From assembly GCA_028291615.1 (NCBI GenBank), contig JAQGHM010000033.1:1-42303 (forward strand): a stretch of DNA of 42,303 bases, in the 5' to 3' direction. This DNA is from Phycisphaerales bacterium (GTDB taxonomy: Bacteria; Planctomycetota; Phycisphaerae; Tepidisphaerales; Tepidisphaeraceae). The notes beneath the pieces were generated by a model. That model saw nothing but the letters and a program-made list of their open reading frames with translations. It did no database searches and had not been told where the DNA came from. Below are positions 1 through 42,303 of this stretch, piece by piece. Made by a program: the position numbers and the translations under genes. Numbering within the stretch: the first letter of the stretch is position 1; the number at the start of each line of letters is the position of its first letter.

Positions 1-528
1 CACTTCATGACGCTCGCGGACAAGGTCGACCTCCCGATCGTGCTCTACAACATTCCCGGTCGTACCGGCGTGACCATGAGCGCCCAGACCGTCGCCAAGC
101 TCAGCCAACATCGCAACATTGTCGCCATCAAGGAAGCCACGGGCGTGCTCGACATGACCAGCGAGATCGCGTCGCTTTGCCATCTGCCGATCCTGTCGGG
201 CGACGATTCGCTGACGCTGCCGATCATGTCGCTGGGCGGTCGCGGCGTGATCAGCGTGATCTCGAACCTGCTTCCGGGCAAGGTGAAGCAGATGGTGAGT
301 TATGCGCAGGATGGCAATTATGCCGAGGCCCGGGCCATTCATTTTCAGCTCTTTCCGCTGATCAAGGCAATCTTCCTGGACGGCAATCCGGTCGGGATTA
401 AGCACGCGATGAAGATCGCCGGAATGGATACCGGCGAGTTGCGACTGCCCCTTTGGGAAGCCAGCGAGGCGACGAAGAAGCAGATCGAGGTGTTCATGGC
501 GCCGGCGGGGGCGCCGTTCGCGGTGTAG
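1..528 (+). CDS. dapA: 4-hydroxy-tetrahydrodipicolinate synthase, C-terminal part
   Basis: This is the 3' part of a DapA gene whose start lies left of the window; 175 codons are visible from the first base. The enzyme condenses pyruvate with aspartate semialdehyde in the lysine/diaminopimelate pathway in the cytoplasm. The fragment shows the YNIPGRTG motif, the Schiff-base lysine in AIKEATG (fragment residue 44), and a GDDSLTLP segment followed by GGRGVISVISN, all in the usual TIM-barrel order. It ends at a normal position for the family (about 290-300 residues in total). A hairpin follows the stop and aroDE begins 33 bp downstream on the same strand. Other members of the DHDPS/NAL aldolase family are possible, but the motifs fit DapA best. 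Confidence 0.93.
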   Translation, partial: HFMTLADKVDLPIVLYNIPGRTGVTMSAQTVAKLSQHRNIVAIKEATGVLDMTSEIASLCHLPILSGDDSLTLPIMSLGGRGVISVISNLLPGKVKQMVSYAQDGNYAEARAIHFQLFPLIKAIFLDGNPVGIKHAMKIAGMDTGELRLPLWEASEATKKQIEVFMAPAGAPFAV

Positions 529-534
529 AATCGT

Positions 535-551
535 GGTGGGCAGAGCCCACC
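535..551. terminator. GGTGGGC/GCCCACC hairpin between dapA and aroDE
   Basis: A perfect 7-bp inverted repeat, GGTGGGC and GCCCACC, is separated by AGA just after the dapA stop. No T-run follows, so it may be a short dispersed palindrome or a weak stem rather than a true intrinsic terminator. Confidence 0.4.
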
Positions 552-561
552 CTACTACACA

Positions 562-2127
562 ATGACCCGCCTCTGCGTCCCCATCTTCGTCTCCTCGATT
601 GAGCAAGCCCGCCGCGACGCCGCAGTTGCCGCGGAAGCTGGCGCTGAGATCGTTGAGTTCCGCATCGATCGCCTCACCGATGCCAATCAGATTCCAGCGC
701 TTTTGGACGGGCTTGGGGTGTCCGCCATCGTCACCTGCCGCCCGGGTCGGGAGGGCGGCCTGTGCGATCTGGCCGATGGCGAGCGATTGATCCTTCTCGC
801 CCGCGCGGCTGAACACGGCGCGGCGTACATCGACCTGGAGTTGGATCGCACGCTGGAACAGGCCCAGCCTTACGTGGAGCAGATCCCGCGCGAGCGGCGT
901 CCGGGGCTTATCGCGTCATCTCACGACTTCAGCGGCAGGCCGGATCGCCTCTACAACATCCTCGCCGAGATGAACGCGTCGGTGGCGGAGGTCAACAAAA
1001 TCGTCTGGACCGCCCGAACCATCCGCGACAACATCGAAGCGTTCGAGATCCTCACCACGCGGCAGAAGCCCACCATCGCCCTCTGCATGGGGGAGGCCGG
1101 CATCATCAGCCGCATCCTCGCGAAAAAGTTCGGCGCATTTCTCACATTTGCGTCGCTGGCCAGTGGCGCGGAGACCGCGCCGGGGCAGGTGACGATCGAT
1201 GATTTGAAACGCCTCTATCGCTGGGACGCCCTCAACGCGAACACCAAAGTCTACGGTGTGGTCGGCTCGCCGATCATGCATTCGATGTCACCCGCGCTGC
1301 ACAATGCGGCATTCGAACAAATCGGTTTCGACGGCGTTTACGTGCCGCTGCTGGTCAACGAAGGATACGAATCGTTTAAAGCCTTTATGGAGACGTTCCT
1401 GGCGTTTGAGCCGCTGCACCTTTCGGGGCTGTCGATCACCATCCCGCATAAGGAAAACGCGCTGCGCTATTTGAAGGAAAAGGGAGGCCAGGTTGATCCG
1501 CTGGCGGAATCGATCGGCGCGCTGAACACGATCGTGATCGATCGCTCACAACCGGCGATGCTTAGAGGGTTCTCGACCGATTACTCCGCCATCCTGGATT
1601 CGATCACGGCTGCGTTAGGCATCACCCGCGAGCAGCTTGCCGGCTATCGGGTGGCGGTGCTTGGTGCGGGCGGTACCGGACGGACTGCGGTCGCGGCGCT
1701 CGCGCACTACGGCGCGACCGTCGTCGTCTACAACCGCACGCCCGGGCGGGCGCAAGCCTTGGCTGCGGAGTTCAACGGCCGCAGCGGCAAGGTCGTCGCC
1801 GCCCGGATGGAGAAGCTTTGCGACTCCTGCTGCCAGGTCTTCATCAACACCACTTCCGTCGGAATGCATCCGAACATTGATGCCTCTCCCATCGACGGCC
1901 TCGGCGTCACGTTCGGCCCCGAAACGCTGGTGTTCGATGCGGTTTACAACCCGATGCAGACCAAGCTTCTGCAGGTCGCCCAAGCCGCCGGTGCGAAGAC
2001 CGTTGGCGGAGTAGAGATGTTCGTCCGCCAGGCCGCTGGGCAGTTCCAGGCTTGGACCGGTAAAAACGCCCCGCTTGAGATCATGCGGCAGGTGGTGGAG
2101 CGACGCCTGCAAATTGCGCCTCGTTAG
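562..2127 (+). CDS. aroDE: Bifunctional 3-dehydroquinate dehydratase / shikimate dehydrogenase
   Basis: A 521-residue fusion of two consecutive shikimate-pathway enzymes. Residues about 1-215 are a type I dehydroquinase: VEFRIDRL near 31, the catalytic histidine in SSHDF (H121), the Schiff-base lysine in VNKIVWTA (K146) and the ISRILAKKFG segment. Residues about 228-515 are shikimate dehydrogenase: GSPIMHSMSPALHNAAF (235-251), the catalytic lysine in TIPHK (K297), GALNTI, and a dinucleotide-binding VLGAGGTGRTA loop. It should convert 3-dehydroquinate to 3-dehydroshikimate and then, with NADPH, to shikimate in the cytoplasm. Such AroDE fusions are known in plants, chlamydiae and planctomycetes. 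Both active sites look intact. It follows dapA by 33 bp and may be cotranscribed with it. Confidence 0.96.
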   Translation: MTRLCVPIFVSSIEQARRDAAVAAEAGAEIVEFRIDRLTDANQIPALLDGLGVSAIVTCRPGREGGLCDLADGERLILLARAAEHGAAYIDLELDRTLEQAQPYVEQIPRERRPGLIASSHDFSGRPDRLYNILAEMNASVAEVNKIVWTARTIRDNIEAFEILTTRQKPTIALCMGEAGIISRILAKKFGAFLTFASLASGAETAPGQVTIDDLKRLYRWDALNANTKVYGVVGSPIMHSMSPALHNAAFEQIGFDGVYVPLLVNEGYESFKAFMETFLAFEPLHLSGLSITIPHKENALRYLKEKGGQVDPLAESIGALNTIVIDRSQPAMLRGFSTDYSAILDSITAALGITREQLAGYRVAVLGAGGTGRTAVAALAHYGATVVVYNRTPGRAQALAAEFNGRSGKVVAARMEKLCDSCCQVFINTTSVGMHPNIDASPIDGLGVTFGPETLVFDAVYNPMQTKLLQVAQAAGAKTVGGVEMFVRQAAGQFQAWTGKNAPLEIMRQVVERRLQIAPR

Positions 2128-2177
2128 TTCCACATCCCCCGTTAAACATACGATCTATATGACGGGAGGCATCCGTT

Positions 2178-3389
2178 GTGCTGATTGTACCAATTGAACA
2201 AGCTGCGCCGGGAATGAAGCTGGCGATGACCGTAACCCATCCGGAGCAGCCGGAGCAGGACCTGCTTCGCCGCAATTTCGTGCTCGACCAGGCGGTGCTC
2301 GACAAGATGCGCGGCCTCGGCATCGTCTGCATCTTCGTCGATTATCCCGGGCTTGAAGACCTCGATAAACATCTCGCCCCCAACCTCAGCCCGGAACGTC
2401 AGGCGCTTTACACGAAGGTGAAGACCTCCTTCACCGAGTTCCAGACCGGCGCCGCCCCGACCGTCAACTTCGTAGACTACTATGCGGCCACGCGCGACTT
2501 CATTGCGGCGATCCTTCAGAATGGCCGCAACCCGATTTACCTCGATGAACTCTCGGCGCGGCTTGGCGCGGACGGCGTGCGGCATTCGATGGCTGTCGCT
2601 CACATGGCGCTCGTGCTGGGAATCAAGCTCGAGCGTTACCTGATTGCGCAGCGGCAGCGGCTCCCGACGGGGCAGGCGCGCGAGGTGGTTAACCTGGGCG
2701 TGGCGGGAATGCTGCACGATTTGGGAAAGACCAAACTGCCGGAAAAGCTGCGGCAGGTCCACGGCCTCCGCCCGCCGACGAACAACGAGGAACGCGCCGA
2801 GTGGGAATCGCACGTTCGGATCGGGTACGACATGATCCGCGAAGAGGTGGAAGTAACCGCCGCCGCCGCGGTGTTGAATCATCACCAGCACTTTGACGGC
2901 ACGGGCTTTCCGACCCGCGACCTGGGGGCGGGAACGCAGGTCGCCCAGGATGGGGAGCGGATTCACATTTACGCGCGCATCCTACAGGCGGCGGATTTGT
3001 ACGATCACCTCGCGATCGGTCCCGATGGCAAGACCCGCCGGAGCAACCTGGAGATCCTGCACCTGATGCAGACCCAGTACGCCAAGCGACTCGATCCAAC
3101 CGTCGCCGCGGTGCTGCCGATGGTCGTTCCCCCTTTCCCGCCCGGCAGCCGAATTACGCTTTCGGACGGGCGCATGGCGGTCGTCACCACCGTCAACCTG
3201 GAAGATGCTTACCGACCCACGGCAAAGTTCCTGGGGCCTGATGGTTGGACGCTGACGGCTGACTCGATTTCACTGGCGAAGTTTCCCGATCTGACCGTCA
3301 CCAGCGTCGGGGGGATGCCAGTGGGCGATCAGGTGCCCAAGCCGGTGAAACCGACCACCCCGACGGGACGCGCACTCTCGGCCGCGTGA
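2178..3389 (+). CDS. HD-GYP domain protein, probable cyclic-di-GMP phosphodiesterase
   Basis: A 403-residue protein with a GTG start, chosen because GGGAGG lies 8 bp upstream and no better in-frame start exists. The N-terminal about 120 residues resemble the accessory domain often found before HD-GYP domains. The HD pair is in MLHDLGKTKLPEKL (H180, D181) and the GYP-equivalent region reads HHQHFDGTGFP (235-245). HD-GYP proteins hydrolyse cyclic di-GMP using a di- or tri-metal centre, linking second-messenger level to motility, biofilm or virulence. Here the usual HHExxDGxGYP has Gln for Glu and Phe for Tyr, so activity is likely but not certain. There are no membrane segments, so it is cytoplasmic. 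Its stop lies 3 bp from the stop of the convergent asnB gene. Confidence 0.85.
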   Translation: MLIVPIEQAAPGMKLAMTVTHPEQPEQDLLRRNFVLDQAVLDKMRGLGIVCIFVDYPGLEDLDKHLAPNLSPERQALYTKVKTSFTEFQTGAAPTVNFVDYYAATRDFIAAILQNGRNPIYLDELSARLGADGVRHSMAVAHMALVLGIKLERYLIAQRQRLPTGQAREVVNLGVAGMLHDLGKTKLPEKLRQVHGLRPPTNNEERAEWESHVRIGYDMIREEVEVTAAAAVLNHHQHFDGTGFPTRDLGAGTQVAQDGERIHIYARILQAADLYDHLAIGPDGKTRRSNLEILHLMQTQYAKRLDPTVAAVLPMVVPPFPPGSRITLSDGRMAVVTTVNLEDAYRPTAKFLGPDGWTLTADSISLAKFPDLTVTSVGGMPVGDQVPKPVKPTTPTGRALSAA

Positions 3390-3392
3390 ACG

Positions 3393-5360
3393 TCAGGGCG
3401 CGGCCTGGCTCGTTACCTTCAATCCCTCGCCTAAACGTCCCGCGGCCGCTTCGGTGCCGTCGTCATCGAGGAATAACCGGTGCCATATCTCCAGCGACAA
3501 GAGCGTCCACAAACTGCGGCCGCGATCGACCTGACCGCTTAGGTGTTCGTTCACCAGGCGGCGCAACGCCTCCGGTTTGAAGTAGCCTCGGCTTAGCGCC
3601 CGATCCCCCAGCAGGATCTCCCGCACGAATCCCGCTAACGGCCCTTTGAACCATGGCGTCAGCGGCACGGTGAACCCAACCTTGCGGCGATAGATCGTCT
3701 CGCGCGGGATGTACCGTTCCGCCAGCTTCTTCAGCAGGATTTTCGTCCGCGTGCCCTTGGCCTTGTAGGCTGGCGGCAATCCAGCCGCGTACTCGACCAG
3801 GTGGTGATCGAGGAACGGGACGCGCGCCTCGACGCCGCTGGCCATGCTCATCCGGTCGCCCTTGATCAGCAGGTCATCAACGAGCCATGTGTGCAAATCG
3901 GCGTAGAGCATGCGGTCGAGCGCGTGGTCGCTGTCACAGCGCGACAATTCCTGCCGCAATCGAGCGGCTGCGCCATGACCGTCGAGCGCACCGGGCTGGG
4001 CGATCTGGGCCAGGGCGACCGCGTCGAAACCGCTGAACCAGGATGCGAGTCGCTCGGCTTCGTCGGCGATCGCCAGGTTCTCCAGCGCGACGCGGGCGCG
4101 ACGCTTGCTGAAGGGAAGCATCGACGCGCCGCCGCGCAGTAGCGAGCGCCTGACCGTCGTCGGCAGCCAGTTGAGATAGCGCGAGTATTGGTCGAATGCG
4201 CATTTTGGATAGCCGCCGAAAAGTTCGTCTCCGCCTTCGCCCGTCAGCATCACCTTAACGTGCTGGCTCGCGAAGCGGCAGAGCAGATAGGTGGGAATCG
4301 CGGCCGGTTCGCTGACCGGTTCGTCGTAGACCCAGCAAAGGCGGGCGAACTCGCGCACGAAGTCGTCGAAGCCGACGATCACCTCGTGGTGCTCGGTGTT
4401 GTACTGCTCCGCCACCTGGCGGGCGTACGGCAGCTCAGAAAAGCCGTCGGCGTCGAAGCCGATGGAGAACGTGCGTACGCGCTCCGCGGCGCCCGAGCGC
4501 TGCCGCAATCGCTCCATATGCGCGACGATTAGGCTCGAATCCACGCCACCGGAAAGCTGTGCGCCCAGCGGTACGTCGGACATCAGGTGCGACGCGACCG
4601 CCGTCTCCAACAGCCCGTCCACCTTGGCCAGCGCATCCTCAAATGGAACCTGCTGGCGGCAGAAGCTCACGTCCCAATAGCGCATCGGCTCGGGCGCGGC
4701 GGAAGCGTCGAGCTGCATCTCCACGTAATGACCGGCGGGCAGCTTTGCCACATCCTTGAACATCGTCAGTGGCGCGGGCACATATCGGAAGGTCAGGAAC
4801 TGCGTGAGCGCCGCGCGGTCCACTTCCCGCCGCAGGCCAGGGTACGCCAGCAGTGCCTTGATCTCGCTGCCGAACAGCAGGACACCGTCGCTGACGGTGT
4901 AGTAGAGCGGTTTGATCCCCAGGCGGTCGCGCCCAAGGATGAACGTGCGGGTCCTGGTGTCGTATATCGCAAACGCGAACATCCCATCAGCGCGATCGAG
5001 CAAGCCGCGGATGCCCCATTCCTCGTAGCCGTGGATCAGGGCTTCGGTGTCGCATCGCGAGGCGAAGCAGTGGCCCGCGGCCTCCAGTTGCCGGTGCAGT
5101 TCGAGGTGGTTGTAGATCTCGCCGTTAAACGAGATCCAGACCGTGCCGTCCTCGTTCGACATCGGCTGATGCCCGCCCGCCTGGTCGATGATCGCCAGCC
5201 GCGTGTGTCCGAGCCAGCAGGCGGCGTCGGGTGAGGTCCAGTCGCCGCGCCCGTCGGGGCCGCGGTAACGCAGCGCATCGATCATGCGAGCGCGAACGTC
5301 CGGCGACAGTTGCCACTCTGACGTCCCCCGGAGTTTCACCGCGCCGACGATCCCGCACAT
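3393..5360 (-). CDS. asnB: Asparagine synthase (glutamine-hydrolysing)
   Basis: A 655-residue class II glutamine amidotransferase. Met1 is followed by the nucleophile Cys2 (MCGIVGAV), exposed by removal of the initiator Met. The glutaminase domain shows RYRGPDGRGDW, LAIIDQAGGHQPM and SFNGEIYNH. The synthetase domain carries the ATP PP-loop LSGGVDSS (269-276), GEGGDELFGGYPKC and GVEARVPFLDHHLVEYA. It should make asparagine from aspartate, glutamine and ATP; related proteins modify peptides or cell-envelope polymers, so a biosynthetic-cluster role cannot be excluded. The ferredoxin-like gene ends 15 bp upstream on the same strand, suggesting one transcript. Length and domain order are normal for bacterial AsnB. 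Confidence 0.92.
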   Translation of the reverse strand: MCGIVGAVKLRGTSEWQLSPDVRARMIDALRYRGPDGRGDWTSPDAACWLGHTRLAIIDQAGGHQPMSNEDGTVWISFNGEIYNHLELHRQLEAAGHCFASRCDTEALIHGYEEWGIRGLLDRADGMFAFAIYDTRTRTFILGRDRLGIKPLYYTVSDGVLLFGSEIKALLAYPGLRREVDRAALTQFLTFRYVPAPLTMFKDVAKLPAGHYVEMQLDASAAPEPMRYWDVSFCRQQVPFEDALAKVDGLLETAVASHLMSDVPLGAQLSGGVDSSLIVAHMERLRQRSGAAERVRTFSIGFDADGFSELPYARQVAEQYNTEHHEVIVGFDDFVREFARLCWVYDEPVSEPAAIPTYLLCRFASQHVKVMLTGEGGDELFGGYPKCAFDQYSRYLNWLPTTVRRSLLRGGASMLPFSKRRARVALENLAIADEAERLASWFSGFDAVALAQIAQPGALDGHGAAARLRQELSRCDSDHALDRMLYADLHTWLVDDLLIKGDRMSMASGVEARVPFLDHHLVEYAAGLPPAYKAKGTRTKILLKKLAERYIPRETIYRRKVGFTVPLTPWFKGPLAGFVREILLGDRALSRGYFKPEALRRLVNEHLSGQVDRGRSLWTLLSLEIWHRLFLDDDGTEAAAGRLGEGLKVTSQAAP

Positions 5361-5375
5361 GGGGGTGTTATCGGC

Positions 5376-5996
5376 TCAGCGAGCGGATTTGGGAAGAATC
5401 GTAATACTCTTTGGAGTCGTTGGGCAGGCGTGCTGGCACGTGCCGCACCCCGTGCACGCCTCGCGAACGTCGATCCGCCCATCATCGCCGAGCGTAATCG
5501 CCCGCGCGCCGACGGGGCAGGCGTCAACGCAGATCGTGCATTCCTGGCCTGACGTTCGCAGGCAGATCGATTCGTGCCAGACCGCGACGCCCATGTCCAC
5601 GAAATCGACCATCGTCGATTGCAGCGCGCCGCTGGGGCAGTTGTTCATGCAGGCCAGCGTCGTGCAGAGGACGCAAGGCATCTCGTCGGCATCGATGTAC
5701 GGCGCGCCTTCCCCCTTGTCGCCGGTGAAGTCGATCTTGATGCAGTGGGACGGACAGACGCGCACACACTCGCTGCAGCGGCTGCACTGATCGCGGAATT
5801 GGCTTTCCTGCAGCGAGCCCGGCGGGCGCAGCCAATGCCGCACCGGCGGCGGCGGCAATACCGGTTGATCCATCGCGCCGATCTGCTCGGCCACGCGCTG
5901 CAGCGGCTCGACCGAGCGCGCCAACGGCTTGAAGAGCTCGAGGAGCCCTTCGCGAAAGAATCGGCGGCGCGGCATCGGCTTGTCATCATCAGACAT
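5376..5996 (-). CDS. Multi-cluster 4Fe-4S ferredoxin-type protein (NapG/MauM-like)
   Basis: A 206-residue iron-sulfur protein with four cysteine groups: CSRCSECVRVCP, CVLCTTLACMNNCP, CLRTSGQECTICVDACP and CTGCGTCQHACP. This fits four [4Fe-4S] clusters as in NapG/MauM-type electron-transfer ferredoxins. The N-terminus contains PRRRFFREGLLELF, a pair of arginines that may be a remnant Tat-like signal although the following segment is not strongly hydrophobic. It probably passes electrons between a quinol oxidase module and a reductase. No partner redox subunits are encoded in the window, so the partner is unknown. The gene lies immediately upstream of asnB on the same strand, and AAGGA precedes the start by about 13 bp. 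Confidence 0.85.
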   Translation of the reverse strand: MSDDDKPMPRRRFFREGLLELFKPLARSVEPLQRVAEQIGAMDQPVLPPPPVRHWLRPPGSLQESQFRDQCSRCSECVRVCPSHCIKIDFTGDKGEGAPYIDADEMPCVLCTTLACMNNCPSGALQSTMVDFVDMGVAVWHESICLRTSGQECTICVDACPVGARAITLGDDGRIDVREACTGCGTCQHACPTTPKSITILPKSAR

Positions 5997-6100
5997 AGAA
6001 GCGTTTCGTCCTTACGGTTACAGTATAGACCAACCACCGCGACCGCGCGAAGCCTTTGCGGATCGACCGCGGATTTCACACCGTGAGAAATGAGTTAGCG

Positions 6101-6313
6101 ATGTCGCGCCCGGCTGCTTGTTTATTGCTATCGCTCGGACTTCTCGCGGGTTGCCGGCACGAAACTGCAGCACCAGTGGAACCGCCGCCCGTCGAGGCTC
6201 CGACCATCACGCCGCTCACCACCCGCCCGGCCACCGCGCCCGCCACAGTTCCGGCGACCGGTTCGATTCCCTCCGAAGAGCATAGCGCCCCGCCCCGGCG
6301 GACGGGGCCATAG
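6101..6313 (+). CDS. Small proline/threonine-rich lipoprotein
   Basis: A 70-residue product starting MSRPAACLLLSLGLLAGCRHE. The hydrophobic stretch ending in the lipobox LAGC predicts cleavage by signal peptidase II and lipid attachment at Cys18. The mature part is short and low-complexity, rich in Pro, Thr and Ala (PATAPATVPATG), like a surface spacer. The ATG at 6101 was chosen because the lipoprotein signal begins there; an in-frame GTG lies 18 bp upstream. The stop falls inside a junction where another frame reads as the tail of a cupin, so the C-terminus may be altered by that rearrangement. No function can be assigned. Confidence 0.6.
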   Translation: MSRPAACLLLSLGLLAGCRHETAAPVEPPPVEAPTITPLTTRPATAPATVPATGSIPSEEHSAPPRRTGP

Positions 6314-6317
6314 CGAG

Positions 6318-6389
6318 GGCCGCCAAAAGCTCGACGGCAAGGCGGTGGAGTGGATGGAGAAGGTCAGCGACGAGCAGTACCGGGCGTGA
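6318..6389 (+). pseudogene. 3' remnant of a cupin-domain gene
   Basis: In the frame ending at the TGA at 6387-6389 the DNA reads ...QKLDGKAVEWMEKVSDEQYR followed by Ala and stop. From memory of the family, this closely matches the C-terminal tail of small cupins of the hydroxynitrile-lyase-like (R)-mandelonitrile lyase group, which end in LDGKAV(D/E)WME.V(T/S)DEQYR. Only about 23 codons survive; the metal-binding beta-barrel is absent and the frame upstream is unlike protein. It appears to be what remains after a deletion that joined the preceding lipoprotein sequence to the end of a cupin gene. Small cupins of this type often sit beside aldo/keto reductases, two of which occur a few kilobases away. 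Confidence 0.6.
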
Positions 6390-6395
6390 ACCCGA

Positions 6396-6647
6396 TCAAA
6401 GCATCACGATGCCCAGCCAGATCAGCGCGGCGCTGCCGATCAGGATGCCGAATGCCGGCAAGACGCTCATCGGCTCGCTGGACAACGCTTTGAGCACGCG
6501 GATGACGATGTACCACATGCCGAAGAGAAAGAACAAACCCGTATCCGGCCCGCCATCCTCATCTGAACCGGCCGCGACGAGCCACAGCAGCCCGACGATC
6601 GCGCCGACGACGCCGAAGATGATCGGGATGGGCGCGACATAGTGCAT
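6396..6647 (-). CDS. Small integral membrane protein, unknown
   Basis: An 83-residue protein with three hydrophobic stretches: PIPIIFGVVGAIVGLLWLV near the N-terminus, TGLFFLFGMWYIVIRVL in the middle and LPAFGILIGSAALIWLGIVM at the C-terminus. The first two are separated by a short acidic loop (GSDEDGGPD). It is probably a three-pass inner-membrane protein. No family was recognised. No clear Shine-Dalgarno sequence precedes the ATG at 6647. The gene converges on the cupin remnant. Confidence 0.6.
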   Translation of the reverse strand: MHYVAPIPIIFGVVGAIVGLLWLVAAGSDEDGGPDTGLFFLFGMWYIVIRVLKALSSEPMSVLPAFGILIGSAALIWLGIVML

Positions 6648-6717
6648 CGCGCGATAAGTTAATCAGGAGACGGGATCCGTTCAAGTTGCTGAGGCAGACC
6701 CGGCCCCCGCACCAAGG

Positions 6718-7506
6718 CTAGCCCGGCACACGACCCTTCACCGCGTTCGCCCGCGCACCGTACGTGATCCGCCCAGTGGCATCCACCGGCAGCCGCGCCC
6801 GCATCCGCGCTTGGAGCAGCGCCAGATCGTCGGCCGACATCGTCGCCAGCCCGCGACCGACGCTCGGCCCACCCAGGATGGTCGTCCAGTAATCGTCGAA
6901 ATCCGCAAACGTCCGCTGCACCGTGATCTCCCGCGTTTCGATCGCCTCCAAACCGCCGCCCCTCCACAATTCCCGCATCGCATCGATCCGAGACGCGCCA
7001 GGGCTCGGCGGCAACGGAACCTCAACGCCCATCGCACGCATCTCCGCCCACAACGCCTCGTACGGAAAACCCCCGCCATCGATGTCCCACGCGTAGGCGG
7101 TGACGATGCCGCCCGCGCCGACCACCCGCGCCATCTCGGCCACGCCCCTGGCCGGGTCGGGAACGAAGAAGATCACCAGCGGCATCACCGCCGCGTCAAA
7201 CGTGTCATCCGCAAACGGCAGCGCCATCGCATCGCCCGCGCGGAACTCTGCGGCACGCAGAGCGGGCCGCGTGCGCGCATACGCAAGCTGCGCCTCAGAC
7301 GGATCGATCCCGTCCACGGAGACCGGCGCACACCGCTCGACAAGCATCTCGGTAAACGCGCCGTTGCCGCAACCCACGTCGAGCCAGCGCAAGCCCGGTT
7401 TAGGCGCAAGCCAGTCGAGGAACGCCTCGCCCGCAAGCTGGCTCCACTTCCCCATGTATCGTTCGTAAGCCGCTCCGTCGTCGAAGCGGATTTCGTTGGT
7501 CGCCAT
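6718..7506 (-). CDS. Class I SAM-dependent methyltransferase
   Basis: A 262-residue Rossmann-fold methyltransferase. The start MATNEIRFDDGAAYERYMGKW at 7506 was chosen because it matches the usual N-terminus of this group; a longer reading from 7668 adds residues with no family character. Motif I is LRWLDVGCGNGAFTE, followed by the acidic VDGIDPSEAQ strand, GDAMALPFADDTFDAAVMPL (motif II/III) and a post-motif ARVVGAGGIV segment. It resembles UbiE/Methyltransf_11 enzymes, acting in the cytoplasm on an unknown small molecule. The C-terminal about 80 residues, ending DATGRITYGARANAVKGRV, are typical of uncharacterised members that methylate small metabolites. No pathway partner is adjacent. Confidence 0.85.
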   Translation of the reverse strand: MATNEIRFDDGAAYERYMGKWSQLAGEAFLDWLAPKPGLRWLDVGCGNGAFTEMLVERCAPVSVDGIDPSEAQLAYARTRPALRAAEFRAGDAMALPFADDTFDAAVMPLVIFFVPDPARGVAEMARVVGAGGIVTAYAWDIDGGGFPYEALWAEMRAMGVEVPLPPSPGASRIDAMRELWRGGGLEAIETREITVQRTFADFDDYWTTILGGPSVGRGLATMSADDLALLQARMRARLPVDATGRITYGARANAVKGRVPG

Positions 7507-7577
7507 TCGTGTCGTCCTTCGCGCGGGCTGCAAACGCAAATGGCGGGCAGCGAAAATTCTGTACGTCCCATTCCGCT

Positions 7578-8105
7578 TCACGGCTTGAATGTCTGCGATG
7601 ATGGCACGTGTGTGATCGGCGAGGTGCTTAGCTTGAGGGTAACCGCTGCTTTCCCACCCCCAGTCCAATCGAACGCCGTCGATCGCTTGTGGCGCTCAAT
7701 CTCGCACACGATGTCTTCGATGATCGTCCCTAGCTGTTGAAGCACTAACGTGTAATCGTAAAAAACGTTGCGGATCTTGGATGGATGCATCGCAAACTTG
7801 TTCAGGGTTTCGCAGATCCCGCCGCTTCGACCGCCGTAGAGTTCCCTAAGTTCCTCCAGCCGAGTCGGGTGAAATCCGGGAAGGATTTCTTTGAGCTTGA
7901 TGTCGGTCGGAAAGTTGGTGCGCGACAGCAGAATATCCGCGAGTTGTCGACCATGAAGCAAGGCACTTTCCGTGATCGCGTTTTTGATCGCCCAAGGCAA
8001 TGACGACAGCGCCTGCCTCCCCGGTCCGAGGTGGTGCCGCAGCTCACGAAACATCTCGACCTCATAACCGAACGTTATCCAAGGGTCGTTTGGCTGCTGG
8101 TCCAT
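7578..8105 (-). CDS. Hypothetical protein, 175 residues
   Basis: A soluble, probably alpha-helical protein with no recognised domain. It starts MDQQPNDPWITFGYEVEMF and contains a run of predicted helices, with conserved-looking Arg/His residues (FRELRHHLG, SALLHGRQLADILL) that are loosely reminiscent of HEPN-like helical domains, but no diagnostic motif was found. A TATACT hexamer lies about 9 bp before the ATG and no Shine-Dalgarno is apparent, so translation could be leaderless. Codon use includes more A/T-ending codons than the metabolic genes around it, which hints at an accessory origin. It ends 71 bp before the start of the methyltransferase on the same strand. Confidence 0.6.
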   Translation of the reverse strand: MDQQPNDPWITFGYEVEMFRELRHHLGPGRQALSSLPWAIKNAITESALLHGRQLADILLSRTNFPTDIKLKEILPGFHPTRLEELRELYGGRSGGICETLNKFAMHPSKIRNVFYDYTLVLQQLGTIIEDIVCEIERHKRSTAFDWTGGGKAAVTLKLSTSPITHVPSSQTFKP

Positions 8106-8261
8106 CGCGACAAGTATACGTCACCCGGGCTAGAACTCTGACATCGCATCCCAGAAAATGGAGATGGAGAAGAATATCGGGACACTCTGTGTTGAGCTCG
8201 TGCCCAATCTTCGTGAGATCGCCAGTGCCGCATCCAGATCACCGTTTCGGGATTTTCCAGC

Positions 8262-8495
8262 TCACGATGCCTTCTGTGCCCGCAGGTCCCCCAGAACCTC
8301 TCGCCATGGGCGGCCCCGATCGTGGTCCTTCTCATATTCCGCCAGCGCTTCATCCAGCAGCTTCTTTTCCTCGTCGCTGGGACCGGCGCCATTGAGCAGA
8401 TCCTGTTCCCGCAATTCGCACAGTCGCTGGTAAATCTGCCGGCGCTCGTCCGCTTTGAGCTTGGGCAGTTCCGCAAGGATTTCCGCGTTGCTCAT
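8262..8495 (-). CDS. Addiction-module antitoxin-like protein, orphan
   Basis: A 77-residue acidic helical protein beginning MSNAEILAELPKLKADERR. The start at 8495 is chosen because the family begins there; an upstream in-frame ATG would add 21 unrelated residues. The pattern of an N-terminal EIL..LP.L...ER..I helix, a linker (NGAGPSDEEKKLLDEALAEY) and a C-terminal PWREVLGDLR resembles putative addiction-module components that precede a RelE/ParE toxin. Such antitoxins bind and neutralise the toxin and repress their own promoter. The next 156 bp downstream contains no recognisable toxin in any frame, so the gene is either solitary or has lost its partner. Confidence 0.65.
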   Translation of the reverse strand: MSNAEILAELPKLKADERRQIYQRLCELREQDLLNGAGPSDEEKKLLDEALAEYEKDHDRGRPWREVLGDLRAQKAS

Positions 8496-8497
8496 AG

Positions 8498-10826
<2,329 letters not shown>

Positions 10827-10961
10827 GGTTGAGGCTCCTGTGAGTGAGATCGCGACGAGCGACGTTGCTAACGCCGTGCCGCGCGCCATGGCCGAGCCGT
10901 TTTCCCAGCCGCCTCCGCGCTGGAGTGGCACGGGCCGCACCCTCTCCAGTATCATCCGCCC

Positions 10962-11765
10962 ATGGCCTCATTCTCGCGCGTCGCCCTCTTCGGCGGCGTT
11001 TACAACAACCACTTTGCCCTCGCCGCCGCAATCGCCGATGCCCGCCGGCGCGGCTGTGAAAAGCTCTTCTGCCTAGGCGACCTCGGCGCATTCGGCCCCC
11101 ACCCCGACAACGTCTTCCCGCTCCTGATCGAGAATGACGTCGAGACCATGCAGGGCAACTACGACCATTCGATCGGCCACGATCTGCCCGACTGCCAGTG
11201 CGGCTACACCGATCCCGCCGACAACTACTACGCCCGCCTCTCCTATCAATACACCTATCGAAACACCTCGCCGAAATGGCGGCCCTGGCTCGCGGCGCTG
11301 CCAAAGCAAATTCGCTTTGACATGCCGGCGGAAAACGGCCGGCCGCTGCGCGTGCTCTGCTGTCACGGTTCGCCGCGCAAGACCAATGAGTTTCTCTGGG
11401 AATCCACGACCCCCACCCACCTGCTCGAAAAGTTCGCCGACCAATACAGCGCCGACATCATCGTCGCGACCCACACCGGCCTGCCATGGACGCGGCGGCT
11501 TTCGAACGATCGGCTCTTCGTAAACTGCGGCGTATTAGGTCGGCCGCCAAATGACGGGACGACCAAGGTGGGTTATACGATTCTCGACGCCGCCGGTCCC
11601 GCTTTGGCCACATACGTGCCGCTCGAATACGACCATCACACGCTCGCCGCGGAGATGAAAGCCCAGGATCTGCCAGGACCGTTCATCGAAACCGTCCTGA
11701 CCGGCTGGTGGACAACGTGCCTGGAGATCCTACCGACCAAGGAACGCGCGCGAGGAAAGTATTAG
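10962..11765 (+). CDS. Metallophosphoesterase-like protein with altered first metal motif
   Basis: A 267-residue calcineurin-like phosphoesterase fold. The visible motifs are CLGDLGAFGP (Asp40), GNYD (65-68), CCHGSPR and ATHTGLPW, corresponding to the GD, GN(H)D, H and GHxH positions. The first motif, normally D-x-H-G-N, reads FGGVYNNHFAL (10-20) and lacks the first metal-ligand aspartate; His17 is kept at a shifted place. It is cytoplasmic, with no signal peptide. Members of this group act on phosphodiesters or nucleotides; a subfamily with the same change may have altered activity. It starts 135 bp from the divergent Gfo/Idh/MocA gene. Confidence 0.8.
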   Translation: MASFSRVALFGGVYNNHFALAAAIADARRRGCEKLFCLGDLGAFGPHPDNVFPLLIENDVETMQGNYDHSIGHDLPDCQCGYTDPADNYYARLSYQYTYRNTSPKWRPWLAALPKQIRFDMPAENGRPLRVLCCHGSPRKTNEFLWESTTPTHLLEKFADQYSADIIVATHTGLPWTRRLSNDRLFVNCGVLGRPPNDGTTKVGYTILDAAGPALATYVPLEYDHHTLAAEMKAQDLPGPFIETVLTGWWTTCLEILPTKERARGKY

Positions 11766-11787
11766 CCGCACGGTGATCGACCGCGCA

Positions 11788-12780
11788 TCATCCGTTCACG
11801 GTACTCATCATCGCCTCGGGATATCGCAACCCCGCGGCGACGCCGGCAGGGGCGACGGCATCGATCTCGGCGAGGTCGCCCGGCGTCAGTTCCACGTCCA
11901 GCGCACCCAGATTCTCTTCGAGATATTTCCGCCGCTTGGTGCCGGGGATAGGGACGATGTCCTGCCCCTGCGCCAGCACCCAGGCGGGCGCCAGTTGCGC
12001 CGCCGTGCAATGTTTTCGCGCCGCCATCTCTTCAAGTCGGCGGACCAGGTCGAGGTTCTTCTGGAAATTCTCCCCCTGAAACCGCGGCGAGTGCCGCCGG
12101 TAGTCATCCGCCGCCAGATCCTCGAACCGCTTGATCTGCCCGGTAAGGAACCCGCGGCCAAGCGGGCTATAGGCGACGAAGCCGATGCCCAGTTCCCTGC
12201 ACGTTTGCAGAAGACCTTCCTCAGGATCGCGCGTCCAGAGCGAATACTCCGTCTGTAGCGCCGTGATCGGATGAACCGTACTCGCGCGGCGAATGGTTTC
12301 CGCGCTCGCCTCAGATAAGCCGATGTGCCTGATCTTCCCCGCCGCGACCAACTCCGCCATCGCGCCGACAGTCGCTTCAATCGGCGTCTGTGGATCGACG
12401 CGGTGCTGGTAATAGAGGTCGATCACGTCCGTGCCCAGGCGCTTGAGGCTCGCGTCGCAGGCGGCCTTGACGTACTCAGGCCGCCCGTTGACCCCGCGAA
12501 CCTGCGGATTTTTCGGGTCGCGCATGATGCCGAACTTGGTCGCGAGCACGACCTGGTCGCGCCGTCCGCGAATGGCGCGCCCGACGAGTTCCTCGTTGGT
12601 GTACGGGCCATACATGTCGGCGGTATCCAGGAAGTTCCCGCCGCGGTCGAGAAAGAGTTGGATCGTCGCGATCGATTCCGCCTCATCCCGTCCACTGTAA
12701 AAATCGGACATTCCCATGCATCCCAGGCCAATCGCCGAAACCATGAGACCGCGAGTGCCGAGCGTTCGTTGTTGCATCAT
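11788..12780 (-). CDS. Aldo/keto reductase, second copy
   Basis: A 330-residue AKR-superfamily NADPH oxidoreductase. The catalytic tetrad is Asp52 and Tyr57 ([15 protein letters not shown]), Lys82 (VLATKFGIM) and His126 ([10 protein letters not shown]). The C-terminal [17 protein letters not shown] binds NADPH. GGAGAAGC lies just before the tandem ATG-ATG start. The stop faces the metallophosphoesterase stop. It follows arsM on the same strand with a 105-bp gap that includes a run of eight As on the coding strand, so cotranscription with the arsenic genes is possible but not shown. Substrate is unknown. Confidence 0.93.
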
Positions 12781-12885
12781 GCTTCTCCTTTGCTTTGCGA
12801 TGCTAGGAGGGACGATGCGGTTGGGGCGCGAGGGGGGCGCGAATTTTTTTTGCGGGACGCGGACTGCAGGCGCGGGCGGTCAGGA

Positions 12886-13824
12886 TCAGCGCTTGACGGC
12901 AAACACCTTCACACTCGCAGCGTAATCGTTCACATCATAGCGCTGCAGCAAATCCGTCAGCCGTTCGTGAAGCGTCCCCTCATCCTTTGTCTTGGCCTCA
13001 TTGCCCGAGCAGCAGCCTGTAGCGGCGAGGGCGAGACTGCTGCGACCCACCGGCTTGGCTTCACCGCCGCCGCCGCAACAGCTAACGGCGGGCTCTTCGA
13101 CCATCGCCGGCGAGCAACAACCCGCCTGACCTTCGACCTTGGCGTAGGCGTTCAAATCCGCGCCGCTGTCGATCACCTGGACCTGGGCAAACCCCGCGGC
13201 AAGCAGACCATCACGGTAGTCCTCAATCGGGATCGCCCCGGCAATGCAACCAACATACGCCATCAGGTCATTGCCCAGTTCCGGCGGCAGCTCCTTCTTA
13301 AGCGCGATATCACTGACGGCCAATCGCCCGCCCGGCTTAAGCACGCGCGCGACCTCATTGAAAACCGCGTTCTTATCCTGGGCGAGGTTGATCACGCAGT
13401 TGCTGATCACGCAATCGACCGATCCATCCGCCAGCGGCAGCTTATCGATCCCTGCAAGATGGAATTCGACGTTGGCGACGCCACCCTTCTTCGCATTGGC
13501 CTGCGCAAGCGCGATCATCTGCGGCGTCATGTCAATGCCAATCGCCTTGCCGGCCGGCCCGACCTTCTGCGCCGCGAGAAAAACGTCCAACCCGCCGCCA
13601 CAACCCAGGTCCACCACAACCTCACCCGCCCGCAACGATGCGAACGCCGTCGGGTTACCGCACGAAAGCCCCATATTGGCTTCAGCAGGAATGGCAGCCA
13701 ATTCAGCATCGCTATACCCGAACGCCTGCGCCACCGCGCGCACGCCATCCTGATCGCTAGAAAGTCCGCTCAGCGCCACTGCGCCATATTTATCCCGCAC
13801 CGCGTTGGTGATCGTCTCCGACAT
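12886..13824 (-). CDS. arsM: Arsenite methyltransferase
   Basis: A 312-residue SAM-dependent As(III) methyltransferase. The Rossmann motif is [17 protein letters not shown]. The three conserved arsenic-binding cysteines are C55 ([11 protein letters not shown]), C143 (VISNCVINL) and C193 ([10 protein letters not shown]), in the right order and context. It methylates arsenite, using reduced thiols, to methylated or volatile arsenicals in the cytoplasm. The C-terminal part also holds three vicinal cysteine pairs, at 236-237, 249-250 and 271-272, separated by Gly-rich and Ala-rich linkers. Its ATG directly follows the TAA of arsC (TAAATG), so the two are translationally coupled, giving reduction of arsenate and then methylation. 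Confidence 0.95.
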
Positions 13825-14280
13825 TTAATGCTCCATCTTCTGTTGTAAACCCGCGGGCAGTGTCTCGATAAATTTGCGGATCTCGTCGCGCACCCGCCGG
13901 TAATGATTCAAGGCCTCTTCTTCCGTCTTGGCCGTCTTCGCAAGCTTAGGCGGATCGTCGAACCCAACGTGCACGACCTTCGCTTTTCCCGGAAAAACCG
14001 GACAACTCTCGTTGGCGTTGGCACAGACCGTCACGACGTAATCCAGCCCGACATCCTTCACTTCATCCACATGCTTCGATCGCTGCGGCGTGATATCCAC
14101 CCCCACCTCGGCCATCACTTTCACCGCGTTCGGGTTCATCCCGTGCGTTTCGATCCCCGCCGAGTAGGCTTCGATCACGTCCCCCTTCAACCGCCGGGCC
14201 CACCCTTCCGCCATCTGGCTGCGGCACGAATTACCCGTGCAGAGGAACAACACTTTGATCTTTCCGCCAGCCTCTTGCAT
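13825..14280 (-). CDS. arsC: Thioredoxin-coupled arsenate reductase
   Basis: A 151-residue low-molecular-weight phosphatase-fold reductase. The P-loop reads [16 protein letters not shown], giving the nucleophile C14 plus C19, and the redox relay cysteines are C86 and C93 ([14 protein letters not shown]). The spacing matches the S. aureus pI258 ArsC set (10, 15, 82, 89) with a constant offset of four. It reduces arsenate to arsenite with electrons from thioredoxin. The start at 14280 places the P-loop at a normal distance; the frame is open far upstream only because it runs antisense to a high-GC gene. arsM follows immediately. There is no ArsR repressor or arsenite efflux pump in the window. 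Confidence 0.94.
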
Positions 14281-14415
14281 AAAACCATCCCAACCGACGA
14301 AAAACCCGCCAGCCTCTGGCGAACGAATGGTCACCCGTTCCGATACCGTCCGCCGCGGCGTCGGCATTACAATTAACCGCGTCCTCACGATTCCGGTCCA
14401 TTTAGAAAGGAAATC

Positions 14416-15621
14416 ATGAACCATCGCAAGCTTTGCCTGCTGGGTGCCTTGGCCCTGGGCGCGTCGCTGGTCGCCGCACCCCCGTACCTTCCGCTGGCCC
14501 CCGCCCGCGCCGCCGAGGCGGGCGCCGTCGATGCCAAGCTGCAAGCCACGATCGACCGCGGCCTGGCATTCCTGAAATCCCAGCAGAAGCCCGACGGCGG
14601 CTGGCAGAAGGAGAACGACCCGCCCGCCATCACCGCCATCGCGCTCAAAGCCTTCGCGCAAGACCCCAAGACCGGCCCCAACGCCGACTTCGTCAAGAAG
14701 GGTTACGACAAGCTGCTCACCTATCAGCTCGACAACGGCGGCATCTACCAGGACCTCCTCGCCAACTACAACACTTCCATCGCCATCAGCGCGCTCAGCG
14801 CCGCCAACAATCCCGGCTTCAAGGAACGCATCGACAAGGCCGTCGCCTACGTCAAGGGAATCCAGTGGACCGACAAGACCGGCACCGGCCCCAAGGGAGA
14901 GATGATCAAGGACGACAAGAACAACTGGTGGGGCGGCTGGGGTTACAGCCGCGCCGGCCGGCCCGACCTCTCCAACGCCCAGATCGCCATCGAAGCCCTC
15001 GAGAACGCCGGCCTGAAAAAGGACGATCCCGCCTTCCAGAACGCGCTCAAGTTCATCACGCGGAACCAGAACAATTCCGAGACCAACGACCAGAAGTTCG
15101 CCGGCAATGACGGCGGCTTCGTCTACTCCCCCGCCAACGAAGGCGAATCGCCCGCCGGCGTCTTCGTCGGCGCCGACGGCAAGCGCGTCGTCCGCTCCTA
15201 CGGCTCCATGACCTACGCCGGCCTCAAAAGCATGATCTACGCCGGCCTCTCCAAGGACGACCCCCGCGTCAAAGGTGCATGGGACTGGATCGGCAAAACC
15301 TACACCGTCGAGGTGAACCCCGGTTTCCTCACCAACGACCCAAAGAACGGCGACATGTCCCGCTACGGCCTCTACTACTACTACCACACCATGGCCCGCG
15401 CCTTGAATGTCTACGACGAACCAATCATCACCGATTCCAAGGGCGTCAAGCACGACTGGCGCGTCGAGCTGACCGACAAGCTCGCGAGCATGCAGAAGCC
15501 CGACGGCTCCTGGGCGGGCGAGAAGAAATGGTTCGAAGACAACGGCGTCCTCACCACTGCCTACGCGCTCCTCGCGCTCCAGGAAATCCAGCAGGACCTG
15601 AAGCAACACCCGGCCAAGTAA
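14416..15621 (+). CDS. Exported prenyltransferase/squalene-oxidase-repeat protein
   Basis: A 401-residue protein with a signal peptide ([19 protein letters not shown], then a Pro/Ala-rich stretch to about residue 35). The mature part has repeats typical of the alpha/alpha-barrel of terpene cyclases and prenyltransferases: [36 protein letters not shown]. Planctomycetes carry many secreted proteins of this type, and most lack proof of cyclase activity; no DxDD catalytic motif was seen here. AAAGGAAATC precedes the ATG. The barrel probably binds a ligand or peptide in the periplasm. The next gene (outer-membrane barrel) starts 28 bp downstream, so they likely form an operon. Confidence 0.85.
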
Positions 15622-15649
15622 GTCCCTCCTTAATGAGGAGTCCAACTGC

Positions 15650-16582
15650 ATGTCCCTAAAGAACACTTCGCTTGCGCTGGCCGCGTTATTGCTGCTGTCA
15701 GTCGCCGGCCAGCCGACCTTCGCCGACGATTCATTTGACCTGGGCCCCCTGCCCGAACTGCCGCTCCCCAGCTACCTGACCGACGCCCCAACCACACCGC
15801 CACCGCCGCCCACATCACCGCGCCTGCGCTCCTTCGAGCTTCCGCCGGTAAACGTAGTCGGCCAGCGCCCGTCCGACCTCCGCGAAGAAGACCGCGTCGG
15901 CTCCTACGGCCAGCCGCGCTGGACCGCCACGCGCCGCTTCCCCAACACGCGCGTCTACGTTGTCCCCGAAGGCAAAATTGAAGGCGAACTCTGGTTCATC
16001 CCGCGCTTCCTTAAAAGCGGCGAAACCAACGGCCGCTACCTCGCCGAGATCGAGTACGGCCTCCCCAACCGCTTCCAGATCGACGCCTACTACCGCCTCG
16101 ACATCAACGAGGCCGGCGACGGCCAGAACGGCGCGCAATTCGAAGTCCGTTGGGCCCTGGCGGACTGGGGCAAGATCCCCTTCAACCCCACGCTCTACGT
16201 CGAATACATCGCCCACGAAGACGACCCTGACGGCGTGGAATTCAAGCTCCTCTTCGGCGACGAGCTCGCCCCGCGCATCCACTGGGGCGTCAACTTGGTA
16301 GCCGAGCTCGAGACCGGCGGCCACCGCGAATACACCTACGAGATCGACGGCGGCATCTCCTATACCCTGCTCGATGAAAAATTCTCCGTCGGCGCCGAGA
16401 CCAAGGTCGAATTCATCTCCACCCACAACAACCGAGCCAGTTACGAAACCTCGATCCTCGTCGGCCCCAGCGTCCAGTGGCGACCAGTGCCGCGGCTGTC
16501 AGTAAACCTCGCGCCATTGTTCGGAATCACCCCCGACAGCGCGACGGCGCGGGTCTATCTGAATATCGGATGGGAGTTTTAG
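15650..16582 (+). CDS. Probable outer-membrane beta-barrel protein
   Basis: A 310-residue exported protein with a signal peptide ([20 protein letters not shown]...FA) and a Pro-rich linker ([13 protein letters not shown]) at about 48-60. The rest alternates polar and hydrophobic residues, as in [29 protein letters not shown] and [11 protein letters not shown]. It ends in an aromatic residue (Phe), the usual signal for BAM-mediated insertion. GAGGAG lies 9 bp before the start. It is probably a 12- or so-stranded barrel; no transport specificity can be read. It lies between the squalene-oxidase-repeat protein and TonB. Confidence 0.75.
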
Positions 16583-16716
16583 GCGTCGCCGTGCGCGAAC
16601 TGATCTTCCATCCTCGCGACCTATCATTCGACGAGGACACGCCGCGCCCATCACCGGGGGAGCCGGAGGCAGAACTCATCTGCAATTCGACCGCGTTCGC
16701 ATGCGAAGGTCCGGCC

Positions 16717-17532
16717 ATGACGACCCCCGCCTTCGCTCGTCGCCGGCCGCGCGGGATACAACGCGCATCCGTCGTCTCCTTCGCGATCGCACTCGCCGTT
16801 CACGCCGGCGTAATCGGCCTCGGCCTGCTCTATTACAAGTCCGTCAGCCATTACCAACCGCCGCAGATCGTTCTCCCGAAAGGATGGGCGACTGAAGTGG
16901 ACGCCGACGCCGGCGCGCCGTCGATGCTGCTGCTGCAACCCGCCCCGCCACTGGACATCCCCCCGCCCAACGCGCCGCCCACGCCCACGCCCAAGGCCGA
17001 TCTCGGCCCGCCACCCGCCGAGTTCGAACCACCGCGGGTTGCTTCACGCGCCGCCGCCCTCGATGCGGGCTATGGAACGTCAAGTTTCGCCCCACTGCAA
17101 ATCCTGGGTGACAATGCAGCCGCGCCACTCGTCAACTTCAACAAACTCCCGGGCATCGGCGCAGTCTTACCCGACCCCACACCCCCTCCGGTGACCCATG
17201 ACAGAGGCGCCGGCTCGACCGACGCAGGCGCCCCCCAAGGCGTTCCCGACTGCCTGCCGTCGCCATCGATACGAAATAAAAAGCCAGACTATCCCGAAGT
17301 CGCGCAGCGACAGGGATGGACCGGCACCGTCTATCTCGAGCTCGACCTCAACGACCGCGGCCGCGTGACCGACGCCCGATTGCTTCGCTCGTGCGGCCAC
17401 GATGTGCTTGACAAATCCGCGCTCGACGCCGCCCGCACCTGGCGCTACACGCCCGCGACGCTCAACGGCCGCCCGGTCGCCGTAACCGTCCCGGCGCCGA
17501 TCGTCTACGACCTTCAATCCCCACGGCGATAG
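16717..17532 (+). CDS. TonB-family energy-transducing protein
   Basis: A 271-residue TonB-like protein. The start at 16717 is preceded by GAAGG about 10 bp upstream; an in-frame upstream ATG would overlap the barrel gene. It has a short basic N-terminus (FARRRPRGIQR), one membrane helix (VVSFAIALAVHAGVIGLGLLY), a long Pro-rich periplasmic spacer (PPPNAPPTPTPKADLGPPP), and a C-terminal TonB domain (KPDYPEVAQRQGWTGTVYLE, then DKSALDAARTWRYTPA). It couples the inner-membrane proton gradient to TonB-dependent receptors. No exbB/exbD are adjacent, so it must use partners encoded elsewhere. It is the third gene of the envelope set begun at 14416. Confidence 0.85.
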   Translation: MTTPAFARRRPRGIQRASVVSFAIALAVHAGVIGLGLLYYKSVSHYQPPQIVLPKGWATEVDADAGAPSMLLLQPAPPLDIPPPNAPPTPTPKADLGPPPAEFEPPRVASRAAALDAGYGTSSFAPLQILGDNAAAPLVNFNKLPGIGAVLPDPTPPPVTHDRGAGSTDAGAPQGVPDCLPSPSIRNKKPDYPEVAQRQGWTGTVYLELDLNDRGRVTDARLLRSCGHDVLDKSALDAARTWRYTPATLNGRPVAVTVPAPIVYDLQSPRR

Positions 17533-17552
17533 AACAAATTCAAACCGCGCTT

Positions 17553-17585
17553 CCACGCCGGGTTCGGAGCTTCAGGCGACGACCC
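17553..17585. repeat. 33-bp dispersed repeat, copy 1
   Basis: A 33-bp stretch beginning CCACGCCGGGTTCGGAGC, identical to 25093-25125. It lies 21 bp past the tonB stop. Flanking sequences are partly similar (GCGC-T before it). Confidence 0.75.
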
Positions 17586-17639
17586 TGATCGCTTCGTCAA
17601 CAACGCGGCGATATCGTTATCCAGTAAAACGGGAGGTAC

Positions 17640-18020
17640 CTACGATCCCGCCGGCGGCTCCCAAAGCTCAATCCGATTCCCCTCAGGATCCATGATCCAC
17701 GCAAAGCGCCCGTATTCCGAATTCTCGCGTCGCTCATCAACCCACACGCCCGCCGCGCCAAGCCGCTCGAGCAATGCATCCAGATCGTCAACGCGATAGT
17801 TGATCATGAACGGCGCCTGCCCCGGCTCGAAGTATTTCGTCTCCTTCGAGAAGAGAGACCACACCGTCGTCCCCGGCGCGTCGCGATCCTTCTCGCGCCA
17901 GCGAAAAAACACCGGCCCCCCTTCGCGCTTCATCCCAAGCTGGCTCTCGTACCACGCGTGCAGCCCCTCGGGATCCTGCGCCTTGAAGAAGACGCCGCCC
18001 AACCCCGTGACTCGACCCAT
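17640..18020 (-). CDS. VOC (glyoxalase/bleomycin-resistance) family protein
   Basis: A 126-residue single-domain vicinal-oxygen-chelate protein. The start at 18020 (MGRVTGLGGVFFKAQDPEGLH) has GGGAGA 5-6 bp upstream; a longer reading to 18200 adds non-family sequence. The fold pattern is visible: GGVFFKAQDPEGLHAWYESQLG in the first beta-alpha unit and INYRVDDLDALLERLGAAG then FAWIMDPEGNRIELWEP in the second. These proteins chelate a divalent metal and act as lyases, dioxygenases or drug-binding proteins; the DPEGNRIELWEP end is typical of glyoxalase I-like members. Substrate is unknown. It is divergent from the PEP-CTERM gene. Confidence 0.88.
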   Translation of the reverse strand: MGRVTGLGGVFFKAQDPEGLHAWYESQLGMKREGGPVFFRWREKDRDAPGTTVWSLFSKETKYFEPGQAPFMINYRVDDLDALLERLGAAGVWVDERRENSEYGRFAWIMDPEGNRIELWEPPAGS

Positions 18021-18216
18021 ATCGTCTCCCGTTTGCCCGTTTCCCGCGTTGCCCGTTGAAGCCGTTACAATTTGCCCAGATTGTGAAGCCAAACGCCGGC
18101 GACGTCCAGAAAAATGTGCTGGCCCGAAATATCGCTTGTGAAATCTCATCGAAAAAGCTAACTTATTCGCCGACATATCACTTGCGGTAGGACACGTCAT
18201 TCGGCTGGAGGAAAAA

Positions 18217-20508
18217 TTGAAGAAGCAGAGGGCATTTGTAACCGCGGCAATCGCTGCGGCCGTTTCGAGTGTTTTCAGTCCGGTTTACGCCACTGACAAT
18301 GTCTGGGTTGGAACCACCAGCGATTGGAACACGGCGTCTAACTGGAGTCTGGGGCGGGTTCCGGTCAAGGTAGACGACAACGTCTTTGATGACGCAATCA
18401 TCAACTCGACAGCGATCATTCCGATTATTACCGCCGATCTGGCGGCAACGCCGCGCGACATCATCCTGGGAATCGGAGGCGGAAACTCAGGCCAGGTAAA
18501 TCACATCGCCGGCAGCGCCGCAACGGGCGCTGGCAACTGGTTCTTCATCGGACGCGACGGCGGCACCGGCACTTACAACCTGGCCGACACGACTGCCGTC
18601 GGCGGTACCCTGACCAAATTCGGCGCCGGCTCGGGCTCGATCAACGTTGGTGGACGCGTGTTTGTCGGCGGCACCGAATTCGGCGCCGCCGGCAGTGTCG
18701 GCACGCTCAACATAAATACGTCGGGTACCCTGGCCGTCAGCAACGACCTCGCCATTGGCACCGATGGCGCCACCGGCGTTATGAATATGGACGCCGGAAC
18801 CGTCACCACCGGCGGCTGGAACTTCATCGGCAAGGGAGCGAACAATCCCGGCGGCAACGGCACCCTCAACATGAGCGGTGGAACCATCACCAACGGCGGC
18901 GGCCGTACCTACATTGGATTCGGCGGTTCTGCTACCAACGTTTCCACCGGCAAACTGGTCATGAGCGGTGGCACGTACAACAACCCCGGCGACTTCTTCA
19001 GCGTCGGCGATAACAACCTCACCAGCACCGCCGCTACCCCATCCGTCAGCATGTCCGGCGGAACGATCAATTCCGCCCTGTTTACCATCGGTGGCAACCC
19101 CGATCGCGGTGGCAAGGGAATCGTTACGCTCAATGGCAACGGCGCCCTGCTCAACACCGGCGAATTCTGGGTGGGCCAGAACACCGGCAGCGAAGGCGTA
19201 TTTAACATCAGTGCCGGTACAGTGACCTCCAGCAACTGGTTTGTTATCGGCCGCAGTGGCGGCACGGGCGCCATCAACATGACTGGCGGTCAGATCACCA
19301 AAAGCGGCGGTGGAAATCTCATCGTTGGTAGCCTTTCCGGAAAGGGCACGATCACCCAGACCGCCGGCGCGATCAACACGGTCGCCGGCGGCGATACCCT
19401 TCTGGGTGAAGGCACGTCGACCGCCCTCTGGGATATCTCGGGCGGTTCGCTCACCACCAATGCATTGTTGATCGCTTGGCAGGGCGGCGTCAATGAATTC
19501 CGCGTGCGCGGCACCGGCGCCGTTACCGCCGATCATATCGAGCTGGGTGAAGGCTCGAATAACGGATCAGGAATTGTGAATCAGACCGGCGGCACCGTGA
19601 CCGCAAACCGCTGGCTCGCCGTCGGCCTCGGCTCGTCACAGCAGGCGAAATACAACCTCAGCGGCGGCACCGTGAATGCCGGCGGTCTGGAAGCCGGGGC
19701 CGATTCCCCCGGCTTGATCGCGCTCAGCGGCACCGGCGTCTTGAACGTCTCCGGAAATACCGAGGTGCCCACCCGAAACGGCGCAGGCAACCTGACGGTT
19801 TCAGGCGGCACGTTGAACACGGCCAACATCCTCATCGGCGGCCGCGACAACAACACGGCTGGCAACGTCTTCGGTTCAGGTGTGGTCAACCAGTCCGGCG
19901 GCTTGGTCAAAGTCACCACGGACGTGATCGTGCAACGGCCCAACGTCGGCACGGGCACTTACAACCTGTCGGGCGGAACGCTTTCCGTCGACGGCGTCCT
20001 CAACGCCTCGCTCGGCACATTCAGCTTCACCGGCGGACGATTGACCCGCTCCAATGCCGGCGTCATCAACTACACCGGTGACCTCCACGTCGCCAACAAG
20101 GCGGCGGGATTAAAACTTGATACCGATAAGACGTTCGCCGTCAGCGGCCTCTTTGACGTTGTCCCAGGCGTCACCTTCGACGTCACGGGCATGACAATCC
20201 CTGCGCATGCCGGTGCTGGTTTTGAAACAGGCTCGTTCCCCCTTGGCACCGATAACTCCATTCTCGGTACGTTCGATCCCTCCACGACTTCCGTCCTGGG
20301 GTTGAACAACCTGGCGAACGCAACCTTCATCTCCGAAGCCGCTGGTGAAGGCCACACCTACTCCAACACGCAGCGCGTCTATTGGGTTCAGGAATCAGCG
20401 GGACAAGTCAGCCTGCAATACAGCGTCGCCGCCGCCCCCGAACCGGGAGCCATCGCGGTTCTCGCACTCTCTGGGGTAACCATTCTGGCACGGCGACGGC
20501 GGAAGTGA
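18217..20508 (+). CDS. PEP-CTERM beta-helix repeat surface protein
   Basis: A 763-residue exported protein with a TTG start at 18217, chosen because GGAGG lies 5 bp upstream and the signal peptide KKQRAFVTAAIAAAVSSVF begins there. The body contains many degenerate repeats of about 20-25 residues built on N(M/I)SGGT(I/V)...N or Y.LSGGT..., typical of right-handed beta-helix, autotransporter-like passenger domains. The C-terminus reads PEPGAIAVLALSG, then a hydrophobic stretch, then ARRRRK: a PEP-CTERM sorting signal processed by an exosortase. It is probably exported and anchored or released at the cell surface. No exosortase is in the window. A strong intrinsic terminator follows, so the gene is probably monocistronic. 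Confidence 0.9.
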   Translation: MKKQRAFVTAAIAAAVSSVFSPVYATDNVWVGTTSDWNTASNWSLGRVPVKVDDNVFDDAIINSTAIIPIITADLAATPRDIILGIGGGNSGQVNHIAGSAATGAGNWFFIGRDGGTGTYNLADTTAVGGTLTKFGAGSGSINVGGRVFVGGTEFGAAGSVGTLNINTSGTLAVSNDLAIGTDGATGVMNMDAGTVTTGGWNFIGKGANNPGGNGTLNMSGGTITNGGGRTYIGFGGSATNVSTGKLVMSGGTYNNPGDFFSVGDNNLTSTAATPSVSMSGGTINSALFTIGGNPDRGGKGIVTLNGNGALLNTGEFWVGQNTGSEGVFNISAGTVTSSNWFVIGRSGGTGAINMTGGQITKSGGGNLIVGSLSGKGTITQTAGAINTVAGGDTLLGEGTSTALWDISGGSLTTNALLIAWQGGVNEFRVRGTGAVTADHIELGEGSNNGSGIVNQTGGTVTANRWLAVGLGSSQQAKYNLSGGTVNAGGLEAGADSPGLIALSGTGVLNVSGNTEVPTRNGAGNLTVSGGTLNTANILIGGRDNNTAGNVFGSGVVNQSGGLVKVTTDVIVQRPNVGTGTYNLSGGTLSVDGVLNASLGTFSFTGGRLTRSNAGVINYTGDLHVANKAAGLKLDTDKTFAVSGLFDVVPGVTFDVTGMTIPAHAGAGFETGSFPLGTDNSILGTFDPSTTSVLGLNNLANATFISEAAGEGHTYSNTQRVYWVQESAGQVSLQYSVAAAPEPGAIAVLALSGVTILARRRRK

Positions 20509-20532
20509 ATGCAATAGTTTTGAACGATGACC

Positions 20533-20571
20533 AGGCGTCGCCCCGTCACCCCGGGGCGACGCCTCTTTCTT
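20533..20571 (+). terminator. Strong intrinsic terminator after the PEP-CTERM gene
   Basis: A perfect 13-bp stem: AGGCGTCGCCCCG (20533-20545) and CGGGGCGACGCCT (20552-20564), with a 6-nt TCACCC loop, followed by a T-rich CTTTCTTT tail. It lies 25 bp after the PEP-CTERM stop and 44 bp before the halogenase-like start. Confidence 0.9.
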
Positions 20572-20614
20572 TGGCAAGACGTCAAGTCACGGTGTATATT
20601 TCGCGGAAGATCAG

Positions 20615-22108
20615 ATGATCAAGAACGTCCTAATCCTCGGCGCCGGTAGCGCCGGCCTCATCGCCGCCATCTCCATCAAGCGGAAAATCCCGCAACTCGC
20701 CGTCCACGTCGTGCGCAGCCCCGACATCGGCGTCATCGGCGTCGGCGAGGGCACCACGCCCAACTTCCCCAAGCACCTCTTCGATTACCTCGGCATCAGC
20801 CGCAAGCACTTTTACGCGATGGCCCAGCCGACCTGGAAGCTCGGCATCCGCTTCATCTGGGGCCCGCGCGATCACTTCGAATATGGCTTCGCCCGCCAGC
20901 TCGATTCCCACTGGTCCGACCTCCCGCGCCCCAATGGTTATTACTGCGACGAAGACTTCACTTGCAGCGACCTCACCACCGCCCTCATGGCCCACAACAA
21001 GGTCTTCGCGCGCCAGCCCGACGGCGGCGGGCCGGACATCCAGCCATGGCACGGCTTTCACATCGAAAACAAAAAACTCGTCGAGGTGCTCGAGGTCGTC
21101 GCCCGCACCGTCGGCGTCGAGTTCACCGATGCCCGCGTCAGCGGCGCCAAACGCGGGCCGCAGGGAATCTCCTCGATCATCCTCGACGACGGCCGCGAGC
21201 TCACCGCCGACTTCTTCATCGACTCCAGCGGCTTCCGCAGCGAATTGCTCGGCCGCGCACTCGAAGAGCCCTACATCAGCTTCGACAAATCCCTCTTCTG
21301 CGACCGCGCCGTCGTCGGCGGCTGGGAACGCACGGTCGAGCCCATCCTCCCGTACACGACCGCCGAAACCATGGACGCCGGCTGGGCCTGGCAGATCGAG
21401 CACGAGCATTTCATCAACCGCGGCTACGTCTTCTCATCACAGTTCACCTCCGACGACGACGCCCGCGCCGAGTTCACGCGCAAGAACCCCAAAGCGGCCA
21501 AAGACGGCCGCGTCGTCAAGTTCCGCTCCGGCCGCTACCGTCGCGGCTGGGTGGACAACGTCATCGGCATCGGCAACGCCTGCGGCTTCGTCGAGCCGCT
21601 CGAAGCCACCTCCCTCATGGTCGTCTGCAGCCAGTGCGAGACGTTCATCGATTTCCTCCTCCACACCGGCCTCACCCCCACGCCGACCATGCGCAACCTG
21701 TACAACGACATGACCGCCGGCGTGTGGGACGAGATCCGCGATTTCCTCGCGCTCCACTACAAGATCAACACCCGCCTCGACACCCCCTTCTGGCGTCATT
21801 GCCGCGAAAACACTGACGTCTCCGGCATCGCCCACCTCCTCGAGTTCTACAACGAGAACGGGCCCACCGGTTTCGCCCGCCACCTGCTCCGCCCGACCGG
21901 CAGCAACTTCGGCATCGAAGGCTTCCTCGTCATGCTCGTCGGCAACCGCGTCCCCTACCAGGGCCGCCACCAAGCCAGCGACGCCGAACGGAAAACCTGG
22001 AATAGCTACCGCGCTCAATTCGCCGCGCAAGCGCAGGCCGGCATGGACATCCGCGAAGCCCTCGCCTACATCCGCCAACCCGGCTGGCGCTGGTTCGCCG
22101 AATCCTGA
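20615..22108 (+). CDS. Flavin-dependent tryptophan halogenase-like protein
   Basis: A 497-residue FAD-dependent halogenase-family protein. The FAD-binding motif is LILGAGSAGLIAA (7-19), followed by IGVGEGTTPNFPKHLF, matching the family GVGEAT.P segment. The catalytic lysine equivalent to Lys79 of PrnA/RebH is K75 in PTWKLGIRF. The NACGFVEPLEATSL loop keeps the glutamate of the EPLE(S) motif. The usual WxWxIP signature reads WAWQIE (257-262), with Glu in place of Pro. Family enzymes use FADH2, O2 and chloride or bromide to halogenate indoles or phenols; no flavin reductase is nearby. GGAAG precedes the ATG. Substrate and even halogenation are uncertain. Confidence 0.85.
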   Translation: MIKNVLILGAGSAGLIAAISIKRKIPQLAVHVVRSPDIGVIGVGEGTTPNFPKHLFDYLGISRKHFYAMAQPTWKLGIRFIWGPRDHFEYGFARQLDSHWSDLPRPNGYYCDEDFTCSDLTTALMAHNKVFARQPDGGGPDIQPWHGFHIENKKLVEVLEVVARTVGVEFTDARVSGAKRGPQGISSIILDDGRELTADFFIDSSGFRSELLGRALEEPYISFDKSLFCDRAVVGGWERTVEPILPYTTAETMDAGWAWQIEHEHFINRGYVFSSQFTSDDDARAEFTRKNPKAAKDGRVVKFRSGRYRRGWVDNVIGIGNACGFVEPLEATSLMVVCSQCETFIDFLLHTGLTPTPTMRNLYNDMTAGVWDEIRDFLALHYKINTRLDTPFWRHCRENTDVSGIAHLLEFYNENGPTGFARHLLRPTGSNFGIEGFLVMLVGNRVPYQGRHQASDAERKTWNSYRAQFAAQAQAGMDIREALAYIRQPGWRWFAES

Positions 22109-22160
22109 CGGCATGCTGCGCTGCTGTTGGTGCTGACGAGATGTGCTGCTTTGCCTACCA

Positions 22161-22180
22161 TCGGCCTCCCGCGAGGCCGA
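22161..22180 (+). promoter_or_regulatory. Hairpin over the ribosome binding site of the ST7-like gene
   Basis: TCGGCCT (22161-22167) and AGGCCGA (22174-22180) form a perfect 7-bp stem with a 6-nt loop. The 3' arm contains the GAGG-like ribosome binding region and its last base is the A of the proposed ATG, so folding would hide the start. Confidence 0.4.
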
Positions 22181-23979
22181 TGACCAATCCCGATTTTGAA
22201 ACATACCGACTGCTCCCGCAGGAAACCGACCCCGAAGAGTTTTGGATCGTCGCCATCCTGCGCATGCCCAGTTGGATTGACGAGCCGCCCCGTCCTCCGT
22301 TCCGGCCATACGCCGCCCTGATCCTCACCAAGAGTCTGGGCATCCACCTGAGCAAGATGGCCGCCGACCGCGCAGAGGCGACCGCGATGGTGGTGCCCGC
22401 GCTTGTCCAGTTTGCAACCGGCGCCAAGGTGCGCGTCCGCCCCGCCCGGATCGCTACCAACGACCCCACCCTCGAGCGGCACCTCTGCGACGCGCTGGGC
22501 GACCTGGTTGCAGGGGTGAAGACGGTGGCCGACCTTCCGCCGCTCGACGCGGTAAAGCAACAACTGGCGCGCATGCCCGGATCCGCCGGCATCCCGGATG
22601 CTCTGTCGGTTCCCGGCGTAACCCGCGAGGACCTCCGCGCGCTCGCCCGCGCCGCCGCCGACTTCCATCGCGCCGCGCCGTGGCGTCACCTGAACGATCA
22701 TGACCTGCTTCGCGTCGATTCGCCCCCCTCGCCCGCGGGTCAAAAATACGCAGTGGTCATGGGCGCAGGCGGTGAGACATTCGGACTCGCGTTCTACGCC
22801 TCGCTCGAACGATACAAGCTCACCATGGAGGGTACCGGCGACGAGACCGAGTTTCTCCGCGCGCCCGAACCGCTCTTTTCGATGATCTTCAGTCCAGCCA
22901 TGGCGATCAGCTTCGGCGATCACGATCTTTGGGAAGACGAGAAGTTCCCACTCGCCACCCCCGAGGCCTATCCCTTCGCCGCCTTTTTCGATGCGGCGAC
23001 CGACGCCGTCGTCAGGCCCAATGCCGCTTTACTGAATCACACCCAGGCGATCCTCGCCGCCCTCGCCCTGACCACCGAGCAGGAGATGGACGCCGGCCGC
23101 TGGAGGAAGACCGTCCCAACCCTGGACGGCCCCGTCGAATACACCCTGACGATTCCCGCCCTGCTCAAGTCGCAGAAAAAGAAGACGACGAAAAAGGCAT
23201 GGCCCAGCCCGATTAATAATCCCCGCGCATCGCAGGACCGCGCCGAGGAACTGTTCGGCCAGGCGATCGGCGCCCGCGGCCGGCGGCAGATTCAACTCGC
23301 TCGCCAGGTGCTGGAACTGGACCCCGATAACGCCGACGCGCTGGGAATCCTCGCCCGCCGCGCCGGTGACCCCGTGCGCCGACTCGAGCTTTACGCACAG
23401 GCCGTTGACGCGGGTCGCCGCGCGATCGGCGAGTCATTCGATTTACTGCTCGGTCACTTCTGGCTTGCTGTCTCGACCCGCCCGTACTTGCGCGCCCGCG
23501 TCGGCCTGGCGATGGCGCTGCGCGATCTCGGCCGCCACGCCGAGACGCTCGAACACCTGCTCGACATGCTCCGCCTCAACCCCAACGACAACCAGGGAAT
23601 CCGCGACCTGGTCCCCGCCACCCTGCTCGCCCTCGGCCGCGACCGCGAACTGCTCGATTTCACCACAACCTATGGCCGCCACAGCGCCATCCCCGCCTAC
23701 GCCACCGCGCTCGCCAACTTTCGCATCGAGGGCAACTCCGCCGCCGCCCGCAAGAGTTTATCCCACGCCGTCGCCCTTAATCGCCATGTCCCCCACCACC
23801 TGGCGCGCGGCACGCGCCCCGTGCCCGAATCCGACTTCGGCTATTCCCCGGGCCAGCCCAGCGAGGCGGCTTTCTGCATCGAAGAGATCGGCCCTGCCTG
23901 GCGTGCCACCCCCGGCGCCCTCCATTGGATCGCCGCCGCAACGCCCCCGCCCGCCACGCGCACGCGCCGACGCCGCTGA
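22180..23979 (+). CDS. ST7-like repeat protein with N-terminal domain of unknown function
   Basis: A 599-residue cytoplasmic protein. The ATG at 22180 is preceded by GCGAGG; an in-frame ATG at 22141 has no ribosome binding site. Residues about 1-330 form a region of unknown function (AALILTKSLGIHLSK, LFSMIFSPAMAISFGDHDLW). A Lys-rich linker (KSQKKKTTKKAWP) leads to a C-terminal region with TPR-like helices: LARQVLELDPDNADAL and ARVGLAMALRDLGRHAETLE, followed by MLRLNPNDNQGIRDL, the latter characteristic of ST7-family domains. Such proteins are common in planctomycetes and proteobacteria but lack an assigned role. Its stop lies 32 bp before the peptidase start, so the two are probably cotranscribed. 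Confidence 0.75.
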   Translation: MTNPDFETYRLLPQETDPEEFWIVAILRMPSWIDEPPRPPFRPYAALILTKSLGIHLSKMAADRAEATAMVVPALVQFATGAKVRVRPARIATNDPTLERHLCDALGDLVAGVKTVADLPPLDAVKQQLARMPGSAGIPDALSVPGVTREDLRALARAAADFHRAAPWRHLNDHDLLRVDSPPSPAGQKYAVVMGAGGETFGLAFYASLERYKLTMEGTGDETEFLRAPEPLFSMIFSPAMAISFGDHDLWEDEKFPLATPEAYPFAAFFDAATDAVVRPNAALLNHTQAILAALALTTEQEMDAGRWRKTVPTLDGPVEYTLTIPALLKSQKKKTTKKAWPSPINNPRASQDRAEELFGQAIGARGRRQIQLARQVLELDPDNADALGILARRAGDPVRRLELYAQAVDAGRRAIGESFDLLLGHFWLAVSTRPYLRARVGLAMALRDLGRHAETLEHLLDMLRLNPNDNQGIRDLVPATLLALGRDRELLDFTTTYGRHSAIPAYATALANFRIEGNSAAARKSLSHAVALNRHVPHHLARGTRPVPESDFGYSPGQPSEAAFCIEEIGPAWRATPGALHWIAAATPPPATRTRRRR

Positions 23980-24011
23980 CAACCGCCCATGCCCGCGTTA
24001 TCTTCCTCCCC

Positions 24012-25040
24012 ATGAACCTCAACCTCCTCAAACAACTCTCCGAAGCCCCCGGCGTCCCCGGCCGCGAAGAACGCGTCCGCGCCATCCTCGAAAAAGAAAC
24101 CAAGGGCCTCTTCGACGAAACCTCCACCGACAACCTCGGCTCCCTCATCGCCATCAAAAAGTCCAAGGCCCCCGGCGCGAAGAAGGTTCTCCTCGCCTGT
24201 CACATCGATGAGATCGGCTTCTACGTCAAGCACATCGACGACAAAGGCTTCCTCCGCGTGCACAACGCCGGCGGTTTCGACACCAAAAACCTCCAGGCCC
24301 GCCGCGTCCTCGTCCAATCGTCAGGCGGCGAAGACCTCATCGGCCTCCTCAACCCCAGCGGCCGCCCCATCCACATCGCCAAGGAAGAGGACAAGAAAAA
24401 GATCCCCGAGATCGCCGACTTCAGCATCGACCTCTGCCTCGCCCCCGAGGAGGTTCGCAAAAAAGTCCGCATCGGCGACCCGGTCACCCTCATCCAAGAG
24501 TTCAGCGAGATCGGCCAGTGCGTCAGCGGCAAATGCCTCGACAACCGCGTCGCCGCCTTCGTCGCCATTGAAGCGCTCCGCAAAGTCCAGAACCTGAAAT
24601 ACGACGTGGTCCTAGCCGCGACGGTTCAGGAAGAAGTCGGCTGCCGCGGCGCCGGCCCCGCCGCCTTCGCCCACGAGCCCGACATCGCCATCGCCATCGA
24701 CACCACGCTGGCCGTCGATACGCCCGGCGTTCCAGAAGACGAGCGCGTTACCAGGCAAGGCGACGGCGTCGCCCTCACGATCATGGACAGCATGACGATC
24801 AGCAACCGCCCCCTCATCGACGCCTTCGAAGCCGTCGCCAAAAAACGCGACATCCCCTGCCAGCTCAGCATCCTCCCCCGAGGCGGCACCGACGCCGGCC
24901 CCATGCAACGCGCCCGCGGCGGCTACAAGACGATGACCCTCTCCATCCCCACCCGCTACATCCACACCGTCACCGAGTGCATCCACAAACGCGACCTGCA
25001 AAGCGCCATCGACCTCCTGGCGGCGTGGCTGGAGACGTGA
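24012..25040 (+). CDS. M42-family aminopeptidase (glutamyl aminopeptidase/FrvX-like)
   Basis: A 342-residue metallo-aminopeptidase with an ATG at 24012. Metal and catalytic residues are visible: H64 and D66 (ACHIDEIGF), D177 (CLDNRVAAF), E207-E208 (VQEEVGCRG), D230 (AIDTTLAVDTPG) and H318 (RYIHTVTE). The insert between 70 and 165 is the dodecamer-forming domain (beta-sandwich) of M42 enzymes. It trims N-terminal residues from peptides in the cytoplasm, typically as a tetrahedral dodecamer. A 33-bp dispersed repeat and a GGGG-CAAGT-CCCC stem followed by TTTAAA lie after the stop. It converges on the AsmA-like gene. Confidence 0.93.
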   Translation: MNLNLLKQLSEAPGVPGREERVRAILEKETKGLFDETSTDNLGSLIAIKKSKAPGAKKVLLACHIDEIGFYVKHIDDKGFLRVHNAGGFDTKNLQARRVLVQSSGGEDLIGLLNPSGRPIHIAKEEDKKKIPEIADFSIDLCLAPEEVRKKVRIGDPVTLIQEFSEIGQCVSGKCLDNRVAAFVAIEALRKVQNLKYDVVLAATVQEEVGCRGAGPAAFAHEPDIAIAIDTTLAVDTPGVPEDERVTRQGDGVALTIMDSMTISNRPLIDAFEAVAKKRDIPCQLSILPRGGTDAGPMQRARGGYKTMTLSIPTRYIHTVTECIHKRDLQSAIDLLAAWLET

Positions 25041-25092
25041 GCTTAACGCTAAGAATCGAAACAAGCGGCTACTGAATCAAAGCGCGCTCCGG

Positions 25093-25125
25093 CCACGCCG
25101 GGTTCGGAGCTTCAGGCGACGACCC
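25093..25125. repeat. 33-bp dispersed repeat, copy 2
   Basis: Identical to 17553-17585. In this copy GCTCCG lies just before the repeat and CGGAGC inside it, so a 6-bp hairpin can form. It is between the convergent peptidase and AsmA-like genes. Confidence 0.75.
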
Positions 25126-25134
25126 GGATTCGTC

Positions 25135-25150
25135 GGGGCAAGTCCCCTTT
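25135..25150 (+). terminator. Short GGGG/CCCC stem after the M42 peptidase gene
   Basis: GGGG, a 5-nt CAAGT loop, then CCCC followed by TTTAAA, about 95 bp past the peptidase stop and before the stop of the convergent AsmA-like gene. It is a weak terminator candidate. Confidence 0.3.
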
Positions 25151-25153
25151 AAA

Positions 25154-27820
25154 CTACCTCCGCCGCCCCTTCGCCCCCCCATCGTCCGCATCATCCCCCA
25201 GCCGCTCCCCCCTCATCATCTTCCCAAACAGCTTCGCCACCCCCTCCGTCAACACCGGCGACGGCACCGTATCGATCTTCGGCTCGCGGGTCGAACCCGT
25301 CACGCGAAACTCATACAACAACGTCTTCGTAGCCGTGTTGACCATCTTCTGCAGCCCCCCCAGCACCTCCCCCGCCACGTCGCTGACGATCGGAATGCGC
25401 GTCCGCTTCATCTGATCCTTCCAGTCCGCCAACGGCGCAGCCACCACGCGCAGGTTCAGCCGTCCATCAAACATCACGCTCCCCGACCCCTGCACCCCCA
25501 GCACCGGCGCGCTCAGCGCCGCGTCAGTCAACTCCACCTTCTGGTCATGAACGTGGAAGTGACCCGCCGCCTGACCCACCGTCAACGCATTGCCCGCGAC
25601 ATTGGCCCCCTTTGCTATCTCTTCGAGCGTCGGGAGCGACCAAAAATCCCCGTTCAACACCTCAAACCGCCCCGTCGCCTGAAAGTTATCCGCCCCCGTG
25701 TGATTCTCATCTGGCCCCGTCCCCTCCACCCGCGCATTCGCGTTCCCTTTCCCCGACAACCGCGTCGGCTTCTTCCCCTGCTGAACGGAAACCAGCTCCC
25801 CCAGGCTCTTCAGATCGACATCGCGCAGCCAAACCTGCCCCTGATAGGCAACCTCCTTCCCCCTACCCGGCGTCAATTGCCCCTCCGCCGTCCCCGTCCC
25901 GCCCAGCGAATTCACCTCAAGCCGCTTGATATCCACCAGCCGCGGCGTGCTCACGATCTCCGCCTTCACGTTGGTCAGCGGAATCCGCTTCTTACCGATC
26001 GTCGCCCCCCCATCGTCGCTGCGAATATCAAAGTGAAAATCCGGCTTAGTCCCCGGCGGCATCCCGTTCCGCCGCGCAAAAAATCCCAGCGCATACCAAG
26101 TCCCCGATGGCCGCAGCTCTCGCGCGACAAACTCAAACGGACGCCCGTAATCCTCCACCGTCCCCGTCAATTGCACCGACCCACTGATCTCCTCCAGCCG
26201 AAACTCCCGATCAATGTGCTCCAGCGGAATCCGAGCGCCGGTCACGAAGAACTTATCCCCGTGATACTCCCCTTCCGCATTCTCCACCGTGATCACATCC
26301 CGATTCGCACGCACCGTCCCTGACACCCCCGTAAACGACGCCGGCCAATTCATCGGCCGCGCCACCAGCTCGCGCGGATACGCAACCACCTGGTATTCCA
26401 CCTGGTCCATGAACCGCGTCCCCGGCGCAGGCCGAATCGGCCCCGCAGCCGTCGCCGTCAACCGCATTTTCCCCGACAGGTCCATCTTCGCCAGCGCCTG
26501 CTCGATCCGCGTAGGTAGCCCCGACCGATCCTTCCCCAGCTCAAGCTGGCAGAGCAAATTCTTCACCCGCCACTGATCACTCTCCGGATCGATCGTCGCC
26601 TCCCCCTTCTCAATGTGCAGCAGCGTATCGCGCGTCCCGATCTCCAACAGATCGAGATTAACCGTAGTAGGCGGTTGCTTGCTCCGCGTCGACTTTTGCG
26701 CCGCCACCGCGCGCGTCGTCCCCTGCGTCGCCGCAACCGACGTATCCGACATCACCACCGGCCGGCTAACCTCCGTGGCCGCGACTTGCTTGTCTTCACT
26801 CGCCAGCCGCAGCTTCAGCGCCAGTCGATCAATCCGCCCCGCCCCATCCGACAACCGCGCACTCCCCGAAGGCAGCTCCAGCACCGCCTTGTATTGACTC
26901 GCTCCCGGATCCTTAAGCGGCACCGTCGCGCTCCCGCTTAACGACATCGACCCCGCCACCTCATACCGCTGCAGGATCTCCTGCCAGGACGGCGGCAACT
27001 GCTCCTGCCGCTTATCCTTGTCCACCTTCACGCCGAACACGAACCGCTCAACGTCCAGCCGCCCACTGTCCACATCCAACTTCCCCCGAGCATTCGCCAC
27101 CGCGAGAGGCGCATTCCGCGCCGATAGGTCATAAGAATAAAGCGCCCCCGACGTCGGCTCAGTATCCATCTCCACCGTCAGATTCTTCCAGATCAACGGC
27201 GGCCGATTCGAACGCTCCCGATGATCCTCGAACAGAATTTGCCCGTCGTGAATCTCAAACCGCCGCAGCCGAAAATAATCCGATGGCTTCTCCTTCTTCT
27301 GCTTCCCTGCCGCCGCCGCGGCGATCTGATCCTCCGCCGAAACCGGCTTCACCAAATTACGCGTCCCCAGCAACCCATTCTCCGTCAAGATGAAATGCAC
27401 CGAAGGCTGCTTGATGATGATCCGCTTAATCACCAGCGGCCCATCCCCCCATGGAAGCTGCGCAAGATGAAGATCCAATTCCTTCACGCGCAGCAGGTCG
27501 ATCTGCTGCCCATGCGCGTCCCACGCCACCAGCGCCGCATTGTGAGCCGTCAGCCCATAAGGAAAGTGATAAGACAACCGCTCCATCTTCAGTTCAGCAT
27601 TCAGATGCTTCGACACCATCTGCTGAAGCCGCTCGCGCAAAAACGGCGCGATGATCTTCGGCGCAACAAAATAAACCAGCAAGAACAGCAGCGCCACCGT
27701 CCCCAGCGCCCAATACTTCTTCCGCCCGCGCCCCAGCGGCCCCGTCTTCATCGCAATGGCGGCTGATCGATTCACGGCGTGGCTCACAGGCGATTCCTCA
27801 AAACTATGGCGTAACGGCAT
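25154..27820 (-). CDS. AsmA-like inner-membrane-anchored periplasmic protein
   Basis: An 888-residue protein with an N-terminal membrane anchor (KKYWALGTVALLFLLVYFVAP), preceded by a basic GRGRKK segment. The long periplasmic part has many beta-strand repeats seen in the AsmA/TamB superfamily, for example LKMERLSYHFPYGLTAHNA, IKRIIIKQPSVHFIL and RLRRFEIHDGQILFED, with a C-terminal AsmA-type unit (GQAAGHFHVHDQKVEL, GVQGSGSVMFDGRL). Such proteins are believed to bridge the envelope and move lipids or help outer-membrane assembly. The first ATG at 27820 gives an N-terminal tail with no signal role; an internal ATG at 27751 (MKTGPLGRGRKK) is an equally good start. It is divergent from the exported protein at 28003. 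Confidence 0.85.
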   Translation of the reverse strand: MPLRHSFEESPVSHAVNRSAAIAMKTGPLGRGRKKYWALGTVALLFLLVYFVAPKIIAPFLRERLQQMVSKHLNAELKMERLSYHFPYGLTAHNAALVAWDAHGQQIDLLRVKELDLHLAQLPWGDGPLVIKRIIIKQPSVHFILTENGLLGTRNLVKPVSAEDQIAAAAAGKQKKEKPSDYFRLRRFEIHDGQILFEDHRERSNRPPLIWKNLTVEMDTEPTSGALYSYDLSARNAPLAVANARGKLDVDSGRLDVERFVFGVKVDKDKRQEQLPPSWQEILQRYEVAGSMSLSGSATVPLKDPGASQYKAVLELPSGSARLSDGAGRIDRLALKLRLASEDKQVAATEVSRPVVMSDTSVAATQGTTRAVAAQKSTRSKQPPTTVNLDLLEIGTRDTLLHIEKGEATIDPESDQWRVKNLLCQLELGKDRSGLPTRIEQALAKMDLSGKMRLTATAAGPIRPAPGTRFMDQVEYQVVAYPRELVARPMNWPASFTGVSGTVRANRDVITVENAEGEYHGDKFFVTGARIPLEHIDREFRLEEISGSVQLTGTVEDYGRPFEFVARELRPSGTWYALGFFARRNGMPPGTKPDFHFDIRSDDGGATIGKKRIPLTNVKAEIVSTPRLVDIKRLEVNSLGGTGTAEGQLTPGRGKEVAYQGQVWLRDVDLKSLGELVSVQQGKKPTRLSGKGNANARVEGTGPDENHTGADNFQATGRFEVLNGDFWSLPTLEEIAKGANVAGNALTVGQAAGHFHVHDQKVELTDAALSAPVLGVQGSGSVMFDGRLNLRVVAAPLADWKDQMKRTRIPIVSDVAGEVLGGLQKMVNTATKTLLYEFRVTGSTREPKIDTVPSPVLTEGVAKLFGKMMRGERLGDDADDGGAKGRRR

Positions 27821-27888
27821 GGTAACAATAGGCTTCGCCCATCACTTTGGCCTTGCCTGCATATCCCCCGAAGCTTAGGTTCTATTTC

Positions 27889-27912
27889 CTGATGCACCGC
27901 GCATCAGATTTT
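27889..27912 (+). terminator. CTGATGC/GCATCAG hairpin with T-rich tail
   Basis: A perfect 7-bp stem, CTGATGC (27889-27895) and GCATCAG (27901-27907), with a 5-nt loop and an ATTTTC tail. It sits between two divergent genes, about 90 bp upstream of the exported protein start, so it may be a leader attenuator rather than a gene-end terminator. Confidence 0.4.
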
Positions 27913-28002
27913 CAGGTGGCGTTGTATTTGCCCGCCTGCTAGATTCATTCGTCCGCAGTCCCAACGCGCCGCCTGCTCCGCCTGTGATCAGGGAGGATAT
28001 TC

Positions 28003-28740
28003 ATGCGTGTCTCGCTCGCCGTTAAATGTCTCACCGCCGCGCTCTGCTTCGCCCTGCCCGCCGCCGCTGCCATCACGATTAAAGACCGCACGATCAACCA
28101 GCCGTTAGTCCTCGACCAGAACGAGGACTACTACCTCCACAAAGTCTATATCTCCGGCATCACCGACCTCGCCGCCCTCACGCTCACCGGCAAAATCAAT
28201 TCCGTCAACCTCTCGCACTGCATCTTCTCCAACATCTGGGCCGGCCCCAACGGTAAGGCCACCGCCACCGAAGCCCAAGGTGCCATCGTCGGCTCCTTCG
28301 TCGCCACCGACACCGCCTTCGAGGACGCCCAGCACCAACTCCTCTGCCTGCGCGAAGGCGCCTTCGGCACCGTCACCTTCCAGCGGTGCAAGTTCCGCAC
28401 CACCGACTCGTTCCTCAAAAAAATCTACGCCAACGACCCCTGGCGCTCCACCCCCCCCACCACAGAGTTCGCCAACATCGAGCGCCTCGAACTCCTCGAC
28501 AACGAGTACGTCAACACCGTCCTCATCGTCCACCCCTCAGTCAAAGTCGTCATCTTCCGCGGCGACATCTCCAACCTCCGCCTCGAAAGCCCCAGCACCC
28601 ACGTCATCCGCCTCGAAAAAGACCAGGACCCCTCAATGATCAACATGGACGGCACCGCCGTCGCCCAGACGCCAGCAGAAGCAGACGCCCAGCCCGTCAA
28701 TTCATCCGAGGAAGACGCTCAGACTTCCCCAACCCCATAA
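28003..28740 (+). CDS. Exported protein, possible beta-helix, unknown
   Basis: A 245-residue protein with a signal peptide (MRVSLAVKCLTAALCFALPAA) and a strong GGGAGG ribosome binding site 8 bp before the ATG. The mature part has short strand-turn repeats with Asn/Ser (GKINSVNLSHCIFSNIW, TDTAFEDAQHQLLCL, FGTVTFQRCKFRTTD) that resemble a pectate-lyase-like right-handed beta-helix. The tail is acidic and low-complexity (NSSEEDAQTSPTP). Two of the cysteines (in SHCIF and QRCKF) could form a disulfide. No enzymatic motif was recognised. It converges on the SDR gene 73 bp away. Confidence 0.65.
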   Translation: MRVSLAVKCLTAALCFALPAAAAITIKDRTINQPLVLDQNEDYYLHKVYISGITDLAALTLTGKINSVNLSHCIFSNIWAGPNGKATATEAQGAIVGSFVATDTAFEDAQHQLLCLREGAFGTVTFQRCKFRTTDSFLKKIYANDPWRSTPPTTEFANIERLELLDNEYVNTVLIVHPSVKVVIFRGDISNLRLESPSTHVIRLEKDQDPSMINMDGTAVAQTPAEADAQPVNSSEEDAQTSPTP

Positions 28741-28813
28741 AAAATCGCTTGACTTGGAACAAGCTCAGTCGAGTCGCGGTTTCGCACCGTGAAAAACTGA
28801 ACCGTCACGCAAC

Positions 28814-29608
28814 TTACAACATCCCCTTCAGCACCCCACCCTCCGCCCGTACCGCCGACCCATTAATCCCCGACGCCACCGCCCCGCACAAAAACGCCAC
28901 CACCGCCGCCACCTCCTCGGAAGTCTCGAACCGTTTGATGAGCGAGCTGGGGCGCACCGATTTGAAGAAGTCTGCCTCGACCTCTTTCTCAGTCACTCCG
29001 CGACTGTGCGCCATGTCCGCGACAAACTGCTCCACCCCCTCCGATTTCGTCGGCCCCACCAGCACCGAATTCACCGTCACCCCCGTCCCCGCAGTCAATT
29101 CCGCCATCCCCCGCGCCAAAGACACCTGCGCCGACTTCGTAACCCCATAGTGAATCATCTCGGTCGGAATCTGCACCCCCGACTCGCTCGAAATGAAAAT
29201 CACCCGCCCCCAGCCGCGCTTGAGCATCGGCGGAAAATAATGCCGCGACAACCGCACCCCGCTGATCAAGTTCACCTCGAGGATGTGCATCCAATCCTCG
29301 TCCGACAATTGCTCGAACGGCTTGACCTCGTAAATGCCCAGGTTGTTGATCAGCAGGTCAACGTCGGGCATCGCCCCGATCACCCGCCGCGCCCCCTCCG
29401 CCGTCCCCAGATCCGCAACGATCCCCTCAACCACGCCGCCAGCCGCATCGCGCTTCACCTGCGCCACAGCCTCATCCACCCGCGCCGCCGTCCGCCCGTT
29501 CACCGTCACCCGCGCCCCCTCCCGCGCCAGCGCCGTAGCAATCGCCAGCCCAATCCCCGCCGTCGATCCCGTCACCAGCGCCCGCTTCCCCGAAATCTGT
29601 AAGTCCAT
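28814..29608 (-). CDS. Short-chain dehydrogenase/reductase
   Basis: A 264-residue SDR. The NAD(P)-binding loop is TGSTAGIG (13-20), followed by NNLGIYE (NNAG equivalent, 88-94). The catalytic residues are S141, Y154 and K158 (FISSESG...HYGVTKSA). Arg39 after the second beta strand (NGRT) favours NADPH. It ends GINGSAVRAEGGVLKGML, where the family usually has G..(I/L)RVDGG. It reduces a ketone or oxidises an alcohol in the cytoplasm; substrate is unknown. GGAG lies about 12 bp before the ATG. It is divergent from the pseudopilin gene. Confidence 0.92.
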   Translation of the reverse strand: MDLQISGKRALVTGSTAGIGLAIATALAREGARVTVNGRTAARVDEAVAQVKRDAAGGVVEGIVADLGTAEGARRVIGAMPDVDLLINNLGIYEVKPFEQLSDEDWMHILEVNLISGVRLSRHYFPPMLKRGWGRVIFISSESGVQIPTEMIHYGVTKSAQVSLARGMAELTAGTGVTVNSVLVGPTKSEGVEQFVADMAHSRGVTEKEVEADFFKSVRPSSLIKRFETSEEVAAVVAFLCGAVASGINGSAVRAEGGVLKGML

Positions 29609-29664
29609 CGTGAAAACTCCTTCGCCGACATTCTAAATGCCCGACCGCGATTGTCGAACGTCCC

Positions 29665-29725
29665 ACCCCGTTTAGCCGGCTCGCTTGCGGGCCGTGTCCA
29701 AGTGCGCCGTTCCCCAATCACGCAC
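29665..29725. repeat. 60-bp structured repeat, upstream copy
   Basis: An imperfect repeat, starting ACCCCGTTTAGCCGGCTCGC, that also occurs at 30774-30834 with roughly four-fifths of bases shared. Its core CGGCTCGC-TT-GCGGGCCG folds into an 8-bp stem (one T-G wobble). It ends with TTCCCCAATCAC, identical in both copies. It lies before the pseudopilin gene. Confidence 0.65.
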
Positions 29726-29831
29726 TCATATTCCAGACCTGCAACATTTCCCCCTGGCATCCCCAAATAAGTCTTGCCCTCCCCACCCCCCGCCGCGCAT
29801 ACTCATCACTCACACGTCTCAAGGTCGCCCC

Positions 29832-30704
29832 ATGCCACTCCACTTCCGAGCCCGCCCCAAAGGCTTCACCCTCGTCGAACTCCTCGTAGTCATCGGCATC
29901 ATCGCCCTCCTCATCTCCATCCTCCTCCCCTCCCTCAGCAGGGCCCGCGAGCAATCCCGCACCATCGCCTGTCTCTCCAACCTCCGCCAGATCGGCCAGG
30001 CCGCCGCCATGTACGCCGCCCACAATCACGGCTTCACCGTCCCCGGCTACGCCGACTACAGCGCCACCACCAGCAACGGCGTCCCCCTCGACGCCGAAAA
30101 TTACGCCACCGTCCTGGTCAACACCAGGTGCATCACCGCAACCTCCGTCATCAATCTGACCGATCATCCCAGCAACCAATCCTCCCCGTTCTTCTGTCCC
30201 TCCGGCCTCGACGATCAGGTCTCGATCCACCTCCAGCCCGGCGTCTCCACCCCCTTCCCGCAAGACCGCAAGGCAGCCCTCGCCCAGGAACCCTGGCGCG
30301 TAAAATCGATCAGCACCGGCGTCATCATCGACAGTTGGTACGGCATAAACGCCGTGCGCGACGGCTTCACCGCCCACCCCCACCCCTGCCGCCGCCTCCC
30401 CGACGACGCCAACAAGACCGACCACACCCTCACCCGCCTAAGCCAGATCAAGCGCAACGCCGACACCGTCTTCCTCTTCGACGGCACCTTCCTCAACCTC
30501 TACTACGAAGCCGACCGCATCGCCGCCCGCCACAACAACCGCACCACCACCAACCTCCTCTTCTTCGACGGCCACGCCGCCAACGTCCCCACCGCCAGCC
30601 TCCCCGGCGCCCTGGGCCCCAACGCCGGCGGCAGCAGCCCCTTCAACAACCTGACCACCCTACAAAAATACCCCGACTTCCGGTGGCGCATGGACCAACC
30701 ATAA
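29832..30704 (+). CDS. Type II secretion pseudopilin-like protein
   Basis: A 290-residue protein. The start at 29832 has AAGG about 8 bp upstream and gives a 10-residue basic leader ending in KG, then the pilin signature [21 protein letters not shown] prepilin peptidase would cut before Phe and N-methylate it. The Ser/Arg-rich [20 protein letters not shown] that follows is the usual planctomycete continuation. The C-terminal part has an [17 protein letters not shown] segment, related to the H-x(n)-DG motif of planctomycete pilin-like families. It is probably in the inner membrane or a pilus-like fibre. Copies of a structured repeat flank the gene on both sides. Confidence 0.9.
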
Positions 30705-30727
30705 CAGTGCGGCAGCTTCCCCGGTGG

Positions 30728-30760
30728 GGCGGACATTCTTGTCTGCCTGTCTTTCGTCTT
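30728..30760 (+). terminator. Terminator-like hairpin after the pseudopilin gene
   Basis: GGCGGACA (30728-30735) and TGTCTGCC (30740-30747) pair over 8 bp with one wobble and a 4-nt TTCT loop, followed by TGTCTTTCGTCTT. It lies 24 bp past the stop. Confidence 0.6.
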
Positions 30761-30773
30761 GCCTTCGCTATGT

Positions 30774-30834
30774 ACCCCTTTTAGCGGCTCCGCTTGCGGA
30801 GCGCGTCCAACAGCACGATTCCCCAATCACCCAC
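30774..30834. repeat. 60-bp structured repeat, downstream copy
   Basis: Second copy of the repeat at 29665-29725. The core GCTCCGC-TT-GCGGAGC is a perfect 7-bp stem. Several differences from the other copy still leave pairing possible, as would be expected of a structure under selection. Confidence 0.65.
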
Positions 30835-31124
30835 GCCAACTACAGACATCGACCGACCGCATCCGCCTTCGCATCCGCCAAAACTGCATCCTCCTGAACA
30901 TACGCAAAACCACATCAACCACGCCGGGGCAGAGCGCCGGGAGCTACGCGACCACAGCGCCGCCCCGGATTCCCCACCCCCGGCGCGGTCCCGTCAGCGA
31001 TCCTGTTCTCCAGAAAACACCGAGCACCAGATTTCAAAGCGAAAAAAATTAACCCCCAAGTTCTCCCCCGTCTACCGCCAGCCCGCAGTGCCGCGTCCTC
31101 AACTCCCGCATAAACCAATGGAAA

Positions 31125-31174
31125 GGAGAGCGGAGGCGAGAACCTTGGGCCCTGATGGTTCTCGCCTCCACTCC
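31125..31174. promoter_or_regulatory. Long inverted repeat before the PHP-ATPase gene
   Basis: GGAGGCGAGAACC (31132-31144) and GGTTCTCGCCTCC (31157-31169) are a perfect 13-bp pair with a 12-nt loop; GGAG (31125) and CTCC (31171) extend it after a small internal loop. No T-run follows. It could be an operator, an attenuator stem or a mobile-element scar. Confidence 0.6.
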
Positions 31175-31255
31175 CCTGCGTTTGTCAGAGACGTTTCACA
31201 GCTTGCGTACTATCTCGGAAACCTTACCGTTAGGGTGGGCAAGCACCTGTTCGCT

Positions 31256-31267
31256 AATTCGCGAATT
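31256..31267. promoter_or_regulatory. 12-bp palindrome AATTCGCGAATT
   Basis: A perfect palindrome ending 6 bp before the GGAGGG ribosome binding site of the PHP-ATPase gene. It would lie in the leader or promoter and could be a repressor site. Confidence 0.35.
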
Positions 31268-31285
31268 CAAATCGGAGGGCGACAA

Positions 31286-34200
31286 ATGGGAAATAATCGC
31301 GATCTATTTCGGAAAATGTCTACTGCGCGGGCACACTTTTACCCGTGTGATTTCCACGTCCACAGCCCGGGTTCCGGCGATGTACGACTCGGACAGAGAT
31401 TTGAGCGACTCTCGAGAGCCGAGCAGACACTGCTTCAAGGCATCCCGCCCGGTCTGGCGGACGACGCGCGGGCGTACGAGCGGGCGGCACTTCTTGCCTA
31501 CCCGCCGTCAGACTTTTACGGCCGTCTACTTGGGCGACGAGACGAAGTGGCGACGTCGTTGGGCCTCACATCGGGCGATGATTGGGCGTTCATCGCAATC
31601 ACTGACCACAACGTCTGCGAATATGCCGAGCAATTGTCGGGATATGCATGGGAACGGCGAGCGGAAAGCCGCCTAATTATTTTCCCGGGGATTGAGCTTG
31701 ACGTATCCTTCCCTGTGGACGGGCTTACAGATAGGGTGAAGGCGCATCTCCTCGTAATATTCGCGCCCTGCACAACAGCATCGGACATTCGCATCGCCCT
31801 CTCCACAGCATCCGGAACGGTCTGGAATGAGGGAGAGCACCTTAGTTTGCCAGCGCTGGCAGACTTCGTCCGGAAGGTTCGAATTCATACGAAATATCCG
31901 GCGATTTCCATTGCCGCACACATCGGGTCGAGCAAGGGCGTACAGAATGAGATGCGCAAGGGCATCCTTTCTCATTTAGACGTTGCGATCAGCCGAATGA
32001 AGGGCGAGTTGAGCAACGCCGACGTTATCGATAGAGGCGAATTGACGACACGCCTTGCGCAGCTGAAAGCGATGAAGGGAGACGACAACGCAATCGCACT
32101 GGAGGTATTGCGGTTGATCGGCGACTGTGGATTTGATGCGCTTCACGTCGGAGCGCGTGAGGACGAAGTGCATTATCGGCGTCTTCATCGGTTTTCACCT
32201 GCCATGGGGCGAGCTGCGCCTCTGGTCTGTTCGGACGCGCATTGCGTTTCTGAAGTGTTCACATGTACCGGGGGCGTACCGCACCTGAAGCTACCCGCGG
32301 TTTCTGCGGGCTTAACGCCCTCCCAGCTATTCTTTCAAGTCAGAGAACACGCCATGAGGTTCGGCGAAACCAGGCTGAGCTACGCCCCGCCCGGACGCGT
32401 CTCGAATTGGATTAGCGGGATAGAGATAGTTCGAGAGACGAAGGACGCTGCCGAATTCTGGCCCTTCGAAAAGTCAGCAACCGCCGGTGAAGCCGCGGGC
32501 GTAAGGTTCGTGCTACCGTTTTCGCGGAACCTGACCTGCCTTATCGGAGGTCGGGGCTCGGGCAAAAGCGCCTTGTTGGAGGCCGTGGCGTTTACCTCCC
32601 GCGCTTCCGACTTCGTGATGCCGAGTAATCGGTTAAAAGATCCCCCCGATTGGTACAAGCGCGCGAAAGCCACTCTTCAAGGCTGTCGCGTGACAGTTTG
32701 TTGGCAGTTCATGGGTGCCGGTGATCTTGACCACCTGCCGAAGCGGGCTCTTTTTGCCACTCGTTTCTTCGATGCTCAAGGGCAACACAGCGGCGTTGTG
32801 TACAGCGACTTGGAAAATAACGAACTCACCGGCAATCAGGTCCCCGTGAACGAGGTTCAGTTCTTCCGGGTTCATGACATCGAAACGGCGGCACATCCTG
32901 AAAAACTGCGTAATTTGTTCGACGAGATTTGCGGCCCAGATATCCGAGCTTTAGATGCGGAGATAGACCTAAAGACACAATCGCTCCGACGGCAGCGCGA
33001 GGGACTGCTGAAGATCGCGACAATGATCCAGAAACTTACTTATGCCGGGTCACCGCTGCTTGATCTCGCCAACAGAGCCTCACAGTTTCGAGCACTGAAT
33101 AGCGAAGAAGTGCGGAACGATTACGAACAGATCGATCTGGCCGCGTCCGCCGAATCCATGGCACAGCAACTCGAGGTCCGGTGGGAACAGGCGCTCGAGG
33201 AAGCAGATGTGACCGGAGGTGCTGCCGCAATTGCTGCCTTCTTCTCGGAGGCAAAGGATCGTCTACGCAACGGTGACGCGGAAGGCGTACCGCGCGTCGC
33301 CGAATTGGATGAGATTTTCTTCGTCGTAGGCGACGGTGAGGCCTCCCGTGACTCTGCCGAGGTTCTCATTGCCGAGGAATTCAAAGGTCTCGCGTCTGAG
33401 ATCGCGGCACTGGGCAGTGACCTCACCTACGCAATATCGAGAATCGCGGAACGCCACAAGAACGGACGTGAACTGCTCGCGAAGAAGGGTTTGCCCGTTG
33501 CGGGAACTGCACGAGAGACGAAAAAAAAGGCTTACGAGGAGTCCCTGACCGCACTGACCGAATACCGAGAGGCTGCAACGAAATGGGACGACGGCATCTC
33601 CGCAAGGCTCGTCCTGAGAACCGAACTCCTCGATCTGTGCAAACGACGATCGGAACTGCGCACACGAACAGCCCGTCGCATCACCGATCAACTTGCCCGT
33701 GACCTTGATGCCCAGATATTAGTGATCCAAGCAGATGCGCAGGCCGACGCGGACAATAGCGCCTTCACGAAGTGGCTACATGACAATCTGGCCCCGTCTG
33801 GCAACGTTTGGAAGTTCCGCGAACAGCGCATCGATGCCATGGTTCGCCGCGGCTTGTCACCAGATCGCTTACGCGATCTCCTACTTTCTAGGAACGGGGT
33901 AACCGCCTCCGCCCTCGTCGTCTCGGCGAGTGGTGCCGCTCAAGGAGAAGTGGATCTGACAACTGCCTCACGCGTCTTTGAAGGTTCAGTCGCACGACAC
34001 CGCCTCCCACCAGAGATCTCGCCTCAAAAGGATACGGCTTCTGAAACTGAGGCCGTTCCCGAAGAAGTGCTGGCAGGGTTCTGGACCTTCGACAGCGAGA
34101 GTGACGGAACGCTTCGAGTAGCGAAGGTGCTCATTCTTGATGAGACGGTTTCGAATGACGTGCCCGTAATCAAGCTCAACGACCGACCGGTCGAAGCTGG

Positions 34201-34615
34201 TAGTAGCCTTCGCCCGTTGGAAACCTTATCGCCCGGCCAGCGTTGCAGTGCGATTCTGCCGATCCTGCTACTCAACGGGAGTTGCCCGCTGGTGATCGAC
34301 CAGCCCGAGGATAATCTCGATAATCGCTTAATTCGCCAAGTCATTGTTAACATCCTCGCTAGCATCAAGCTGAGGCGACAGGTCATTGTGGCGACACATA
34401 ATCCTAACTTGCCTGTGCTCGGCGACGTGGAGCGGGCGACAGTCCTGCGAGCAGTGCGTGACACGGAGTGCGAGATTCGTGCCGCAGGTGATTTAGGGGA
34501 GAGTGATGTTGTGCGCTATATTACTGACATCATGGAGGGCGGCCGCGAGGCGTTCCAGTATCGACAAACAATATATCAAGCTCATTGGACTCAATCAGTC
34601 GCAAACGCCACCTAA
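31286..34615 (+). CDS. PHP phosphoesterase-SMC/RecF-like ABC ATPase fusion (TrlF-like)
   Basis: A 1109-residue fusion. The ATG at 31286 has GGAGGG 6 bp upstream. Residues about 17-320 are a PHP domain with all metal motifs: CDFHVHSPGSGD (H24, H26), ITDHN (D107, H108), FPGIELD (E137), AAHIGSS (H212) and CSDAH (D317, H319). The ATPase has Walker A GGRGSGKS (421-428), a long helical, partly coiled-coil middle (about 550-790), signature LSPGQR (981-986), Walker B VIDQPEDNLDN (D1005, with Gln at 1006 and Glu at 1008) and the switch histidine H1038 (ATHNPN). PHP domains hydrolyse phosphodiesters or nucleotides; RecF/SMC-type ATPases sense DNA or RNA ends. Similar fusions are annotated as TrlF-family ATPases and are considered defence candidates. 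No partner gene is adjacent. GC is visibly lower than in neighbouring genes. Confidence 0.88.
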   Translation: MGNNRDLFRKMSTARAHFYPCDFHVHSPGSGDVRLGQRFERLSRAEQTLLQGIPPGLADDARAYERAALLAYPPSDFYGRLLGRRDEVATSLGLTSGDDWAFIAITDHNVCEYAEQLSGYAWERRAESRLIIFPGIELDVSFPVDGLTDRVKAHLLVIFAPCTTASDIRIALSTASGTVWNEGEHLSLPALADFVRKVRIHTKYPAISIAAHIGSSKGVQNEMRKGILSHLDVAISRMKGELSNADVIDRGELTTRLAQLKAMKGDDNAIALEVLRLIGDCGFDALHVGAREDEVHYRRLHRFSPAMGRAAPLVCSDAHCVSEVFTCTGGVPHLKLPAVSAGLTPSQLFFQVREHAMRFGETRLSYAPPGRVSNWISGIEIVRETKDAAEFWPFEKSATAGEAAGVRFVLPFSRNLTCLIGGRGSGKSALLEAVAFTSRASDFVMPSNRLKDPPDWYKRAKATLQGCRVTVCWQFMGAGDLDHLPKRALFATRFFDAQGQHSGVVYSDLENNELTGNQVPVNEVQFFRVHDIETAAHPEKLRNLFDEICGPDIRALDAEIDLKTQSLRRQREGLLKIATMIQKLTYAGSPLLDLANRASQFRALNSEEVRNDYEQIDLAASAESMAQQLEVRWEQALEEADVTGGAAAIAAFFSEAKDRLRNGDAEGVPRVAELDEIFFVVGDGEASRDSAEVLIAEEFKGLASEIAALGSDLTYAISRIAERHKNGRELLAKKGLPVAGTARETKKKAYEESLTALTEYREAATKWDDGISARLVLRTELLDLCKRRSELRTRTARRITDQLARDLDAQILVIQADAQADADNSAFTKWLHDNLAPSGNVWKFREQRIDAMVRRGLSPDRLRDLLLSRNGVTASALVVSASGAAQGEVDLTTASRVFEGSVARHRLPPEISPQKDTASETEAVPEEVLAGFWTFDSESDGTLRVAKVLILDETVSNDVPVIKLNDRPVEAGSSLRPLETLSPGQRCSAILPILLLNGSCPLVIDQPEDNLDNRLIRQVIVNILASIKLRRQVIVATHNPNLPVLGDVERATVLRAVRDTECEIRAAGDLGESDVVRYITDIMEGGREAFQYRQTIYQAHWTQSVANAT

Positions 34616-34946
34616 AGCTCATTTGGGACTGATCCAGATGACGAGCAAACTCGCCCCCGTTAGTTTCTGATTGCATGCAACGCATCAGGCATCCCACTAC
34701 CCTGCCGCGCGCACCCCCCCTCCCACCCAAAACCAAAAACAATTTCCCCCAAAACCCCGCGAAAAACCCACATTCCACCCCCTATGCTGCGCCAACGAGG
34801 TCCCCGGCGCGCACCACCGCCAGTAACAGTGAGGCCCAACATGCGCACCGACAACCCGACCATCCCCCCTCGCGCCACGACCACCCCGCGCGCCAACACC
34901 TGCCATTCCCTGCCAAACCCCGCCAACGCGCCATCACTCGCAAAAT

Positions 34947-35262
34947 GCGCAAAACGAACCCACCGCCCCCGGTGCCATCTTCACGCGAGCCACAACATCG
35001 CCCGCGCCTGCCAACCCCCGCCCCAGCGCGCGCGAGCATGCCTTCGCGCTCCAATCACAAAACGCGCAGAACGAACCCACCAACGTTCAACCGCCGCCCC
35101 CGCGCCAAACGGGACCACGCCGCGCCACAATCCCGCGCGCCCGCGCAAAAGGAAGCCACCCCGCCGCCTCCCTCCACCTCCTTGTCTTCCTGGCTACTTG
35201 GCTACGTGGCTGCTTGGCGTTTCTCCCCACCCCCACGCGCGCCGGCGCAAAACGAAGCCAAC
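34947..35262 (+). repeat. Degenerate 18-bp repeat family GCGCAAAACGAACCCACC
   Basis: Related units at 34947-34964 (GCGCAAAACGAACCCACC), 35064-35081 (GCGCAGAACGAACCCACC), 35102-35119 (GCGCCAAACGGGACCACG), 35143-35160 (GCGCAAAAGGAAGCCACC) and 35245-35262 (GCGCAAAACGAAGCCAAC). Spacing is irregular (117, 38, 41 and 102 bp), and all are in the same orientation. Confidence 0.6.
35191..35214 (+). repeat. 8-bp tandem repeat, three units
   Basis: TGGCTACT, TGGCTACG and TGGCTGCT follow one another directly, then TGGC. It is a short, slightly diverged tandem array in non-coding DNA. Confidence 0.7.
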
Positions 35263-35371
35263 TCGATGCGACCAAATACGACCAAATGCGACATATACGC
35301 AAAACGCGAATTTTCACCCCCCCATCTTACCACCCCAACCCCCGCCTCCCCTGCCCTCAGTGCCTCCGTCG

Positions 35372-35400
35372 TTCAACGCTTCCCATTCGCCTTGTACAAT
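35372..35400 (+). promoter_or_regulatory. Possible sigma-70-type promoter for the SMP-30-like gene
   Basis: TTCAAC (35372-35377), 17 bp, then TACAAT (35395-35400), giving a leader of about 36 nt before the ATG at 35443. The -10 match is good, the -35 weak. Confidence 0.35.
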
Positions 35401-35442
35401 CCCGCGCGAACTCATCTCCCAACTCTTCGAAAGGAACTACGC

Positions 35443-36375
35443 ATGAGACTCCTCCCCTTCGCCCTCCCACTCTTAACCCTCACCTTCACCCTCTTCGCCG
35501 CCGAGCCCTTCGAAATCAAAGACAAACAAGAGTTCGCCCGCATCGTCCCCGCTAACGCCAAAATCGAAAAACTCGCCACCGACATGAAGTTCACCGAAGG
35601 CCCCGTCTGGTCCGACCAGGACGGCGGCTTCCTCCTCTTCTCCGACATCCCCTCGCATCACATCAATCGCTGGGACGCCAAAACCGGCCTCGCCGTCTAC
35701 CGCGAACAATCCAACAACACCAACGGCAACTCCCGCGACGCAGAAGGCCGCCTCATCTCCTGCGAGCATCAGGCCCGCCGCGTCACGCGCACGGAAAAGG
35801 ACGGCACGACGATCACCGTCCTCGCCGACAAGTTCGAAGGCAAACGCTTCAACTCCCCCAATGACGTCGTCGTGAAGTCCGACGGAACCATCTGGTTCAC
35901 CGACCCGCCCTACGGCCTCCCCAAAGGTGAGCAAAAGGAGCTCGACAAAAACTACGTCTTCCGCCTCGACCCCAAAACCAACCAGATCAAACCCGTCATC
36001 ACCGACTGCGACATGCCCAACGGCCTCGCCTTCTCCCCCGACGAGAAAAAGCTCTACGTCGCCGACTCCGGCAAGCCAAAACACATCCGCGTCTTCAACA
36101 TCGCCGCCGACGGCGCAGTCACCGGCGGCGAAGTCTTCTGCAAGATCGACAATGGCGCCCCCGACGGCATCCGCGTTGACCCCGCCGGCCGTCTCTTCTC
36201 CAGCGCAAAGGACGGCGTCCAGATCTTCTCCGACAAAGGAGACCTGATCGGCAAGATCCTCCTCCCCGAATCCTGCGCCAACCTATGTTTCGGAGGAAAG
36301 GATAAGAACGAACTCTACATGACCGCCAGCAAATCCCTCTACCGCATCAAGCTCAACACGACCAGCCAAAGGTGA
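35443..36375 (+). CDS. Exported SMP-30/gluconolactonase-like beta-propeller protein
   Basis: A 310-residue protein with AAAGGA about 8 bp before the ATG and a signal peptide (MRLLPFALPLLTLTFTLFA, cleaved about AAEP). It has the SMP-30/gluconolactonase family motifs: KFTEGPVWSDQDGG with the metal-binding Glu, RFNSPNDVVVKSDG with Asn/Asp, DMPNGLAFSPDEKKLYVADS, and GAPDGIRVDPAGRL. It is a six-bladed propeller that would use a divalent metal to open a sugar lactone or hydrolyse a similar ester, here in the periplasm. Length is normal. It converges on the anti-sigma gene 6 bp away. Codon use is the C-rich type of the chromosome, unlike the PHP-ATPase gene upstream. Confidence 0.92.
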   Translation: MRLLPFALPLLTLTFTLFAAEPFEIKDKQEFARIVPANAKIEKLATDMKFTEGPVWSDQDGGFLLFSDIPSHHINRWDAKTGLAVYREQSNNTNGNSRDAEGRLISCEHQARRVTRTEKDGTTITVLADKFEGKRFNSPNDVVVKSDGTIWFTDPPYGLPKGEQKELDKNYVFRLDPKTNQIKPVITDCDMPNGLAFSPDEKKLYVADSGKPKHIRVFNIAADGAVTGGEVFCKIDNGAPDGIRVDPAGRLFSSAKDGVQIFSDKGDLIGKILLPESCANLCFGGKDKNELYMTASKSLYRIKLNTTSQR

Positions 36376-36381
36376 AACGTG

Positions 36382-37212
36382 TCAGATCCGAACCTTCACG
36401 CCCATCTCCCCCGCAGCCGAGGAAAGCTGCCCGTCCGTCTCCCCCACCAGGTAATAAACAACCCCCGCCCCGCGCCAGACGATCATCTCCGTCCCGTCCC
36501 CGCCATCCTTCGCCAGGTAAACTTTCCCCTCTTCCAACGCCAACTGCCCCCGGTCCAGTTGCACGAACAAACTGACAGCCCCGCCCACCCCGCTCGCCGG
36601 CTTGTACAACAAGTGCGCCGTCTTCCCCCCCGGCACAGCACAAGGCCCACAGCCAGCGAACTGATACCCAAGCTTCGAAAGATCCGGACACTTCGCATCA
36701 TGCCCCAAATACCCGCGCAGCGAATCCGGCAACTCCGCAAGCGTTCGCGGAAACTGCGGCGCAAAGTGAGCCGCATGCTTCGCACAATTGATATGGACAT
36801 GCGAAGTCGAAGCGACCCACGCCACCGGCACCACCGCGCTCCCCCGAACCACCTCCGCCCCCCGATTCACGCGCGACCAGACCGCGAACGATCCAATCCC
36901 AATGACAAGCACCGCCGCCGCCGCAAGCCGAAACCCAATCCGCCATCGCGCCGCCCCCGCATCTCGCGAAGGCTTCTCGACATCCGCCGCCCGTCCCGCC
37001 ATTTCTTCCACGCGCCGCCTCAGTTCCGCCGGCACCGCCATCCCCTGCACAGCCCGCCGCCCCGCCTCGCGCAACTTGTTGTGCAATGCCACCTTACTGG
37101 CCGCCGCCGGGTCCACCGCCACATGCGCGCGAACCCGCTCCGCCGCGGCGGCATCCAGTTCGCCGTCCGCGTACGCCATCAACTCAAGTTCGCCCGGAAC
37201 TTCGCTCATCAT
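36382..37212 (-). CDS. Membrane-anchored anti-sigma factor-like protein
   Basis: A 276-residue protein starting MMSEVPGELELMAYADGELD, the usual opening of anti-sigma domains (ELMAYADGELD..A...V..H). There is no HxxxCxxC zinc-binding motif, so it is not a ZAS type of the classic form. One membrane helix is at about 93-112 (GFRLAAAAVLVIGIGSFAVW). The C-terminal part, probably periplasmic, has four cysteines (C143, C175, C188, C191), including a GCGPC pair, and several His residues near C143. It should hold the sigma factor encoded 13 bp upstream and release it on an envelope signal. Its stop lies 6 bp from the convergent SMP-30-like gene. Confidence 0.8.
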   Translation of the reverse strand: MMSEVPGELELMAYADGELDAAAAERVRAHVAVDPAAASKVALHNKLREAGRRAVQGMAVPAELRRRVEEMAGRAADVEKPSRDAGAARWRIGFRLAAAAVLVIGIGSFAVWSRVNRGAEVVRGSAVVPVAWVASTSHVHINCAKHAAHFAPQFPRTLAELPDSLRGYLGHDAKCPDLSKLGYQFAGCGPCAVPGGKTAHLLYKPASGVGGAVSLFVQLDRGQLALEEGKVYLAKDGGDGTEMIVWRGAGVVYYLVGETDGQLSSAAGEMGVKVRI

Positions 37213-37225
37213 CTCCTAAACTCTC

Positions 37226-37810
37226 TCATCGGCCGCTTTCATCCGCCCCAGCGGATCTTTTGCCGTCATCGTGACCCAACTCACCGGCAAGGTCCGCTAA
37301 TTGTTCCAGCAACATCGTCCGAGCCCGGAAAAGCCGGCTCATCACCGTCCCAATCGGCATCTCCAGCACCCCCGCAATTTCCCGGTATTTCAGCCCCTCG
37401 ATCGCCGAAAGCAGGAACACCGTTCGATACGTCAGCGGGAGCTCTTCGATCGCGCTCTTTAATCGTTCGTCCACCTGCTCCCAATCCAAATCCGCCAGCG
37501 CCTGCCCGGCGAGATCCGCGTCCTCCTCCCGCCGCTCCGCAAACTCCTCAGCCATCTCCGACGCCACCGGTTCCAACCGCGCCCGCTTTATTCGTGTCAA
37601 AAACGCGTTGTGCAAGATCCGCAGCAGCCACGGCCGCACCCCCATCTCCCCCAGCTTAAACGAGTCTTCAGCCTTGAAGGCGCGGAGGAAAGTTTCCTGC
37701 ACCAGATCGTCAGCATCCGCCCCGTTGGACGTCCAATGAAGCGCCATGCGATAAACCGCCGGAAGTTCGGCAATTGCCAAGTCGCGGAAGTTTTTGCGGT
37801 CGATGGCCAT
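37226..37810 (-). CDS. ECF-family RNA polymerase sigma factor
   Basis: A 194-residue sigma-70 family protein. Region 2 is AELPAVYRMALHWTSNGADA, then DDLVQETFLRAFKA, then VRPWLLRILHNAFLTRIKR. Region 4 is ELPLTYRTVFLLSAIEGLKY, then REIAGVLEMPIGTVMSRLFR with the helix-turn-helix for the -35 box. It lacks region 3, as in all ECF sigmas. It directs RNA polymerase to a regulon that probably includes its own gene. The anti-sigma gene follows by 13 bp, and the 854-residue membrane protein precedes it by 31 bp, so the three are likely one transcript. Confidence 0.94.
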   Translation of the reverse strand: MAIDRKNFRDLAIAELPAVYRMALHWTSNGADADDLVQETFLRAFKAEDSFKLGEMGVRPWLLRILHNAFLTRIKRARLEPVASEMAEEFAERREEDADLAGQALADLDWEQVDERLKSAIEELPLTYRTVFLLSAIEGLKYREIAGVLEMPIGTVMSRLFRARTMLLEQLADLAGELGHDDGKRSAGADESGR

Positions 37811-37841
37811 CGTCGCGCCCGCGACGACGATACCGGATGGT

Positions 37842-40406
37842 TCATTGGCTCACAACGCGCGGCCGCAACAGGTAATACCCCACGGCGAGCAAGCCAGTCA
37901 AAGGCACGACGACGATCGACAACCACCGGACTAAGCCGTTCAATGCAGCACCTGTAGGGGAAGAGGCGTCCTTGGCCGGCATTTCCCAGTTGGTCCGCCG
38001 AGGCGGCAGCGCGGGCGACTTCAATTCCTGCTGCAGTATTTTCAAGTCCGCCCCGTCGACTGCCATCTGCGCGACCTTCCGCGAATGCGGCCCAAGTCGA
38101 ATCGGGATCTCGGCGGTGAGCAGTCCGCGCGCCACGCGCGTGCGCAAGCCGGCATTCGGGTCAACGATAAGGGTGCGTTCGAACGCGCCGACCGCCACCA
38201 CGTCCTGCAGGCCCCAGGCGGTTCGAGCACCGGCGGCATTGAAACCGCGATCACGATCGCCCGGCTCGCGCGGCAAGGTCAGCGCGCGCGGGAGCGGCGC
38301 CGATGACGCCAGCGTGAGAAGCCGCCAGGCGCGTGCGGAGACGGCAGCGTCGCTGGAAAGCGCCTCACTCGCCCACTTCTCAAATTTCGCCGGCCCGCAC
38401 CGGCAAAGGGCACTGGCGACCGCGAAACGCACCGCTGACGGCGGCTCGGTGTTCAGCCCCGGAATCTTCAGCATCCGCTCAATGTCGGCCTCCTGCGGCA
38501 CATTTCCCATTTCAAAGCGCCTGAGCCATTCCCCATCGTCCGAACTGCTCAACCGCCTTCCCTCGACGTTGTTATATGCATCCCGCGCCGCTTGCCGCGC
38601 CGCGTCCGCGCGCGTGGCGGCTGAAGTGGGCCGGGTCGTCTGTGCGACCGCCGGCCGCACGACGAGAAAGACCATGATCGCCACCGCCACGGCCAGGCCG
38701 CGTGGTTTGACTAAGACCGAGGCGACGCAAATCACCGCCGCGACCGCACAAAGCGCCGTCCAAATGCCGTGCTCGATCGCCCCACCGTCGCGCGATATCA
38801 ACAAGAGATGCCCGATTGCCGCCAGTGCTGCCAGACCTGCAATGACCGCCGCCGTGACGCGCCCGGCACGTCCGCGCACCCAGGCCACCGCGGGCCACAT
38901 GCGGCTTCGCAACTGCGGCGAGATCGGCTCGATCCCGCCTCCCAACTCCGCGTACCACGCCCGCACCTTCGGCGCCCGCAGGGCATAGAGCAGGCCGATC
39001 GGGTAGAGCAACGACAGGAACACGCCGACGATCGTCGATACCCGCATCGTGTTGGCGTCGAGCATCGTCGAGAGATCCGCTGCCGTCCCCGGACGCGGCG
39101 GCTGCGGATCGCTCGGCAGTTCGGAAATAAAGCGTTGCGCCAAAATGATCCCCATTATGATCGCGGCGAATCTCAGCCACGCGTAAAGCACGTGCCGGCC
39201 CGCCGCGCGCGGCGAATCGCCGAAGACGGTAATCCCGCAGAAGATCAGGAAGACCGAAAGCAACAATTCCACGATCGTCCCGCCGATCAGCAGCCATCCT
39301 GTGGACGTTCGAAAGCCGGGGCCCGATCGCGCGTTGGGAACCGTGGCCGCGGCCAGACCGGTGCGCTCATCGCGCCCGCGGGTATCGGCGATCATGCGTC
39401 CGTCGGCAAGGATCCAGAGGTTGGCGTTGTAGATCAGCGTCGTGCCGGCGATTCGCGCGGCCCCGCCCGGATCGGGTGGCGGCCAGGCCGGATAACCGAT
39501 CGGGCTGCGCCGCTGCGGCAACTGCGCCAGACGATGCTGCGCCAGCGCCGCGGCCTGCATGGCATTGAAGGATGGACCCAGGCGCGCGTGCAATTCGTCC
39601 AGTTCGTCCGCTACCGTGGCGGCGCTCCGCCATCGGCGGCCGGTTTGTACGTCCCTCACCCCGTCGTCCTCGACGCGTATTTCACCCCCCTGCCCCGCCC
39701 CTGAAGGGATGAAACGCGCCAGGGCATCATCGAGCAGGACGACGCCGGTCGTCGTGCGGAAGTAGTGCGTGCCAGATTCACGCAGCCCATCTGCCCCGGC
39801 CGGCAATTGCCCAGCCCGCGTCACCTGGTCATGCACCGTAGCCATGTTCAGCGGCGCCGGCGCAGCAATCACGCGCCGGCCGCACTCCGCCAGCAGTCGG
39901 CGGAACATGATCTGGCGATCGGCCGACAGTTGCTGCGATCCGCCCAACATCGCGTTCGCCCCGGTGATCACGATGAGCGCATCTGCACGGCCGAGCCCAT
40001 CCACCGCCGCCAGATCGCCTCCATAGGGCGCGAATTGCGGCGGGGCGGGCAATGGCGCAACGACCCGCGCGAGCGATCGAGGCGCGTTCGCGTTTCCGAA
40101 ATAGATATGTACAACCGGCAGAATCGAGATCAGTTCCATCACCGCGCCCAGCGAACCGAGCACGATGCTTAGCACCCCGATCGCGTTCAGCAGCCCCGGG
40201 CGCTTTCGCTCTGGGACAACCGATCCGAGCCACCCTTGTTGCGGCGGTACGGCGATTACCCGCCGCGGCGCCAGCCTGGCGAGCGGCACGACCGCCGGAT
40301 CGTCAGCGGGCGATGAGTCTGACCCGGGCAGGGGAGCGAGCGGAATCGGCTCATTGTCGCCGGGATTGCCGCGGCGACGTTGTGGTAATGGCGGTGGTGT
40401 TGGCAT
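37842..40406 (-). CDS. Large multi-pass membrane protein, unknown
   Basis: An 854-residue protein with no family recognised. The N-terminus (1-70) is Pro-rich and cytoplasmic-like (MPTPPPLPQRRRGNPGDNEP). A first membrane segment lies around 73-104 (NAIGVLSIVLGSLGAVMELI), followed by a long soluble domain of about 280 residues containing ALIVITGANAMLGGSQQLS and THYFRTTTGVVLLDD, then several membrane segments between about 385 and 600 (WLLIGGTIVELLLSVFLIFC, VSTIVGVFLSLLYPIGLLYA, VIAGLAALAAIGHLLLI). The second soluble part (ATRADAARQAARDAYNNVEG onward) precedes a final helix (VVVPLTGLLAVGYYLLRP). It lies between a pseudopilin and the ECF sigma factor. Confidence 0.7.
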   Translation of the reverse strand: MPTPPPLPQRRRGNPGDNEPIPLAPLPGSDSSPADDPAVVPLARLAPRRVIAVPPQQGWLGSVVPERKRPGLLNAIGVLSIVLGSLGAVMELISILPVVHIYFGNANAPRSLARVVAPLPAPPQFAPYGGDLAAVDGLGRADALIVITGANAMLGGSQQLSADRQIMFRRLLAECGRRVIAAPAPLNMATVHDQVTRAGQLPAGADGLRESGTHYFRTTTGVVLLDDALARFIPSGAGQGGEIRVEDDGVRDVQTGRRWRSAATVADELDELHARLGPSFNAMQAAALAQHRLAQLPQRRSPIGYPAWPPPDPGGAARIAGTTLIYNANLWILADGRMIADTRGRDERTGLAAATVPNARSGPGFRTSTGWLLIGGTIVELLLSVFLIFCGITVFGDSPRAAGRHVLYAWLRFAAIIMGIILAQRFISELPSDPQPPRPGTAADLSTMLDANTMRVSTIVGVFLSLLYPIGLLYALRAPKVRAWYAELGGGIEPISPQLRSRMWPAVAWVRGRAGRVTAAVIAGLAALAAIGHLLLISRDGGAIEHGIWTALCAVAAVICVASVLVKPRGLAVAVAIMVFLVVRPAVAQTTRPTSAATRADAARQAARDAYNNVEGRRLSSSDDGEWLRRFEMGNVPQEADIERMLKIPGLNTEPPSAVRFAVASALCRCGPAKFEKWASEALSSDAAVSARAWRLLTLASSAPLPRALTLPREPGDRDRGFNAAGARTAWGLQDVVAVGAFERTLIVDPNAGLRTRVARGLLTAEIPIRLGPHSRKVAQMAVDGADLKILQQELKSPALPPRRTNWEMPAKDASSPTGAALNGLVRWLSIVVVPLTGLLAVGYYLLRPRVVSQ

Positions 40407-40433
40407 AAACGACTTGATGCCGAGGTCGCCGCC

Positions 40434-41426
40434 TTAACGGTGTTCGTATTTTCGCCACGATGCGACCGCGCCCTCCGCCGGCGCGGGATCGGTGCCCAGT
40501 TCGCTCTTCAGGTCTCCCTGTCGATCGAGGATGACGAGCTTCCATTTGCCGCCTGCGTCCTTGACGTTTGCGAGCATGTCGCCGCCTTCGGTCCAGTCGC
40601 AGAAGTAAGCGCCGGCGTACTGGCTGCCCAAGAGGTTGGGCTGGATCGTCGACAGGTCCTTGCAGTGCTTGAAGGCGAGGTACGGGCGTCCGTTGCGGAA
40701 GATCGTCCAGCCGACGAACTCGCCGAGCGGGTCCACGCGCGGCGAGACTTGGGACTGGGGTTGGGAACTGCCGCCGCGCGGCTCGAGCCAGACGGTGCGG
40801 CCGGGCGTGAGGTCGGCACGGAAGAACGAGATGACATCCGCGCGCTTTACCGGGTCGAAGAGCATGCCGATGAACGGCCCGGGCGACTGCACCGGCGCCG
40901 GGCAGATGAATTCGAACTGGAATGCGCGATTGTCGATCACCTGCTGTACGCCGTCGTCTACGCGCACGATCGACGGGTTCCACGGCCCGTTCGACTGGAG
41001 ATAACGGCTCGAATCGAGCCACCCGACGAAGTTCTCGCTTACGGTGGTCCAAGTGGTCGTGCGGCCGCTGACCGGCTCCTGCAGCGTCGCGAGGTATTCG
41101 CCGGTAAAGCGCCCGGGCTTGGTAAATCCGATCATCTGTCCCGAGGGCGCCCAAACGGGCGGCGAGTGACAGACGGGGCATTTGCTGGTGGCGAACTTCG
41201 CCATCACCAGGTCCGACCTGCCGGACGAATCGGTCAGGTGCACGGCGCTGTCGTTGCCGGTGTAGACGATGGGAGAGGCGAGCACCATCGCCGACCGCCG
41301 GGCCTTGCGGATCGCGGGCAGCAGGAGCGCGATGAGCACGCCGATGATGCCGATCACCACCAGTAGTTCGACCAGCGTGAATCCCCGCCAGCGCCGTTGA
41401 AGGCGACGCAAACTCGACGTGTCCAT
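40434..41426 (-). CDS. Pseudopilin-like protein with [12 protein letters not shown]-terminus
   Basis: A 330-residue protein; the ATG at 41426 has GGAGAAGG upstream. The leader MDTSSLRRLQRRWRG ends at the prepilin cleavage site, followed by [21 protein letters not shown] 34-codon upstream extension is open but is not pilin-like. The long C-terminal domain contains a CPVCHSPP segment (a CxxC pair) and WTEGGDMLANVKDAGGKWKL-type sequence; it is larger than that of a standard pseudopilin. It is probably inserted in the inner membrane or an extracellular pseudopilus. Its stop lies 27 bp before the 854-residue protein start on the same strand. Confidence 0.87.
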   Translation of the reverse strand: MDTSSLRRLQRRWRGFTLVELLVVIGIIGVLIALLLPAIRKARRSAMVLASPIVYTGNDSAVHLTDSSGRSDLVMAKFATSKCPVCHSPPVWAPSGQMIGFTKPGRFTGEYLATLQEPVSGRTTTWTTVSENFVGWLDSSRYLQSNGPWNPSIVRVDDGVQQVIDNRAFQFEFICPAPVQSPGPFIGMLFDPVKRADVISFFRADLTPGRTVWLEPRGGSSQPQSQVSPRVDPLGEFVGWTIFRNGRPYLAFKHCKDLSTIQPNLLGSQYAGAYFCDWTEGGDMLANVKDAGGKWKLVILDRQGDLKSELGTDPAPAEGAVASWRKYEHR

Positions 41427-41706
41427 ACCTTCTCCCAACTGTTCGCTTCCCAGGCGAAGGATGCGGGGGAGAACCGCGATCGGAGCGAATACGACACTCG
41501 GAGCGGCCCGACCTTCCGTACCCCACAACGGTCTAAGACGTGGGCAGACCGGAGCAGCATAAACTGCGGGGCATCAGGCGGCAAGGATATGTCAGGCCTT
41601 TTTACACCCTCGACGCACGGTGGGCTCCGCCCCCGCTGTCCCCTCGCGTCGCCCCCTGCTATAGTTGGCTATTCGACGTCCCATCAGCCGAACAGGAGTT
41701 GCCCAA

Positions 41707-42303
41707 ATGCCGCGCATGACCATGACCGAAAAGATCCTCGCCAAGCACGCTCAGAAAGCTGCTGTCGCGCCCGGTGAGAACATATGGGTGGATGTCGACG
41801 TGCTGATGACCCACGACGTCTGCGGGCCGGGGACGATCGGTGTGTTCCACGAGAATTTCGGCCGCGATGCGAAGGTGTGGAATCCGGACAAGGTGGTGGT
41901 GATCCCGGACCATTACATCTTCACTAAAGAACAGATTTGTCATCGAAATATCCAGATTTTGCGCGATTTTGTGAAAGAACAAGGGCTTAAGTATTACTAC
42001 GACCCTGAATTCGTCACGATGGATGAGGGGATGCCCAATCCGTACAAGGATCCGACCAAGACGAATTACAAGGGCGTGTGTCACAAGGCGCTGCCTGAAG
42101 AAGGGCACGTTCGGCCGGGCGAAATCTTGCTCGGAACGGATAGCCATACCTGCACGGCAGGCGCTTTTGGCCAGTTTGCCACCGGCATCGGCAATACGGA
42201 TGCGGGCTTTGTGCTGGGCACGGGCAAGCTCTGGCTGAAGGTTCCGCCGACGATGAAATTCATGTTCCATGGGCAGATCCCGCCGTACCTCACCGCCAAG
42301 GAT
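41707..42303 (+). CDS. leuC: 3-isopropylmalate dehydratase large subunit, N-terminal part
   Basis: The first 199 codons of an aconitase-family protein, cut by the window edge. AGGAG lies 9 bp before the ATG at 41707; in-frame ATGs also occur at codons 4 and 6. It shows VDVLMTHDVCGPGTIGVF, VVVIPDHYIFTKEQICHRN, HKALPEEGHVRPGEILLGTD and SHTCTAGAFGQFATGIGNTD in the order of LeuC, most like the homoaconitase-type (LeuC2) branch. The three cysteine ligands of the [4Fe-4S] cluster lie beyond the visible end. The enzyme isomerises 2-isopropylmalate to 3-isopropylmalate in leucine synthesis. Homoaconitase itself cannot be excluded from this part. It is divergent from the pseudopilin gene. Confidence 0.93.
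   Translation, partial: MPRMTMTEKILAKHAQKAAVAPGENIWVDVDVLMTHDVCGPGTIGVFHENFGRDAKVWNPDKVVVIPDHYIFTKEQICHRNIQILRDFVKEQGLKYYYDPEFVTMDEGMPNPYKDPTKTNYKGVCHKALPEEGHVRPGEILLGTDSHTCTAGAFGQFATGIGNTDAGFVLGTGKLWLKVPPTMKFMFHGQIPPYLTAKD

Follow-up and report, generated by a model that had tools for sequence, protein, structure and literature searches.

MibH (PDB 5UAO), the tryptophan 5-halogenase of the lanthipeptide NAI-107, is described as chlorinating a Trp of the finished lanthipeptide, and SrpI, the C-terminal Trp of its own precursor (PMC12518702, PMC12615548). ChlH, the chlorolassin halogenase, is reported to be 58% identical to MibH and to chlorinate linear precursor peptides and also an internal Trp of an unrelated protein of 1054 aa (PMC12518702). 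The enzymatic halogenation of ribosomal polypeptides presented as known for these enzymes is that of small RiPP peptides (PMC12615548). Trp residues of a partner protein are also modified by the flavoprotein maturases QhpG, LodB and GoxB, for which CmlS is given as the nearest structure (PMC7876137). The core motif of the halogenases is written WxWxI(P) in one source (PMC12871659), the function of the WxWxIP residues is called unclear in a review (PMC10696468), and the Trp4 motif is given as the mark of halogenases of free Trp (PMC8269204). A sponge survey touches briefly on halogenases of Verrucomicrobiota (PMC6644159). A search of full-text literature, with the subscription literature mostly outside its scope, returned no paper joining a tryptophan halogenase and PEP-CTERM, the co-mentions of PEP-CTERM and a halogenase being in unrelated contexts; a search of the same scope for protein halogenation returned none.

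The halogenase gene analysed here lies in a window of 42,303 bp, the whole stretch of DNA studied, from a Phycisphaerales bacterium (Table 1). Its product matched the Trp_halogenase family PF04820 (E = 8.8e-98; 328 bits, with a cut-off of 21) over profile positions 1-444 of 458. An earlier note on this DNA had placed an FAD site, K75 and a WAWQIE motif in the protein, and all three were found where it had claimed them. GWAWQIE spans residues 256-262 of the protein; by alignment to PrnA, W257 and W259 are equivalent to W272 and W274, and E262 takes the place of P277, the Pro of WxWxIP; the reported alteration of this motif is therefore real. In the AlphaFold model (mean pLDDT of 92.5), the stretch 256-262 is a strand whose last residue is E262. 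The motif Fx.Px.Sx.G is changed as well, EPLEATS having Ala in place of its Ser and Ser in place of its Gly.

Table 1. Features of the halogenase gene and its surroundings, in positions of the window
Feature	Position	Strand	Remarks
Putative partner/substrate, exported repeat protein with PEP-CTERM	18217..20508	+	763 aa, TTG start as listed
PEP-CTERM sorting signal	20434..20505	+	partner residues 740-763
Terminator-like stem-loop	20533..20564	+	13 pairs, between partner and halogenase
Sigma-70-like promoter match	20571..20600	+	just upstream of halogenase; consensus match only
MibH-related flavin-dependent halogenase homologue, WxWxI[E/D]H[E/D] clade	20615..22108	+	497 aa, ATG start
GxGxxG FAD-binding motif	20639..20656	+	halogenase residues 9-14 (G9-G14)
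K75 codon	20837..20839	+	catalytic K79 of PrnA by alignment
WAWQIEHE	21383..21406	+	residues 257-264, replaces WxWxIP
EPLEATS	21593..21613	+	residues 327-333; catalytic Glu E330 (PrnA E346) retained

When solved structures were searched by sequence, MibH scored 304 bits and the others 188.5 at most, a clear lead, and a clade member from Frankia also ranked MibH first (236.5 versus 191.7 bits). Foldseek with the model of the halogenase again gave MibH as the top match (E = 4.9e-51, 36% identity), followed by BrvH, Xcc4156 and PyrH. In VIA, MibH reached a Z of 44.6 with PyrH close behind at 43.1, so that the fold alone is weak at singling out MibH. The earlier note had left the choice between an unusual halogenase and a flavoprotein with another role. 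The first is favoured by the retained catalytic Lys and Glu and by MibH as the nearest structure, and membership of the flavin-dependent halogenase class is well supported, with activity and substrate as predictions; the second is still conceivable, since changes in two tunnel motifs run through the whole clade to which the protein belongs.

The altered motif is no oddity of this one protein but proved to be the fixed signature of that whole clade, a point missed in the same note. A maximum-likelihood tree built from 79 rows united the proteins with WxWxI[E/D] in a single group of 64 rows with a support of 99/99 (two of these are degenerate homologues, one of them without the motif). The phylogeny that had been proposed as a check placed the window protein in this clade, with BrvH and 9LUQ on a separate branch with WxWxIP and PrnA also elsewhere. 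Adjoining the clade were MibH and a Streptomyces protein encoded beside an NRPS gene, with moderate support (94/54 on the branch uniting MibH, L090 and the clade). One haloarchaeal row with WFWQID, from a plasmid of Haloarcula marina (L099), fell outside the group; this distant homologue lacks the EPLE motif and sits on a very long branch, and its loss of the Pro was apparently independent of the clade.

Among 62 clade rows, W257, W259, I261, H263 and E330 were invariant (62/62 each), so that the WxWxI core was kept by all of them; the catalytic Lys was K in the 61 rows with a letter at that position, and GxGxxG was likewise invariant wherever a row had letters to compare. At position 260, 58 rows have Q and four have R; at position 262, 58 have E and four have D (Pro in 13 of 14 reference rows); and at position 264, 61 have E and one has D. 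In Fx.Px.Sx.G, F was present in 62/62 and P in 61/62, Ser had changed to Ala in 58/62 and Gly was replaced in 61/62, this Gly being absent from BrvH too. The signature of the clade is thus WxWxI[E/D]H[E/D] with EPLEA. Decay of the motif, as another reading of WAWQIE, was ruled out by its conservation across the clade. Identity as a free-Trp halogenase was also discarded, since no Trp4 motif YYx13NYY occurs in any of the 64 WxWxI[ED] rows; a Burkholderia protein that adjoins PrnA in the tree (L101) does have it.

This large, well-supported and little-studied clade consists for the most part of verrucomicrobial proteins, together with some from planctomycetes. One genome was scanned for each species, which yielded 45 halogenase loci, a set that leans towards the motif because six peptide patterns, WAWQIEHE among them, were used. 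Protein searches independent of the motif agreed with this set, giving matches in 4 of 61 genomes (the own genome included) and, within the phylum, in 12 of 392, many of them weak. When six relative-bearing genomes were searched with PF04820, several full-length copies were found in four and one in each of the other two. Arrays were observed in a 23-kb contig of a Prosthecobacter MAG (L029 and L033), with six full-length WAWQIE-type copies, and in a Chthoniobacteraceae MAG (L034), with two; they also hold homologues of about 30% identity, with WQWQIP in L029 and L034 and without WxWxI in L033. In two Haloferula genomes (L139 in G446, L141 in G447), a WCWQIE halogenase is followed immediately by a degenerate PF04820 homologue and then by a protein of 126-128 aa, possibly an enzyme with its pseudo-enzyme partner.

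The best relatives of the window halogenase were verrucomicrobial, with up to 72% identity, and planctomycetes of the same family reached 60% at most. As the RpoB and 16S of the window genome itself gave no match, its phylum was assigned through the RpoB sequences of three relatives, one from the same family and two from the same class. These shared 61-63% identity with the RpoB of a named Planctomycetota MAG and 49-52% with those of three Verrucomicrobiota genomes; on these sequences, the window genome falls with Planctomycetota. The contig as a contaminant was ruled out, the M42 peptidase gene being matched at 64-83% identity in 11 of 25 same-family genomes. Because the top relatives are verrucomicrobial and the contig is native to a planctomycete, the halogenase gene probably crossed between phyla. 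A search for an empty site around the M42 gene was uninformative, as its flanks are not conserved in the relatives.

The earlier note had also described a PEP-CTERM gene followed by a terminator ahead of the halogenase, and both were recovered, the protein matching TIGR02595 with 20.2 bits (cut-off of 16). This neighbour, which carries more weight than the note had allowed, is probably the most telling feature of the locus. Three matches to the exosortase family PF09721 were found in the own genome. The middle part of the partner was all-beta in its model (mean pLDDT of 74). Against solved structures, this model gave no match at E ≤ 0.001, the best (0.015) being a beta-helical autotransporter passenger, and three viral models at E ≤ 0.001 had TM-scores of 0.24 at most and were uninformative.

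The pair was also present in two Chthoniobacteraceae loci, L015 and L016. When the available stretches of both were compared with the 130 window ORFs of at least 100 aa, the PEP-CTERM gene and the halogenase were the only matches (opposite-strand shadow ORFs of the pair included), with the exception of the contig-end ORF 1-528. The latter was matched weakly (28% across 123 aa), and its distance to the halogenase is 20 kb in the window and 8 kb in L015. A two-gene unit therefore recurs in another phylum with different flanks. The window partner aligned over its whole length with those of L015 and L016 (identity of 54 and 55% across the aligned columns), and of its 11 Trp residues 9 are invariant across the three proteins.

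Regarding the gap between both genes, a 2-kb stretch contained three terminator-like matches, compared to 1.8 in shuffles, and one promoter-like match, compared to 0.3. A clean strong hairpin, judged by eye and without a shuffled control, was seen in the gap of 10 of 12 upstream pairs folded (the window and 9 of 11 others), those of L016 and L051 being the exceptions. The halogenase might either have a transcript of its own or be produced in smaller amounts than the structural protein. The statement that no flavin reductase or biosynthetic gene adjoins the halogenase also held: no flavin reductase, natural-product or RiPP enzyme was detected among the 29 window ORFs scanned with Pfam, and one PF01613 flavin reductase was found in the genome, on another contig. 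Directly downstream of the halogenase, a 612-aa protein with DUF6930 and DUF7309 is encoded (22141-23979), and a fusion of type I 3-dehydroquinase and shikimate dehydrogenase is encoded at 562-2127.

A large exported-looking protein was the immediate neighbour (within 700 bp) at 30 of 63 clade loci, compared to 21 of 223 control genes taken from the same loci (p = 1.4e-10), and for PEP-CTERM proteins the values were 15/63 and 12/223 (p = 6e-5). Exported-looking means here low charge, richness in G/N/T/S and at least 250 aa, or a PEP-CTERM pattern, and a greedy longest-ORF script, rather than a trained gene finder, was used to call the neighbours. With near-copies dropped, the neighbour was present at 26 of 57 clade loci, and it was also found for five of ten further clade copies that were retrieved once the idea existed (p = 0.002). 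Haloferula sp. BvORR071 (L140) and Luteolibacter pohnpeiensis KCTC 22041 (L045) are among the bacteria in which a clade member adjoins such a protein. The 63-locus count omits seven of the 70 halogenase rows (L083, L084, L134, L139b, L141b, L059 and L078), which lie outside the clade, are degenerate or are fragments, and retains the contig-end loci L023, L047, L052 and L056; five more full-length WAWQIE copies lie outside it (three in L033 and one each in L029 and L034) and would make it 30/68 if neighbourless.

By the composition rule, 33 of the 63 clade loci had no exported-looking neighbour, or 31 if L044, where the neighbour is just below the cut-off, and L082, where it is a 223-aa PEP-CTERM protein, are added. 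Among the nine planctomycete members outside the window, a neighbour was found at L081 only, or at L081 and L082, and none at the same-family loci L074-L077. Two verrucomicrobial genomes, G444 and G445, hold six clade copies each, 8 of the 12 adjoining a PEP-CTERM gene; the p value (2.5e-11 if the chance rate is taken as 2.2%, 1.6e-8 if it is taken as 5%) does not come from a random draw, because these genomes were picked as holders of the top relatives of the window gene. PEP-CTERM matches at E up to 1 amounted to only 70 in G444 and 38 in G445, with at most 150 candidates scored in each genome.

The neighbours belong to unrelated families. Those scanned, 12 different ones, included beta-strand/T5SS-type repeats with PEP-CTERM, PATR repeats, laminin-G with TSP3 repeats, and lamin-tail with CotH. 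All four gene orders of halogenase and neighbour occur; the gaps are short and often co-directional, and at L136 and L044 stop and start overlap by 4 bp. On the tree, with L044 and L082 labelled by hand as having a neighbour, the neighbour label required 18 changes (shuffled mean of 21), at least 10 of them forced by strong branches, and was hardly clustered, 54 of 500 shuffles being as low; therefore, the pairing was gained and lost many times or the neighbours were shuffled within islands. Shared accessory islands would also give so little clustering, and they could account for some or even the whole of the pattern. Comparison of 35 neighbours with 32 other exported-looking proteins revealed no enrichment in Trp or Tyr, the only differences being lower Cys and Pro, and no shared target motif or common Trp context was found among the neighbours.

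Two halogenases from other branches, L134 in G444 (WMWQIP) and L084 in G135 (WQWRIP), also adjoin large exported-looking proteins, one of them a PEP-CTERM protein of 2358 aa, and the association may extend beyond the clade. At L019/L020/L030, a single exported protein appears to be flanked by two different halogenases: L030 comes from the MAG that also holds L019, and the fragment upstream of it shares 98% identity with the C-terminus of the downstream partner of L020; beyond that partner, L020 has a second halogenase fragment.

As a tentative proposal, somewhat short of an even chance, the enzyme would be a halogenase like MibH and ChlH that modifies aromatic residues of co-encoded exported proteins prior to secretion. 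A protein-directed halogenase is the simplest reading because the protein is a relative of MibH, lacks the free-Trp motif and is encoded beside exported proteins instead of RiPP genes. It would act in the cytoplasm as a two-component flavin-dependent enzyme, akin to the peptide-tryptophan halogenases MibH and ChlH, with FADH2 presumably supplied by a flavin reductase encoded elsewhere in the genome, for which the PF01613 protein is a candidate. FADH2, O2 and halide would give hypohalous acid, which would move through the tunnel to K75/E330 and there halogenate the side chain of an aromatic residue, most probably Trp. The most probable substrate would be the adjoining exported surface protein, in this case the PEP-CTERM repeat protein of 763 aa, which would be modified in its unfolded state, ahead of Sec/exosortase export. 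We infer halogenation itself, the neighbour as substrate and the residue modified. The frequent position of clade members beside such genes suggests that the bacteria carrying them may chlorinate or brominate their own surface proteins.

A wider form, which we regard as doubtful, is that Verrucomicrobiota and some Planctomycetota have a dedicated family of protein halogenases with an acidic-His-acidic WxWxIEHE active site, at least six clade copies in some genomes, and many members paired with a large exported surface protein that is halogenated before secretion. Several results count against the protein-directed reading: half of the loci are neighbourless, those of the same-family planctomycetes L074-L077 among them, the neighbour label is hardly clustered on the tree, the neighbours are unrelated, share no target motif and are not enriched in Trp or Tyr, a terminator-like hairpin separates both genes, the sister position of MibH has a support of 94/54, and the Ser and Gly of Fx.Px.Sx.G are changed.

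Some of these results would be expected if the protein were a true halogenase of a diffusible small aromatic (an indole, a phenol, a pigment or a signal) and its proximity to PEP-CTERM genes reflected shared variable accessory islands. We consider this rather unlikely. It accommodates the half of the loci without an exported neighbour, the scattering of the label on the tree, the lack of relationship among the neighbours and the 32 other exported-looking proteins elsewhere in the same loci, and metagenomic halogenases without Trp4 have been reported with indole yields (PMC8269204). However, it leaves aside the short, often co-directional gaps with two 4-bp overlaps, the recurrence of the window pair in another phylum minus its flanks, and the control genes of the same loci, just 21 of 223 of which adjoin such proteins.

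The changes in WxWxIP and Fx.Px.Sx.G could otherwise indicate a protein-tryptophan monooxygenase like QhpG, LodB or GoxB, the peroxyflavin of which would hydroxylate a Trp of the neighbour without any hypohalous acid. Such a hydroxylating role, improbable in our opinion, keeps some weight because WxWxIP has been proposed to prevent monooxygenation (PMC10696468, PMC8407142). QhpG is reported to dihydroxylate peptidyl Trp (PMC7876137) and was the best NCBIfam match of the window protein, though far sub-threshold, with 37.1 bits for an equivalog cut-off of 240. The cut-offs of LodB (20.5 versus 400 bits) and GoxB (17.1 versus 400 bits) were missed as well, and the failure to reach any of these cut-offs of characterised non-halogenating relatives also favours an unusual halogenase. 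Against hydroxylation also speak both Trp of WxWxI, K75 and E330, which are invariant, and the top-ranked structures, which are halogenases. Finally, a maker of free hypohalous acid as an oxidant or antimicrobial, with no dedicated substrate, would fit the retained catalytic residues and the missing free-Trp motif, but is very improbable given the repeated pairing with exported proteins and the presence in one genome of at least six clade paralogues, which argue for distinct substrates.

If the protein-directed reading is true, bacteria would have a protein modification of a new kind, the halogenation of large structural surface proteins. It could be used to label proteins, and it would point to a role for many PF04820 genes that are orphans in environmental bacteria. 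This clade moreover provides a natural experiment on WxWxIP, the Pro having been replaced by an acidic residue in 62/62 rows while the catalytic residues stay.

Among the known systems, the free-tryptophan halogenases PrnA, RebH, PyrH and Thal have a fold like that of the window protein (VIA Z of 39-43), and the catalytic residues of PrnA are the same; the clade differs from them in lacking both the Trp4 motif and the Pro of WxWxIP. The QhpG, LodB and GoxB maturases differ from the window protein in that their similarity to it is sub-threshold only. In one of seven plasmid or phage records (one of the seven being unannotated), a Sphingomonas locus (L098), tandem halogenase copies adjoin a TonB-dependent receptor, so the pairing of halogenases with envelope proteins may not be unique to the clade. 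The open site of BrvH has been likened to that of MibH (PMC5945002). MibH itself is 36% identical to the window protein over the whole length and shares with it the catalytic Lys and Glu, and the MibH stretch compared is also without the Trp4 pattern. It has WCWTIP and EPLESSG where the window protein has WAWQIEHE and EPLEATS, and it belongs to a RiPP cluster, whereas no RiPP enzyme was found in the 29 window ORFs scanned with Pfam. ChlH, likened here from its description, belongs to a lasso-peptide cluster that includes a dedicated flavin reductase, ChlR, unlike the window gene, but its reported activity on a linear polypeptide is the one proposed for the window enzyme.

What the first reader, a model, noticed from the sequence alone, without database searches (positions are those of the whole stretch)
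31286..34615. Stand-alone PHP-SMC ATPase fusion in lower-GC DNA, candidate defence gene
Seen: all PHP metal motifs (H24, H26, D107/H108, E137, H212, D317/H319) and a full ABC ATPase set (GGRGSGKS, LSPGQR, DQPED, THNPN) in one 1109-residue frame. The gene has more A/T-ending codons than its neighbours and is flanked by non-coding repeat DNA. Known: fusions of this sort (TrlF-like) occur in accessory islands and are suspected nucleic-acid-sensing effectors. Inference: it senses an invader nucleic acid through the ATPase and cleaves a nucleotide or polynucleotide with the PHP domain, with no partner gene needed. A system with only one gene, in Planctomycetota, would be novel.
Basis: partly seen in the sequence, partly recalled or inferred. 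Interest (0 to 1): 0.75.

Follow-up and report, generated by a model that had tools for sequence, protein, structure and literature searches.

The report
Foreign one-gene PHP-ATPase defence insert
A planctomycete has picked up, as a single foreign gene, a large protein that joins a metal-dependent nuclease domain to a Rad50/SMC-like ATPase; it is a divergent cousin of the known bacterial anti-phage protein Ppl, and its closest relatives sit in anti-phage islands or ride inside viruses, so it is very probably a defence nuclease of a known kind.

Summary
In detail: window 31286-34615 (+) encodes 1109 aa with a complete PHP metal site and a complete Rad50/SMC-type ATPase. Structure prediction supports both folds. 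The gene is compositionally foreign: its GC3 is 0.605 against a mean of 0.793 in neighbours (z -3.4), and base composition alone marks an insert of about 31.11-34.69 kb that holds only this gene. Genome-wide dispersed repeats lie on both sides.

It is a divergent member of the TrlF/Ppl superfamily: TrlF model 270 bits against a cut-off of 350, Ppl 108 against 1000. A single-gene PHP-ATPase defence is therefore not new; E. coli Ppl is one, a 3'-5' ssDNA exonuclease.

What is new is a well-supported seven-member clade with telling neighbourhoods. These are a BREX plus type III R-M island (Desulfobacteraceae, 44% identity), a 4-nt overlap with hmaB in an Hma island, the last gene of a tRNA-Ala-integrated filamentous prophage in another planctomycete, a phage contig, and three solitary copies including this one. 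It is absent from 25 same-family genomes and found in 4 of 397 class genomes.

Best reading: a horizontally transferred Ppl-like defence nuclease whose ATPase senses infection and controls a PHP nuclease. No activity has been tested.

The parts
31286..34615 (+). PHP-SMC/Rad50-like ATPase gene, 1109 aa, divergent TrlF/Ppl superfamily
31286..32401 (+). PHP domain (residues 1-372), AlphaFold pLDDT 82; nearest solved folds are the PHP domains of bacterial DNA polymerase III alpha and RNase AM
31349..31363 (+). PHP motif I, D22-F-H24-V-H26
31601..31609 (+). PHP motif II, T106-D107-H108
31694..31696 (+). PHP metal ligand E137
31919..31921 (+). PHP metal ligand H212
32234..32242 (+). PHP motif D317-A-H319
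32546..32569 (+). Walker A, GGRGSGKS, residues 421-428
32906..34195 (+). mainly helical, coiled-coil-like middle part between the two halves of the ATPase head, residues 541-970
   Evidence: predicted helices 551-807
34226..34243 (+). ABC signature LSPGQR, residues 981-986
34283..34312 (+). Walker B region CPLVIDQPED, residues 1000-1009
34394..34408 (+). switch histidine region THNPN, residues 1037-1041
31110..34689 (.). segment of foreign base composition found by change-point search without using the gene model; contains only this gene
31124..31177 (.). strong hairpin (21-nt arms, z -5.0) at the left edge of the insert, 109 nt before the start codon; found nowhere else in the genome
30913..30981 (.). 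dispersed repeat, about 40 copies genome-wide
34684..35400 (.). composite of dispersed repeats, about 60 matches genome-wide

Best explanation
The gene is a horizontally acquired, probably self-sufficient anti-phage effector that works like E. coli Ppl. Two protomers would pair their Rad50/SMC-type heads (Walker A at 421-428, signature at 981-986), and the helical middle part would engage nucleic acid, probably DNA ends or single-stranded DNA exposed during infection. Nucleotide-bound heads would hold the PHP site inactive. When the nucleotide pool falls or DNA ends are bound, the metal-loaded PHP site would degrade DNA from 3' ends and stop the phage. Shown here: the two domains, intact predicted active sites, foreign origin, and linkage of relatives to defence loci and viruses. 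Inferred: dimerisation, DNA binding, activation logic, substrate and the defence phenotype.
For: TrlF, Spaf_1101 and Ppl are the best NCBIfam matches and Ppl the best PADLOC match. The PHP profile finds solved PHP enzymes including endonuclease Q and RNase AM, and the PHP model matches the PHP domains of Pol III alpha and RNase AM. The ATPase model matches SMC, Rad50, MukB and Wadjet JetABC heads, and the family profile also finds AriA of PARIS and a retron ATPase. All PHP ligands are retained across the clade. Clade neighbourhoods: type III R-M plus BrxA/B/C, HmaA/B/C with a 4-nt overlap between the PHP-SMC gene and hmaB, last gene in an integrated filamentous prophage 12 nt before attR, phage contig. 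Patchy distribution and foreign composition. E. [quoted passage not shown]
Against: No activity data exist. None of the neighbouring genes scanned is a known defence gene. The protein falls below the curated cut-off for TrlF and far below that for Ppl, and its identity to Ppl-like relatives outside its clade is only about 20-22%, so Ppl's substrate and trigger may not carry over. PHP domains also act on phosphomonoesters and RNA.
Confidence: 0.6

Rival explanations
1. Defence effector whose PHP domain acts on nucleotides or RNA (for example tRNA or nucleotide phosphates) and not on DNA 3' ends; the ATPase is the infection sensor, as in PARIS or retron-Septu ATPases.
For: PHP homologues with solved structures include RNase AM and phosphoesterases. 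The family profile also matches AriA and a retron ATPase.
Against: The best-studied full-length relative, Ppl, is a DNA exonuclease (PMC12904381). The PHP profile also aligns nearly end to end with the DNA enzyme endonuclease Q.
Confidence: 0.2
2. A cargo or inter-element competition gene of phages and filamentous viruses, now fixed in the chromosome as a remnant of a lost element; it serves superinfection exclusion, not general host defence.
For: A clade member is the last gene of an integrated filamentous prophage, another lies in a phage contig, and the window copy is a compositionally foreign single-gene insert.
Against: No phage gene, integrase, tRNA or att-like repeat is left at the window site. 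Other members sit in host-type defence islands. Mechanistically this overlaps with the best explanation.
Confidence: 0.12
3. A DNA-repair or genome-maintenance nuclease of the host.
For: Rad50/SMC-like head.
Against: Absent from 25 same-family genomes, patchy in the class and phylum, foreign codon use, cross-phylum tree.
Confidence: 0.04
4. A decayed or non-functional passenger.
For: Solitary, no obvious promoter by consensus scan.
Against: 1109-codon intact frame with every catalytic motif kept.
Confidence: 0.04

Closest known systems
Ppl (NF042955 / PADLOC PDLC02208), E. coli single-gene anti-phage system
   Same: One polypeptide with N-terminal PHP and C-terminal SMC-like NTPase; homologous by profile (108 and 81 bits); intact PHP ligands.
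   Different: Far below the 1000-bit equivalog cut-off; about 200 aa longer than the 882-position Ppl model, with inserts in the PHP domain (block 28-104 is 77 residues against about 36, block 213-317 is 105 against about 54-64 in Ppl-like relatives); different clade.
TrlF family AAA-like ATPase (NF045780)
   Same: Same architecture over the full length; sister-group member L056 passes the TrlF cut-off (380 against 350).
   Different: Window protein 270.5 and P0002 300.6 bits, both below 350. The TrlF group with a BREX-linked member (L064, L068, L069, L076, L078) has lost PHP motif I (Q/N for H/H) and H319, while this clade keeps them.
Spaf_1101 family AAA-like ATPase (NF045781)
   Same: Shared C-terminal ATPase half.
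   Different: 144 bits against a cut-off of 475.
Rad50 / SMC / Wadjet JetABC / AriA (PARIS) ATPases
   Same: Head-domain fold and motifs.
   Different: From general knowledge: no fused PHP domain in those, and they act in multi-subunit complexes.

Membership tests
TrlF family (NF045780) | Score at or above the curated cut-off of 350 bits | tested here: not met
   270.5 bits
TrlF family (NF045780) | Full-length architecture: N-terminal PHP-like part, split ATPase head | tested here: met
TrlF family (NF045780) | Groups with cut-off-passing TrlF proteins in a tree | tested here: met
   six-member clade with L056 (380 bits), 100/97 support
Ppl (NF042955) | Score at or above the curated cut-off of 1000 bits | tested here: not met
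   108.3 bits
Ppl (NF042955) | Single gene sufficient for anti-phage activity | not testable with these tools
   solitary in the window; no assay possible
Ppl (NF042955) | NTP-inhibited 3'-5' ssDNA exonuclease | not testable with these tools
   mechanism known for E. coli Ppl only (PMC12904381)
PHP superfamily | Conserved His/Asp/Glu metal ligands on a PHP fold | tested here: met
Rad50/SMC-type ABC ATPase | Walker A, ABC signature, Walker B and switch His in one split head with intervening helices | tested here: met
Mobile, horizontally transferred defence gene | Patchy distribution, foreign composition, neighbours in defence islands or mobile elements | tested here: met
Multi-gene system component (Hma/BREX accessory) | Partner genes adjacent | tested here: not met
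   window neighbours are SDR, pilin-like, SMP-30 and sigma-factor genes, though relatives are adjacent to such partner genes

The most novel reading that the evidence does not exclude
This clade is a distinct defence enzyme type with its own trigger and substrate, set by the extra PHP inserts. It works alone in Planctomycetota and as an added nuclease arm of Hma and BREX-type modification systems elsewhere, and it is spread by filamentous phages that carry it as cargo.
Probability: 0.2. Interest if true: 0.65.

Novelty: new variant of a known kind. Interest (0 to 1): 0.42.

Why it matters
It extends the Ppl/TrlF type of PHP-ATPase defence to a divergent, cross-phylum clade. It supplies natural experiments that bear on whether the enzyme acts alone: the same gene is found solitary, overlapping hmaB in an Hma locus, in a BREX plus type III R-M island, and as the terminal cargo gene of a filamentous prophage. 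The contrast between this clade with an intact PHP site and a TrlF group with a degraded one makes the role of PHP catalysis testable.

Tried and rejected
Vertical inheritance was rejected. The empty-site test with flanking genes was uninformative: the SDR and SMP-30 orthologues lie on different contigs in relatives. The promoter scan gave nothing clearly above chance. No shared direct repeat of 9-12 nt frames the insert. The PDB sequence search with the single protein gave only weak SMC hits; profiles were needed. Sequence-pattern scans found one genome relative and no viral relative with the single sequence, and 26 viral loci with an alignment. Literature searches found no paper on TrlF as a defence protein in the held library. 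E. coli Ppl's own sequence was not obtained; Ppl-like proteins scoring 546-579 bits to the Ppl model stood in for it.

Full report
Observation. The frame at window 31286-34615 (+) is intact and encodes 1109 residues. Its start matches that of the closest relative, residue for residue in the conserved N-terminus (MGNNRDLF.. against MTSNRDLY..). In an alignment of seven clade members H24, H26, D107, H108, E137, H154, H212, D317, H319 and the ATPase residues G421, G424, G426, K427, S982, G984, Q985, D1005 and E1008 are invariant.

What the protein is. Pfam sees the ATPase only (AAA_21, SMC_N). NCBIfam ranks TrlF (270.5 bits, cut-off 350), Spaf_1101 (144, cut-off 475) and Ppl (108, cut-off 1000) on top, and PADLOC ranks Ppl first. 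A profile of the PHP part finds solved PHP enzymes: TM0559, RNase AM, endonuclease Q, YcdX. AlphaFold gives mean pLDDT 75 for the whole protein and 82 for the PHP part. Foldseek places the ATPase with SMC, Rad50, MukB and Wadjet heads (E down to 5e-12), and the PHP part with PHP domains of DNA polymerase III alpha, PolC and RNase AM (E 7e-5 to 5e-2, modest TM-scores). The middle part is mostly helix.

Foreign origin. GC3 is 0.605 against 0.793 +/- 0.055 for 20 other window genes (z -3.4, the lowest). From 24 to 37.8 kb the + strand has a negative GC skew (-0.15 to -0.44 in 500-base steps) whatever the gene strand, and only the gene breaks it. A composition change-point search that knew nothing of genes put the borders at 31110-31120 and 34679-34689 (log-likelihood gain 127). 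The insert is one gene with about 170 nt before it, beginning at a strong hairpin unique in the genome (31124-31177, z -5.0), and about 75 nt after. Beyond both borders lie dispersed repeats with about 40 and 60 genome-wide matches. No integrase, tRNA or flanking direct repeat is left, so how it arrived is unknown.

Distribution. None of 25 other same-family genomes has a match at E 1e-10. Among 397 genomes sampled from the class, three others match at E 1e-30. Among 392 genomes sampled from the phylum, all but its own gave only matches to the shared C-terminal ATPase half.

Clade and neighbourhoods. A maximum-likelihood tree of 27 full-length proteins gives a supported clade of seven (100/98), with planctomycete members and members from the class of the Desulfobacteraceae genome interleaved in both halves. 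(a) P0002, Desulfobacteraceae, 44%, the closest: it converges with a type III restriction gene 22 nt away and its methylase gene, followed by BrxA, BrxB and BrxC; upstream is a 2863-aa SNF2-helicase protein. (b) L129, another planctomycete of the class, 32%: last gene of a filamentous prophage with Rep_trans, Zot, secretin-like and integrase genes. The prophage is bounded by a 108-nt, 93% direct repeat that starts within tRNA-Ala; the gene ends 12 nt before the right repeat. (c) L056: between an HmaA-type helicase plus an AlbA_2 gene and an HmaB methylase, overlapping hmaB by 4 nt, then HmaC. Hma is a predicted defence system from PADLOC (PMC8565338). (d) L130 and L131, planctomycetes of the class: no defence partner beside them, near housekeeping genes (a Mg-chelatase-family gene, leucyl-tRNA synthetase), with GC3 (0.43, 0.36) below that of the neighbours. 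(e) L085: in a phage contig ahead of portal-like genes; the phage gene calls there are my reading of the translations. (f) The window copy: solitary; neighbours are AsmA-like, SDR, pilin-like, SMP-30 and ECF sigma-factor genes, and the neighbours scanned have no PADLOC match. In the cellular genomes examined the gene has lower GC3 than the neighbours measured.

Comparison with known systems. E. coli Ppl is described as a single-gene 3'-5' ssDNA exonuclease that is held inactive by NTPs on its PHP and NTPase domains and is released by nucleotide depletion together with DNA 3' ends (PMC12904381). The window protein shares the architecture and catalytic residues, so 'works like Ppl' is the best working model. 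It fails the curated cut-offs for both Ppl and TrlF, so I do not file it as a member of either equivalog; it is a divergent branch of the superfamily. Its PHP part carries extra segments (77 against about 36 residues between motifs I and II; 105 against about 54-64 before motif D317/H319), most marked in P0001, P0002 and L129. A TrlF group with a member beside BrxL on a Klebsiella plasmid has lost PHP motif I and H319, which suggests loss of catalysis there and shows that retention in this clade is not automatic.

Verdict. The claimed novelty of a single-gene PHP-ATPase defence is not supported, because Ppl is one. The new part is the divergent clade, its contexts and the clean one-gene insert.

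Noticed in passing
L129 (G1003) 1526-12622: A roughly 11-kb filamentous (inovirus-like) prophage integrated at tRNA-Ala in a planctomycete, with Rep_trans, Zot, secretin-like and tyrosine integrase genes; the PHP-SMC gene is its last gene, 12 nt before attR.
   Followed up: yes
window 24000-37800: Strong C-over-G excess on the + strand, independent of gene orientation, interrupted only by the PHP-SMC insert.
   Followed up: partly
window 30913-30981 and 34684-35400: Two families of dispersed non-coding repeats with about 40 and 60 matches across the genome; their nature was not determined.
   Followed up: partly
window 31124-31177: Unusually stable hairpin at the left edge of the insert, present once in the genome; could be a regulatory or element-end structure.
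   Followed up: partly
L064, L068, L069, L076, L078: TrlF group (one member beside brxL on a plasmid) in which PHP motif I reads Q/N in place of H/H and H319 is lost, probably a catalytically dead PHP domain.
   Followed up: partly
L003-L031 and L077: Many planctomycete genomes, and a Shinella plasmid, carry about 630-700-aa ATPases with the TrlF-type head but seemingly no PHP part; on the plasmid the next genes are an ATP-binding protein and a response regulator.
   Followed up: no
L002 24-8615: 2863-aa SNF2-helicase protein, reminiscent of phage/plasmid DarB-type proteins, upstream of the closest relative; suggests that island is on a mobile element.
   Followed up: no
window 20615-22108: Tryptophan halogenase-family gene (328 bits).
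   Followed up: no
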